The notes below the pieces were generated by a model that did no database searches, was not told where the DNA came from, and saw nothing but the letters and a program-made list of their open reading frames with translations. Positions 1 through 64,000 of a stretch of DNA of 64,000 nt are shown here, piece by piece (position 1 is the first letter of the stretch; the number at the start of each line of letters is the position of its first letter). The DNA comes from Polytrichum commune (Eukaryota; Streptophyta; Polytrichopsida; Polytrichales; Polytrichaceae): contig OX485806.1 in assembly GCA_950295325.1 (NCBI GenBank), forward strand, positions 49,595,169-49,659,168. The letters are read 5' to 3'. The position numbers were made by a program, and so were the translations under genes.

Positions 1-270
1 TCCCCACAGTGTGGGTGTTTTCTGTGATGAGCCTAAACCCATCTTGTGCCAACAAGGTTTGGGTCGGTCGACCCAATGTCATCACCACGGTGTGGATGGG
101 CTCTAGATGGCAGTGTGTCCACTGGACAACCCAAACCTTTATAAATTCAATGGCATAGCATTCATATGAACATGTATGAGCACTGAGTATTTGCAATTTT
201 GATTATACGAGATGGTTTTTGTATTCTTCGATTGGAACCTACAATTTTGTGATTTTTTTTACAAGGTTCA

Positions 271-639
271 ATGTTCATGTGTGTAGGCACAATGGATGGG
301 TTTAGTGAAAGAGGGGATTGGTCATCTGAAGACATGGCCACTTGGCCATCTGCATCTGAGGATGATATGGACATTGTCGGGGAGGCTTCTATGGATGGCA
401 GTGTGAATGAAGATCATTTGGATGTACCTTCGACATCCGTACCGCAATGTCCCATTGTTGAATGTACGGGACTTTCAAGGGTTTCATGGGTGAATTTGGA
501 GGTGGTACTTCTTATGACAGTGGAGTTGTTGTGGCCGAGGGTATTTGTCGTAACATCCATCCACAAGATTGCATTGATGAAAACCCGTTTGGCACCGAGG
601 ACGTTGGGGTTGTCATATTGGAGTCGCTCCTTCATTCCG
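271..639 (+). pseudogene. DUF7869-type gene, 5' segment (broken)
   Basis: This is the acidic N-terminal part of a degenerate gene that continues at 1926 and 5397. The frame from the ATG at 271 (or 292) reads an Asp/Glu/Ser-rich stretch rich in short acidic runs. The frame in use near the 3' end of the segment, open from 462, differs from the frame at the start, so a frameshift lies around 430-462. The segment stops abruptly at 639, where element A is inserted. Joining 639 to 1931, which drops element A and one 5-bp target-site copy, keeps the downstream frame open. That continuity is the main evidence that the pieces belong together. The N-terminal part has no motif I recognise, and the start codon is uncertain. 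Confidence 0.55.
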
Positions 640-1925
640 TGTGAGCCCAAATTGGTGCACACATGTTCAGTTGATCCTGCAAAGTCGTTTTGATTTGATT
701 TTGAAATTCTTTTAGTTACTTGAAAACTTAAAAATAGTGCAAGGATGGGTTTTGGTTTGGAGTTGAGTTTTACTTCGAGTTTAAGTGTTTTGATAGGTTG
801 GGTGTGAGTGTGTTTAATGAGGGAGAATGAAAGTGTGGAGTGGGACTTGTCGTGAGGTGAGAGCGGGGTTAAATGTTTAGATTAGGCTAGGGTATGTTAG
901 AATTAGAGTGAAGTGATGTCCAAATAGGGCTCGCTCGGTGTTCATTATGGGACAAGGTCACTGTGACCTAGTTTTAACCGGGTCCAGGGGTACCCAAAAG
1001 GTTTCAGTGGCCGCTGCCGGGTCTCTTCTACACAATGCCGCAACCAGGAGGGTTGTGGCAACCGGAACACACAAGGGAATCCTGTTGACCGGCTTGTAGG
1101 CACCTCCGCAAGGAGGAGAAGGGGAAGCAGCCAAGAAACGAGGAGGTTTATGGCAAGGAGGCGAGCAATGCTGGGGAGTTGGGACCTGAATGAAGCCACA
1201 TCGATGCTCCAGTGGATGGGGAGGGTAGAAGATTGACTGTGAGTGAGGGGAGGTGGCTGGAATCGCCACCTCTCGGTTGAAGCTCATAATTCTAGCTGCC
1301 TGACTCGAATTCGGAGTCAGAATTGATCGCAAGAACAATAAAATCACCACTGGAATTCAACTGTGTGGCTCAGAGAGGGAGATCCAGCTCCGTAACGTGG
1401 ACAGTTAACTACCTGCCGGCAGACAGCCCGGTGACGGGCGTTGACGGGCCGGGCTTGATGCAAACAGCCCAGATTCTACGAATACTGTGGACTACTGAAG
1501 CCGGGTACCGAGGCTCATAAAGAGCAGAAGGGGAAGGCCCATGGGCCAATTGGGTTGTGTATGGGATTAGGCAAGGATAAGTGGGATTAGGCTTAGTTAG
1601 ACGGTAGTTAGTAAGGGTTTAGGACCGGTCCTTAATGGGGCCGTGGTTCTTGACTCTGATATGTGGCATAAATGGTTGCAAAACATTGAGTCTAAGCTAG
1701 GTGTGATAGGGTAGTGAGTGGGTTAGTGGGTAAGGAGATGTGGATGGGAAGAGAAAAACATTTCTTAATGCTTGTACTTTGTGCTAAGAAATGGAAGGGA
1801 TGATTTGGTGGGATATCTCGTGAACTTCACACATGTCAAGGGTTTAGTGGACAGTTAGCAGTGAATGTGGGCTCTAAGCTTCCACCCAGATTACGATGCT
1901 TAAGGGTGGGGGTGTAGGCCTCACA
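640..1925 (-). mobile_element. LTR-like element A (solo LTR or non-autonomous), TGTCAG family
   Basis: A 1,286-bp insertion reading TGTGAGCCC at its left end and GGCCTCACA at its right, flanked by the exact 5-bp direct repeat TTCCG at 635-639 and 1926-1930. TG..CA termini and a 5-bp target duplication are the signature of LTR-retrotransposon integration. On the minus strand it starts with the family's roughly 60-bp terminal module containing CCCCCACCCTTAAGC and ends with the GGGCTCACA terminus. It has no coding potential that I can support, so it is either a solo LTR or a non-autonomous element. It splits the DUF7869-type pseudogene. Elements B, C, D and F belong to the same family. Confidence 0.8.
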
Positions 1926-2313
1926 TTCCGAGGTGGATCCCACTCATAGGTTCTCCCTATGCAGGTGGCCATTGAGGAATGTCACGATTAATAGAGTTAG
2001 CTTGCGTAAACATGAGCAACGACACATGCAAATAAAAAAGGAGTTGCAATCAAACATGCGGCCACGCAAGGGTCAAAGAAAGTACGATACATTGGCACGT
2101 CTCGCTCCGTCTACAACTAATTGTAAACGACAAAGGCTGCTCGGGGAGGAGTCCATTAGAGAAGTTGCTACAAAGGATTGTTGTGTGCATCGTTGTTGCC
2201 AATTGTTTCCAAGGCATAAATTAAAGGCCATTTGCGAAGAAATGTGGCTTGGAGATTTCCGTCTAAGATCCACAAAAAAACTTGATGTCCATAAAGCGAT
2301 ACATGTGAATGGG
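1926..2313 (+). pseudogene. DUF7869-type gene, middle segment with Cys/His-rich motif
   Basis: A fragment of about 128 codons between elements A and B. It is open across the whole segment and in frame with the flanking segments once A and B are removed. It has a basic stretch (RKHEQRHMQIKKE) and a Cys-rich motif (KDCCVHRCCQLFPRHKLKAI) followed by a charged helix-like region. I associate this Cys-rich block with the zinc-binding region upstream of the DUF7869 domain in related plant proteins; that comes from memory of the family, not from a search. It begins at the right copy of the TTCCG target site and ends at ATGGG (2309-2313), the left target site of element B. It is not an independent gene: there is no credible start codon. 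Confidence 0.6.
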
Positions 2314-3731
2314 TGTCAGCAATAAACTCCCACCCTTCAACGTCGTAGTCCTAGTGAGAGTTCATGGTTGACACCCAAACACTAACCTCGCGAGCCTTAA
2401 CTCGACCACCCATGGCCCCACAACGATATTCCAACACCCATTTCTTTATTTAAGTAGTGCGAGGCCAACAATATTAACAAAATACTCTGCACATCGTATT
2501 CACTTACACAATAATTCCCTAAAACATGTAATGCCTAACCCTCACACTAAATCACAACACAACCCTACACTTGATATGACTAACTAACCTAATGTCAATC
2601 CCTAACCCTTAATGCACTTCCTTTTTCATGTGATCCTTAGCCTCAATGATGCCTGGTCATCAGCCCTCCCAGGGGATCCCGGTTAGCCGCTCTCAGTCTT
2701 CCCATCCGCAACCCAAATCTACGTTGTTCACCAAAATGGCATGCGCCCGTCAGTTACCTTCATTGCCTGTCAACGCCCGTCCCCGGTTACCTAGCCTTCG
2801 TGGCTCCTCCCAAAGGCCCTGCTCCCTGGAAGCGTACAGTTAGGCCAGCTGCGGCACTGGACCTCTTGCCCTTTGCTTCGCTCATCCCTGGTCTTACCGC
2901 CCCTCTGTCGGAAGCTTGCCTCCGAACTCTGATACTCCAGCCACCCACCTGAATTCACCCCACTTCGGTGTAGGATGCAAGCGTCGACATCAGGCCAATG
3001 CTAGACTCACACCAAAGTCCGAGATTGCCGCAAGATCCTTCCTTGAGAAACCAACATTTTGGCACACACTAATCCTCCCTGCTGCCTCTATTTAGAATAG
3101 TCGCCTCACCTGAATTCGAATTCTCCTTCCCACTTGTGGTTATTTTTCCATTCGCTCCTCAATTCGAGACCCTGTATATCGCCCAACGGCTTACACGCTG
3201 ACCCTTCATGTTTTCACATCTATACTCAGGGTAGTAAAGCGGATATCGCTTGCTGATCCACCTTACCAACTGCACACAATCATGTTGCTGGTCCCCCATC
3301 ACATTTTGGCAGCAGGACCCTAGCTGCGATCCTTAGCACCTCCCCGCCAATGTTTACTGAAAATCCCGTCCATCCTCGGCACCAGCCGCAATCGTAGTCT
3401 AAAAACCTTCTGCCCCCCGAGAGAGCTGCCGCTCTGCTCCTCTCCATTCCCACAGTACCCGCATCCGAAAATCACTAGGGTGACCAGTTGTCAGCCCCCC
3501 AAAATGGACAGCCCCGATCCCAAAACAAACTATAAAACCCTGTTCCTAACTTGTAAATTCCGGCCTAAGTTTAACTAATTTCAAACCACATAACTAACCA
3601 AGGAATCAACCCAACTAACGTCCACTTAACTCTAACCACACATCATTATTTTTATTTTTTTCACTGACTTGGGCATTTCCCATAGTCAAGACTCAATCAA
3701 TTTGAAGAAATGAAACACGCATGAGCAAGCA

Positions 3732-5233
3732 TGTCACCAAAAGTACTCCACCCTTCGATTTCGTCCTAGCCCGAGTGGAATAGTATTGATGACACTTAGC
3801 AAATTCCTTCCTTAGTAACTCAATGTATCATTCCAATATGCCTTTGGAATATACACAACATTAATGACTTATGATTTAACCCCCAAGGCTACATCCAGAA
3901 CAAATTTCAGAATAGTGTAACTTTCCCATTACTTCTCGGAATGTCCTGAAATTTTATCTGTAACTAGGGAAACAAAGCAAAAAACATCTCACCAATTTGT
4001 GAGCCTATCCCATTTTCTGTCCGACAGTTATGACCATTTTAGTGTGTCAGTCTACCAGATTTCAAAATGTCATAACTTCCTCCCACGGGCTCCAAAGAAC
4101 TTCAAATTTTGGGAGCAATGACAAAAACCAATCGTTTATGACCCCCTGAAATTTCAAACTATTTTCATTTTCTGCCAAAACGTTATGGCCTTTTTAGTCT
4201 GCAACTCTTGAAAACACTTCAGAATGATATATCTCCTTCTCATCTACTCGGAATGACTTGAAATTTGTAGTAAAACTAGGAAACCTAAGAACAAAGAATC
4301 TCTCAAAATTTCATGCATTTCTATGCCTTTGTCCAGGAGTTATGCCCATTTCAGCTCAAAAATGTAGGCAAAGTTCAGAATGTCATAACTGCTGCTCTAG
4401 TACTCCAAACATCCTCAGATTTTGACCATGTTCATATAAACAAGTTGTTTACTAACCCTCTAAATTTCAACGAAGTATCTTCTTTTGCTCGGAAGTTATG
4501 CCCCTTACAACCTAGACTATTCAAAGGACCCTCTCATTTACCAACTCGTGTTCCGGCAACGTGTCACCAAAAGTATTCTACCCTTCGATTTCCTTCTAGC
4601 CCGAGTGGAATAGTTATGATGACACTTAGCAAACATATATACCCAAGAAATATGAACTCAAGTACTACAATTTGAAGCCATAAATTATCTTAAAATCATT
4701 CACACCCAAACTAATGCTAACAAGAGGTCAAGCCCTCTTCAAGGCCAACTAGCCTTGGCTCCTAACTTCAAAACCATGCACACACATGTGCTCCTATCTT
4801 GCTTCCATATACCCACACTTATAACACGTGGGGTGCCAAGGAGCACGAAGAAAAGAGAGGATGAGTGAGGGAAGAATGAAGAATTATATAGTGAGTTTGA
4901 GGGGGTAAGTACCCTCAAGGCTCACGATAAGCCCTCGAAATCTTCTTCTACTTTGTAGGCTCTCATCTTATCTCCTAAGCCTTCCTCCCTCAAATGATCA
5001 ACAAAGATCCTAATTCAAACATTTAACTAACCTTGGCTTTCTACCTACTACACTTTACCAAGGTATGTCCTATACTACTTAAATTCACTCCACACAAGCC
5101 TAATGCTTCAAACTTAGCTTTCTTCAAGCTTCACTCTTTTTATATTTTTGTGAATAATCATAAATCAACAAAACACCACTTGTAATGCTTTACAAGTGTT
5201 AACAACACATGTGGGCATCAATTTGGGCTTACA
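3732..5233 (+). mobile_element. LTR-like element C, nested in element B
   Basis: A 1,502-bp element from TGTCACCAAAAGTACTCCAC to TTTGGGCTTACA, flanked by the exact 5-bp repeat AAGCA at 3727-3731 and 5234-5238. It belongs to the same family as its host element B. The 5' module is present twice, at 3732 and 4562, about 830 bp apart and nearly identical over 65 bp including the TGACACTTAGCAAA extension. Element C may therefore be two LTR starts left by unequal recombination, or an internal duplication. The stretch between the two modules holds a degenerate 155-bp tandem array. No coding capacity. Confidence 0.8.
3905..4520 (+). repeat. Degenerate ~155-bp tandem repeat inside element C
   Basis: About four diverged units recur with starts near 3908, 4066, 4222 and 4375. 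Each opens with a TCAGAATG(T)CATAACTT-like phrase, continues with a TTCAAATTTTG-like phrase and closes with a (G)TTATGxCCxTTTTAGT phrase. The spacing is about 153-158 bp. The units are diverged in sequence but the order of phrases is conserved. Confidence 0.6.
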
Positions 5234-5396
5234 AAGCACTTGAACTTGCACTACTTATTTAAAACTTAATTCACTCCTAACTCCAACTATACTCTGTTCA
5301 TTTTTTTTGTTTAGCTTGACACCTTTCCCAGGTCGATGAGTTAATGAATTTAACAGTTAAAATCACATGTGAGTACAACATTGAGCTCACAATAGG

Positions 5397-7674
5397 ATGG
5401 GTCGCAAGGTCATCACCATTGAAAGCATAGACGTGTGTTGTAAGGCATGGTACATTATTCACGGTGTGTCAAAAGCGGACTTTTATAGACAAACTGCTTA
5501 TGCCAAGGAAGGCCGCCGGTCTCGTCACCATGGGAACGTGGGTTTCAAGAAACCTAGGGAAGCAACAAGGCAAGCAGCGGCCACTCTAGCAACCATCATT
5601 GTCCCCCTTGCCGATGCAATACCGCACAAAACACGCACACTGACAACTGGTGAAAAGCTTGTGGAAAAAGTTCTTCCCACATGCATAAAATGGAAAGACA
5701 TATTGTTGGACGTAAATGCAATTGGAGAGAAGATTGGGTTGGAGCCAATTTCATTGTCAAAATTGAGTGCAATCAAGAAAACAAATTTCAACGAATACAT
5801 TACAAAAAGACGAGGGGACAAATTTGCTAGGTACTTCAATTGCGAGAAGTTGAAGTGGCTTCAGGATGCACACACGATGGGTACCGAGTCATATGCGGCA
5901 CATCAATTGAACTATTTCAAGCACGTAAACATGCAAGAGGCATACCGTAATGATTACTACACAAATAGAGTTTTGGCCATCTCCAGGCCCTTGGAGGTTC
6001 TTACGGTCATTCATGACAAAATGGACCATGCCAAAACAATCTCCCCATGTTTTGCAAATCGAATCAAGGCAATGGATGGGTTTTTTAAGTTTCCTGTATC
6101 GGTTACAGGTGAACTTCGAAACAATGTCATCACATACCCTTCATGTTGTGGTATTTTATTTTATGATGTACTTGAGAACATGGATTCACTCAAAATGATT
6201 TATTTGTACATAGATACTAATCACGTTGGGTTGGCGGTGCAGGAATGATTGCACATGGACATGGCGATGTCAAGTTTGCTCATTATGCTCTTGATTTGTA
6301 CCCAGCGGATTCAAACCACACAATAGGGTCCTTTGCAAGGCTTTTACGTAATTCAGAGAAACCGCTAGCTTATTCATCACGATTGTTATTTGAAAACACG
6401 GGTTCAACACCTTTATATGAAGTGGTGTTGGATGGAAAAGATGTATGCTTGCATTCATTGCCCGAGCCACCGACTGAACCCGTGTTTGCCAAGAAATTAC
6501 CCCCCACTTTGCGTGTCCAATTGGACAATAAAAGTAGATATGTATTTGCATATTGGACATAGTTGGTTGCGAAAGGAATTTTCAAGGAGTTTTTGTGTCC
6601 TTCCTATTGGTAGGCCACACGCACGATGATATTGATGCATCTTTTGGGCGGTGGAGCATGAAGTTGCGGGAGGAAGATTTTCCAACAATCCCGTTATTGA
6701 TGAAATCGTACATGGATTTAGAGAACATTCCCGTCATCCCCCATATGATAGAGGAGGACATTTATAGAACCGTACATTCGAAGCGGAGCTCACCGATTGA
6801 TCAGGCATACGAAGGCACAACAATTTCGGTTCTACATGCGTGACGATGGTGTCCCCGCCATGCAATACAAGTTGTTGTGCACGACACAAGACTGGAGCCC
6901 ACCGGAGGGTCTTATTGTATGGCGTGTTGATGGGGAGGGAAGGACGATGTTGCTAGATGGGGAGCCTAAGCCTTGCAAACTAATACCCATGAAGAATTTG
7001 GAGAATATTGTGAAAGGCATATTAGGCTTCATACAGTATTGGGAGAGTTTGAGGGTATCGGATGTTGGTGGATCATATTGGCTTCGTTACGTCTCCGTGG
7101 CACCTTGGCAAACCTTCACCAAAATACACACCTTACTTTGAGGCATGGGTTTTGGCCACAAACACGTGTCAATGTACAAGCTTCGGAGGCTAGTCTTATG
7201 GGAAATAGAGAGGTTCGAGAGGAGTTTGATGTGGACGACCATTACGTGGGGCCTGCAAGTAGTCGTCCCCCACCATCTTTCCGCATTGCAGTGGATTGTC
7301 ATGAAGGCTATATGCTTATTTTGCGTCCTGGAGATGAGACATATGCGAAGCCAGTGTGGGTGGCAAGAGCTTTGTCCAAACCAAATTTTACAACTTCCAA
7401 CCCTCATTTTCGACAAATATAAGTGGAGTACTACCGACTGACAACACGGAATGAAGATGTGATTCGGCATTATACAGGCTGGGATACAAACCCTAACTTT
7501 TGGTGGAAGGTGGATTCTGAGCACGGTCAATCTTGGGTAGATACAGATTCCATATTCATAGCATGGAAACCACGGAAAAATCATAGTGGATCAGTGTCCA
7601 ACCCTCAAAAGTACATAACTTTTGCAAAAGACAACCTTGCTCGGATCGCACAAGAACCAACCTACGTTGAATGA
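5397..7674 (+). pseudogene. DUF7869-domain protein, C-terminal part, degenerate
   Basis: The C-terminal two thirds of a DUF7869-type protein spread over three frames. Order of recognisable blocks: a basic block (GRKVITIESIDVCCKAWY) about 5,400-5,560; a WLQDAHTMG block at 5,850; a block with HGHGDVKFAHYALDLYP at 6,250; LDNKSRYVFAYW at 6,515; LLVGHTHDDIDASFGRWSM at 6,605-6,665, the signature that led me to the family; a C-terminal region with FWPQTRVNVQ, a PVWVARAL block resembling a reader-type fold, and GWDTNPNFWWKVD at 7,480. Frameshifts lie near 6,240, 6,545-6,590, 6,770-6,800 and 7,130; there is a TGA at 6,246 and a TAA at 7,420 where CAA is expected. The fold is often considered transposase-like (RNase H type), but the function is unknown to me. 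Family assignment is from memory of motifs. Confidence 0.65.
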
Positions 7675-8061
7675 GAAGTTGGTAGGATTGTGTTAGCATT
7701 ATTATAATTTAGTATGTAATTGTAGTAATATATATTGTGCTCTTCAAAATTGGGGCAGAGTTTGGGTTGAACTTACGAATGTTATATTGTTTGGGGTTGG
7801 ATGAATATCCATTTACTATATTTCATAACAAATGTGAATTTCATCTCATTATTAAGTTTGGGACTAAATTGTTGATTGAATAAATATGCATTTATTACAT
7901 GCACTTTGTATATTGCAATGTCTATATTTTATTGACCATGCTAATAATAGAAATCTTACTATATGTTTATGCTGTGATTTTGTTATAAATGCTCTACCCA
8001 ATGTGTTTTCTTTGATGAAGTTGGTGTCAAGTGCTCTACCATATGTGCTCATGTCCGCACA
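7675..8061. other. AT-rich non-coding stretch
   Basis: Follows the stop of the DUF7869-type pseudogene and probably contains its former 3' UTR (several TTATTA and AATAAAT-like strings). No gene, repeat or RNA is visible. It ends where the minus-strand gypsy-1 relic begins. Confidence 0.4.
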
Positions 8062-9146
8062 TCATAGATTTGGGATATTAAGACATATAATATATTTGAG
8101 ATTGTTGACAATATAATTTCGGGCATCTTCAAGTTTTTTGATCCATACATTGTACATGTCCTTGAACACTTGTTCCACAATGGAAAAAAAAACTCCAATT
8201 TTGGACATGAACTTGGGAATGAGGCCTTCGGGCAAGGTGAAGTTTTTCATATTGAACAATACCGTTTTGGCCCACCTCATACTCCACTCGCGTCGTCCGG
8301 CATTGACTTGCACGTCATAGCATTTTTGGGGTTTTTTCCACCAACAACTTGGTCATGTCCAAGATTTGTTTATGCTCCTTGGCCAAGTCCTCACCATTTT
8401 GGTTGAACTCTAGTGTTGAATGTGCCCCCTCAAGAGTTAGGTTAGTAGGTTGGAGCGCATCCACTCTATAAGCCACCATGAAATACAAACCCTTGGTCGC
8501 CAAGTTTGTGCCTACATTACAACTAAACTCCGCTCGACCCACATAGTCCGCCCCTACCAAGTTCCTCAAATATTGCTTCAAGACTCCATTCACATGTTTT
8601 GTTTTCCCATCCCTTTGGGAATGTAAGGCCGTGCTAAACCTTAGTTTCATTCCGACCTCCCTAGAAAAGTGCCTCCAAAATGCACTTGTGAACTTTGGAT
8701 CGCGATCTGACACAATCACTTTTGGCAACCCGTGGTGCCTCAACCATCCTTTGAAAAAAAAGCTATGCGGTCTCCAACGCGGTCGCGGTTCCCACAATCG
8801 GCACCATGTGTGCCAACTTGGCAAATATCTCTGCCATCAACAAGATGGTATCATACCCATGTGACTCCGGCAAACTTGTGATCAAGTCCATGCACATACT
8901 ATGCCATGGCCCTAGAGGGATAAGAAATGATTGCAAGAAGCCACCTTGCTTTTGGTAAGAGGCTCGGTTCACTTGGCACTTCATCCAAGCCTTCACAAAG
9001 TGGGCAATATCCTCTTTTATGCACCACCAATGATACCTCCTTGACACCTTTCTATGGCAGTTTTTTTTCCCTCTATGGCTGGCAATGTGACTATCATATT
9101 CCTCCTTCAAAACCAATAGCCTCAACTTGCCTTGTGGTACATACAC
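8062..9146 (-). pseudogene. Integrase of gypsy-1 (degenerate)
   Basis: The N-terminal part (9,146-8,763) contains a zinc-binding-like region (SHRGKKNCHRKVSRRYHW..CIKEDIAHFVKAWMKCQVN) and the first catalytic aspartate in the block SMCMDLITSLPE. A second frame (8,824-8,315) carries the second aspartate in LPKVIVSDRDPKFTSAFW and then the block HSQRDGKTKHVNGVLKQYL, where the family has a glutamate after GKT/GQT. Here that position is Lys (TKHVN), so the third acid appears lost. The tail (8,313-8,062) has FTLPEGLIPKFMSKIGVFFSIVE, matching the GPF/I module downstream of plant integrases. A frameshift separates the two integrase halves. Not functional. Confidence 0.8.
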
Positions 9147-9348
9147 CAGAATTGCATATACTTGAACAATCCGTCCACCAACTTAACCTCTTCAAGCACC
9201 TTGCTTTTGCGAAGCTCACCTAGAAGTTTTTGTGCTTCCGGGTAGTTAGTGTACCCCTTTCTTGTCTTGCATCACAAGTTTCCTTCAGCGGCAGATATTA
9301 GCCACAAGGTTTGGATGATTCTCATTGCTTGGAACTCTTCATGTCTAC

Positions 9349-10280
9349 TTAGCGCATCCGCACCACATTACTACGGTCCGGTTTGTGGAACAAATCCACC
9401 TTCATAAGCGCCAAATTATCATACCACCATAATGACTTGGCGCTCACTTGCACTTGTACCTCAAAATACTTTAAAAACACATTGTCTGTGTAAACCTTTC
9501 TTTTGTGTGACCCCAAAAGGTGTCGCCACGTCTTCAAGCAATGCACTACGGCAAAATTCTTTCTCATTAGTTGGCTTTCTATTTTGATAACCATCGAGCT
9601 TCATGCTCCCATATGCAATGGCCATCCATCTTACATCAACAATCTGCCATTAGCAAAGTTACTCGCCCCCGTATGCACCTCAAAAGGTTTGTCAAACTCT
9701 ATGAACTCGAGCACGGACGGCAAAGAGTACTAGGCCTTAAGCTCCCCAAAGACTTGGTGACAAGGCTCACCCCACTCTTGGAATAGCCATTTCTTTCACA
9801 AGTTGGACAACGTCGGACAACCATCAAGCTTAATGCTCTCATATGCAATGGGCATTCATCTTGCATCAACATCCGTCATTGGCAAAGTCACTCGTCCCGT
9901 ATGCACCTCAAAAGGTTAGTCAAACTCCGTGAACTTGAGCACGGGCGGCGAAGACAAACTTGCTCTTAAGCTCCCCAACGACTTGGTGACAAGGCTCATC
10001 CCCCTCTTGGCATAGCCATATCTTCAACAAGTCAGCCAAGGTCGGACAATCATTGAGCTTCATGCTCTTATATGCAGTGGTCATCCACCTTGCATCAACA
10101 TCCGCTAATGGTAAAGTCCCTCGCCTCCATGTGCAAATCAAAATGCTTGTGAAAACTCGGGAACTTGACCACATCTTGTGAAGAGAACTTGCTCTTGAGC
10201 TCCCCAAAGGCTTGGTGGATAATGCTCATCTTAGGATAGTCGTTTTCTTAATAAGTTGACTAAGGTCCTAGCAACCTTCG
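9349..10280 (-). pseudogene. RNase H of gypsy-1 with triplicated N-terminal part
   Basis: On the minus strand the block KNFAVVHCLKTWRHLLGSHK followed by VYTDNVFLKYF (9,594-9,349) is the typical second half of the gypsy RNase H, with the TDN aspartate retained. The first half, with an AYxSxKLNDCPTL block (family form AYESRKLN), is present three times upstream at about 229-230 bp spacing; the best-preserved copy is at 10,207-9,920. The family normally has one copy. Several in-frame stops are present. Confidence 0.7.
9592..10280 (-). repeat. Three tandem ~229-bp repeats within RNase H
   Basis: The phrase CATCGAGCTTCATGCT recurs at 9,592, 9,822 (CATCAAGCTTAATGCT) and 10,051 (CATTGAGCTTCATGCT), giving spacings of 230 and 229 bp. 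Each unit then runs through CATATGCAATGGxCATxCATCTT, a GTATGCACCTCAAAAGG phrase and CTTAAGCTCCCCAAxGACTTGGTG. The second and third units are more alike in places than the first. They duplicate the RT-RNase H connection and RNase H start of the gypsy-1 pol. Confidence 0.75.
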
Positions 10281-10700
10281 AAAAATCTCAAATGAAGTCA
10301 TGGTAGTAGTTGGCTAGGCCAACCAATGACCTAAGCCCTTTCAAATTAAGGGCCAATTCTCCTCTCGGATTGCCTTGACATTCTTCATGTTCATCCACCA
10401 ACTTTATTTGTCACCATATAGCTCAAGAATTCAATCTTTCGTTGAGCAAAGTTGTTTTCTTCTCTTGAGCGGTAACGTTTTAAGCAACACATTGGTGAAT
10501 ATATCCTTGTACCTCACCAACATCCCACAAATGTGGTTTGGGGGAGGCCCATCTTTCCTAGCCTCTCCATGAGTTTCATGGAGTTGCTCCAATTGAACCA
10601 CGACCATTATTAATACGTTCAACTCAAGTTCAAATTCAAGACCAAATACAACTTGGTTCCTCCTACCATAGGAGTCGTTGTCAATTTAGAGTTCAATTTT
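10260..10700 (-). pseudogene. Reverse transcriptase remnants of gypsy-1 (core deleted)
   Basis: The N-terminal flank reads LVRYKDIFTNVLLKTLPLKRR (10,540-10,460), matching the segment just before the RT domain of plant gypsy elements. After only about 40 codons the reading resumes with NVKAIRE and, in another frame, LRSLVGLANYY (10,345-10,300), which normally lies C-terminal to the RT palm. The intervening catalytic palm with the YxDD box is absent, so a deletion of roughly 150-200 codons has occurred. The estimate rests on family knowledge. Confidence 0.6.
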
Positions 10701-10706
10701 TTGCCA

Positions 10707-11208
10707 TCATGACACATCACAAATGTACCACAAGTTCACCGGCTTACGCCTCACATCTATCATGTAAGTTTCAAAGAAGGTGACCTTTACAATGACATGC
10801 ACCTTATTTATTTCACATAGTGTGAAATCTTGACAAAAACTCAATGTCCCACATTGAAAGGTTACATACATCGCCGCCTCTTTTATCTCATGCGGTTCGC
10901 CTTTTGCAAATCGCACCTTGGTGGGCTTGCATGCTCTATTGGTCGGCAAGCCCCAACTCCCTTGTGAGCTTTGGGCTCATGAAGGAGTGCCTTTCCTTTT
11001 TGTCAACCCATGAGACATTTCTCCCATTCATTTCAGCCTCAAGGTACAAAAGACTTGGCCTCGGCTTAAGGTTACTAGCCTTGGCTACAAAGCCATCGTC
11101 TAACATTCGGTCCTCGGCAACGACATGATTTTGGCTTGGTCCGCAAAGCCAACTTTTAACATTCCATTTGGGACACAAATATGATTTGGTTTGGTACCAC
11201 CAAGCCAA
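10707..11208 (-). pseudogene. Retropepsin-like protease of gypsy-1
   Basis: Two overlapping frames read LLYLEAEMNGRNVSWVDKKERHSFMS, PKLTRELGL, then VRFAKGEPHEIKEAAMYVTF and FTLCEINKVHVIVKVTFFETYMIDVRRKPVNLW. The pattern matches the plant gypsy aspartic protease, in which the active site is usually D-T-G-A-T-H-S-F. Here that box reads D-K-K-E-R-H-S-F, so the catalytic DTG is destroyed although the aspartate codon survives. A frameshift lies near 10,940. Confidence 0.7.
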
Positions 11209-11270
11209 CTTTTAACATTCCGTCCATGGTACAAACATGATTTGGTTTAGTACTATAAAACTAACTTCTC
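11099..11270. repeat. Three tandem 56-bp repeats
   Basis: The phrase ATGATTTxGxTTxGTxC recurs at 11,125, 11,181 and 11,237, exactly 56 bp apart. The first two units share AAGCCAACTTTTAACATTCC. The units sit just upstream, in minus-strand sense, of the gypsy-1 protease, so they may be expanded gag-protease linker. Confidence 0.7.
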
Positions 11271-11391
11271 AATCTTGGTTGTACCATTCATTTTGGTGAT
11301 ACATTTGCACACATAGGCCTTAAGAGACCCCGGGTGCCTTATTTACACCAAGGTCATTCCAACATCATCACATTCTAAACATTTTGGATGC

Positions 11392-12543
11392 TAACAAGCA
11401 ACCACTCCATCTTCATATACGCTTCAAGTTGATGCCAATGGACTCCTCACTTGCCCCGTTTGGGCAAGTATTGAGTAGGTTATGCCTGTTCAAACCTTGG
11501 CAGTCCCGGGAGCCACTCCCATGTCACTACTTTACCAGGGCTGTCGCAACCCTTGCTAGCTCCCTTAACAATCTTTCCAAATTTTGTTTCTAGCAAAGGT
11601 TACGAGCGCTAACCCTTCGCATTCTGCCATGCTAATGGTTAGCTCCTCCTACCCCGGACCTTATAGTTCATAGGAGGGAACCAACCTTCCTACTTTACTT
11701 TCGGGATTCACCCCTTAATCGGTAACCCATTTCTTCCATGTGGACTTCCATCCATGGAAGTCCAATCCTATGTTGATCATCGCGTTGCCGGAGCAACACT
11801 ACAACAACCCAAAGCGTACTAGGCAACTATGGCCTCACATTGGGCCAATGCCCATGGAGGCTGTGCCATTCGGCCTCGGGTGGGTGAGGCCACACCACCT
11901 CACCCATATAAGCTTCTAGGACTCTACGCGGGGCCCCTACCCCACCATCAAGAAACCTCTTCTCTCTCTACCAAGAGTTGGGGCCGGGACAACGCCCCAT
12001 TCAAATTGCCATAACTCCTAGCTCACACCTCCGATTCAGGTGTTCTTGAGCATTCTAGAATCAACACGCCATGAGCTACGCATAGCTCATGGCCTTACCC
12101 TCATGCCTCCTAGTCTCCGTGGGTGGGAGGCGTTCCCAACGCCCGGGGCCCTCGCCCACACTAGGATCACTTGGGCCCTCTCACCAACGGCGCCACAAGT
12201 CCCGGGTGTCACTCCGGGGTCCCCCTTATGCCCATGGTGATTTGGGCACTCCTCATGGAGAGGTGCGCAACAAGGGCGTTGTCCCGGGAGAGCGCCCCAC
12301 TCAAATTGCCATAACTCCTAGCTCACACCTCCGATTGAGCTGTTCTTGAGCATTATGAAATCTGCACGCCATAAGCAACACATAGCTCATGGCCTTAACC
12401 TTGTGCCTCCTAGTCTCCGTGGGTGGGAAGCGTTTCCAACGCCGGGGCCCTCACCCACACTAGGATCAGTTGGGCCCTCTCACTCCGGGGTCCCCCTTGT
12501 GTCCATGGTGTTTCAGGCACTCCTTATGGAGAGGTGTGCGATA
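11392..12543 (+). mobile_element. E-family element, 3' half (E1a), with E1b inserted
   Basis: Starts mid-element with GATGCTAACAAGCAACCACT, runs to AGGGC (11,537-11,541), is interrupted by E1b, resumes at 12,273 (AGGGCGTTGTCCCGGGAGAG) and ends near GGTGTGCGATA at 12,543. Its order of blocks matches the full-length E2 copy at 17.86-25.87 kb. Its own 5' half is missing here, but a matching 5' half lies inverted at 12,640-13,145, so the element has probably been rearranged. Non-coding. Confidence 0.65.
11542..12272 (+). mobile_element. E-family LTR-like element E1b nested in E1a
   Basis: A 731-bp element from TGTCGCAACCCTTGCTAGC to GGTGCGCAACA flanked by exact AGGGC repeats (11,537-11,541 and 12,273-12,277). 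The host sequence across the joined site (TTTACCAGGGCGTTGTCCCGGG) matches the equivalent part of E2, which confirms both boundaries. Relative to E2 it lacks a middle section between TTGGGGCC and the CGCCCCA block. TG..CA ends and 5-bp duplication point to LTR-type integration (solo LTR or non-autonomous). It was inserted into another member of its own family. Confidence 0.8.
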
Positions 12544-12639
12544 TGGTTAGTAAGAGAGGGAGAATAGATGTGCCAAACTAGGTTGGCGCATGGAATTCAT
12601 GAACCCATGTCTCTAAAGAGCAAAGTGGAAAGATGGATT

Positions 12640-13145
12640 GGTCGCTTGTTAGCATCAAACATCATACAAGGAATTTATGATGGTTTGAAGCTGTTGGGGG
12701 CTTCAAGGTCCAACGGCTAAGTTAAAATATCTACTTGGCCCCAACTCTTGGTAGAAAGACAAAAAGTTTCTTGACGGTGGGGTAGGGGCCTCTCCTAGAG
12801 TCCTAGAGGCTTATATGGGTGAAGTGGTGTGGCCTTACCCACCCGAGGCCAAACGACACGGCCTTTATGGGCTTTGGCCCATTGTGAGGGCATAGTTGCT
12901 TAATATGGTTCGGGTTGTTGTAGTGTTGCTCCGGCAATGCGATGATCAACATAAGATTAGACTTCCATGAATGGAAGTCAAAATGTAAGAATTGGTTACC
13001 GATTAAGGGGTGACTTCCAAAAGCAAAGTAGGAGGGTTGGTTCCCCTCTTATGAATTATAAGGTCCCGGGTAGAAGGAGCTAACCATTAGCATGGGGGAA
13101 TGTGAAGGATTAGCGCTTGTGATCCTTCCTAGAAATAAAAATGAT
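12640..13145 (-). mobile_element. E-family element, inverted 5' half (E1c)
   Basis: The reverse complement follows the 5' half of E1b and E2 block by block: GCTAATGGTTAG, CCCGGGACCTTATAATTCAT, the Ser/Phe-like filler, ACAACAACCCGAACC, the ACCCATATAAGCCTC phrase and GTTGGGGCC, ending with GATGCTAACAAGC. It forms, with E1b, an inverted repeat with arms of about 400 bp. It may be the displaced 5' half of E1a. The extreme TGTCGC terminus is not readable here. Confidence 0.65.
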
Positions 13146-13229
13146 TAAAATGGTGAAGGAGAATTAGCAAGGGGTGAAATAGTTCCACACGACTGCATTT
13201 TTTTATGTAGGGACTTTTGACGATATGGA

Positions 13230-14215
13230 AAAGGAAACACGAGGGGAAATCCGGGACCGGTTTCCTGTTGAAGAGAGACCATTTCTTTGCAAGATTGGAA
13301 AATTTGGTTTAGGACGCAGATGCGGAAGAAGCGTTAAAGCAATATTAATTTTAATGATTGGTATACGTTTGAGCTTCTGCCCCAAGATTTAGAGCATGAG
13401 GTGCTTCAGATCTACGAGGAATGGAGGAATGCTCATTGGATGGAGCTTCGCCTGGTGGAGCAGTACTGGGAGATGTGGGTGGAATTGATTTCCGCATTAA
13501 AGGAGGGCACAACTTCCAGTTCATTGGCCACTCCTATGGTGAAGATGGAGCAAGTGGAGGTTGTCTTTGTAAAGGATGTGGAAGGGACATTTTCTAGTGA
13601 ACCTAAGGAAATGTTTACGTTTCCACATCCACGAGTACGTCGAGTCCAGTCTTTCCACTATCCCGTTACGCTTAAGCTACCCAGGCGGCATTAGCTTCTT
13701 TAAGTGTTTTTCCAGATTTTGATCCTCAGCAGGAATTCAAAATCCATTTGGAGGAGGAATATGAAGGTTTCGGTTGGGATCAAATGCAATGGATCTAAGA
13801 TTTCAGGCGGGAGAAGGATGGCACACCTCATACCATGTACACAACGTTGGCGAGATTTGCCAAGGAGTCTAGAGGTGCTCTCGTGGAGGATCAATTGGTG
13901 AAGGTCTTTTTGTCAAAGATTGACAAGCGTCTTATTAATTTAGTGTTGCATAGGATCATCACGGATTATGGTGGGCGGGCGGCACTTGCATAGGCATTTG
14001 CCGTTGTGGACCAAGATGATCATGCCTTGAGTCAACACAATGGCAGTAACTTGATGTCCTTGCTAGTGAATTCTAGCAAATCCCGGAAGACTTCGATCAT
14101 GACTACAGAATTGGCAGAGGCAGAGGGCAACAAGACCTTATATTGTTGGTCTTGTGGGCAGTCGGGCCACGCTAAGAAGGATTGTCCTTCGAAGAAAAAC
14201 AGGCCCACACCGTGA
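13230..14215 (+). pseudogene. gag of gypsy-2 with CCHC zinc knuckle
   Basis: Frames at 13,360-13,690 (LLPQDLEHEVLQIYEEW, then a Trp/Glu-rich helix) and 13,830-14,215 form a capsid-like reading with frameshifts near 13,690-13,830 and a TAG near 13,992. The segment TLARFAKESRGALVEDQLV followed by KVFLSKIDKRL resembles the gag capsid region of plant gypsy elements. The zinc knuckle is intact at 14,145-14,186: C-W-S-C-G-Q-S-G-H-A-K-K-D-C, spacing CX2CX4HX4C, which binds RNA in the family. After it comes a basic tail and the stop at 14,213. Confidence 0.8.
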
Positions 14216-15184
14216 ATCATCCAAAGCGGAAGCTAGTTATTCTCGCTAACATTTCAATGAAGGACGCCGAAAAACATTCTTCGAAGTAGTTGAAATGCTC
14301 CCATTGTGGACGGAACAATCTCGCGGTGGAAAATTGCTTCACTCTCTTTCCAAAAAATACCTTTATTCCAAATGGGAAAAAACGTTGGAGACAATATTTG
14401 GCGCCTTAGAGGAGAGGTTCAAGAATTTGGCGTCATCTGGCCAAATCTTAGAATCACCAATTCCACCCGGAGCTGAGGCTAGTTTGTCGACTTCCGATTA
14501 CTATATGTTCAAGGCTTGGGAGGGAAGTGGTGAGTTCGGCAGTTGTAACACGTGCTCAATCCGTGTTACGAGCCACACCTTCTATCACAGAAGAACCTGT
14601 GGAGTCCTCACAAGCTAGGGATAATGGTCCAGCGGATCATATTGGTTAGGCACGTTTGCCATTGCTTTTTGGATTGGCAGATGCTATCCAATCTATCGGT
14701 GGCCGACATTCAACCATGGAGGCTTCAAATCCGGCGACCGACAGGGTGCATACATTGGCATCCAAGGTGTTGCACACACCTTTATTTATAACAATGGAGT
14801 GGTCATCACCCGACATCCAACCAGCTAAGGTTTTCCACCTAGCATGTAGGATTTGGAAGGCAAGGCATCCTTGTCTTTTTTCATTGTGGCTCAAACCATC
14901 GTATACCTCCCTACCACTGAGGATCTTGAGGAAACGGCCAAACAAATAAGGCTTGAGGCAAAGGCCATTGCATCTTTTGACGCACACACCTCAGATGACA
15001 AGGGGCCGACTACATTTTACGACTCATCCGAATCCGTGGGGACAGCTTATCTGTCAAATGTAGCTGCTAAACCTGCTCGTGAGCGTAGTTGCATTTGACT
15101 GGGCGTCATGCGTATGGTGAATTATACCGGCATTTTGGTGGTCAATTGGGCTAGGGCAATGTTATTTGGGTTGCACCCCAGTGT
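14216..15184 (+). pseudogene. gag-protease connecting region of gypsy-2
   Basis: Holds broken frames without clear homology. The best are 14,295-14,618 (a helix-like stretch with TIFGALEERFKNLASSGQ) and 14,853-15,098 (EDLEETAKQIRLEAKAIASF). They are probably parts of the polyprotein linker, since they keep the strand and lie between gag and protease. Function unknown. Confidence 0.4.
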
Positions 15185-15489
15185 ATGATAATGGACTCGA
15201 GGGCACAACAAATTATGATTTGCAAAAGGTTTGCCCATGAATTACAATTGACGACCGAGGACTTGGCTCCTCGCCCATTAACCATCTTCACCTTTATTGG
15301 CCATGTGGAGCGGGCCATTAATCACACTTGGGAGCCACTACAACTTAGCTTCTGCGTGAAGCCTAGAGATCCACCCGCACTTTTTCTTCTCAGGTTTGCC
15401 GTGACAGATGCAACCAACTACGCTATTTTAGTTGGTCAGTAAGCATTCTACCCCCTTGCTTTTGGTTTGCACAACTGGACTGAGAAAGC
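15185..15489 (+). pseudogene. Aspartic protease of gypsy-2
   Basis: The reading MIMDSRAQQIMICKRFAHEL resembles the retropepsin active-site region, where the family reads D-S/T-G-A; here the glycine codon has become AGG, giving DSRA (Asp at 15,194-15,196). It continues through LTIFTFIGHVERA and FAVTDATNYAILVGQ, a pattern typical of the flap and the C-terminal ILG/VG box. A TAA interrupts at 15,440. It would have cleaved the gag-pol polyprotein; this copy is inactive. Confidence 0.65.
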
Positions 15490-15864
15490 TTGGATCTGAT
15501 TTGGTTGGTTGTTGGAGACGGATATAAGGAACTTATTCATGTGGCAGTCACGGTGGCCGCAACTATGATACTCTTATCCATGGTTTTTGGATGTGATGCT
15601 ATTGTGGATACATTGCCATATGCTTTCGTATTATTGGAGGAGTCATTGGCATTCATGGGGACTGTTGAGAATCAACAAAAAATGGCACCTAAGGGTGCAT
15701 TGGTGCATCATCCCAAGGATCCTCTTCCTCCTTGGCGCGATTCTACTGACCTATTCCGAAGATGCAAGGATTTTTTCCTCTCTCTTGGTTCTATAACACT
15801 AGTCGTCCGTGATACCTCATCAATGTTAGCACATACTATTTCATGACGTCCGCCAAAAGAGGGG
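15490..15864 (+). pseudogene. Protease-methyltransferase linker, unknown
   Basis: A frame of 118 codons plus a few more, continuous with the methyltransferase except for a TGA at 15,844. It reads a hydrophobic stretch (HVAVTVAATMILLSMVFGCD) and then a Pro/Arg-rich one (VHHPKDPLPPWRDSTDLFRR). I recognise no domain. It may be the N-terminal extension of the methyltransferase or a remodelled protease tail. The unbroken 357-bp frame in an otherwise ruined element is noteworthy. Confidence 0.45.
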
Positions 15865-16829
15865 ACTACTTTGGTGGAGTTGTTTGGGGGCATCAAAACA
15901 AGAGTGGCAGCCATGTTGGAGGCTGCTCTCATAATTTGACAATATGTTTATGTGGATAACAGTCAGGTTTCCACCCATGTGGCCCGTCACCATCTCCATC
16001 AGTTGATGGTATTGTATTCACAATAGTTGGATCCAACTGCAATTCGTGGGTGTTTTGCACGTCTCCCTCGTGATGTTACACTTATCAATGAGGCAGACTT
16101 ACATGGATTGGGTCCCGTGGATCTGGTCATCACAAGATGGCCATGCTAGGGCCACTCACATGTTGGAGCAGGCCGATAGTTGAAAGATCTTAGATCTAGT
16201 TCTTTTGGGACCTCATCCAGCTCATGTAGTGGTGGTATGCCCACCAACCTTTCCCCCAATGCTACATATTAAAAAATGTACCTTTGTTGGGAGATTCTCG
16301 GGACAAGGTGTTGGAAGGCATGCATTATGTTTGTCAACACCTTGGTGATCTCATTTTTGTGGATGTCGTGGTCCTTGTTTCTTATTCCCACAAATCTCGA
16401 TGGTTTGGACCAACCTCGCATCTCCATCCACTTTAGCTGCAACATTTTTTGCAGTGCTTCCACCTTTTGATCAAAAGGTGGATGACATCTTGGATCCACA
16501 CCGGACCTCTTTGCTGGTTATTCGAGATGATATACCCCAATTGGCATTGGTCAACAAAGTGGGGGCACCACGGAATGCCTTCCCCACCTTTATGACTTTC
16601 CCACAGTCATTCGTATTATGCGATTGAGGGCCTGGCATGGTGTGGGATGATCACACACAAACCCACACTAAGCCATTGGCTGACGTATGGAAGCGTGCCA
16701 TGGGATTCCGCATGGGCACCACAACAACTCCTGGCCTTTTTGAGGGCCAACGACGCTTCGTGGTGGGCCAAGCCATGGATCCTAATACCATGGTGTGGAG
16801 TATTGGTTTATGCCTTGCATTGCAATGAT
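15865..16829 (+). pseudogene. C5-cytosine DNA methyltransferase domain inside gypsy-2
   Basis: About 320 codons that match C5-cytosine methyltransferase motifs in order. Motif I is TLVELFGGIKTRVAAMLEAA (15,868; S-adenosylmethionine site). Motif II is YVYVDNSQ. Motif IV is DLVITRWPC followed by a stop where Q is expected and then GHSHVGAG (Pro-Cys at 16,141-16,146; TAG at 16,147). Motif VI is YILKNVPLLGDSRDKV (16,263), with Lys replacing the catalytic Glu of ENV. Motif VIII is SYSHKSRW. The C-terminal part has KRAMGFRMGTTTTPGL and VVGQAMDPNTMVWSIGLCLA (16,690-16,825), fitting motifs IX-X. Stops at 15,934, 16,024, 16,147 and 16,178, and a frameshift near 16,200, kill it. The domain sits between protease and RT, so an intact ancestor would have released a methyltransferase from the polyprotein. 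I think the identification is robust from motif order, but it has not been tested by profile search. Confidence 0.82.
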
Positions 16830-17862
16830 ATCATGGTGACCATTTCTTGTCTTTGGAGGCAGAGGACTCAGGTCAAGGGGCACAACGGTCCACATCCATG
16901 AAGGAGAAAATTGAGGCCATGGTTAGAAAGGCCAAACGAATCTCTCGATTTGAGCAGCAAGTGATTGATGAGCTTCAAGCTCAACAGGTTTATACTGCTT
17001 TGGCTTCTTCGACTCTGTCGGAGGCTTCATCATCACATATTGATGGTGATGAAGAGAGGTCAGATTTTATTGGTGGCATTGAGGTTGGGGGCATGGTTAA
17101 TGCCCCCTCCTTTCAGTAGCAGTTAGAATTTCTAATAGCATCAGGTGGTTTGCACCTTTGGTGGAGAGAGAGACCACAAAGTTTAATGATTGGCCATTAG
17201 AATTAGGCCCTCATCTCACTGGTGTTGAGGCACGGAAGGTACGAGTGTTCATTCGCTCGTACCAGAGGTGTTTTGCTTTAGCCTTCAAGATCTTGAAGGC
17301 TATAAAGGAAAACCCATCCACATTCAACTTGAGGACAACCATCCCATTTTTTGGAGACCTTACAGGCTTAGTGTTCCCAAGAGGATTGGTGTCCAAGCTT
17401 GTTGCCAAGAGCTCTTGGCAACAAAGCTTATTGAACTCTCGAACGGGAAATATGCTTGTACTACAGTTATACAATCAAAGAAAGATATCTTTGGCAATTG
17501 GACGGAAAAACAGATGTGCGGGGATTACCGTCCAGTTAACCGCAAGACCGAGTCGGATCGGTATCCCATGGCCAATCCCGAAGGAGTTGTTCGATGCCAT
17601 CGGATTTTCTCAACTCTTTAGCACCTTGGACTTGAGATCCGGCTATCACCAGCTCCCATTACTTGCGGGAGATCGGGTGAAAACCGCATTATGGAGAGTT
17701 GATCAAGTTGGCAAGGATCAACTTTAACATTGGAATATTTTTCCATTTGGTCTGAAGAATATACCTGCTGAGTTTCAAAGAGTGATGGACCAAGTCCTTT
17801 CTAGCTTGTCATTTCCTCAATGTTACATTGATAACGTGATCATCTTAAGCAAAACACCACAG
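16830..17862 (+). pseudogene. Reverse transcriptase of gypsy-2, N-terminal and palm part
   Basis: Begins with a charged linker (KEKIEAMVRKAKRISRFEQQ, 16,898 on) and then the RT N-terminal part: GKPIHIQLEDNHPIFWRPYR (17,307), VIQSKKDIFGNWTEKQMCGD followed by YRPVNRKTESDRYPM (17,470-17,570), FSTLDLRSGYHQLPL (17,608-17,660) with the catalytic aspartate in TLDL, FPFGLKNIPAEFQRVMDQVL (17,736), and CYIDNVIILSKTPQ (17,822-17,862). The YxDD box reads YIDN, so the second Asp is lost. Frames alternate. The coding region stops at 17,862 because E2 is inserted there and resumes at 25,869. Confidence 0.85.
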
Positions 17863-18726
17863 GTCGCAACCCTTGCTAACCCCCCTAACAATCTTGCCAA
17901 TTTTCAATTCTAGCAAAGGTTATGGGCACTAACCCTTCGCATTCCGCCATGCTAATGGTTAGTTTCTTCTACCCCGGACCTTGTAATTCATAGGAGGGGA
18001 ACCAACCTCCTACTTTGCTTTCAGAACTCACCTTTTAATCGGTAACAAAAATTTAAAGGTGGACTTCCATCCATGAAAATCCAATTTTATGTTGATCATC
18101 GCATTGCGGGAGCAACAATACAACAACCCGAACCATACTAGGCAACTATGGCCTCACAATGGGCCAAAGCCCATGGAGGTCGTGCCGTTCAGCCTCGGGT
18201 GGGTGAGGCCACACCACCTCACCCATATAAGCCTATAGGACTCTACGCGGGGCCCCTATCCCACTGTCAAGAAACCTCTTGTCTCTCTACTAAGAGTTGG
18301 GGCCAAGTAGACATTTTCCCTTAGCTGTTGGGCCTAGAAGCCCCCAACAGCTTTAGACCATCATAACTTCCTTGTATGATGTTTGATGCTAACAAGCAAC
18401 CACTCTATCTTCATCTACGCTTCACTGTAATGCCGATGAACTCCTCACTTGCCCCATTTGGGCAAGTATTGAGGAAGTTATGCTTGTTCGAACCTTGGCA
18501 GTCCCGGGAATCACTCCCAGGCACTACTGTCCCATGGCGCTGTCCGGGAGAGCGCCCCACTCAAATTGCCATAACTCCTAGCTCACACCTCCGATTGAGG
18601 TGTTCTTGACCATTCTAGAACCACCACACCATGAGCTCCGCATAGCTCATGGCCTTACCCTCATGCCTCCTAGTCTCCGTGAGTGGGAGGCGTTCCCAAC
18701 GCCTTGTGCATCCTAGTCTCCGTGGG

Positions 18727-20546
18727 TGTGAGCCCAAAGATGGGCCCCCATGTGTTCTTAATCGTAGAATTCATTGAGAATGGATATTTGGCTTTTTATT
18801 GGTTATTCTGAAAACATAAATAGAGTGAAGTTAGAATAGATCATGATTTTAAAATCTAGGCTTAGATGTTGGCTTTAGATTCAGGAATTGGGTGAAGAAT
18901 TAACTTGGGTTTGGCTTAGATAAGTGTGAGAGTGGGGTCGTTGTGACCGAATTAGGCTAGTCGGTGTTCGCATTGAGGGGGGGTGTTGTACCCCTAGGAA
19001 ATCCCGGAATCGGGATTAGGTGGGCTGCAATTGGAAGTTGTTTAGTAGTTCCAGGGAGGTATGTGTGAGCTCGGGGACGAGGAGGTTGGCGGCCACCACC
19101 AGGAGGAGGCAACCGAAGTGAGGAGAACTCGCTTTCGAAGGGAGCTTGGAAGGTTATGGAGACTGGGAACAGAATAACTGGGTAACAGAATGTGACTTAA
19201 AGGAAGCAACATGGTTCAGTGGCCGAGAGGAATCGCCACTGACGCAGAATGTGAAGGAATCAGTGGCTGAGACAAGCGGCATTCCGATGCAACGCTGCTG
19301 GTCACGCTCCGGGTGGCTGAAATGAGATTTGGGAACAAAAGTTGAGCATTGAGGGAAGAGGGAAACGGCGAGAGGGGTAGCGAGCTGCCTGGGTGAGCGG
19401 CAGGTCAGACTCGGTTTCACTTGGAATATTTCCATATGCGCAAAGATTTGCACTGAACCAAGAGCAGGAGGTCTGCCGAGGTGGAGGCAGCTTTGCTCGA
19501 ATGCCATGAGGGAGGCAACTTCGAGGTATGTAATGAGGTCGAAACGTGGAAGGACCAAGCATCCAGGGATTCGTTAAAATCTCATGGCACTCTGTTTTGT
19601 GCTCAAGTGGGCGACTCGGTCTAAGAATGTTGAGCCTAAATTCAATGAGGGGGTGCTCCATGAGACAATGTGGCCCAGGCTTCACACGGGGTTTGGGCTT
19701 GAATGCTTGGATTAGCTGGGCGAGTGTGTGATTTAGTTGCAGGAGGTGTGGCGAGACAACAGGTTGCTGCCGCTTCGGAATCGGCGGAGTTGGGAATTAC
19801 AGGCAAGGTACATAGAGTTTTTGATGCAGCAAGCTGCAACCTATTCGCCTAAACGGAGATCTAGAGGAGGCAGGGCGAGGGAATTCACAATAACTCTTGG
19901 ATCACTAGGATTCAAGGTCAAGTCCGCTATGATGGCCGAATCAGAGGCAATATGGTGCAGAATTCTACTCGCCAAAAAGAAAAACTTGTTGGTTGCAGCT
20001 GTCTGAGGCAAGGCCAGTGGAGTAGCTGGGGGTTGGGCTTGTGAAGCCTGATGCACATCAAAAGAAGAGCACTAGAGGGAAAAAACTCGAAAGTTAGAAA
20101 CCCACTGTCTTAGACTTGGCCACTGGTATCCATGGGAAGCTGGATGTAATTTTGCTTTCAAGCTATAGTAAAAGAGGCTAGAATGTTAGGTAGGCCTTAG
20201 TTGGGTTGTGTTGAATTAATATTTAGTGAAAACCACCAGGGGTGACCTTGATGCAGTTACCAACATAATCATTAGATAAATTATTGTGTGGGGTTTAGGG
20301 TTTAAGTATGACATGTGGAAGATAGAATGAGAGGGTAGGCATTATTAGTTCTATAGGAAGGGGATCATTTTTTAATGCTTGTAACCTGGTTCACTGGAGT
20401 AAATTTATGTGTGTGACATCTTCATTGTGGAGCACTAAGCACTTAGGGGTGAACCTGGCTACTACTAGGGGGTTAGGCAATGGCATGTGAGCCATAAGCT
20501 CTCATCCGGACCACGACGCATAAGGGTGGGGGGTTTATGGCTGACA
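18727..20546 (-). mobile_element. LTR-like element D, TGTCAG family, nested in E2
   Basis: Runs from TGTGAGCCCAAAGATGGGCC to GGTTTATGGCTGACA and is flanked by exact GTGGG repeats (18,722-18,726 and 20,547-20,551). It splits the E block GTCTCCGTGGG / TGGGAGGCGTTCCC, which is intact in E1b, so both ends are certain. In minus orientation it begins with the module TGTCAGCCATAAACCCCCAC and its 60-bp end TTATGGCTCACA. Length 1,820 bp. It shares with element A internal phrases such as CTCGGTGTTC and ATTAGGCTAG. No coding potential. Confidence 0.85.
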
Positions 20547-20613
20547 GTGGGTGGGAGGCGTTCCCAACGCCCGGGGCCCTCACCCACACTAGGATCACTT
20601 GGGCCCTCTCATC

Positions 20614-23600
20614 TATGAGCCACAATCACCCCCACCCTTCAATTGCGTCCTAGTCCGGGTGGGAGATCATGTGCCACATTCAAGCATACCATTCACATGT
20701 GCAAGCATAATCAAGGAAATGGGAGAACTGGTGTGTATAACACCTTTTCTTATTAAGTCATTCAAGCATTCACAAATGCTTGATCACGATACAATGTCAA
20801 ATACAATTGAACCAATCAAATGCTTTACTACTCCTAGCCTAATGACGCCATTCCTCCACAACTGAGGATTCTTCCCACAACCTACTTCTATCTTCCATTA
20901 ACCACGATCTTATCTCAATTCGGCTTCCTCGGCACCTTGTTGATGTTGGTTCCACGCCACCGCAATACCACAACTAAGCCTGCAACCCATAACCGTTGAG
21001 TGTGATGAAACCTCGGACCGAGCTCCAGATTCCACTGCACCGCGATGAGAGGGCTGGCATTTCGGAAGAGCAATCCTAAGCGCCTGCTAGCGGGCCGTGC
21101 ATAGTGAGCTTCTCCCCTTGTACTAGTATGCTCAGGAGGCCTCTCCTTGCTTCATTTCGCGACAACTGTAGCTGATGACCTGTGTGCCGACCTCTCCACC
21201 CTTCCAAGATACCCACCAGGCACCTTCCCTGACCAAGCAAGTCTTTACCGAACAACCCATAGACTAACATCACAATTCATGCCGCACCCAAACAAAAGAA
21301 ACACTCCACCTTACCATCATTACTCCCTTGCTAGTTCTAGCAACATTCCCCGCGGTGTTGCTCCGGTTGTCAACCTCTAGCTGCTCATTGTGAGCAACTC
21401 ACTTTTTGCCTGACTGCCCTCCTTGATGCTGAGAAGAATTCATGGGGCACTTAGTGAAGAAGCAATGACCTACTAACTTTCAGCAACAAAACCCCTTTTG
21501 AGCAAATATGGAGAAGTTCACGCCCTTGTCTACAACTATCGTTTTTTTGAGAGCCTAAGAGCTCCACGGTGCTGAGAACGAATTGAAGTCTGTCGGTGAC
21601 TACACAAATGATGTTTGGCCTACTTCTGATGAGATTTGGTGTCTACACCTTTTCCTTGTAATTCATTCCCTGGCACTACCACGTTTCCCTGCATTTCTGA
21701 ATTCCATTCTAAAGTTTTCCTCAGCAAATACTCACTCCCCGAGCTTGCTGCTAGATAATACTTTCTCCACGATACCCTATAACCCCAACCAGAGTTCCCG
21801 TGCGGAGCGACAAAGAGAGAATTCCTACTACGACTGTGTATGTGACTCCCCGGTCACTACCAGCTTCCGAATCTTGTGGAAACTCATCAAACCTGCGTAC
21901 TCACCTGGTCCCCACAATGAACTCTTGTGCATGTCAATCATTAGCCACTAATTTGGAAGACTCCCTACCCACCGATCACCATTGCCGAGGACCTCACGCT
22001 ACTCCTTCGTGCTAATCTCTGCCCCTTGAGAAAAAAAAACCCCCTCCCTTCCTGCAGATCACACACATCCACGTTCGGAAGCTGGAGATTCTAGGAGGGG
22101 CTACGCAACTGTTAGACGTTCCCTTATCACTTGGAAGTGAGACCCAGGAAGTGGGGGCAAAGTGTCCATCATGTCTCGCCTCTTAACCTATCTCGGTAAC
22201 CCCATGACCTCGAATTACACCCACTAACTACTCCTCACCAGCCACGCAATCATCCACAGTGATCCCACAAGATGTGCTTCTTCATCGACAACTTGTTAGA
22301 GTGTCCACACAGGTGATGTTAAGTGACCGAAAGCCCTCCGTCCCTCGTCAGGGCTCAACCAACCAACACCCCGAAAGTGCGCTCATCTTCTCCTCACAAA
22401 GTTGATCCTACGTTCTTCATTCCCCAACTCACTTATACAACTAAACTCAACTTCCACAAGGACATGCACCACTTGTAAGCTATCGATTGTAACCGCACGC
22501 ACCCTACAGATAGCATCCGCTTCCACTGTCGCACGCCTTTCCTAAGACCAGCTACACCCCCTTCCACATCCCTTTAACCCAGAATTCCCACGGGAAGGTG
22601 TAACTTAGTGTTGAGTCACAACATTAAAGAGAAGAAGACAAATTCGAGTAAGGTAACGGCACTTAAATCAACAAGCATGCAAACTAGCAAGAAGGATTCA
22701 CAGAGAAGGAGAAGAACAACACCGAAGAAGAATGCCGAAGAAGCTCTCGGCCATGGAGCTCGGCCACGGCCTTAGGGCCCCTTTCCCACGGCATTATGCA
22801 CCTTACGCGCGGCAATAGGTCCTCCTATACCACGGCAATGGGTGCCCAGCGGGTTTAAGGAGGAATACTTAGGATTTAAGTAGTAGGCTACTATACTAGT
22901 ATTAAGAAATTAGTATTAGGCATTATGAAGTATATTAGGGCATATTGGAAATAGGATATTGAGATGAAAGGACCATTAAAGAGACAAGTATTTAGGAAGG
23001 GAAGATCAATGACTATATGAAGAGACATATTAACGGAGTATATAGGAATGTAGTATTTTTGAAGAGACATAATTATGTTTTAGAATTGTATTGAGGATGA
23101 ATGTCTATCCGAAGAAGCACGATTATGGAATAGGTAGAATGTAGGATTTTGAGGAAGCACGATTATGGAATATATGGGAATTTTAGATATTAAACTCAAG
23201 GAGACATTATGAAGACATTAAGGGGAATATAGGAATATGGTACATTCTACTAGCATGATCATTAATCAATCAACATAAAGATTTGATTGATCTCCAAAAA
23301 AAGAATTTAGAATGTAGCCACAACAAGGAGTTAGGGAAATCTTGGAATTATGAACATTAAGATGATGAAACGGTTGTAACCGTTTAGGATAGGAATCATC
23401 TACATATATCAAAGATAGTAAGTATCTAGGAAAGTGGAAGTTAACAACCACTCTTAGTATAGATTTTGGATAGGAAGAAAATACTATATAAGGGAAGCAA
23501 ATTAGGAGACCTATACCTCATTTCTACACAACGAAGTTATCACAAATTTGAGTGTCAAAAACACTTGAGTTTCTTTGTATCTCTCCTCTCGGAGCTCTTT

Positions 23601-25776
23601 TGCAATACAATATCTTTTCCACAAATGTGTGTGACCTTTCTCTCTCTCTTTCTCAAGTCGAACTACGAGTTGTCAATTGGTACTTGTGACTCAAGAGATT
23701 ATTAAACGAGAGAAGAGTAGGTGCTTTGAGAAAGAACTCAAAGTATTAGTGCGAGGGTGAGAACAAAGCGCTTAAGAAGAGTTGGAATATCAATGGAACT
23801 TTGAGAGTAGTTGTTGTGAGTAGTAACGACAATTTGACTTGAACGTCGGAATTACGATTGACTCTCTAAAGTGGAACTTATCTTTGAACTCCTCAAAAGG
23901 GAATTATAAATATACATGTGATTGAATGATTGAAGAATTATATGCATGTTTAAAGCAAAACCACTTAACGATTACAAACTCCTTCAAAAGAGGAGGAGCT
24001 TATTATTGAAAACTACATAATTGACTTATAAGTATTATACCTATTATACTACATATTGATTGTTGAACTTGTGATTGACAAGAATGATGAAGACATTAAT
24101 TCACATCAAAGTTTGAATACATATGAATGAAATAATATTAATATAAGATAATCTACTTACTACAATTGTTATTGAACTTCTTTTAAGATACTTTGTGAGT
24201 TGTTGGATGTCATTACAATTTGGAGGATTATTTATTAAAGAGAAGATCTCTCTCTCTCTTTTGAGCAAAACTCAAGAGAGATAGGTTTACTTCTCGTCAT
24301 CAAGAAACACTTTGTAGTAAAAGTGCTTTCTCTCTTAAGATACTTTGTGAGTTGTTGGATGTCATTAACAATCGGAGAAGAGTTATCCTCTTTTGAGCAA
24401 ACCTCAAAAGAGTTATAATTAATCTTATCATTAAAACACTTTGAAGATCAACGTGACATTGCAAAACAATTAATGTTGTGTTCATGAATTACAACTACTA
24501 TATATGTCAAGTTACAATATTATAAGTAGTAACACTTGAGCTTAAAAAGGAAGACTTAAGAATATTGTATCTTCTTCCTTATTATAAGATTACTATCATT
24601 TATGTGATTGATGTTATGAACTACAAAACTTAAGGATTCAAACAACATATTGAAACTATATTAATATATGTTATTGTTACACCTCTTGAAGCTTTCTTAA
24701 ATCTAAAGGTTCTTATTGTCATTGATGCCTTACATTGAGAATAAGAACTAAGATAATGAGATTGTGTTCACTCCGATAAATATATTCATATCATAAGGAG
24801 AAGAGAGGAGTTGTTAATTTGAGGACCGAACATATTAATGAGGCACGGTAGTTCTCAAGCGAATATAAATTTTACGTGATGAGCATCGTGAGTCTTCTTA
24901 GCTAATTTTGCAAAGGAACGACCCACGGCGTCCATCACTTAGCTCAAGAGACGCACGCAGATCATGTGTTGAGCAACATTGTGCAGGTGAGTGTGTGCAT
25001 CAGTTGCGGAGGAATACATGACACAATCCCGCTCTAGACCACCGACGAGAGAACAGTACTATGAACGCCGACTAGTCCTTGCATTTGGGCCGAAGCCTCA
25101 GTCCTCGGTGCTTCCTTTCCACGGTCCTTTCGCTCCCGTCCTCCGGCGAGTTGCGCCACACCAGCCCAGCGATCCCTCCATGCGATTTTGACTTAGATCA
25201 AACTCCTTGAGCCTCCCAGCAGCCGCACCAAATCTGAATCCCGTTCCGTAGAGGAGCCTTGGGTTGTCACCACTTGGTCCCCCGGCATCTCAACACCCAA
25301 GACTAGGCTCTGTGATTCCTCACAGTACATCAAGACCTTTTTGCCCTCTTCCCGACATCCAACACTCCTCCCTACATGCATAATCCTTAACATGGTTGCT
25401 TAGGAGCACCGCTGGACTGGAAAGATTTCCCACTTCGGCAGGGCTCCACCCTCTTGCTACCTCTCTCCCTCTCCCACTATGCATAATGAGGCTTCAACCT
25501 CCTACCTCCTGAGACCCCTCCAAGCTCCTTTTTTTTTCTCGCATTGCCCGGCATTTTTCGGGCCGCCCGGAAAGAAAAACGGGTTTGCATTCCTTCCTTG
25601 CCCTTTCCTTCCAAGACCCCACTTGCCCACACCCTTCAAGTGTATTTAATTATTTTTTTAATTTAATTTTCCTTACCACTTCCCAAAGGTAAGGTTGACC
25701 TTATAAAAATTGTTTTCCATCTCTTAACTTTACGGTGAAGTTAACAACCATGTGAGCACAACTTTTTGGGCTCACA
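20614..25776 (+). mobile_element. LTR-like element F, TGTCAG family, nested in E2 and holding G
   Basis: Runs from TATGAGCCACAATCACCCCC to TTTTTGGGCTCACA, flanked by TCATC (20,609-20,613) and TCACC (25,777-25,781). The unmutated E sequence at this point reads CTCACCAACGG, so the left copy has one change. The terminus starts TA instead of TG, a common C-to-T decay. Total 5,163 bp, or about 2.83 kb without element G. Non-coding. The left part (20.6-22.6 kb) is C-rich with no persistent frame; the right part (24.9-25.8 kb) is similar. Confidence 0.8.
22609..24937. mobile_element. LTR-like element G, nested in F
   Basis: A 2,329-bp AT-rich insertion from TGTTGAGTCACAACATT to CACGGCGTCCATCA, flanked by exact CTTAG repeats (22,604-22,608 and 24,938-24,942). 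The sharp composition change at both ends supports the boundaries. It is not similar in sequence to the TGTCAG or E families. No coding frame; it contains several imperfect internal repeats (for example TTTTGAGCAAAxCTCAAxAGAG twice near 24,260 and 24,393, and AAGATACTTTGTGAGTTGTT near 24,185 and 24,336). Probably a solo LTR of a long-LTR retrotransposon, orientation unknown. Confidence 0.75.
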
Positions 25777-25868
25777 TCACCAACGGGGCCACAAGTCCCG
25801 GGTGTCACTCCGGGGTCCTCCTTGTGCCCATGGTGTTTTGCACACTCCTCATGGAGAGGTGCGCGACA

Positions 25869-26620
25869 CCACAGGAGCATGTGGGGCCTCTGCAAGCCGT
25901 TTTTAAACGGTTGCCGCGGTGGAAATTACGCTTGCACCATAGGAAGTGCAAGTTTCTCCATGACCGACTAGCATATCTAGGTCATATGATTATTCCAAGA
26001 GGTTTTGGGGTGCAGCAAACTAAGATGGATGTTTTGCAGAAGATCCCGCACCGGTCGATGTGCCGAGACTTCGTGCTTTCTTGGGCTTGGCAAATTACTA
26101 CTGTCGATTTGTCAAGAATTTTAGCTTGATTGCCAAGCCTTTTACCATTCTCACGAGCAAGGACCAACCTTGGACTTGGGGTCGTAAGCAGTTGCAGGCA
26201 TTTGAGACATTGAAGCAGAAACTAGGTGTGGCTCCAATGCTTCGACGTCCGAATGTCTCCAATTCCTTTCAGTTGTATACAGACTGGGGTTCATTGGGTT
26301 TGGGAGCAAATCTCACTCAGGAGGATGACTCTGGCCAAGAGTATGCTGTTGCTTATGCTTTGTGAAGCAATAACACTGTGGAGGCCAATTATTTGTCCTA
26401 TGAGGTGTGGGCTATTGCCCATTTCCGGCCATATCTCTATAATCAGCATTTTATTTTGATTATTGACCATTAGCCTTTACGGTGGCTCTTGGAGTCGGAT
26501 AAGTTTATTGGCAAGCTCGCCATGTGGGCTTTATTGCTCCAAGAGTATGATTTGAGGTGATACACCGTGTCGGAATTACCAACTTGGATGCAGATAGATT
26601 GTCACGCAATCCAAGTCCTT
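25869..26620 (+). pseudogene. RT C-terminus and RNase H of gypsy-2
   Basis: Resumes in frame after E2 with EHVGPLQAVFKRL, then LRLHHRKCKFLHDRLAYLGH, LRAFLGLANYYCRFVKNFS and KDQPWTWGRKQLQAFETLKQ, the connection region. RNase H begins at FQLYTDWGSLGLGANLTQ (26,267; first catalytic Asp in YTD) and continues EANYLSYEVWAIAHFRPYLY and LIIDH with a stop, then PLRWLLESDK. Stops at 26,363 and 26,472 and a frameshift near 26,070 and 26,555 break it. The reading ends with TNLDADRLSRNPSP, the family's conserved DALSR-like box. Confidence 0.85.
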
Positions 26621-27744
26621 TGGATGAGGACTTGACCAGGGCCAGGTGGCATGGGAATTGTGATCGAGAGGCGGTTCCAGGCTGGCATGCAACTGCTTAC
26701 CTCACTTTGTTTTTTGGCGTTGTTGTTGAGGTTCTGATATAGGGCTCGGATGATGAGACTAATCGACCTTTGCGGATATATGGGACGATCTTCCCGTATT
26801 GCATAAGCTTCAACAAGGAATATTTCCCTTGTCTATCTCAGCGATGGAAATGGATCGGATTGGACATCGAATAATAAGATTTTATTGAAAGAACGGGTTG
26901 TTATTTCAATTGTGGTCGGATGGGACAAGGCGTATTGTCCCTAGACCGGATCAGAGGGCCTTTTTGGTACGACAAGTGCATGAGGAACTTGGCCATTTTG
27001 GCATACGCAAGACACATTTAATATTGCGTGGCCAATATTTGTGGGTAGGCATGTATTAACATGTAGCTGCTTATGTCGGTAGGTGTGGAGTTTGTGACCG
27101 GCTCAGGTCTAGCTTCAACACCTTGTCACCTCAATTACAGCCCTTACCTATCATGGGATTGGGCTACCTCTGGTCATTGGACTTTGCAGGACCGTTGGTT
27201 GTTACACCACGTGGAGCAAAATATGTATTAGTGATGGTGGAGCATTTTAGCAAGTGAATTGAGCTTGTCGCTCTATCCCAAAACTCTGCAGAGTTGGCTG
27301 CAGCAGCCTTTTTAGATCGTATGTTGGCACATTTTGGAGCACCTGCTAAGGTATTGACGGACTAAGGGAGGGAGTTCCTCGGTGCTTTTGAGGAGTTGTG
27401 CACTAAGGCCCTTATAGATCACCGTACCACCTCACGGAATCATCCGGAGGTGGATGGCTTGGATGAACGGGTTGTTCAAACAACCAAGCGTGGCTGGAGG
27501 AAGTATGGATTACTTCGGGGGAGCCACCAGGATTGAGACCTTATGTTGCCTTGAATTGCTATGGGCTACCAATTTAGTAGGCAAACCTCATTGGCGTCCT
27601 ACAACCCATATCAGTTGTTGTATGGCCGTGAGCCTATACTTTTGAATTTTAATCGGAAAAAAGTTAGGTCCTGTTGTGGACTTGGATGACCCAAACATTT
27701 GGGCAGAGTGTTTGCAGAGGCGGGCTCAATGTTTCTAAAGAGCC
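26621..27744 (+). pseudogene. Integrase of gypsy-2
   Basis: After a charged linker, the HHCC zinc-binding domain reads VHEELGHFGIRKTH (26,979) and CGVCDR (27,088). The first catalytic Asp is in LWSLDFAGPLVV (27,170), the second in KVLTD followed by a stop and GREFLGAFEEL (27,352), and the third acid region reads TSRNHPEVDGLDERVVQTTK (27,430), with the expected Glu. Downstream NLVGKPHWRPTT marks the C-terminal part. Stops at 27,057, 27,256 and 27,363 and frameshifts show decay. All three acids of the DDE triad appear conserved by sense. Confidence 0.8.
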
Positions 27745-28305
27745 ATGCTTATGGCTATGGAAAATTTGTCCATTGCTCAACATCATGACATATTGCATAA
27801 TGCACGCATTCGCAGTGGTACTTACCAACCTCAATTGCAAAGATTCCGGCAAAGGAATTATGTTTATCTCCAATGTAAAGCGCCCACAACATTGGATGTC
27901 AAGCCAGGGCGTACTATCCTTTGGGTAAAGGAGGTGTTGCCGAGTGGTTTGTTGTTGTTGGAAGGCAAGGATGGCCGGGAATGTTGTGAGGATTCCAAAA
28001 ACTGTGCCCTGTGTCATCTACTTATTGAAGGTATAGTTCATCCTGAGCTGGCCATCGTGCCAGAGGGCCTTCCATATTTTGTATGTGGGGAGAAGAAAGA
28101 AGCAGCTACTATACTCTTGTGTGATCAGTGTCAACGTGGTTGGCACATGGCATGCTTGAGGCCACCTTTGACTTCCATCTGGATAGTGGAATTGTCTTCG
28201 CTGTCGAGGATCTTTGGTACCTGGTGCTTCTACGAGTTGTATTCAATGATCCCATGTGGCTTTCACTATGTTATGTATGCTCAAATGGAAAATGATGGGT
28301 TATAG
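27745..28305 (+). pseudogene. Integrase C-terminal tail with PHD finger
   Basis: A 186-codon frame open from 27,745. The first 75 residues are the integrase tail (ARIRSGTYQPQLQRFRQRNY, then RTILWVKEVLPSGLLLLEG, a GPY/F-like module). Residues 108-140 read a PHD finger: Y111-F-V-C114, LLC126-D-Q-C129-Q-R-G-W-H134-M-A-C137-L-R-P-P-L. The first Cys of the C4HC3 pattern is Tyr here. The last Cys pair is kept in the +1 frame at about 28,177-28,205 as PSG, a stop, and WNCLRCRG, so a frameshift separates it. PHD fingers bind histone H3 tails. Many gypsy elements (chromoviruses) use a chromodomain at this position, so I infer that this PHD finger is an alternative targeting module. Confidence 0.75.
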
Positions 28306-28538
28306 TTTAGAGACGCGATCAAACATGAGACGGCAAATTTAATTCTTTAGAATCTGATGGCCAAACATCGTAGGCGATTAAGGATGGGGATTACAGTGCA
28401 CCCAACCTACAATTCTTTGGAATGACATTCACCACACTCATTGGTTGCAGAGCAATTCTTCATCATCCATGCCCTTTGGATTGGGATTGGTTCTAGCTGC
28501 TTGGCGGGATTCCATAGTCAACTAAGGGGGGCATGTGG

Positions 28539-29079
28539 AGGTGTGTTGTTTATATGTGTTTTTGCCATGTTTTAGTTATATTTATTAGTGGTGGCTGGTA
28601 TTTGAGCTGCAATGACACACAATCACTATTTACATGATAGTTGTCACGGTATGCAGCATTGGTGGCCGCACCTTATCTGTGGGATTTCATCCATTTATAT
28701 TTGGATGGATGAATCTTAGAAGTTGGAGAGATGCTCTTAACTGAGGAGCCTCTTCCTTGGTTTGGCATTTCTGCTAAGTCAAGCTTTGTGAGTGAGTGTG
28801 TGAAAAGAGCTTCTGTGAGGTGAAGATTGCATTTTTTTGCAATAAATCTTGAGTTTTTCTCCCCTTACTTACACTTTTGGATTCTCCCATGATGGAGTGA
28901 GAGATAACTTGACTCATTGTGTGCATTTGAATAGAAATTTAAAGCTCTTACAAGGGTTTGACTTTCTTCCTTCTCTGTAGAGGTGTGTTGTTTATGTGTG
29001 TTTTTGCCATGTTATAGTTATATTTATTAGTAGCGGTTGGTACTCGAGCTGTAGTGACACACGATCGCTATTTACACGA
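28539..29079 (+). repeat. 3' LTR of gypsy-2 followed by a partial second copy
   Basis: The segment AGGTGTGTTGTTTATATGTG occurs at 28,539 and again as AGGTGTGTTGTTTATGTGTG at 28,981; the two copies match over about 98 bp to ..ATTTACAxGA. The first is preceded by a purine-rich tract (AAGGGGGGCATGTGGAGG, 28,524-28,541) where second-strand priming would occur, so LTR start is about 28,542. The first unit is 442 bp long. The second copy breaks off at 29,079. This looks like a tandem LTR-LTR junction or a truncated duplicate. Confidence 0.6.
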
Positions 29080-30634
29080 CATGAAGATGTCTCCGGAAGG
29101 TTGTGCTATCCCTTAATTTCAATTAGTGGATTGGGTTTGAGCATTATGTTGTAAGATTTGGTTTTGAGGTTATGTTGTATGTACGTGGTTTTGGTGTTTG
29201 CTTAAGTGAGGAGTATTGGCTATTGGTGGTTTTCCAGTTTACATTTGTTGAGCATGAATAGGGTTGAGGTATTTGATAACGATTATGTGTATTTGTTGCA
29301 TGTTCATATGGACATTAGGGGGATGTGGCATTATTCAAAGAAATTAGTAATGTTGTTTGCGTTGATGCCTCTATGTATGCCTAATACAAGGATAGTGAGT
29401 GCTACCATCTGACAACTTCTAGTGTGTTGACCAAGGGTTGGTATTTTAGTTTTTTTGTCGGGTGACAATAATGGGGTCTCAATCTGGGCCGATATGAATT
29501 CAATGAACTAGAGGCTTGAGTATTGGGTTGTATAAATGTGTGGTTTCCCTAGGGAGGTGGTGGTGATTATAAAGATGTTGGGTTTGAGCCTAGTTAGGCA
29601 TTGACAAACGCCTTAGTATACTCTATTTGTTCACTTGCGTTGATTTGGGGTACAATTTGTTTTGCACTAGAAGAATCACAATTCTCCCAATTCCATCAAG
29701 TTTTGTCTTAGAAGTTTATTGGCATGCTTGATTATTTAATTCACAAGTTAAAGGAAAAAACCATGGTTTAGTAACCAAAACAAGTTTGTCACTTTTGTGC
29801 ATGTGGGAATTGTGTTCTCTTGGGGGCTTCTTAGGTGAGTGCATGCGTGCTTTAGGAGTGCGTCTCTTGTTGAGGAGCGGAAGAGGATTAGTTTGTGTAT
29901 TGCCATACAACTTTGTTTTGTTGGGTTGTTCGGATGTTATCGAGGGTGGTGTTCATGCACATGGAAAGAAGGTGAAGGTATGTGTCAAGTTCTTGTAATG
30001 GGCATACGTTGTAGAGGGGGGAGGGAATTGGATGGGCCAAATGGTGTGTTTTCTTTGGTTTCCCATGTATTAATCATATCGTAGTTTGAGAATTTGTGTG
30101 ATTTGTGCATCTGTGCATTGGGGTGTCAACTAGAAGTGGTTGAAGAGAGGGGAAGGGAATATTGGGTTGTTGAGCCATCTTGATGTGTATGAGCATTGGA
30201 CCAATGCTATGGTTGTGAGTTGGAAAGTATATTCCTTCTAAATGTAGGCTTTGAGGTGATTAATGTGTGTGGTATGGTGGTATGGAGGCATTATATAAAG
30301 ATTTTGGAACGCTAGAAAAGGGGGGGGGAGCAATAAGCAATGAGAGCATTAGGGAAGGAATGGACTCAAAAGGTTGTTGCCCTTGTAATAACCAAAAAAA
30401 TAAATTCTTAATATCCCAAGCCTTGTAGTACAAAGGCGTACCCACGAGCTCACATGGCACATAAGGTGCCACATGGTTTTGGACCATGGGTCCGAGCCAC
30501 TAGAATCGTGCTTAGCGTACTCAACCTTGCCAATGTGACTCTGGAAGTACATAGTGAAGGTCACAACAACATGACAAGTACTAAAGGATTACACCATGAC
30601 AAGTCCACACCCTAACGTGTCAATTGTTTAGTGG
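29080..30634. other. Intergenic, no recognisable content
   Basis: Read on both strands; only short frames without protein-like composition. A G9 run sits near 30,319. The last stretch (30,400-30,630) resembles moderately GC repeat DNA flanking the MITE. No gene, RNA or element boundary is supported. Confidence 0.4.
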
Positions 30635-30642
30635 GTCCGGTT

Positions 30643-31050
30643 CACGGGGAGGTCACTTCATTGTCAAGTTGACACCACGTGCGGACAAAGTTTGCTACCC
30701 CTATATTACATGCCATATATAATTTTAAAATTTATGATATTTTTTCTACATATACATAACCATTGATAGTATCTTTTGTATACTTTTTGAAAATTTTAGT
30801 CATTTTTATTTTTTTTAGTAATTGTTTTAGTTCAATTTTCTGTCATTCTAGTCAGAAATGGTATGTTTTATGAAAAAAAAAAATCATCAAATTTAGTTAC
30901 CACTTTTGACTATGTCATAGGTACTGTGTATATCTACTCATGAAAAAAATTTGATAAAATTTTAACCCATTTTGGTGGTGCAACTTACCAAAAGAAGATT
31001 TTTTTTGGTCGCACATGGTGTTCACTTGACAATGGAGTGATCTACCCGTG
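30643..31050. mobile_element. hAT-like MITE, copy 1
   Basis: A 408-bp AT-rich element with terminal inverted repeats: left CACGGGGAGGTCACTTCATT GTCAAGTTG.., right (reverse complement) CACGGGTAGATCACTCCATT GTCAAGTG.. . The arms stay similar for about 45 bp through CACCAxGTGCG. It is flanked by exact 8-bp repeats GTCCGGTT (30,635-30,642 and 31,051-31,058). An 8-bp target duplication is typical of hAT transposons. It has no coding capacity, so it depends on a transposase encoded elsewhere. A second copy lies at 58,217-58,626 in opposite orientation. Confidence 0.88.
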
Positions 31051-31058
31051 GTCCGGTT

Positions 31059-32274
31059 TCTAGTAGCTTTGAGCCGAACCTCATTTTCAGTTGAGTTTGA
31101 AGACAAAATATTAGAGAAAATATTTTTGGGGACCAAAATCATGGGCACCATTTGAGTTCATTCCACCCCTAATGATGGATTTCTTTTTCAAAAATATGTT
31201 TCATAAAATTTGAATAGTTTGGCTATAAATGAAATGCAAGGGGGCATTTGACATTCAAAAAATAAACCCTATTACAATAAAATGCATGCTCTACATGTTG
31301 TCAAGGGGTCTATTATCATGTAATCAACCTAGTATTTGTAGATCTAGAAATAAGCCTTAATATATTATTTTAGTGTGAATGTTAATAAATGGAACTCAAA
31401 AATAACTATAATTATCTACATGAATTGAAAGGACATAAATTTAATATATCAACAATGTACTAAAAATCACATCTTGATTATATTATCGTATCATTATACT
31501 CGACAATAGTTGGAACCCTATATCATTCGGTTATCATGCACGTGACCTTGTTGTAGTTGAAAGTTATAATCCCATACATGAAGGTATTTGCCATCATGTA
31601 ATCAACCTTGCATATAGATACTTGAATACATGATACACATGTGTTTGTAGTATAACCCATTGGCATTTCTTCCCCGCTGTGGCATATGTTGGAAGTGTTC
31701 TACTCTCTCATTTGTTACTGTGCTTTGCAAAATGTGCATTTAAATTGTACAAAGTTTTTGGAGTTGGAAAAAAACATCTTCTAGATTAAATATATTATCT
31801 CAAGGTTCACTTACAAATTAAATACCTCCTTCACAATTCACTTTCACTTCAAATTTGAGAAAGGTTTTAAAGATGTTTTTATCCATATGATGTAGCTCAT
31901 GAGAATTTGACCATGCAACATGCATCATTGAAGCTAGGGAAATGATAAAATATGGATTTACCAACAAATAATTGTTTAAGTCATAAGGTAAGCAAAAATA
32001 CTATAAATTTTCAAGAAAAATTTAGGATTACGATTTGTACATCTACCTCTACTTTCAAATTATTAATAGCCATTTTATTTGTAGACAACAAAAAATTTAA
32101 ATAGGAAATAAATCCCCCTTATATATATATTATAAACATAAATACCTCTATAATTTCCTCTTTATACACTTATTTTATTTTATTTATGGTTTTAAAGAAA
32201 ACTTACCTCTCCAAAAACAATTGTAGCACCCTATTGGTTGATATATAACTAGTTGGAGCAATACCCTTCCCATA
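31059..32274. other. Intergenic, AT-rich, no recognisable content
   Basis: Low-complexity AT-rich DNA with no sustained frame on either strand and no clear repeat. Confidence 0.4.
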
Positions 32275-32282
32275 TGTATACT

Positions 32283-33603
32283 CTCGGGGGGGGGGGGGGC
32301 ACTAGCAAAAAACGTAGGAACTACGTGCGATAAAATATAGGGTCTTGTATAAAAATTTGGCGTAAAATTTGTAAATTATTAGATGTAGTATAGGGTGTTT
32401 TGGGATTGTGAAACATGATTATATGTAATATAGCATTTGACAAAAACATTATTAAATTACCTAAGTGGTACATATAAAATAGCATGGAGAAAAAACGATA
32501 GTTTCAAAAATTAAATACTTTACCACCAAAATATGGCATGTTCTATATAGGAAGGGTTCAAAAGATAAGGGTGAAGGTTGGTACTAAGTGGGGCAATTGT
32601 TGGCAACCCATTGACTTGATGAAACGTGCAGTCCAGAACATAAATAGAGAAACGCTCTTCCCAACTGCTATGGCTTACCTCCATTGGTTCAAAAAACAGC
32701 CGGGTCTCAACAAATATAAGTATGTTGAGAGTGACTGTGTGTGGGTTGATGTGGATGCTATTATCTCAACTGTGTCTCTACTGTATGAATCAACAGCAAA
32801 ATCTACACATTAGATGAGGTAGATGCAAACTCATTGAGTGAGTTCATTTCAAATAAAAAATAAAACTTGCTAAATTTGTACTATCTCACACATGTGGAGA
32901 TATAATTTGGAAAAAGGGCTGAATGATCATTAGTATACCTTGAAATCTGTAGTAGTCATTTCAGTTCGAGTACCCTCATATCTCCCACATGTGTAAATGG
33001 TAGCCTAGCTAGTTTAGGTGGATTTTGCTTGCATGGCGTGGGATTTTCCTGCAATGTGTAGGATTGGAAGATCAAGGCATCAATTGTAGGGATTCTGCAA
33101 ACCTCGTAAATGTGACTTTGAGACACATGTGGTTGGCCTGTTCCCTAAGACCTCAAGGTTTCTAACTGTGTTATCCAACACAACTTTTATTCGTTGGCTC
33201 GTGTTGCTTAATGACATGTAATTGCAATTTTTTGTTGTTATTGTTTAGTGTTTTGCTTTGCCCGGACTTCACTGTGACCCTGAACCCTAAACCCTAGTAA
33301 ATGTTTGTTTCTCTTACTCTATACATGTGCTTCTAACGAGAATTCTACTGTATCATACACTTTAAGGAATGGGGGCAATCAGAGGAAAAAAAATACATAT
33401 AAGTAATATAGGGTACCATAAAATCAACCATCCAAGAATTTATAATTACCAATAGGGTGCAAATAATCACAAAAATTTACCATTATTTCAAAAATTAGCA
33501 TCCCTTATAATCCTTTCTCATAGGTAAATAGCCCCCATTTTAATAGGTCATTATCGCAGGTGTATGCAAAATATACAAGGGAGTGCCCCCCCCCCCCCCC
33601 GAG
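32283..33603. mobile_element. hAT-like non-autonomous element with G-run ends
   Basis: A 1,321-bp element with ends CTCGGGGGGGGGGGGGGCAC (G14 run at 32,286-32,299) and, on the right, a C15 run (33,586-33,600) followed by GAG, so the reverse complement also starts CTCGGG. Beyond the runs the arms share CACT and then TGCGATAAxAT-like phrases. It is flanked by the exact 8-bp repeat TGTATACT (32,275-32,282 and 33,604-33,611), as for hAT elements. The CTCGGGG start resembles the CACGGGG start of the MITE family here, so the two may share a transposase. It carries the open frame at 32,538-32,813. Confidence 0.82.
32538..32816 (+). CDS. 91-codon open frame inside the G-run element, possible captured exon
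   Basis: Reads MFYIGRVQKIRVKVGTKWGN..CWQPIDLMKRAVQN..AYLHWFKKQPGLNKYKYVES..CVWVDVDAIISTVSLLYEST.. to a TAG. Amino-acid composition is balanced and protein-like (W, C, conserved-looking charged residues), unlike the AT-rich filler around it. The sequence before codon 7 (TTCTATATAG) could be a splice acceptor, so the exon may start at GAAGGGTTC (32,554) rather than at the ATG. I do not recognise a family. It could be a host-gene fragment captured by the element or the last remains of an element-encoded protein. Confidence 0.4.
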
Positions 33604-33611
33604 TGTATACT

Positions 33612-36355
33612 TTGTAAGCCAAATTTTCAATAGGAGCCTTAGCTACTAGATTGTAGACTTATAGTGTATATATTTTGTGTATGTTAGGTTGGATTGGTGG
33701 ATGCAAGCACATATGTTCCGAAAAAACAAAAGTTCTTAGTCAAAAATTAAACTTTGCAAAAATTGGAGTGTGCTAAACATTTACGTCTTTTATACCGTGT
33801 AGTTTAGTTTTTGATTACAACATAAATTAGGGAAACAATCAAGGAAGACTCAAAAGGTGATTTGTACATCTACGTGTCTCAAATAAGTTTATTTAGGTAA
33901 ATTATAGATTTCATTCACAATATTTTAGATCTAGTTTAACAATTAGGTGATTATTTCGTGGGATAAGGTTTCACAAACTCTCATAGCAGTACATGCAATT
34001 GTGGTTGTTTTTCAACTCACACTATTTACTCAATCAATTGTCTAGTAATGAGTTCATTTTAATTGGACCAAGTACGGTGCTCAAGCATAGGCACAGCCAT
34101 AGTCAATTATCTTGCATAAGTGTCTCATTTCAGTGTCTTTACTAAAGCCAAAGGCACTTTGGCTTATGCAATTGTCTTGTATTAATTAACCTTCTAATGT
34201 GAATGAAAAAGTTGATACAAACATCCTTCTAATAATTTCAATTTCATTTAAATAATTCTTAATTTTATTTGACTATCATACCATAATTCTTTACCTGATG
34301 GAAATCCCGACCATCAAGACTTTGCGTCTTCCTGTGCTTCCATCTTCTCACAGCCAATGGTCTCGATTGAGTAACCTTTCATCTACTTTCATTTTCTGCC
34401 AAAAGTTAGTAAGAGAAAACCCAGAGAGTTTGAAACGGTTGAGACTAAAACCTCTTCATCTTCTCGGTTTCTTTAACCAATTTCTCTCTCTCTCTACTTA
34501 TATATGGATTTATTTCAACATATCACAACAACACTACACAATCTGCTCAGTCTATCGATGAAAGTTCAATTTCAATTTAACTCCACCTACTGATCAAGTA
34601 CAATGTTAAAGTTATTTTTGAAGAGATTATTGGCTTCCTCATTCCATCTCAAATAGATACAACCTCTCAAGCTTATAGTCTTGCAATATAATGTACGATC
34701 TGCATTTATGGTCGTAAGTTGTTTTTCATTCAAATTTAATTCTACCTCCAGGCCATAGTCTGCTCTGAGGTTGAGAATTCACCTTTCTATCAACAGACTA
34801 TAGCCTTAATTGGCTTATGATTGTTTCTGAACATAGATAAAGGTCCATGCTCTATTTACAAAGAATCACTCCTTGATTAATTACACACTCACACAATCAA
34901 TTCCCTTATTACGACTGTACTTCCCAATTCCATATATTTTTAATACTTGAACTTATAAAGATGATAGTTTGAATACATCAAGTTAACTCACTTCAATCTT
35001 AGACAATTAGACTTGTAGTTTCAAGCAAAAAGTATAGTAGGTATTAACCAACCTCAAGTTAAGGAATCACTCTTTATCAACACAAGACCACTAGTCCTCC
35101 CGACTAGGGTAAAAAATAAACTTTCAACAGGATCATTCATTGATCCTAAAAATCCACAAGACAATTGTCCTCTCAACAATACCAAAAAATTAACTTTTAA
35201 ACCTATGGCTTAAAGTTCTAATACACAAAAAAATAATGCTTAGTCTCTGACTTCATGTCCATACGATATCTATTTTTCTAGGGTTGCAAATTAGCAACCT
35301 TTCCTACTATAGCATTTGTAAATTTATCCTTTCCTATCTCCTAAGCTATGGTCCTCAATTTAGCACATGGGAATGACTAATCTAGCAGTATTTAGATTTT
35401 TCAAATTTTTCTTTATTTGTAACAAAAATCTTAAATTTTGGCTTCACACACCGTCTTAAAAACAATGGATCAATGAAATTGACAAAAATGGTACTATGTA
35501 TAATAATTGGATGCAATCAAATCATAATCATGCACTTTATATCCCCCAAATAAATACCCTTTGAACGCATATGTACATCACAACACATATTAGTTGTCCT
35601 CCCTAAGAACTTACCAAGAGCATGTGACCAATTCATTGTCTCTAATAAAAAAAGCCATAATCTCAACTACTTTGAAAGATTATGGAAGCCTTCTTTTGGG
35701 CTCGCACTAGAATTCAACCACCAACAGAGTGACATGGTATTGTGTTTCAACATCCTCCATTGTATTGTATACATCTAATTCTTGCAAGGTTTTTGTGTTG
35801 AAAATGTAACCACAATTACATGTATTGTTGGGTGATCTTGATCATAGTGAGTTATCCAAATCATAATTGGGTCACAACATCTTCGGATTGTGTATCACAA
35901 CAATCATCAATCCGTATTGTATATTATTTGCTAGTGCACCCATAGAATGAAATTATGGTTTTATCCTTCAAATGTTGGCCATGGTTACATCTTTCAAATG
36001 CTCGAACTTCAAACAAGAGTGGCCCTTAAAGATCATGATATGAGCGATCCATCATTCTAATACTTATTTTAATGAAAAATTTGATCCCCTAAACATATCA
36101 AGGTCAATAACCAAAATTCATGCATATACATAGTTTTGTTCTCTAGTTGATACCCAAGATTCCAATGAGTTGTTGCCCAAAATAGAAGTCAATCCCCTCA
36201 TGCAAAATAAAAAATTCAACATTTTGAGCACCCAAAAGTTGGTTTCCAACGATAACATAATTTTAAATGCTTTCAAAATGGCTTGAAATACTTTCCAAAA
36301 AATAAGGATCTAAATGAAACAAAATGGAAATTAATTTTGATTAAAAAAAATTCCC
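33612..36355. other. Intergenic, AT-rich, no recognisable content
   Basis: No sustained frame, tandem array or terminal repeat was found on either strand. A short CT dinucleotide run sits near 34,485. Confidence 0.4.
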
Positions 36356-37365
36356 TTTCATCATGGATTTACAAATGTCCCTTGTACTACTTCAAAGGGC
36401 TTTAAAAATGATTTTACAAATCTTCAAAAAATTGAAAGTAGACACCACGGTGCCAAGGTGCCTAATATCAAAATTTGGGTACATTTAAGTTTCTCTAAAA
36501 TTTCTTTAATGTTTCTCAAGTGGTTTACAAATGGCCCTCACAATGCTTCCTAGGGCTTTCAAAACGATTTTGAAAAATCTAGGAATTTGAAATGTGTCAC
36601 CTCGGTGCCAAGGTGACTAAGATCAACATTTGGGCACTCTTAAGTTTTTCTTATGGTTTCCTTCATTTTTCTAAAAATGTTTACAAATGGCCCTCGCAAC
36701 ATTTCCCATGGTTCTCACAATCATTCTAAAAATTCTCCAATTGTTTTGAATTGGGCACTTCTATCCTGAGATGAATATTATCAACATTTGGGAACTCCTA
36801 AGTTTCTCTAGAAATTTCTTTTATTTTTCTCAAACTGTTTACAAACTGTCCTCATAGCCCTTCCTAGGGCTTTCAAAGTGATTTTGAAACTATCTTGAAA
36901 ATTGAAATTAGTCATTTTGGTGTCGAGGTGACTAATATCAACATTTGTGAACCCTTAAGGGTCTCTCAAAAATCCCTTTATTTTTCTCAATTTTTTTACA
37001 AATGGCCCTTGCAATGAACCTAAGGCCTTCAAAGCAATTTTGAAAAGTTGCTGAAAATTTGAAATTAGTGATTTCAGCTACAAATGGCCTTGGAATAAAT
37101 TCTCAAGGTTTTTGAAGTGACTTTGACAAACCTCCAAGAAATTGAAATGAGGTGACTAATATCAACATTTTGGTACCTTTAAAGTTGGAACAAACTTTCA
37201 TTTATTTTTCTCAAATGCGCATTGTTTTCAAAGGCTTTCAAAGTGACCTTGAAATATCGTGTGCTTTGTGCCAAGTATACAAATCTCAACATTTGGGTAA
37301 CCTTGAAGATACCCATAAATGTTTTTTTATTATCCTCAAATGCTTTGTAAATGATGTTGTCAAAA
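36356..37365 (+). repeat. ~157-bp degenerate tandem array
   Basis: The phrase CAACATTTGGG (variants) recurs at 36,469, 36,624, 36,782, 36,939, 37,163 and 37,287, with spacings of 155, 158, 157, 224 and 124 bp. Each unit reads: CAACATTTGGGxAC, CTTAAGTTTCTCT, TTTTTCTCAAxxxxTTTACA, AATGGCCCTCxCAA, CCTAGGGCTTTCAAA, GATTTTGAAA, AAATTGAAAT, then CGGTGCCAAGGTGACTAA. The last two units carry internal gains or losses. About six units in all; divergence is high, so the array is old. Confidence 0.75.
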
Positions 37366-39235
37366 GTTTGGTATGGGCTCCTATGGCAAGGAGTTGTGCT
37401 TTACTAAGTAATCAACCAAAAGTAAAAAATTAGGATGTTTTTGAGGAGGCAATCACAACTATTGCCAAAGGAGAAGATTTATGTAAAAAACGGTGTTTGT
37501 AACCCTTAGGATGACTGCACAAGAAGTGGTGGTTGGATAATGGATTGAGGGTTTTTTAGGCCACTAATCTTAGTACCTACGTAGAAAGTGTAAAAGCGGG
37601 TGAATAATACAAGGGAGTGGTGAAGTTTTGCAGTGTACGACCTTGCTAATGAATGTAATAGTGTTGATCCTTGGAATATTAGTATATGGGTTTGAAAGGA
37701 TTCCTAACTTTTTTATGGTTATAGTAAGGTTTGTCAAAGCAATTGGTGAGATGAGACTAATGTATGTCTTACATTCATTTTCCTTAATAACAAGAATTAT
37801 CTACTGCATTAGTGTTAGAGTTAAGAGGACTAAGTTGGTCAACCCTCAATATCACTACTGGCTAGGGACCCACCCTCTGTAGTATAGTGCAATAATCTTG
37901 GTCATATATAGACTAAGTTAGGAAGCTAGAAGTAAATATGGTAGATTAATCACAAGTTGAAGAGTTATCACATTGCCCATATAAAAAGGAGTAAATCATA
38001 ATATATATCACATAATTAGTACAATGATATAATTATAAGTAGGTCAAATTATAAGGTTGTACATCTATGAGTCTCAACCAATATCAAAGGGTGGACAATG
38101 TCATTGCAACGTTCAAGAATAGTATCATTGGTAACATGGTAGTAATGAGGTCTAGGTGATAGGGTAATGTAAACTAGAAAGGGTTAGTAGAATAGAAAGA
38201 GTAGTAGAGAGAATTCCAATAAAGCTATCAACCTTTTTCAATTGCACTATTGCATAAATGCAGATTATGAAAGTAAATGTGTCATGGCGAGGTGGACAAG
38301 AAAAAAACCAAAGTTTTTGCAATTCTAAATAGAGGTGTTGACTAAAATAAGATCGATTATTTATGTTCATGCATCTACACATTAATTTTTTTATTGTAAT
38401 TGAGGATTTCACCACTGAATATAATTTCCATGCGTATATGGATTGCGCATGCATTTATTCATGTTTGTTGGTTTAATAGCGCTACTTCATGGCATTCGAG
38501 AGAGGCTCTGCCATATTTGATGTCATCTTGGCACCATCATACAATACTCTATCCTCGCCTCATAGTGATGGCTCAATGACGAAGACAATCTCATTCAATG
38601 ATTGAGGAACCTCTTCGGAAATTTTTCACAAAATTCCAATGGAGTACGTAAGTTCGCCATTTGTTCCATGTTTGTTTGATTTTGGAATCATTCAACATGT
38701 TGTTTTCCAATAATGAATGCTCATCATTTGAGTTTTGTATTGTTGAATGAAAAATATGATATCCATTCCCACTTGCATAATTATCCCATTTCATGCAAAG
38801 GTGTGGATCCAACCTCAACACCATCACCTTATAGTAGGTCGTCATGTCATGATCATCGCATCTTTCCATTCATAGATGTCGTGCGGGAGTGTATTGAACA
38901 TGTTAGTGACAAAGAGGAGGGAATGGAAGACGATAGGGGTAGTTATGGAGCTTCTATGCATGGCTCACATTGAATATGCTTATTACTTTGTGGACATTGA
39001 TATAGGTGAGTAATTTCCTATTGTACTTTCATCTATGTCCAAAAACTTTGGTTTCTAGATTCTCCGCAATGCCTCCAATTCATTTATCAAACCTATATGA
39101 ATTCTAGAAATATAGTCTAGAGCATGCTCAATACTTGGATTGTGTTTGCATTTTTTTAAGAAATTGAAGTTTGAATCCAATGACAATGTTTAAAATCATC
39201 TTCAAACTCTCATGCCAAACTTGCAGTTGTTGATT
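37366..39235. other. Intergenic, no recognisable content
   Basis: No sustained frame with protein-like composition and no repeat. The minus-strand frame at 38,591-38,869 has mixed composition but no recognisable motif and no context, so it is not called. Confidence 0.35.
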
Positions 39236-40530
39236 TGTTAGCTCTGAATTTGGCAAGCTTATTGGCGTCGTTATTACCAAGTATGCCCAAGTTTGTGCGG
39301 ACTTTTTGGAGGGTGAGGGGGGATGTGCGTTGTGTTAGTCTTCAAATTATGGCTTGGATGAGTAGTTTGTCAAGGTGGTTGTGTTGGGAAGAGGGTTGGC
39401 AGAGATGGTTGTGGATTACATAGATGGAGTTGAGGTTGTCTCTGAAGATGTATGAGTGGGTACGGTTGTTTTTGGTGAAGTGGAGGGCTACATGGATGGT
39501 TGTTAATTTTGTGCAAAGGATATTATATCGACAGGGTAGTGTGAAGGCATGTTGGCTATTGCCGGTGGGGTGGTAGATGCCTAGGTTGGCAGTGCCTTCA
39601 TTGCCTTGACGGAGGGGAGGGGTTGATGGAACCATATGTGTAGTAAGTACGTGTGGTGGGATATTTGAGTTGTGGTTGTGTGTAAAACAAGGTTGGGAAG
39701 GGGAGGGGAAGTTATTCATATAGTAGGAGGGGGTGGGGTGTGTTTTCATTTCTTGAGTAGGGTGACCTTGGTGGTGTATCCAATGGGTTGGGATTTTGCG
39801 TGAGGGGTGTTTCTATTAGTTGTAATGTGGCTTCAAGACAATATTTCAATTTTTAGCGAAGACAGGAATAATGAAGGGGCTCTTGAACTGGTGTATACAT
39901 AGGATTGTATTTTGCTTTGGGTTTGATTTTGGTTAGGTAGTTTGGGAAACCTAGTCAAAGGTAGTGTTTGAGGATATGTGGGTTGAGGGTGGGCAAGTAC
40001 TTGGGTGTTTGGGTGAGGGTCAATGAGGGGGTGTTATTTATTATACCAATCCTCATGTGGTACGAAGATAATGGTAAGGACCTTGGGGTCTGTGTGTGTT
40101 GCCATTTTGGCCCAATGTAGAAATTATATAGTGGCATGAGAGTTTGGTGGGTGGATTAGGCCTTTGCCTGCCCACTGGATAGGATAGGCTTTACCGTGGG
40201 ACCCAAATATTGCATCATGGGGATGGGGGAAGTGGTGTTGTGGAGTTTGAAGGGGCATGTGGATGGGCTAGAGTAGTATGAATGGGTGAGTAGAATGAGG
40301 AATGCTATGGAGAAAGGTATAGTGTTATGGGCCAAGGCTTGTTTGAGTATAATAGGGTTGGTAAGGAGGCAAGGTGGTAGGTCTAATATGTATCTTTGGG
40401 TGAGCCATGTTAGTTTAGTGATGAAGTCTTGGGGCAGGGGTTCAAATGTTGGGATGAGTGAGGAGTTGTAGTGTTGTTCATATTGGTTCCAAAGCCATTG
40501 GATGCGTATGGCAAAATATTCGTGGTAGGA
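39236..40530 (-). mobile_element. LINE (non-LTR retrotransposon) relic with RNase H
   Basis: Minus-strand frames read the 3' part of a LINE ORF2. Near 40,520-40,290: IQWLWNQYEQHYNSSLIPTF, then LPQDFITKLTWLTQRYI, a thumb-like region between RT and RNase H. Near 39,640-39,330: ANLGIYHPTGNSQHAF, then YNILCTKLTTIHVALHF, YIFRDNLNSIYVIHNHL and QPSSQHNHLDKLLIQAI, an RNase H fold in which the TDS-like aspartate is shifted to RDN. In another frame at 39,310-39,240, QKVRTNLGILGNNDANKLAK matches the C-terminal KVRxHxGxxGNxxADxLA box with the His replaced by Asn. Frameshifted and truncated; no poly(A) tail seen. Confidence 0.6.
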
Positions 40531-42804
40531 AACTAGGTGCAGAGAAACATGGCAAGAAGAGCAAAAACTTTAGTACCAATTGTAATAAATATGGTTGATG
40601 TCAAATCGAAGATCTGACAGAAAGAGAAAGAATGGGATTTTATTTCTTCTTGAGGTTTATGGGCAATGTTGATGCTATACCAAACCAAATCACTCTTCAC
40701 AACAATTATGCTTTGCAAATCATTCTCTATGCATATTACAAGTCTATAGCCATCCTTCCAATCTTTATCTAAGGAACCTAGTAAATTTTTTGCTCACGTT
40801 TTTGAGAACCCTAACACGAGATGTAGTTGCACACATTCATTCTTACACCAATCCAGTTCCATGAGCATGCATAAAATTCACCATTTTCAGATTTTCTACC
40901 TTAGAGGGATGTAGCCGAGATTGTGGTTAGGCAACGTTTTTTTTCCAATAATCTAGTATATTTGTGTATTTGGCATGCAAGTATGTGGTTCTTGGAAACC
41001 CAGTGGCCAAGGGGTGTCTTTATGGATCAATTGATCAATTGCTACAATGTGTAGTACAAGGCGGTGCAGAAGATGGCACAAGAGTGATATTTGTATTAAT
41101 TGGGCGGCCCAGGGACCCACCTTGCCCCCACCAACTCTTAAGGGTTTAAGACAAGCATGCATCCTGCATCCCATTAGTTATCCACAAAATAAAGACTTTC
41201 TCATCTCCTACCACTCATGATATCAAGGTTTTGTCCAAAGAGCCCATCTTGACAAATCTGTGAGTAGCTCCACACAACCACACAAACTGCAGATTACGAT
41301 CAGGCAAGGAAAACAATACCAAAACACGAGTCTTGATGTAATGAGGGTGATATTTTTATGTGTTAATTGTGTTCAAGTTCACTGCTGTAAAACCTACACT
41401 AACTGGCATTCAAAAGAACTGCAGTCTCCTTGCCATGGTAACTATCTCCAACCTCCCAGAAAAGGAAAAATAAGGTAAAATGGAAACATACAGTAGGATC
41501 AATATTTTAGCGTTCATGGTTTGTGCTCCTCAATTTTTCTTACATCACAGCCAATTCAGGAATGATGGGATTCCCTTTTCCATCATGCTACCAGATACAA
41601 GGCTAAGAAAATTGAGAATTTCATCTTATGTATCAGGACTGCAGTGAGCTTGTGCATGATCAAAACTTGGGTATCCTACATAGATAGAAAGTCATGAACT
41701 AATGACACTCTAGGGCTCTGGCAAACCATCCATGATACTGTGCACTCCAGGCAGCTTGCTTTTACATCCCTATTCACCACAATTGACTACTGTAGTGAGG
41801 CTCATCCCCCACTCACACCAAACTCTCCATCCAGTTCCAGCCGTGAACTTGCTGGGGATTATATTCAGAAATAGATGTTGGCCCACCATTTTCCACACTA
41901 TTACAGCCGGAGATGCTGACGGATGGTGCCTGAAGTGGTTTGTGTGATCAGCCGCTCAGCAAGCAAATTGACAAATTATAGTATCCCAATCAGTACATGC
42001 ACTAATTGGGATAACCAGCACATTGATTAGTGCAGCTACCATTATGTCCAGCCCACATTGAAATTTCAAGAAATTCACAAAAGTTGCATAGAAGCATATC
42101 TAGCTTTTGCCAAATTGTTACTATGTTACTATGTAAATATAGTAAATTTGGATTGTACAGTACATATGTACATACACTGTGACTAGTTTCAAAATCAAAC
42201 AGTGCTATAAGATTCAGATATAATTAGGATCTTTACTTACATAGCACATATATATAGTATGCATACTGTAGAACACATGAAATCATACCTGATCTAAAAT
42301 GGCAATATGAGTTACACGTTGTAACACTATGTAACTCTTGATAACAAGCCTCACTAGACACCAAAAGTAAAGATCTTTGAACTTGATCTCCAAACTAGTA
42401 ACACCCAAAAGGCAGTTCAGCAAACAGCGTCACTAAAGCCTAGGTTGTCATTTCTCCAGAGTAGTCAATTTTTTTTATAAAAAAGCCTTCACTCTATGGT
42501 GAGGCATTTAGAGTGATTGGTCAAGGTAGACAAATGAACATCTTGGGTGTCCGTTGGATTAGAGTGGGTGCATGCGGTGATAGGAATGGCTACTTTATGC
42601 ACTGCTTATGAAGACTTTGACAGAATACACTACTCTATACAGTAACCTTGGTGATCCATTACTCCAGCACCACAGAAAGAACAATTTATATCACTACAGT
42701 ATTGATACTGTATAATACTGAATCACATGAAAATCAATCTTTAATAGACAGGTGCAATCATTCTCTCCTGACTAAACATTTCAAATTCACCCGTTCTGTG
42801 GCGA
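40531..42804. other. Intergenic, including the MED14 3' flank
   Basis: Downstream of the MED14 stop codon at 42,805-42,807. The part next to the gene (about 41.2-42.8 kb) is less AT-rich and has no transposon features, so it probably includes the MED14 3' UTR. I could not fix a poly(A) site. No other gene is supported on either strand. Confidence 0.4.
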
Positions 42805-45800
42805 TCAAAGGGCACCTGTTCCAATCTGCACGAGTGCAGTTTGTAGTGCCACTTGAACTGCCTCGGCCATGGATTGTAGACGGCCATGCCCATCTGCTGT
42901 TGCAGTCTTCACTGCCTGGGCCACCCTTTCTTTGCATCGCTCCCAATCATCAGAGCAAGCCCAACATGAGTGCCCACCATGGCTTCCATCCATATTTAGC
43001 AGATTAATCCGATTGCTTCCATCACTATACAGATATGTCAATCTCAAGGCAACTGACTGTGGCAACCAACCAGCCCCTCCAGCCACATTCAAGTGTGGTA
43101 TATGAGAAGCATCGAATGAGTATGTAAGTGTAAATTCAACAGAGCATCGAGGCTGATTGTGGTGGATGCTGCTCCTGGTTTGTGACCTACCAGTGAACCC
43201 TCCTGTCTCATCTTGATGCCCTCCACCAGGTTCCCTTCCAGATGACCCTACTGGGGTTTCAAGACTGAGTTCCACCCGTGGTCGTGGGGACTGCCCTTGA
43301 GCAAATCCATCTCCAACAGAGCCATGGGACACTCCACTTGCCTTCAAACAATCAGACAGGGATATTCATTAGAATATGCAGTAGTAACACACAGCACTTC
43401 ACGACTATGGGTTAAAGTAATGCTCTTGTTATCCTCAGATTGTAACAACCCTCAAGGCAACAGATATGCAATTTCATATGATAAACTTATGTCTCTTCAA
43501 ATCTCAAGGCTAGATTGTGGTTTTAGTGTTTCTGTATGGAAGTCTGAATATCATTGAGTCCTAGTAGGCAAATTACATGCTTATGGATAATATAATATAC
43601 ACAAAACTGCAATCATATCATTCTCCTCTGATCCCCAAACAAACACCCTAAATCCATTTCCAACAAAGCTAATGAAAATGACACAAAATACAGATAAGAT
43701 ATATTGATGGAGAACAAAGAAATGTTAAGTCATAAAGAACATTCCTAGACACATTGGCAGATAAGCAACGGAGTGAGATATCATGCCCTCTATTCACTCA
43801 ATACACTATATGTACACTGCAGGACAAGTGCCTGGACCTGTGCCAGGCTCTGCCAACAGCACAAGAATAGAAGCACAAACTCAAAGGCCTACCTAAAAAA
43901 GTCTACAATCTCATAAGTCTACCAGAACTCATTACACATTATAAATGTGACAAACCCTCTCCCTCTCCTGCCCCATCTCTTTCTTGGCAAAGGGCTCATA
44001 CACAGTAAGTGCAGTGACAAACACAAGTGGCAGGGCGCCTGATACTTTGTGAATGGGGACAAGCAGTGTTGCATGCTCACTCAAACTAGCAAGACATCAC
44101 CTAATGCCATTCTCATAGGCCATAGGGAACAATATACATCCCCTAAGTTCCCCAAATGAGACACATTTCACAAGTTGTAGGAGCATGAAGTCTATATCCT
44201 AATCTAAAGCCAGAGCACTCCTAACATTGAAAGTGAAAGAGATGCTGCATGGAATCATGGGAGAGTAAGGAAATTGAACAGTACTTTGCTGGCATCCTTT
44301 TTCCATTGAATTAGTCCCAGGAATTCGCGAAGGACTGGTACAGGGAAGGTCAACATGGTCACAAAGGATGCCAGGCGAGATGCATCATAGGGCTCTGAGG
44401 CAACCCTGCGAGCAAAGAAGTCTCCAATTTCAGACATTTCCTGTTGGGACAATTCTAATGCCAAGTTTGCAGCCTGGCCTGGTACAGCTTGTTGGTGAGC
44501 AGCAGAAAGAGCTTGTTGCTGCTGGTAGCGCTTCACATTAATGGCTTGCAAAAACAACTGCTGCCGATGCATACTGACTGCAAACACACAGCCCCTACAT
44601 TGGGTACACATATCTGTAAGAGAGTCATACATCACTCAAATGAGAATGTTCTCAAAACAATAATGGCATGTTACCAGCTTACAGAGAACTCAACAAAGAT
44701 CATACACTCCGACCAATAAGACAACCAATAAGGGTGCTTCTAGGTGTATGTGACTGTGACTTCCAGAAGATTTGAACTGATTGAAGCTGCAAAGCAAAAC
44801 AGCTTACAAGAATTGACCAGCGAAATTGCTGGGAACTCGATACTACATTCCTGTTCAGAGTGAAGCAACTCAGACGATGAGAGGTCATCTGAAAAAGTGT
44901 ACCTGATAAAGAATCGTAGAGCAGGTTGTTCTGGATCATGATTGAGCAAAGCACCTTCATTTTCACGCACTGTGGAAACCAGCACCTCCTTCAATATGGA
45001 GGGAAACTGGGCAAACAACCACAAACCACCCAAATAGCGTAATGTTGCCCGCAAGACTTTTTTTAGAGCTGCAAGGGGCACCCATGCACCCCCATAACCC
45101 CCATCATCACCCATCCCAACAAGCGCCGGATTCAATTCCCCTCGAAGCCCTAGACTGCTCCCAAGACTTGAACTTGTAACGGCAGATCGACCTGTACCAG
45201 GGCTTACTATTGTTCCATTGGTAGCTAGGCCTGCATGAGCAATCCCAGGTCCAGGTCCCATGGTATTTCCAGCTCGAATGAGTAGATTCCCCCCTTGGTT
45301 ACCAAGCCGAGCACTGTTAGTGGCTGCAGTATTTACAGAATTTGAGACAGCAGAACCCACTGCCATTGCAAAACCTCCAACACTTTCAGCACTATTCATG
45401 CCAAGGGTGATGTGTTCCACAACAAAAGTACGAAATTGAGGACAGGGTAAAGAGCCCCCAGAAACCTTTCCCCCACTATGAGGGGGTGGAGCTGGCTGCA
45501 GCCACACCTGATCACCTGCAAAGCACCGCATATCAATTGCAAATTCCTGCCTATAAACAATGCGCACCCAGTAGGCAGACCGTAGCAGAACTGAAACATC
45601 AGTTGGCAGAAGTGAGCTGGGAACCAAGCCTGGTCCTGGGCTTCTCGCTGTGTTTGAAGCCATAGCCCCTGCTTGAGGAAGGACTTGTGCACCAATAGAG
45701 CTCACAGCAGCAGTAGAAGGCCCACTGTTCATCCCCCTCCCTTGGCCTGCAGAAGGTGTTCCTCCAGTACAAGTGGGGATGTATGAGGTCAACAAGGAGC

Positions 45801-48800
45801 CTGCAGACTTTGAGGCTAAAGCTGGGCCTGCACTTGGAGATTGAGGGCGATTGAGTGAGCTAGCAGTAGGAACAGCCATCCTGGCTGGACGAATTGCAGC
45901 AGCAAGTGCATGCAAAGGACCTGCAGTGACCTGGATTGCATCCAACAGAAGTTCCACTTCCCCACCATTGATGTAGTCTTCCAGAAACTGCACATCCAGT
46001 TACACCCACTGCTGGTTACATTGACAGCACCTCAAAAATAAACTGAACAGTCAAGTAGCAACTGGTTACCACCAACTGCAGAAGAAAATGCCAACCAGGA
46101 ATCACAAAATGCAGACAGTACCTAAGCATACTAACTTCCCTACAAACAAAAGACATATAGCTTCACAACTATAGCTTCACCCAGAATGTTGCAAGATAGT
46201 CCTGACATCAACATTACGTACACAGATCAAAGCAAAGGGTTCCTACAACAAAGACCGGTCTTAAACAAGTTCTAGGTACCACCAGAGTAATTCACACAAT
46301 TTTGTGGCTTGTTCTTGGCCAATAGTCATCGACAATCGCATCAAGATCTTACCTTTGTATGAGGCCAGAGCTGCTCCGGAGAGTGGACTGTGCAACCCCT
46401 ACGGCTGCTTCCCCACTCCACAACAAACCGGGCAACTATACCTGGCAAAAGACTAGACCCAACATATGTGAAAGAAACAGTGGTAAGACCAACCGCCTCC
46501 ACTCTAAAGGCCCGCCGCATTACTTCCCATCTCTTTTCCCCCCCTTCACTTTTCTCTCCTATTTGACCCACATTTCCTTGAGCCCTGCTCCACTGCACTC
46601 TGCCCTGCTTCTTCCCTTCTTCTCTAATTCCCAGAATCTTCTTGATGCTAATTGCAAATGACCTTGCCCTCCATATTCGTTCAAGATCAGTCACAAGCTT
46701 CAAAACACTATCCGCTTCTACCATTGGATACCTCAATACCAACCCTTCATGTGTGCACTGCATATGAGCATCATCCTGTGAGGGACTGGCAAATTGAACA
46801 TCTCTCATGTAGCGCAACCCCTCATGTTGCCTTTGCAATTCCCAAAGGCTATTAAAGTATGAATCGGTGACTTCTACCTCCCAACCCTCAGTGCCAGGAC
46901 TGCCTAAACACAAGCACATCTGTTGCCACCCAAAAGACTCATCGCTCCAAATTTCTCTGGTTCTTGGATCTCCAGTGGGCACTGTGGCTGGAAGCCTGAA
47001 TCGAAGAACAGTGGAAGGCTCCCGCAGACCAACCTCATTCACATAGGGTATTCCTTGAGCATCCATCTGACGGGTCAATCGGGCATGTTTTATGCAAAGG
47101 CGACATCGACGGTCCACTTCCAGGAAAACAGCTCGATATGCACCAGCTGAAGCTTTTCCCTGATTGGCTGCCCTCATGACATTGCCATAAGTCTGGTTTG
47201 TAAAAGACTCCAACACAGCTCTAGAGGTAGGAGATGACAGAAGGGGTTTAAGCTGCGATATAGAAACTGGGACAGATTCAACGAGCTTTCTCTTCTTCTC
47301 TGTACGAGTATTTGCTGATATTGCTTTCAATGAAGGAAGTGTGCTGAAAAGATCTGCAGTAGATCGCTTCCGCTTGGAAGTGCCAATTGACAACTTACAA
47401 GAGACACCTGCACACAGCATTGTTTCAAGCATGACAAGCTTATCTTTCTTGGAATTGACTATACTGTACGACACATCTTTCAACGTGACTAATTCCAGGC
47501 TTACTCCAAACGTTTAAATTTGCCATAGATGCCATCTTCAAGTTGAATACCGGTCCTACCTAGTTCTTTCTTTCACTTTAGGAACCCAAAACAGCCAGGG
47601 TCATCCACAACTGGAAGTCACTACAGCAATTCACTCTATGATAGTCCACATTTCCCATTTCTTGTAGCCCACAGATAATGTATAACGTCAACCTTGAGCA
47701 GAAATAAACTTCTGGTCAACTTTCATTTCAGCAAAGTTGAATCCTAGCCTCTAATTCAAGATGGAAAAACAAAACAGCAAAACAAGAAGGGTACCTTGCA
47801 TATGAAACATTCCAACCCTTCCTGAGTGCTCCAAGTCTGTCCGCTCTTGGGTCACAGGAGATGTCTCTGTGCTGAAGGAGACAGAGGCAGGTAAGATTGA
47901 CTTCCATCCAGGTGAATTTGCTCTTAGTGGTTCTGATGAATGCCCTAGCTGGGAGACAGGTGAAGGGGCACCTTTACCAAGTGCATGTCTAGAATTCGAT
48001 TGACCTGTTGCACTCCTTGACATCCCAGAAATTCGTTGTTGGACAGGTCTCATTTGCAGAGATGAATTGCTGGGATCCGTTGATGTAAAAGAACCAGACA
48101 AACCGGATACTGAGGTTTTGGATGATATTGAATCTATCAACTTTGATAGATCCTCATCTAAATCAATAGGGGATGCTGCATTGTCTCCTAATGCAAGAGG
48201 TGATTTTGTGTTCAAAACTTCCTGATCTCCATTGCCTTGCAGAGGTGATCTGATGGGGGCAGGGGATATATGGTGCATAATCTGGTTCCTCGGAGCCATG
48301 GGGTTTCGCAGTGGACTGCCACTTAGCACATTGTGGGTTGCTGCACCATTCATAAAACCCCTCCGCCCTACCCTGGAAATAGCCTCCCCATATGCAGAGA
48401 CTCCTCCTAAGGTCTTACCTTGATGACACCCTGAAGTTGGGAGTGAATGATTTGACAAATGTGAACCACCACTCATGCCGTAGCCTACATTTCCATGCTG
48501 AAGTGGAGATCCACCTGCTAGAAGATTTGATGGGAAATGTGCAACCAGATTATTACCTTTATGGCTTAAAACACCAGGAGACTTCATCCCTCCTGTGCCT
48601 TCCCAATTGTATTGGTCCAGACCTGTTTGCAAAATCTCCAATCCAGTGCCAGATCCACTAACTGCTCTAGTAAATCCTCTTGGCACAACACGAGCATCAC
48701 ACTTGCCACTTCCTTCATGCTCCATTATATTCACCACCATTCTGGCAGAAGACCCCTTATCATCAGGGTTACCCTGATCCAGAAGGCTAAAGCTGGCATC

Positions 48801-51800
48801 CTCCCTTAATAACAGCATAGTCTCAATGTCAACTTTCATCCACCTGAAGATGTTGAAGGAGCTAGACATGAGGGTTGTCCAACATGGAGATGACTGTGGC
48901 TGCGCTTCTAGGAGAGTGAACAAGGGCATGAAATTGGGATCCAGTTGAAGGCAAAGGAAAAAGGAGTCTCCACATTGTGGAAATCCCATGATCAAGACAT
49001 CAGCCCCAAGCTTTGGACCATCCAAAGGTAGCTTAACAGTAATTGCACCTCTCTCATACAGCTGCAGCACAATAAAATATCAATCCCAAATGAATACTTA
49101 ATCAGGGCGCTACTACTGCTGGACATACATAAAATCACAATGTTGTACCACTAACTGTAAGACGTGTCTAAAACCAATGACACCCTACTATACTACAAAA
49201 TCTACAAAACTATCTCATTGAGCTATTCTTGAAAAACTCCAAATACAGGTTACCCTGATTTTTCACTTGAATAACAAAGTATTAAGGTCTCAACTACACC
49301 CATAGAAAAATACAACTCCTAACCAGTCTCCACAGGCCTCACCAGTACCCAACTATACCATAGATGTAGAAAATTGTTATTTGTTTGGCATGGAATTCAT
49401 AGAAGATAGACACCATCTGGGGTCAACATACTCACTTTCAAATTCAATGACCTGCCGATAAGTCCAAAGTAATGGAGGAGGCATTTGGTACGCAAGTTCA
49501 CAAAAATATCAAGAGGTTGTAGAGTGGCAAGGTTCAAAGCATCCTCCATATCTTCAAGCGCTGGAGAAGCAAGGAGTGTGCTGGGACAGCGTAGTAAAAA
49601 TCGGCCATTTCTGCAATGTTTAAAACAAACAACTCTGTCACGCCAATTTTTCTTCTACCTACATTGCACCACAACCTTAAGGCCAAATGGTCACAAGGAC
49701 CACTTTGAAAAGAAAATGGGAGACCATCAATAAAATTGGTCCACATACTTAGTTCCACTTTGCATAAAACATGTGTTTCCTTCAAGTCTTGCACACGATT
49801 CTATAGCACATCAAAGAAGCCACTCTTTGTAGACAAGTCAGATGACTGTCAGAATCACAACTCCAGGGTATCATTAACAGTATAGAAAAGAGCCGAAGGA
49901 CAAACCTAATGCTGATGCCAAGCGCCATATATGAGATGCCAAATGCCCGAATGCACAGAACTTCCTCTCCAGCTTCATCATCGTTTCCATCTTCAGATCT
50001 CACCTACACAGAGCATCAAGAAATGTAGGCATCTCAAGGTAAAGTCATGAAAAATCACAAGAGACTCCAAACAACTTCATTTTGGGAGCAGATAAAATTT
50101 AGAAATCAAATCAGAAAATCAAGCAGCCTAGTATCTGTGATCCTCAGATAAACATGCTCACGTACAGCATGGAAACCCAACTTACCTCTTTCTTGATGCA
50201 AGCCTGAACTTTGCTACGTAAGAACACACCACTAATTATTCCGCAGATCATCATCCTCTGACAAGTCTATGAAATTAGGCAGGAAGTTTGCACCAGATTT
50301 TGAAATGAGGAGTCAGGCAGATATTTATGTAGTAGGATTGAACATAAAACATAACAAAATGGACCGGGTGTATGAGCAAACCTCACTGGAAATTCCAGGT
50401 TCAGCCGGCATTGCTTGTCTGAGCACTACATCACTATCAGACTGCCACAATTGAATTCCATCTTTCAGGCCCCGCTGAACTTCCAATAGCCGAGTATGGA
50501 CATTGCAGGCAATAGCTCGCAGCAACAGCTTCTCCACACTTATGCAGCTGGACAGAATCCTGAACTCAGCTTCATTCTTTGTAAAGGGATCAACAACAGA
50601 TGGAAAATGAGAGCATGTAATCTGCTGATCAGCACCAAGCTCAATTCTCAAGCTTGGAGAAGTCTCCCCCTTTGTCTCCAACCAGTATACTATTTTAAGC
50701 CCTGGTGTTCCCTTGATTTTTGCTGTGCCTCCAGAATCTCCATCCACATCACCAGTAGGACCAGAAGATTGCCCAGCAACCCCCTGGCCCATGCTCAATG
50801 CAGCGCTACTGTAAGTCTCTGATAGCTTCTCGTACTTTATTGCATCTCTCCATCTGCCTCCTTGCAGCACTTTGACCTGCCGAAAGAGAGTGTCCATGAC
50901 CAATGATGTGCAAAATTGGTGCAAAATGGAATACAATAGTCCCACAGGATCATCGGAGGCTGCCATTCGTCGCTCCAACTCATCACCCAGAAAATATCGT
51001 TGGGGATCAGTGAATTGTATGGGACCCGCCAGTTCCCCTACCAAAATATCTAATTTAAGAACCCGCCAAAGAGAGAGATTGCCACGATAACCAAGAGTGA
51101 GGTGTGCCTCAAATTCTCCAGCTACTCGAAATATCACCCTGCCACCTGTTACCTTAATATCTGATATCTGTTTTGGAAGAAGAATATCAAGAAGTCGACA
51201 CCGTAAAAGAATGTCCAGTTTTTTAAGTGCAACCTCTTTCTCCTCCCCAGTCAGTACAGGATGCATGCCTAGATCTTCGATACATTTTGGCAACCTTTCG
51301 TAACTACCAGTCACCAATATTTCAGCTGCTGTAGGTATGTCATAAACTGGGGCACGAGCTTGTTGTAAAGTGTCATGGAGGTAAAAAAGAAAATCTGCTG
51401 CCTGTGTGAAACTCATATCGTGGTTGGAAACTGTTCCAGCCAACTGCTGGCACCGCTCCACCAAAGGAATCTAAGACAAAACCAAAGTATTAGTTTTCGT
51501 TGGTTTGTTTTAATTATTTTTCAAACCAATCGTTCCTTACAGCTCATACTGTAAACACCTATCACCTCTTGCACAATGACAAGATATACTTCTGATATGA
51601 TCCTGGTACAAAGTTAACAGTTATCCTTAAGTTTCGTCCATTCCCCAAATCAAGCATCCTGCAAACCTGAAAAGCTGGCATACTGCCTCCCCCACATGTT
51701 TCAGGTCTGTTCCTGATGTCTAGCTTCTAGTGCTAACTGATACGACAGACCATGAGTTCCTGATACGCAAACCATCATGGAATTAAAAAAAACCGAGACC

Positions 51801-52413
51801 CTCAGCACTACTGTAGTGACTGTCTGCTGGAATACCATCGGCAACAACCCAACCATTTGCAATTTCAGTGAATATTCAGTGGCACCAAGCGAACATGCCC
51901 ACTATAGACTTGATGTTGTCAACTGGGATCAGCTCTAAGGATCATGCTTCCTTTGGTCAACAAAATCTTAGACACATCAACTGATTCCACTGTATAGACA
52001 GACAGTCGCACTTTAACTCCATCTAAAATGCAGAATTTATCTGGAACCCGTTCTAGCTCATTACTACAAAAGGGAGCCTTAGGAAAACTTGTCGGGCAAG
52101 AATTTGTTAGGGGTGAACGAGGGTGTCAACTTTACACAGTCAGGAAATCAGAAGGTGAAAAAGAGCTAACACTGGAGTGAAAAAGGGCTACCATAGGAAA
52201 ATATACCTGGCGACACCATTTCGAGAGAGAGAGCAGGCGCAACAACCGCTGTCTAGTTTTCAGGATGTACTTGAGAAGTCCAATCTTTCTCTCTGTGTCA
52301 GAGAGTTCAGGAGATGACTCGAAGAGCTCCCTAAGACTGGATAAAGCTGCTTCGGAAGAGTTCCTTACCAACACCGAAAATTCCACAATCTGCTGACCTA
52401 ATGCTTCTGCCAT
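42805..52413 (-). CDS. MED14: Mediator of RNA polymerase II transcription subunit 14
   Basis: MED14 (SWP in Arabidopsis) is the backbone subunit joining the Mediator head, middle and tail, and acts in the nucleus in RNA polymerase II transcription. Exons on the minus strand: 52,413-52,207; 51,470-50,387; 50,208-50,186 (uncertain microexon); 50,003-49,906; 49,610-49,436; 49,061-47,795; 47,407-46,353; 45,987-44,903; 44,594-44,285; 43,341-42,805. All junctions are GT-AG and the frame stays open, giving about 1,946 residues; Arabidopsis MED14 has about 1,700. The N-terminus MAEALGQQIVEFSVLVRNSS, then RKIGLLKYILKTRQRLLRLL and SLSKWCRQ, is the conserved Med14 domain. Other plant MED14 landmarks are LGISIRNGRFLL, YGRSLNLKLYERG-like context at exons 5-6, LEDYINGGEV (exon 8), EGALLNHDPEQPALRFFI, RRVASEPYDASRLASFVTML and CSDDWERCKERVAQAV near the end. 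The start was chosen at 52,413 because conservation begins there; an in-frame ATG at 52,452 is less likely. It looks intact, with no stops or frameshifts. Confidence 0.93.
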
Positions 52414-53379
52414 GGCTGCGACCTTGAATACTACACAAACCACTCTAAGCAAACTCTGATTGACTCAAAAGGCCTCGCGTTGTCTGTAATGCACAATTTT
52501 CACACCCTCCTCTTGCAACAAAAATTAATTTCTGACATATGCTACCACCTTTAAATATATTAAGAAATGGAGAAATTAGATGTATCGAAGACTCCATTCA
52601 CCTCATAAATCTCATACTCTACAAAGTCTGCAAAGTGTACACCTGATATGCATAGATTGTCATTCTACTAAATGTTGACAAGCTTTAAGTACACTCCCAT
52701 TCACCCTCCTCCATCACTGCTCTCCACCTTGCTCATCTTCACAGCAGGAGCCACTAGGATAGTGCCAAACACGCAAATACCCCCACCGCGTGCAATGCAC
52801 AATTTGACCTTTCGAAAGCCACAACTTCTCGCATCATGTAAAGTTACTAACATACAAACCCTTAAGCTTTAAGACAGTGTCTCTCTGGTCGAAAACTATA
52901 TCATCCTCAGTCTTTTCCCTGGTAAATAGTCAAACATGGGCCACAAAAACTGCCTCATGTAACCAGATTTTTCAAAAACACATGCTCCAGTTTCCGTTTT
53001 TCTCACTTGCAACATCTAATTCTTCAATATACTGCTATCATGCAATACGACGAACTCTGTCATATCCACCCAATCTGCCGGGCCTTCAATCCGCATCCAA
53101 TACAGGATCGGCAACCTCACAGACCCCTAGTCCACGAGTCCTCACCACGTCAATGCCAACGTTCCTCGAACCAATATGCGCACCCAATCTGCCACGCGAT
53201 AGACTTTAACTGGTTGAGAACCTCTCTATAACTAAATCCCACGTGCAACCCTGAGTCACCTCAACCACTACTACCAACTCCACCCTCCCTTTCCACCTAC
53301 CGAAGCCCTAGTTTACGAATTCACACCAACGTTCCTCGAATCAATATGCGCACCCCTGTCGCCTGCTCCGCTACTTGGG
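52414..53379. other. MED14 5' flank, probable 5' UTR and promoter
   Basis: Upstream of the MED14 start on the minus strand. It is moderately GC with no transposon features out to about 53.35 kb. The region must hold the transcription start and core promoter, but I see no decisive TATA box or initiator and do not call one. Confidence 0.4.
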
Positions 53380-54080
53380 TGGGGCCATGCCTGGGAGGAG
53401 AGAGCCGTCGAATGGGAGGGGCCACTTCACACATGAGCAAGAGCCATGACCTTGTAATGGTGAGGACCCTTGACTCTCATCCAAAGGCCGTACCATGGGT
53501 GTTGGGAAAGCCGTTTTATGTAGTCACAGGCCCTAAGCATAGTGTGAAGTGAGAATAGACCATGTTTGTGGGACCATTGCATATTTTGTTGGCGGAAAAG
53601 AAGGGAGGATTTGATTTAATATAATTTGTCTAAAATTCTATCAATTTAAGAGAATTGCTTGGTGGTGTTTGTTTGTTCTGGAATCTATCCTGAAATTTGT
53701 TCTGGAATTTGCCCTGCAATCTATCTTAAAATCAATCTTGTTGGGAAAAAAATCATGATCTTCCGGAATTAGCGTTAGACCCACCTACTGGAAATGGGCA
53801 TGACGCAAATTTCAATAGACCGTGCACCCTTATCCACAACCTACCATGTAAGACACCATGTAGATTTTTCACACATGAACTTTTCTTTGGGCCTTTAGGC
53901 CTTCACCTCCTAGTGTGAAGTGAACTTGGACGGTCTCCGTTTTTTCGACCAATGAGAGCTCTTACATTGCCATGGTCATGAGACTTCAACCTTGTGTGTG
54001 AAGTGGCCCTAAGACCCCACAAAAATGAGGCGGATGCTAAGTTCCCCCATACAAACTTTAAGGGGGTTGACAAGGCATGG
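53380..54080. repeat. Fold-back (inverted) repeat element
   Basis: The left arm has GGGCCATGCCTGGGA (53,384) and GGGGCCACTTCACACATGAG followed by a CATGACCTTGTAATGGTGAG phrase (53,417-53,465). The right arm, read on the minus strand, has GGGCCATGCCTTGTCAA (about 54,080) and AGGGCCACTTCACACACAAG followed by CATGACCATGGCAATGTAAG (54,012-53,955). Both arms also have TAGTGTGAAGTGA at 53,540 and 53,911, in the same orientation. No clear target duplication. Probably an old fold-back transposon or inverted duplication. Confidence 0.45.
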
Positions 54081-55478
54081 GCCAAAAATCGTAAGCTACC
54101 TATTCAAGGGAGGTGACTGGAGCATCAAGTCACCACTTGATGTGAACTAATGCATCCTTCGAAGTGTGGACGACGATGACTTACATGCAAGGGTGTTGAC
54201 TACAATTTCTCGAAGGTTGGATGTTTTTACCAAGATAGATATATTTTTTGGCTCATTCGATTTTGCTATGTCCTATCTAGATGTCCTACAATCACTATTA
54301 TCATGTTCAACAAGCATGAAAACATGTGGAGCAACAAGTCACCACATTTGTTTTATTTTTCCATCACCCTTCGTTGTCATGCTTGCATCAATTTGATGTT
54401 GATTTGTTGGGTTTAGGGTTGATGATTGAGATCCATGTGCGAAAACACATCTAGGATTTTGAAGGGAAATGATTTGACATGTGTAGGAGTTAATCACCTT
54501 TAGAGTTTGAGTGCATCGTCATTGCAGGGAGTAGTTGCAAGTGATAAGCATCTCATCATGAAAATTTTGAAATTAATTATTAGGATTTTCATTATCAAAA
54601 TCTTTTGGGTGAAAAGCACATTAGGAAGTTAATGTTAGTGTTTAGGTGAGCCAAATTTCTACAGTGGGGGTTCACGTGCCAAATCTTACTTCTGAACCAA
54701 CTTCAGTGTTGTCTATGCATATTTTTTGCAAAGGAATTTCCAAGTTTTTAAAGGTTAATCATTTTTGTGGTGCACAAACATTTGTATCCATTTTTTTGTG
54801 CCCGAGTGCTTGAGTGTGTATCCATTACAAAGAATTTGAATGCTTAAGTGTTTGAGAAAAAAATTTAGTGCAAAAAATTTGTGAGTCGCTCGAGTGTTGT
54901 TTAATTGAGTGTTTTAAGGAAGACACACACGAATGTAGTGTTGGTGGCAAAGGAAACATTAATCTTCTTGAGTGTTGTAAGGAAAAAACCATTTTGGATT
55001 TATTGTTGGTTCATCCTACACCTCCATTTTTTCCACCGTATGTAAGGAAAAAACCTTTGTGACTTGAGCGTTGGTTCAAAAGACCTCCATCTTCATGAGT
55101 GCTAGCAAGGATCAAACCTTCGTGAGTTTATTGTTTGGCTAGAAAAAAACCTCAATCATTTCTAATGTTTGAAATGATGAAGCCCTTATGATTTTGGTGT
55201 TACTTTAAATCGCACCTTCATTTTCTTAAATGTATGTATAAAAGTGTATAAGATTTTTTTTAAATGTTTGTGAAAGCTTACTTGTGAGGTGAAGCTGAGG
55301 TACACCAATTTCTTGAGTGTTCATAAAAGCACGCACACAAATTGACTATAATTAATTTGAGTGTTTGTAACAAAAATATATATTTCATTGCTTACTATGT
55401 TTAGTTTTAGTGTCTTCAATGTTTAAGGTTCATGTACACATTTATTACTTGATTCATTGTAAGGGAAACTACAAAATG
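54081..55478. other. Intergenic with weak ~65-bp repeated phrases
   Basis: Mostly AT-rich filler. Between about 54,890 and 55,190 the phrases GAGTGTTGTAAGGAAAAAAC, TTTGTGAxTT(T)A and GTTGGTTCA recur three to four times at roughly 60-70 bp, a very degraded tandem array. No gene is supported. Confidence 0.35.
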
Positions 55479-55700
55479 TGTCGCACACCACTCTGTGAGG
55501 AGTGCCCGCAACACCATGAGCCCAAAAGGGACCCCGGAGTGACGCCCAAGACTTGTGACACCAAACGTGAAAGGGCCCAAGTGATCCTAGGGTGGGTGAG
55601 GGCCCCAGGCGTTGAGAACGCCTCCCACCCACGGAGACTAGGAGTCACGAGGATAAGGCCATGAGCAATGAGTAGTTTATGACGTCCGAATTCTAGGATG
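55479..55700 (-). mobile_element. E-family element fragment (E3, 3' end)
   Basis: The reverse complement of the E 3' end: starts TGTCGCACACCACTCTGTGAG (55,479), then CACCATGAGCCC, ACCCCGGAGTGACGCCC, the AGTGATCCTAGGGTGGGTGA block and GGCGTTGAGAACGCCTCCCA, ending near GAATTCTAGGATG. The E 3' terminus is intact; the 5' part is truncated about 220 bp in. It lies 23 bp from the 5' LTR of gypsy-3. Confidence 0.75.
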
Positions 55701-55722
55701 TTGTTTGTCATAAGTTTATTTA

Positions 55723-55992
55723 TGTTTTCTGAAAAGCGCTAGTAATGTGAACAAAACTATTATGAAACCAAAGTACAACTAGTAATGTGAGCAAGGTTAT
55801 TAAGGAACCTTAGCCGTAAAGATTGGTGTGATCCAACTAATGCGAGTTAACTAGTGGCAAAGGCATAGTACCATTAATAATGTGATCTTCCTCATAGCTC
55901 TATAATGGGTGGTTCATGTAATTAGAAATTTCTCTTCCTCATGATATTCTAGAAAGAGTTTTATGTAGTTCAAGCTAGGCTAACTTATTAAA
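55723..55992 (+). repeat. 5' LTR of gypsy-3
   Basis: Starts TGTTTTCTGAAAAGCGCTAG and continues GTGAACAAAACTATTATG, ACAACTAGTAATGTGAGCAA, GGTGTGATCCAACTAATG, GAGTTAACTAGTGGCAAA and GCTAGGCTAACTTATTA. All these phrases recur in order in the 3' LTR at 62,690. It ends next to a tRNA-primer-like site. About 270 bp, against about 389 bp for the 3' LTR, which carries an extra copy of a 95-bp repeat. Confidence 0.75.
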
Positions 55993-55993
55993 T

Positions 55994-56011
55994 TGGTATA
56001 AAAGCTTTAAC
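55994..56011 (+). promoter_or_regulatory. Primer-binding site of gypsy-3
   Basis: TTGGTATAAAAGCTTTAAC directly after the LTR end resembles the TGGTATCAGAGC site complementary to the initiator methionine tRNA 3' end, common in plant LTR retrotransposons, with two or three decayed bases. Confidence 0.6.
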
Positions 56012-56399
56012 AAATCTTGGCGTGGGTGAGATTCCATTGAAATTCATTATTTTTTTGAACTTTATGGGGGTCGAATTCTCCATCAAAACTTCCTCCCTAA
56101 AGTTGCAAAATTTAAAGCAAACGACTAGTATAGAAATCATCGATGAATTCCCAAAATGGGTTGCAAGGTATGTAGATGAAAGATTGGGTCTTATTTTATG
56201 AGTTGTAAATCTATTGGATTATTTACTCGGTACTAAACCTATTGAGTATATCTTCTTGGAAGAATAATTTATTGCCTTGAGAACGCAAGGTGGAAATTAC
56301 CAAGGGGCCACTATCTAATGCATTACATTGATGGAACTTGAGAACTTTAAAGACAAATTGAGATCCAATATCTTACAATGGTTAGATTGTATGAAGCAT

Positions 56400-57085
56400 T
56401 ATTTGATTGCAGATCAAGTTGCTAAATAACAAAAATCCAAAATGTTTGGATTTACCTCAATCCACACGTGGCCCAACATTGGCAAATTCTTGCCAAAGAG
56501 CTTGAGGTTGTCGAGAAAAATAACCATTTGTGAAAAAATTATGCCAAACAATGATTCAAGGTTATGGGATTGTCTTTTCCAAGCAAGTTGTCCAAAATTA
56601 GTTATGAAATTTGACACAAAAGGGGTTGATGAAGGCTTATGTCGTCGGGTTCCATTTCTTTTGTGCACAAATTACAAACTTTAAGTTGATTGTACATGAC
56701 AAAATTGATTGCTTTGTACATGGATTAAAATTGATATGTGAGCAAGTTGTTGTTAACCCCTCCAACAACGGTGGTTGTTGGGAGGACTTCAAGGAATTGA
56801 TTATCTCTGCAATATCAATGGATGCAACCATTGAGAAATCATGTTCCAAAGAGATGCATAAAAACCCCCCTAAGTTTAGTGGTCTTGTTCACATAGACAA
56901 GGCATGTGCCAAGGCCATGACTTTGTCCAATGGTAAATCATTGGATTTCTACAAGGCAAATGCACTTCTTCATGAAGGAAAATGATTCCTTTGTGAACAA
57001 CAAGGGCACCAAGGTAAGGATTGCATAGGGGAGAAAAAAGATGATGGAGCACCTTCTGAGAAATCAATGTTCAAAACAAATTAAA
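56400..57085 (+). pseudogene. gag of gypsy-3 with zinc knuckle
   Basis: A frame at 56,611-56,985 (LKLICEQVVVNPSNNGGCWE, ISMDATIEKS and SLDFYKANALLHEGK) leads directly to a CCHC-type knuckle F-L-C-E-Q-Q-G-H-Q-G-K-D-C at 56,986-57,026. The first Cys codon is TGA, apparently a TGT/TGC mutation. An N-terminal piece is at 56,442-56,684 in another frame. The knuckle spacing is CX2CX4HX4C if the TGA is counted as Cys. Confidence 0.7.
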
Positions 57086-57519
57086 AAAATTAAATAGCCA
57101 ACATTTGATTAATGGGCTCCTTTCTAGAAAAAATGAACAATGTGTTAATTTTACTACCAGCTTTTTGATCTCTTTGATAGAGGTTAAAATAAAATATTAT
57201 TTTGATAACCTCATTTGTACAAATCCAAATAATAAAGAGGAAACATGGTTTGTTCCATGTAAATGCTCACTTGATTTTTTGAAGGATTTTCATCCAAAAA
57301 TCAATAAAACAAAATGTATGTTTGTGGATTTGACATCTATCATGATGAAAATATTTTTATTGGCTTATAGAAAAGGTATAATTTTACATATTTTTTAGAC
57401 AAAAACTTGCTTTTTGATTGAAAAATATAGGAGTGTGTTTGTAAAAAGGGCTTTGAAAAGATTGTAACTATTATTTGAGTTTCAAGTCTTGAAAGACAAA
57501 AAAAACCCCTCACATTGCA

Positions 57520-58208
57520 AGTTTAGTATGATGCACTTAGGCCAAAACAATTAATTTTTTTGGCAAGATTAAGAGACTTGCAATGCAACTTTGGGGTCAA
57601 ATTTTGGGACTTAATGCTAATATGATATTGGGCATTGTGGCCATTGATTGTTTTGTCAATTCTAGCCACCTTTATAGTTTTCGATTGTAAATGGCAAATG
57701 AAGAGGAAGTTTAGATTGAAATTTCTGTCAAGTTGAGTGTCAAAATTCAACACTAATTTGCGTGATCACAAAAATAAATGATGGCACAAATTTGATATTT
57801 GGTGATGATTGGTTGAACAAGTAAAAAACACATGTGGATTATGAATTTAAACACTGTGTCATTCAAAAAAAATGTGAAAATTATTGTTGCAAGCCAAATT
57901 TTTAATGCGTTGGGCATCCAAATCCTCAACAAAATGCCTCACAACAATGCAATTTAAAAGGGTAGTAAGAAAAGCGGTCAAATTCATTTTATTTCGGTTG
58001 ACTAAGATTGATGATGAGGAAATTTCATCCCAACTTGTTGACACATGGTGATTGGCTGCACTCTTGGAAATAATCAAAGATGTTTTTGAACCCTTGTAAA
58101 GAAAGCTACCCCCTAAGAGGGAAATGTCTCATATCATTTCTTTGGAAGAAGGTAATAAACCACCTTTTAGGCCAATTCACTGCCTAAGTCCCAAAGAATT
58201 GAATGAGG
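57520..58208 (+). pseudogene. Protease region and pre-RT linker of gypsy-3
   Basis: Broken frames. FGDDWLNK and THVDYEFKHCVIQK (57,800-57,865) match the segment just after the protease in related gypsy elements; the active-site box is not readable. Then QLVDTW, LPPKREMSHIISLEEGNKPP and FRPIHCLSPKELNEAKR (58,100-58,208) form the RT N-terminal flank. The reading stops at the MITE and resumes at 58,635. Confidence 0.55.
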
Positions 58209-59365
58209 CAAAGAGGCACGGGGGGTGCACTTCATTGTCAAGTTGAACACCACGTGCGATAAAACAAAATCTATTTTTTACATAAAGAATCACCAAAATG
58301 GTTCAAAAGTTTATGGATTTTTTTTCATGAGTAGATATACATAGTATCTATTACATAGTAAAAATTGGTAACCAAATTTGATGATTTGTTTTTTTTATAA
58401 AACATACCGTTTCTAACTAGAATGACGCAACATTGAACTAAACAAATTACTACAAAAAATTAAGATGACTAAAAATTTCAAAAAAATATACAAAAGATAT
58501 TATCAATGGTTATGTGTATGTAGAAAAAATATCATAATTTTAAAAATTATCTATGGCATGTAATATAGGGTAGCAAACTTTTATCGCACGTGGTTATGAA
58601 ATGTAAGGGGGTGTGATCCCCCCGTGCAAAGAGGCAAGTACAATAATACTTAGAAAAATATTGGATTGAACCCAAAGCCTTGCCTTATGGATCTCCCATT
58701 GTTATGTACAGAAGAAAAATGGAACTTTGAGAATGATGGTTGATTATCGTGCGTTAAATAAGCAGACATCAAAAATATAAACACTTTTCCAAGAATTGAT
58801 GATTTATTTGATCAATTGGCATGTGATCAATTTTTTTGTCTTTTGATTAGCACAAGGTTATCACCAAATTTTAATTTTGGATAAAGATGCCCTACGACAA
58901 CATTTAGAACTCCGTTTGACAATTACCAATTAAAATTCTTAAGTTTTAAATTGATTAATGCACCAACAACATTTTGAAGGTGTGATGAATCAAATTCTCC
59001 ACAAGTTCCTTGCAAATTTATCTTGGTTTACCTTGATGACATATTGGTAATCTCAGAGTATGAAGAGGATCATGTCGCCCACATGAACAAAGTCCTCACA
59101 AAGTCTTCATAATTATCGATTATATGCGAAATTGTCTAAATGTCACTTTGCAAAGGACAAACTCCATTATTTGGATCATATCATGGGCAAAGATAGGACT
59201 AAAGTTGATCCGGCTAAAATAAAAACCATCATTAAATGGAGTATGCTTCATGATGTTTGGCAATTGCACTTATTTTTTGGGTTATGTAATTAATTTAGAT
59301 GTTTTATTCAAAGATATTCAACCTTTTTAGTCTTTCTTACCAATATAATTTGACATAATTCTAAG
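58209..59365 (+). pseudogene. Reverse transcriptase of gypsy-3, interrupted by MITE copy 2
   Basis: After the MITE the reading continues VQxxLRKILD..EPKALPYGSPIV, then MVDYRALNKQT (58,738), and IDDLFDQLACDQFF (58,798). The catalytic box is intact: LVYLDDILVISEYEEDHVAH (59,025-59,085). Downstream: LSKCHFAKDKLHYLDHIMGK (59,130). Several frameshifts. The block AEFQR-like region before YLDD is partly garbled. Confidence 0.75.
58217..58626. mobile_element. hAT-like MITE, copy 2, inserted in gypsy-3 RT
   Basis: A 410-bp element with ends CACGGGGGGTGCACTTCATT GTCAAGTTG.. and, on the right, reverse complement CACGGGGGGATCACACCCCC .. CCACGTGCGATAAAAG. Flanked by exact 8-bp repeats CAAAGAGG (58,209-58,216 and 58,627-58,634). 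Its interior is the reverse complement of copy 1 (30,643-31,050), sharing TATCAATGGTTATGTGTATG, ACCGTTTCTAACTAGAATGA-like and GATGATTTG phrases. Opposite orientation to copy 1, non-coding. Confidence 0.9.
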
Positions 59366-60006
59366 TATAATTGGATGGTTGAATGCCTGGAGGCATTTAA
59401 CAAAGTGAAGTATGTGCTAACACATGCTCCCGTGTTAACCATGCCCACTTTTAGTAAAAAAAATGAGGTCATTTGCAATGCCTTCATTGTTGGTATTGGT
59501 GCAATTGTTTTACCAAAATAAGGACCAAAGGCTTTTGAAAATCGTAAATTTTTCCATGTTAAAAAACATTATATCATTGGAAAGCAAGAATTTACACGGG
59601 TTGTGCACATCTTGCGCACTTGGCATTGTTATTTGGAAGGTGCAAATTACGTGATAGTAATCGACCACAATCCCTTCACCTATTTAAATTCACAACAAAT
59701 ATTGTCGAGGCATGAGCCCCGATGGTTAGAGTATTTCAAGCAAACCCTTACATACAAATGGAAATATAGGCTAGGGCGTATTAATATTGCCGATCCTTTG
59801 AGTTGTTACACTCTTGAAAACAATGCTCATAATGATGTCTTGAGCCATGATTGTTTGGGATGTAGAGATGTCAAACTAAGAGTCATACTGGCTATGAGTT
59901 GTTCTTTGCTGAGCTCTAGAGAGATGGCTACAAACATCTCTTGTAGTAAGTTTTTGCTATGTCTCAAAACAACAAAACCCAGGGAACAAAGTCTCCAGGA
60001 AGATTG
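59366..60006 (+). pseudogene. RNase H of gypsy-3
   Basis: Reads EAFNKVKYVLTHAPVLTMPT (59,390), a decayed CNAFIVGIGAIVLP core, then FTRVVHILRTWHCYLEGANY, VIVIDHNPFTYLNSQQILS and PRWLEYFKQTLTYKWKYRLG followed by NIADPLSC (59,790). This is the typical RNase H order of plant gypsy pol. The first catalytic Asp seems replaced in the CNA core. The frame at 59,603-60,006 is open for 134 codons. Confidence 0.8.
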
Positions 60007-61765
60007 AGATAGTGTCTATAAGGGTTAATGTCACATTGGATTAAGGTTCTTAATAACATCTTAGGGTTTTTCTTCCTTCATTCCTTCATTATTCCCCTTA
60101 TTTCCCACTCTTATGGTTCCTTGTGCTTTCTCCGTCAAAAGTGATTTTGTCCTATCTTTAGGGAAAGTTTCTATCACTCTATGTCTTTGACCTATTTTAG
60201 TCGTGAAGCTCAACAGCATGGCGAGTAGTCAATGGCTCATAGTCAGGACAAAGTCCGGGGTAATGTCTTTTTGTAACTGCATAGTCTTTGCTCATCATGA
60301 ATCACAATTGCGTTAATTCAACAATTTAATTTCTTCTTTAATCAACTTACAACCATCATGCAAGTGTCGCAAAACTAGTAGCCATCACCTCCACTTATCT
60401 GGTAAACCTGGCAACTCATCTCAAAAAACATCTACATTGTCAATACGCACAACAATGCACGACAAGCTAGGCGATATCCTGTGTTAAGGCTTTTAGTCCA
60501 CTGTTATTTACTAAGAATTTGCACAAGGTATAATCTTACTCTTTGGTGGTAATGTCTCCTCCTTCTTGGTAACGTCCTGGCAGCCTATAGCCTACCTGCT
60601 ACGAACCCCTCCCCTCCTTTCTCTCTCTGTTCAATGGCCCTACCCAGGCTATACTCTTACCTAGGCAACTGTCGAGTAACGTCTATCTCTGACTCTTGGC
60701 TTCCACCTTTGCTAATGGCTATGGCCACTTAATCTTTCTCTGGTAATGGCCTCGCTCTTCACAAGCTTCTCTCTGACTTCAACCTGTTGCTGACGATGTG
60801 GTCATTTCGCTAATGAACAGGCGATCGCCCCTCTCAAGCAACTTGTCTTTTCCTCACAGACTCTCAGATCACGGCGAATAGGCTCTTGCTTATCGCCAAG
60901 ACTTTTACTTCCCATTCTAGATTTTACATGACTCTATAATCTCTCAGGCGATATCCCAAGGTACACTCACTGGTATAGACACGAGGCTCTCACAACCTCA
61001 TTGGATCCACTTGCCCTTCTGACTATTCCTTATGCTCTCGGCCAATGTTCTTAGACAATGCCGAACTCTCCAGACACTACTCTTCCAGACTATCACTCAA
61101 ACTTTTCTCTTTTATCCGCTTATCGCCCGATCTATCTTTCACTTCCGACTTCGACAAAACAAACTTTACTTCTCTCTCTCAGACGTTTCTCATCAGACTA
61201 CTCGCCTGACTTACATTCAACTATCAAGTTCTTACAGATTCATGTCAACATTCCATTTCAAGACAACTTGCTCTCATGCAAACAGTTGCTACCATCATCG
61301 ACATTACATTATACACACATTGCAAGACTATTGCTCTTCAAAATATTATATTCCATATCTTAGTGTTCTCAATCACAAGACACTACACTTTCCAGTTCTG
61401 TATTTGCCTATTGCTATTCTTCTCTCGAGCATCACACTCGGATTCTGTCTAATCGCACTCAACCTCAATCACTGAGGGTTGATGCCGCTAAAGCCTATTG
61501 CTAATATTTGAGACTATGTCGGATTCTACAATTGGAAAATAGCCTGTCGTCTACCTCGGCTGTCCCCTCCTCATAGTGTCGAGAGAGAAAGACAGTCGGT
61601 TAGCCTTGTAACCACCTCTGCCACGGCGATAGCCCTTCCTTTTCACACTGGATGGTCTCCAGTGGCTAATAGCCGGATGAATTTCATCAAAATTCGAAAA
61701 TGGCCAACTTCGGCTAGGCGATAGCCAAAAAATTGGTTTTACATCTCTACAAGGGCGTGTTACAA
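60007..61765. other. Non-coding insert splitting RNase H from integrase in gypsy-3
   Basis: Composition changes here: pyrimidine-rich, higher GC than the flanking coding relics. The expected integrase zinc-binding domain is absent, so this DNA has been inserted or has replaced it. A possible LTR-like reading is TAATGTCACATTGG (60,034) to CATCTCTACA (61,753) flanked by AGGGT and AGGGC, but one target base and one terminal base differ, so I leave the type open. The motif GGCGATAxCC and its complement recur at least eight times. The 147-codon frame at 61,032-61,475 is Leu/Ser/His/Tyr-rich and looks like chance. Confidence 0.45.
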
Positions 61766-62352
61766 CCCTTAGAAATCTTTGAGAAGAAAATGGGAATGTG
61801 TAAGCATGGCCTTATTGTTGGACTTACGCCCACTAAGCAAGGGCATGATGCAATTTGGTGTGTGTCGATAAATTGAGCAAAATGGCTCATTTCATGTCAA
61901 CAACCACAACTATGACCACCAAAAATACAAAGAAAAATATTTAAGGATTATGTTTATAAGCTATATGGTATTCCGCTTAAGTTAATTAATGATAGAGATG
62001 CAAAATTTACAAGTAGATTTTGGCAAGAGTTGCACTACTTATAGGCACTCAATTGCCCATGTCTATAATTTTTTATCCTCAAACTGATGGTCAAACAAAG
62101 AGGTTAAATATAGTTTTTGAGGATATGCTTGGGCATTACGTGAGGTTTTCCCAATATGATTGGGATGAATTTTTGTTGATGGTTGAATTTGCCTACAATA
62201 ATTCGTGGCAAGTTTCCATGAATACTATGCATTCTTTGCTAAATTATGGTAAACATTTTTCAACACCTATGAATAGAAAGATCAACAAGTCTCAAATTTT
62301 AGTTGGAATATTTTTTGCTTTGGCCATGAATAATGTTATTAGCAAAACTTAA
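61766..62352 (+). pseudogene. Integrase core of gypsy-3
   Basis: Reads GLTPTKQGHDAIWC, VDKLSKMAHFMSTT in another frame, then LYGIPLKLINDRDAKFTSRF (61,960-62,020) with the second catalytic Asp, IIFYPQTDGQTKRLNIVFED (62,065-62,120), where Lys replaces the usual Glu of TERxN, and LLMVEFAYNNSWQVS (62,175). The first Asp position (SMDL in relatives) is Ala here. The zinc-binding domain is missing (see the insert upstream). Inactive. Confidence 0.8.
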
Positions 62353-62676
62353 AGATATTTGTTGGCAACCTGACAAAAATGTTTCTATCCCGTTAAATTC
62401 TACCTCATCAGGTGGTTCAGTTATGGGTTTGGGCATAATTTTGGGAAATTGTATCTAATTTGAGACGTGAAGTATTCAAAGAATATTAGGATTCAATAGC
62501 AATGAGCGACTATCACATCATGGTGTTGGACGTAAAAGCTTACTGGATATTTTGCCTAGCATGAAGATATGAAATACATCTTGGGTTGTACATCTCTTTA
62601 CATTACATCTTTGAGCAAGTTGTCCCTAATTGTTTGATGGGTTTTACTTCTATGTCATCCAATAACGCTCAAATAT

Positions 62677-62689
62677 GGAGGGGTTGGAA
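62677..62689 (+). promoter_or_regulatory. Polypurine tract of gypsy-3
   Basis: GGAGGGGTTGGAA immediately upstream of the 3' LTR start TGTTACGCGC; a purine-rich site of this kind primes plus-strand DNA synthesis. Confidence 0.6.
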
Positions 62690-63078
62690 TGTTACGCGCT
62701 AACATTGTGAACAAAACTATTATGGAGCCATAGTACCAATAGTATTATGAGCAATGCTATTGAAAAACCTTAACCATGCGTCCTGGTGTGATCCAAATCG
62801 TGGGACTTAACTAGTGGCAAAGCCATAGTACAACTAGTATTGTGAGCAAGGTTATTAAGGAGTCTTAGCCATAAGCATTGGTGTGATCCAACTAATGGGA
62901 GTTAACTAGTGGCAAAAAATTTTAATTTAGTAAAAATAACATGGGAATTAACACTTTGCATGACAAGGGGTCACGATCCTTATGGCTCTATGGTAGGGTG
63001 GTTCATACCATTAAGAATTTTTTTTCTCATGATTTTATATAGAGAGTTCTTAATTATTCATGCTAGGTTAACTTCTTA
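62690..63078 (+). repeat. 3' LTR of gypsy-3 with 95-bp internal duplication
   Basis: Starts TGTTACGCGCTAACATTGTG and repeats the 5' LTR phrases in order, ending CATGCTAGGTTAACTTCTTA. A 95-bp unit (CATAGTACxAxTAGTATT .. AACTAGTGGCAAA) occurs twice, at 62,729 and 62,824; the 5' LTR has one full copy and part of another. Confidence 0.75.
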
Positions 63079-64000
63079 TATTTTTTTTAAGGATTTCCAT
63101 CCATTTATTTCATTATGTTGTGTAAAAATTGGAAATTGTATTACAAATATTGATTGAAAGGCATGATGTTTTTCTCCACATATTGTTTTTGCATTCATGA
63201 TTGTGTTTTAAATGGTATTCAATGTGTTTTTGGTTTTTATTTTTTGGTTTTTGCTAGATGTGTTATGAATGATTGTTTTGATGTTACATTTTTCTATCCA
63301 TCTATGTCCTTCATATGATAAAATATTTAGCAACTATGTTATAGTGTTCCTCTAAACAAATCAACTCAAATGAACACCATCATGAAGTTTTTTACATGGT
63401 GCAAAAATCCCCTGCTATCATTAGGTTTGTTTATGTTAATGTTAGTTATATGTGTATAACGACATAGTGAATAGTTTGTCATGTCTTTCAATGTTCATAC
63501 ATGTCTCCAATATGTTTTTGGTGTTTTTCAGTTTTTATGCATATATCATTCAATGTTATCCAAACTCTATTTTCAATTCATTTGATACCTTTTGGTGTTT
63601 TCTAATGTCCATTATTTGAGTTTAATATTATAATTACATTCTATGATCTTTGTGCAAGTTTTTGTTGTATTATCAAGCAAAATCCAAATCCATGTAGAGT
63701 GCTCTATGAAGAGGACAAATATGAGCAACTTGTGCTAGAAATTTATTATCATACAAAAGCCAAAGCAAAAATGGCAAACAACATGTACATATATTATTGC
63801 ATTCATTGTAAATAATCACACAAGGATAAAAACACAATTTCTTACCATATGATATTCAAACTATGTAAGGTCTAAGAGAGAAAGGAGCCACTCATGATGT
63901 ATATTACTTGGGAGCCTAGTGAATATGGAGATAATGTAAAGATTGCTAAAAAATACGGGAAGGTTTTTTTGGCCTTGGATTGAGGTTTTGCTTCCCTTAC
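63079..64000. other. Intergenic, AT-rich, possible zinc-finger remnant near the end
   Basis: No gene is supported to about 63.65 kb. Near 63,680-63,860 one frame reads CRVLYEEDKYEQLVLEIYYH, then YYCIHC with an in-frame stop, then HMIFKLCKV, a C-x2-C ... H-x5-C spacing reminiscent of a BED-type finger. It is too short and broken to call as a gene. Confidence 0.3.

Follow-up and report, generated by a model that had tools for sequence, protein, structure and literature searches.

In this study, we show that a remnant of a Ty3/gypsy retrotransposon lies at about 13.2-29.08 kb of the window, that is, the whole stretch of 64,000 nucleotides of Polytrichum commune DNA that was analysed, and that this remnant holds a domain resembling the C5-cytosine DNA methyltransferases (DNMT) and is split by an 8-kb insertion. 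Its parts are given here in window positions.

13204..14122, plus strand: gag region (tblastn with the gag of an open-frame copy, E 6.6e-100; nucleotide match from 13207).
14123..14316, plus strand: CCHC zinc knuckle region (tblastn; Pfam zf-CCHC 1.3e-5 on a window piece).
15158..15535, plus strand: aspartic protease (tblastn with an open-frame copy).
15862..16819, plus strand: DNMT3-like cytosine methyltransferase domain, broken, in three frames with stops (tblastn, E 4e-126).
16835..17110, plus strand: linker from the DNMT to the frame-ending stop (tblastn).
17117..17119, plus strand: UAG closing the gag-protease-DNMT frame, followed by CAGTTA, which is of the form CARYYA (context 17114-17126).
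17403..17862, plus strand: reverse transcriptase (RT), part 1 (tblastn; Pfam RVT_1 4e-11 on a window piece).
17863..25865, unstranded: 8.0-kb insertion of another element, splitting the RT, with the 9-bp target duplication ACACCACAG.
25866..26003, plus strand: RT, part 2 (tblastn).
26177..26548, plus strand: RNase H (tblastn).
26904..27506, plus strand: DDE integrase (tblastn; H2C2 and rve in two open-frame copies).
27507..28062, plus strand: integrase C-terminal region (tblastn).
28063..28246, plus strand: PHD finger closing Pol (tblastn; Pfam and PDB matches of open-frame copies).
28534..28637, plus strand: repeat B1, directly 3' of a G-rich polypurine tract (repeat comparison with copies).
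28642..28975, plus strand: repeat A2, its joint with B1 decayed relative to other copies (comparison with copies).
28976..29081, plus strand: repeat B2, with the element end ...CACGACA at about 29081 (comparison with copies).

The window copy lacks the 5' part of the element, upstream of about 13.2 kb, and belongs to subfamily 2 of the family described below (77% identity in ORF1 and 85% in ORF2). The methyltransferase motifs that the original prediction had read here occur in the order claimed, namely LVELFGG (15871-15891), YVYVDN (15943-15960), ITRWPC (16129-16146), ILKNVP (16266-16283), HKSRW (16389-16403) and GQAMDPNTMVW (16766-16798), and the block does lie between the protease and the RT on the same strand. 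Because these motifs are spread over three reading frames with stops in between, the copy is dead, as had been proposed. At columns where seven relatives agree, C>T decay has reached 103 of 406 CG sites (25%), 81 of 348 CHG sites (23%) and 203 of 1714 CHH sites (12%), a bias which fits a long stay in CG- and CHG-methylated plant heterochromatin and carries no information on the enzyme that the element encodes. The repeats at 11.4-13.2 and 17.9-18.7 kb were considered as LTRs of the gypsy element and rejected, since they are part of the inserted element and of elements related to it. Neither a tRNA nor an Rfam family at gathering score was found in the whole window, and positions 50.3-51.5 kb encode a Med14 domain. 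The genome also contains matches to radial spoke genes (PF04712, best E 2.6e-38; none in 14 prokaryote controls in the same search), which presumably point to flagellate sperm and hence to a non-seed plant.

Taken by itself, the broken window sequence gives weak direct profile matches. Pfam found no methyltransferase in the broken pieces across the DNMT region, and PF00145 stayed below its cut-off on the joined, X-marked read (E 0.26). The best PDB matches of that read were to DNMT3B (E 0.5), and the last third of the domain matched no DNMT in the PDB and a single unrelated chain (E 2). By tblastn the read matched phage C5 methyltransferases (E 0.4-7); among the best 20 of 117 records, 18 carry a methyltransferase or methylase annotation, one is hypothetical but has a sister record annotated in this way, and one is unannotated. 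With the broken read as query, neither the viral nor the prokaryote collection yielded a confirmed match, and neither did a DNA pattern derived from it in the viral contigs. Such weak hits might suggest a chance resemblance of motifs in junk DNA, an explanation which is refuted by the tblastn match of the block to a copy in the same genome, at the E-value of 4e-126 given above.

The identity of the domain comes from its open-frame relatives. The original prediction had looked to the Pfam C5 methyltransferase model for support; the window sequence alone has no hit above the cut-off, and two open-frame copies pass PF00145 at 5.7e-12 and 8.8e-12. The NCBIfam model dcm was matched at 2.9e-12 and 2.1e-11, under that model's cut-off, and among the viral contigs the DNMTs of open-frame copies matched phage C5 methyltransferases alone (six loci per search), the element RT giving no confirmed match there. 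Against the PDB, the DNMT of one copy ranked DNMT3A (1.4e-10), DNMT3B (4.3e-9), DNMT3C, 4onj (1.3e-7), 3g7u (a bacterial-type cytosine methyltransferase; 1.8e-6), DRM2 (3e-5) and M.HhaI (9.5e-5), in that order. The DNMT3 label therefore rests on similarity to DNMT3 among the C5 enzymes of the PDB, over residues 4-190 of the 347-residue query covered by the phmmer alignment with DNMT3A, and not on a tree; motif IV reads PCQ here versus PCN in DNMT3A in that same alignment. The Pro-Cys and ENV motifs form the catalytic centre of C5-cytosine methyltransferases. Motifs IV, VI and VIII (WPCQGHS, FENVP and HRPRW) are invariant in the 17 of 20 genomic copies from which the domain was recovered, one of them (L011) with a stop inside the DNMT; recovery used the motif I pattern, which is why motif I is not counted, and missed L009, L012 and L014. 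The two catalytic lesions named for the window copy, a stop after the Pro-Cys and a Lys for the Glu of ENV, both depart from these invariant motifs. The proposed capture of a C5 methyltransferase by a gypsy element holds, and the identity of the domain is near certain.

The host genome analysed has 64 contigs with a total of 407.8 Mb, and the seven contigs C1-C7 measure 42-78 Mb each. It holds at least 123 scored PF00145 matches among 353 candidates (worst listed E 9.8e-9), at open frames of 110 to 1386 codons; a few of these matches may be host genes rather than retrotransposon copies. Twenty copies were fetched for a long DNMT frame, a sample biased towards intactness. Ten of them have two full-length open frames, with 1356 or more codons in ORF1 and 1045 or more in ORF2, so that the intact relatives sought in the host genome do exist. 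The fetched copies form two subfamilies. ORF1, of up to 1386 or 1372 codons, encodes gag, protease and DNMT, and ORF2, of 1047 or 1048 codons, encodes RT, RNase H, the zinc and rve domains of the integrase and a PHD finger. The Pfam content was scanned in two copies: RVT_1 (4.7e-30 and 5.1e-30), RT_RNaseH (8.3e-39 and 3.6e-37), Integrase_H2C2 (1.1e-17 and 5e-17) and rve (1.1e-13 and 1.8e-14) appear in the order RT, RNase H, integrase that is characteristic of Ty3/gypsy elements, with Asp_protease_2 below cut-off in both (0.0012 and 0.0026) and the CCHC knuckle below cut-off in one of the two.

In all 20 copies ORF1 and ORF2 lie in one frame and are separated by a single UAG. The DNMT is not simply a part of Pol; where the frames are open, it closes the gag-protease frame as the final domain, before a conserved stop of leaky type. 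Directly 3' of the boundary UAG, each of the 20 copies has CARYYA (CAATCA, CAATTA and once CAACCA), and no other TAG-CARYYA occurs among 1990 TAG triplets on the element strand of those 20 loci. The same form is seen outside the sample, as CAGTTA in the window and as CAATCA in L054, the relative from another source described below. UAG-CARYYA is the tobamovirus-type readthrough context, and we infer that ribosomes would at times read through this stop. Murine leukaemia virus makes its Gag-Pol by readthrough of an in-frame UAG, as stated in the part of the source used here (PMC5009743). With the DNMT 5' of such a stop, the enzyme would be supplied mainly with Gag, and Pol would be present in a minority of the products.

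The DNMT is a regular part of the element. Among the 124 RT matches listed (of 3065 candidates), 65 are preceded by a listed DNMT match on their own strand; among these listed matches none has it on the wrong side and one has it on the opposite strand. The distance from RT to DNMT is 1.25-5.0 kb, mostly about 1.29, 1.34 or 2.0 kb, as computed from start coordinates, with minus-strand values including match lengths. An RT without a DNMT among the matches listed is a weak sign of absence, and absence was tested in seven copies picked by their RT, for which no DNMT was listed and whose ORF2 spans 973-1048 codons. Six of them carry the DNMT at the expected place, and in the seventh it is displaced by an inserted repeat of about 1 kb close to the end of the domain. 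All seven RT-picked copies accordingly carry the domain between protease and RT, as the original prediction needed other members of the family to do. The copy at C5:27994327, considered as a DNMT-free element, was rejected as such: its DNMT is present and has been moved by an insertion.

A relative also exists outside the host genome. A search of the prokaryote collection with an alignment of four DNMT copies yielded one locus, L054, on contig CADCWO010000201.1, which is binned with a cyanobacterial MAG; the match has 66% identity across residues 1-320 (E 3e-145). The DNMT of L054, which matches PF00145 (6.8e-12) and keeps motifs IV, VI and VIII, shares 66% identity with a copy from one subfamily and 71% with a copy from the other, these two copies sharing 64% between them, and a small tree with phage enzymes gave no resolution among L054 and the two subfamilies. 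L054 has the same two frames, with the start of ORF1 off the contig, and the same stop context, and an RT stretch of 88-89% identity. The PHD finger in its 1047-codon frame is the sole PHD match in the 4.8-Mb MAG, and there is none in 14 control prokaryotes. We read this contig as a contaminant, that is, eukaryotic DNA mis-binned with the cyanobacterium.

The repeats of the element are split. Among 18 copies, 15 have the layout A1-body-B1-A2-B2 and three (L013, L016 and L024) the layout A-body-B, and the unit starts with TGTCACG and finishes with CACGACA. In all 18 of the 20 copies with both ends readable (L009 and L012 yielded no pair) the flanking four bases are identical, and in none are five; in the control, four-base identity occurred in 4 of 306 mismatched (cross) pairs. 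The TG...CA ends and the short target duplication are those of a Ty3/gypsy element. Identical direct LTRs do not stand at both ends: A is found at the 5' end, and B-A-B or B at the 3' end. The joint of B1 and A2 is CACGACA-GC-TGTCACG in 16 of the 16 copies that match the joint pattern, in which 0-12 bases were permitted between the repeats, and also in L061, from another organism; its invariance is claimed for these 16 copies and L061. By eye, a G-rich polypurine tract lies 5' of B1 and a motif ACTTG.CAA.AAT lies 3' of A1 in both subfamilies, and no tRNA primer was recognised 3' of A1.

Given the polypurine tract before B1 and the leader motif after A1, the standard scheme of reverse transcription would produce a linear cDNA with the repeat B-GC-A. 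The integrase, it seems, would open circular DNA at CACGACA-GC-TGTCACG, and the palindrome GACA-GC-TGTC is the form that would be required by an integrase removing the two nucleotides 3' of CA from both strands. It is also conceivable that the split repeats arose from linear cDNA with no circle, the LTR being A+B plus a transposed copy of B. The TG...CA ends and the short target duplication, typical of a linear LTR element, speak for that explanation; however, the positions of the tract and the leader motif, as judged by eye, predict ends that start with B and finish with A, and ends that start with A and finish with B are not expected from standard reverse transcription, so that we regard it as somewhat unlikely.

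Many copies are young. Of 14 copies measured, eight have no substitution between A1 and A2 (0-4 gap columns, some of which stem from the placement of the repeat borders) and none between B1 and B2, which indicates recent insertion; the remaining six have 1-7 substitutions between the A repeats and 0-2 between the B repeats. For the DNMT, dN/dS is 0.11-0.14 in three pairs across the subfamilies, where dS is saturated, and 0.17-0.24 in three pairs inside subfamily 2. Compared with the L054 DNMT, pN is 0.18-0.23 over a pS of 0.72-0.75. Two close pairs with few changes gave values that are uninformative or high (L017/L019, 0.62; L025/L027, 1.75). As measured by these ratios, the DNMT is under purifying selection in the element family. 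It is less constrained than the RT, for which dN/dS is 0.03-0.07 in the same six pairs. This faster evolution could mean that the DNMT has no role in the life cycle and, after a single capture, has hitch-hiked with every new copy of the element, as could the copy with a full-length ORF2 whose DNMT is cut near its end by an insertion, and the stop in the DNMT of L011. However, motifs IV, VI and VIII are kept in the 17 of 20 copies with a recovered domain and in the element of another organism, with synonymous sites saturated, and every RT-picked copy retains the DNMT; we therefore give the passenger explanation little probability.

A different function is also conceivable, in which the DNMT would bind nucleic acid or modify RNA within the Gag particle and would not methylate DNA. 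Its position on the Gag side of the stop, with would-be Gag-like amounts, is in agreement with this, and so is the CpG content of the young copies, which have an observed/expected ratio of 0.67-0.76, without strong CpG loss, and thus bear no clear footprint of self-methylation. RNA methylation has, moreover, been raised for the LINE type by de Mendoza 2018, in the part of that paper drawn on here (PMC5890265). Yet the top matches of the domain are the DNA enzymes DNMT3A and DNMT3B, with the tRNA enzyme DNMT2 at E 0.59, and binding alone would not need the kept catalytic PC and ENV motifs. For these reasons a role of this kind appears distinctly unlikely, and we favour an enzyme that would methylate DNA.

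Pol of the two scanned copies closes with a PHD finger (Pfam PHD, 2e-10 and 1.4e-10), and the top PDB matches of this finger include CHD4 (5.2e-18), PHF12, KMT2D, lid/KDM5, ATXR5, DPF3 and UHRF1. Such fingers mostly read H3 tails, several of them tails unmodified at K4. The finger would thus probably steer the integrase to nucleosomes with unmodified H3K4. For the integrase tail together with the PHD finger, dN/dS is 0.06-0.07 across the subfamilies and 0.63-1.29 in subfamily 2, where changes are few, and a conserved residue of the finger is lost in 1 of 13 copies (L028). DNMT3 proteins have an ADD reader of their own, whereas here the DNMT3-like enzyme and the PHD finger are on separate polyproteins.

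Taken together, the best explanation, and one that we consider likely, is that the window copy is old and dead and comes from a gypsy family that keeps a DNMT3-like enzyme under selection and that would follow the route outlined here. Occasional readthrough of the UAG would add RT, RNase H, DDE integrase and PHD finger to gag-protease-DNMT. The DNMT, present in Gag-like amounts, might methylate the element cDNA within the particle or on its exit. The cDNA, with its terminal repeat B-GC-A, would be closed to a circle, which the integrase would open at the palindromic junction of B, GC and A and insert with a 4-bp target duplication. Two-repeat circles would then give A-body-B-A-B and one-repeat circles A-body-B, though the latter layout could equally result if B1 and B2 recombined within an inserted copy. 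Methylation may shield the new cDNA from host sensing, or may prepare quiet, persistent insertions; the original prediction had suggested hiding, or persistence in methylated chromatin, as its possible use. The conjunction of both features, namely integration at the GACA-GC-TGTC circle joint by a DDE integrase and a methylating writer of repressive chromatin on the Gag side split from a PHD reader of it on the integrase over two polyproteins, is a tentative reading to which we give slightly less than an even chance.

From the anatomy of the element one would expect the leaky UAG to bring DNMT to the level of Gag, extrachromosomal circles to be methylated and integration to take place at the circle joint. 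With young, open-frame copies present in a plant genome, the role of a captured methyltransferase becomes testable in a living system. If the circle route is true, a DDE integrase would make use of circular DNA. Integration from circular DNA was proposed long ago for retroviruses and rejected there.

Among the literature matches listed, we found no land-plant case of a DNMT-carrying retrotransposon, no PHD finger in a gypsy integrase, no split repeats in gypsy elements and no UAG readthrough in plant LTR elements. Plant chromoviruses are Ty3/gypsy elements with a chromodomain, a histone-reading module that ends the integrase. The histone reader has the same place in the Polytrichum family, where it is a PHD finger and not a chromodomain, and no chromodomain was found in ORF2 of the two scanned copies, which sets them apart from chromoviruses. 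DIRS/PAT elements have the same A-body-B-A-B topology with split direct repeats, and DIRS elements are marked by a tyrosine recombinase and the lack of a target duplication; in the two scanned copies, however, no tyrosine recombinase was found, and with an rve integrase and a 4-bp duplication they are not DIRS elements. An unusual Ty3/gypsy element of the green lineage is REM1 of Chlamydomonas (as cited in the part of PMC2774666 used here). Orchid Ty3/gypsy elements are likewise plant elements with a nucleic-acid methylation enzyme, which, according to the portion of the report drawn on, is an m6A RNA demethylase domain and not a C5 methyltransferase (PMC9289625).

Captured DNA methyltransferases are known from algal and dinoflagellate retrotransposons, according to the part of the original description used here (PMC5890265), and a 2025 article, in its relevant part, restates the presence of DNMT3s in streptophyte and dinoflagellate retrotransposons (PMC12344493). 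In Symbiodinium, SymbioDIRS-Dnmt3 is described there as a retrotransposon with Dnmt3, repeats in the order A-coding-B-A-B and a tyrosine recombinase (PMC5890265); the repeat order is like that of the Polytrichum family, which in contrast has a DDE integrase. The closest published kind, going by the description drawn on, is KnitGypsy-Dnmt3 of Klebsormidium nitens, in which a DNMT3-related domain lies in the Gypsy Pol ORF of an element with DIRS-like repeats, key residues are conserved and selection is purifying (PMC5890265). Both families share the DNMT3-like domain, the gypsy Pol domains and the DIRS-like repeat order. In KnitGypsy-Dnmt3, as described, the DNMT is in the Pol ORF with the RT, whereas in Polytrichum a UAG stands between DNMT and RT, in the same frame, in all 20 copies. 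The main text of that paper contains none of the words PHD, readthrough and circular (PMC5890265); the Klebsormidium copies, compared here through their published description, may nevertheless share the traits seen in Polytrichum.

The original prediction had left the relation to the Klebsormidium element to be settled. The acquisition is described for the K. nitens lineage in the part of the paper used (PMC5890265), and Klebsormidium is known here by that description alone, which would be in keeping with an independent capture into another gypsy lineage, separate from the Klebsormidium event. Such a second capture is unlikely, however, as the same rare trio of DNMT3-like domain, gypsy Pol and A-body-B-A-B repeats is found in both, and as a close relative, L054, occurs in another organism. 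With Klebsormidium known from its description, the rare combination of a DNMT3-like domain, a gypsy element and DIRS-like split repeats favours one lineage shared by the two, and the layout common to Polytrichum and Klebsormidium suggests one capture persisting across streptophytes.

The Ty3/gypsy element carrying the DNMT3-like cytosine methyltransferase is split by an 8.0-kb insertion, and the window holds fragments of other gypsy elements as well as a host gene:

17863-25865: 8.0-kb insertion, with a 9-bp target duplication
8318-9182, minus strand: integrase-like fragment of another gypsy element, identified by eye
58924-60004, plus strand: RT/RNase H fragment of another gypsy element
44743-51470, minus strand: host Mediator subunit gene, with a Med14 domain at 50328-51470 (E 3.5e-32)

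Sequences related to the insertion's end repeats lie at 11381-13176 (partly inverted), 20547-20625 and 55479-55700 in the window, and also near the methyltransferase of L065, another copy of the gypsy family in this genome; together they form an abundant repeat family. In the integrase-like fragment, the 8318-8836 frame had no Pfam match.

Judged by eye, additional exons of the Mediator subunit gene probably account for the open frames at 44743-49079; the putative exon frame at 44743-45996 had no Pfam match. The CpG observed/expected ratio is only 0.24-0.37 at 44-52 kb of the window, and is higher in the surroundings of the gypsy element.

Tandem duplications of ~130-155 bp occur in the A2 repeat region at the 3' ends of the genomic copies L018 and L012, and the leader upstream of ORF1, the gag-protease-methyltransferase frame, contains tandem repeats in ~144-bp steps in several subfamily 1 copies (L009-L023, about 620-1354).

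Outside the host genome, L054 is a eukaryotic-type retrotransposon with open frames inside a record labelled as a cyanobacterial genome bin, a probable contamination of the public MAG. In L061, from the contig of the other organism, leader-like sequence seems, on inspection by eye, to take the place of B2 after the A repeat (about 2087-2700), reflecting either A1 and A2 collapsed in the assembly or a circular one-repeat form of the element.
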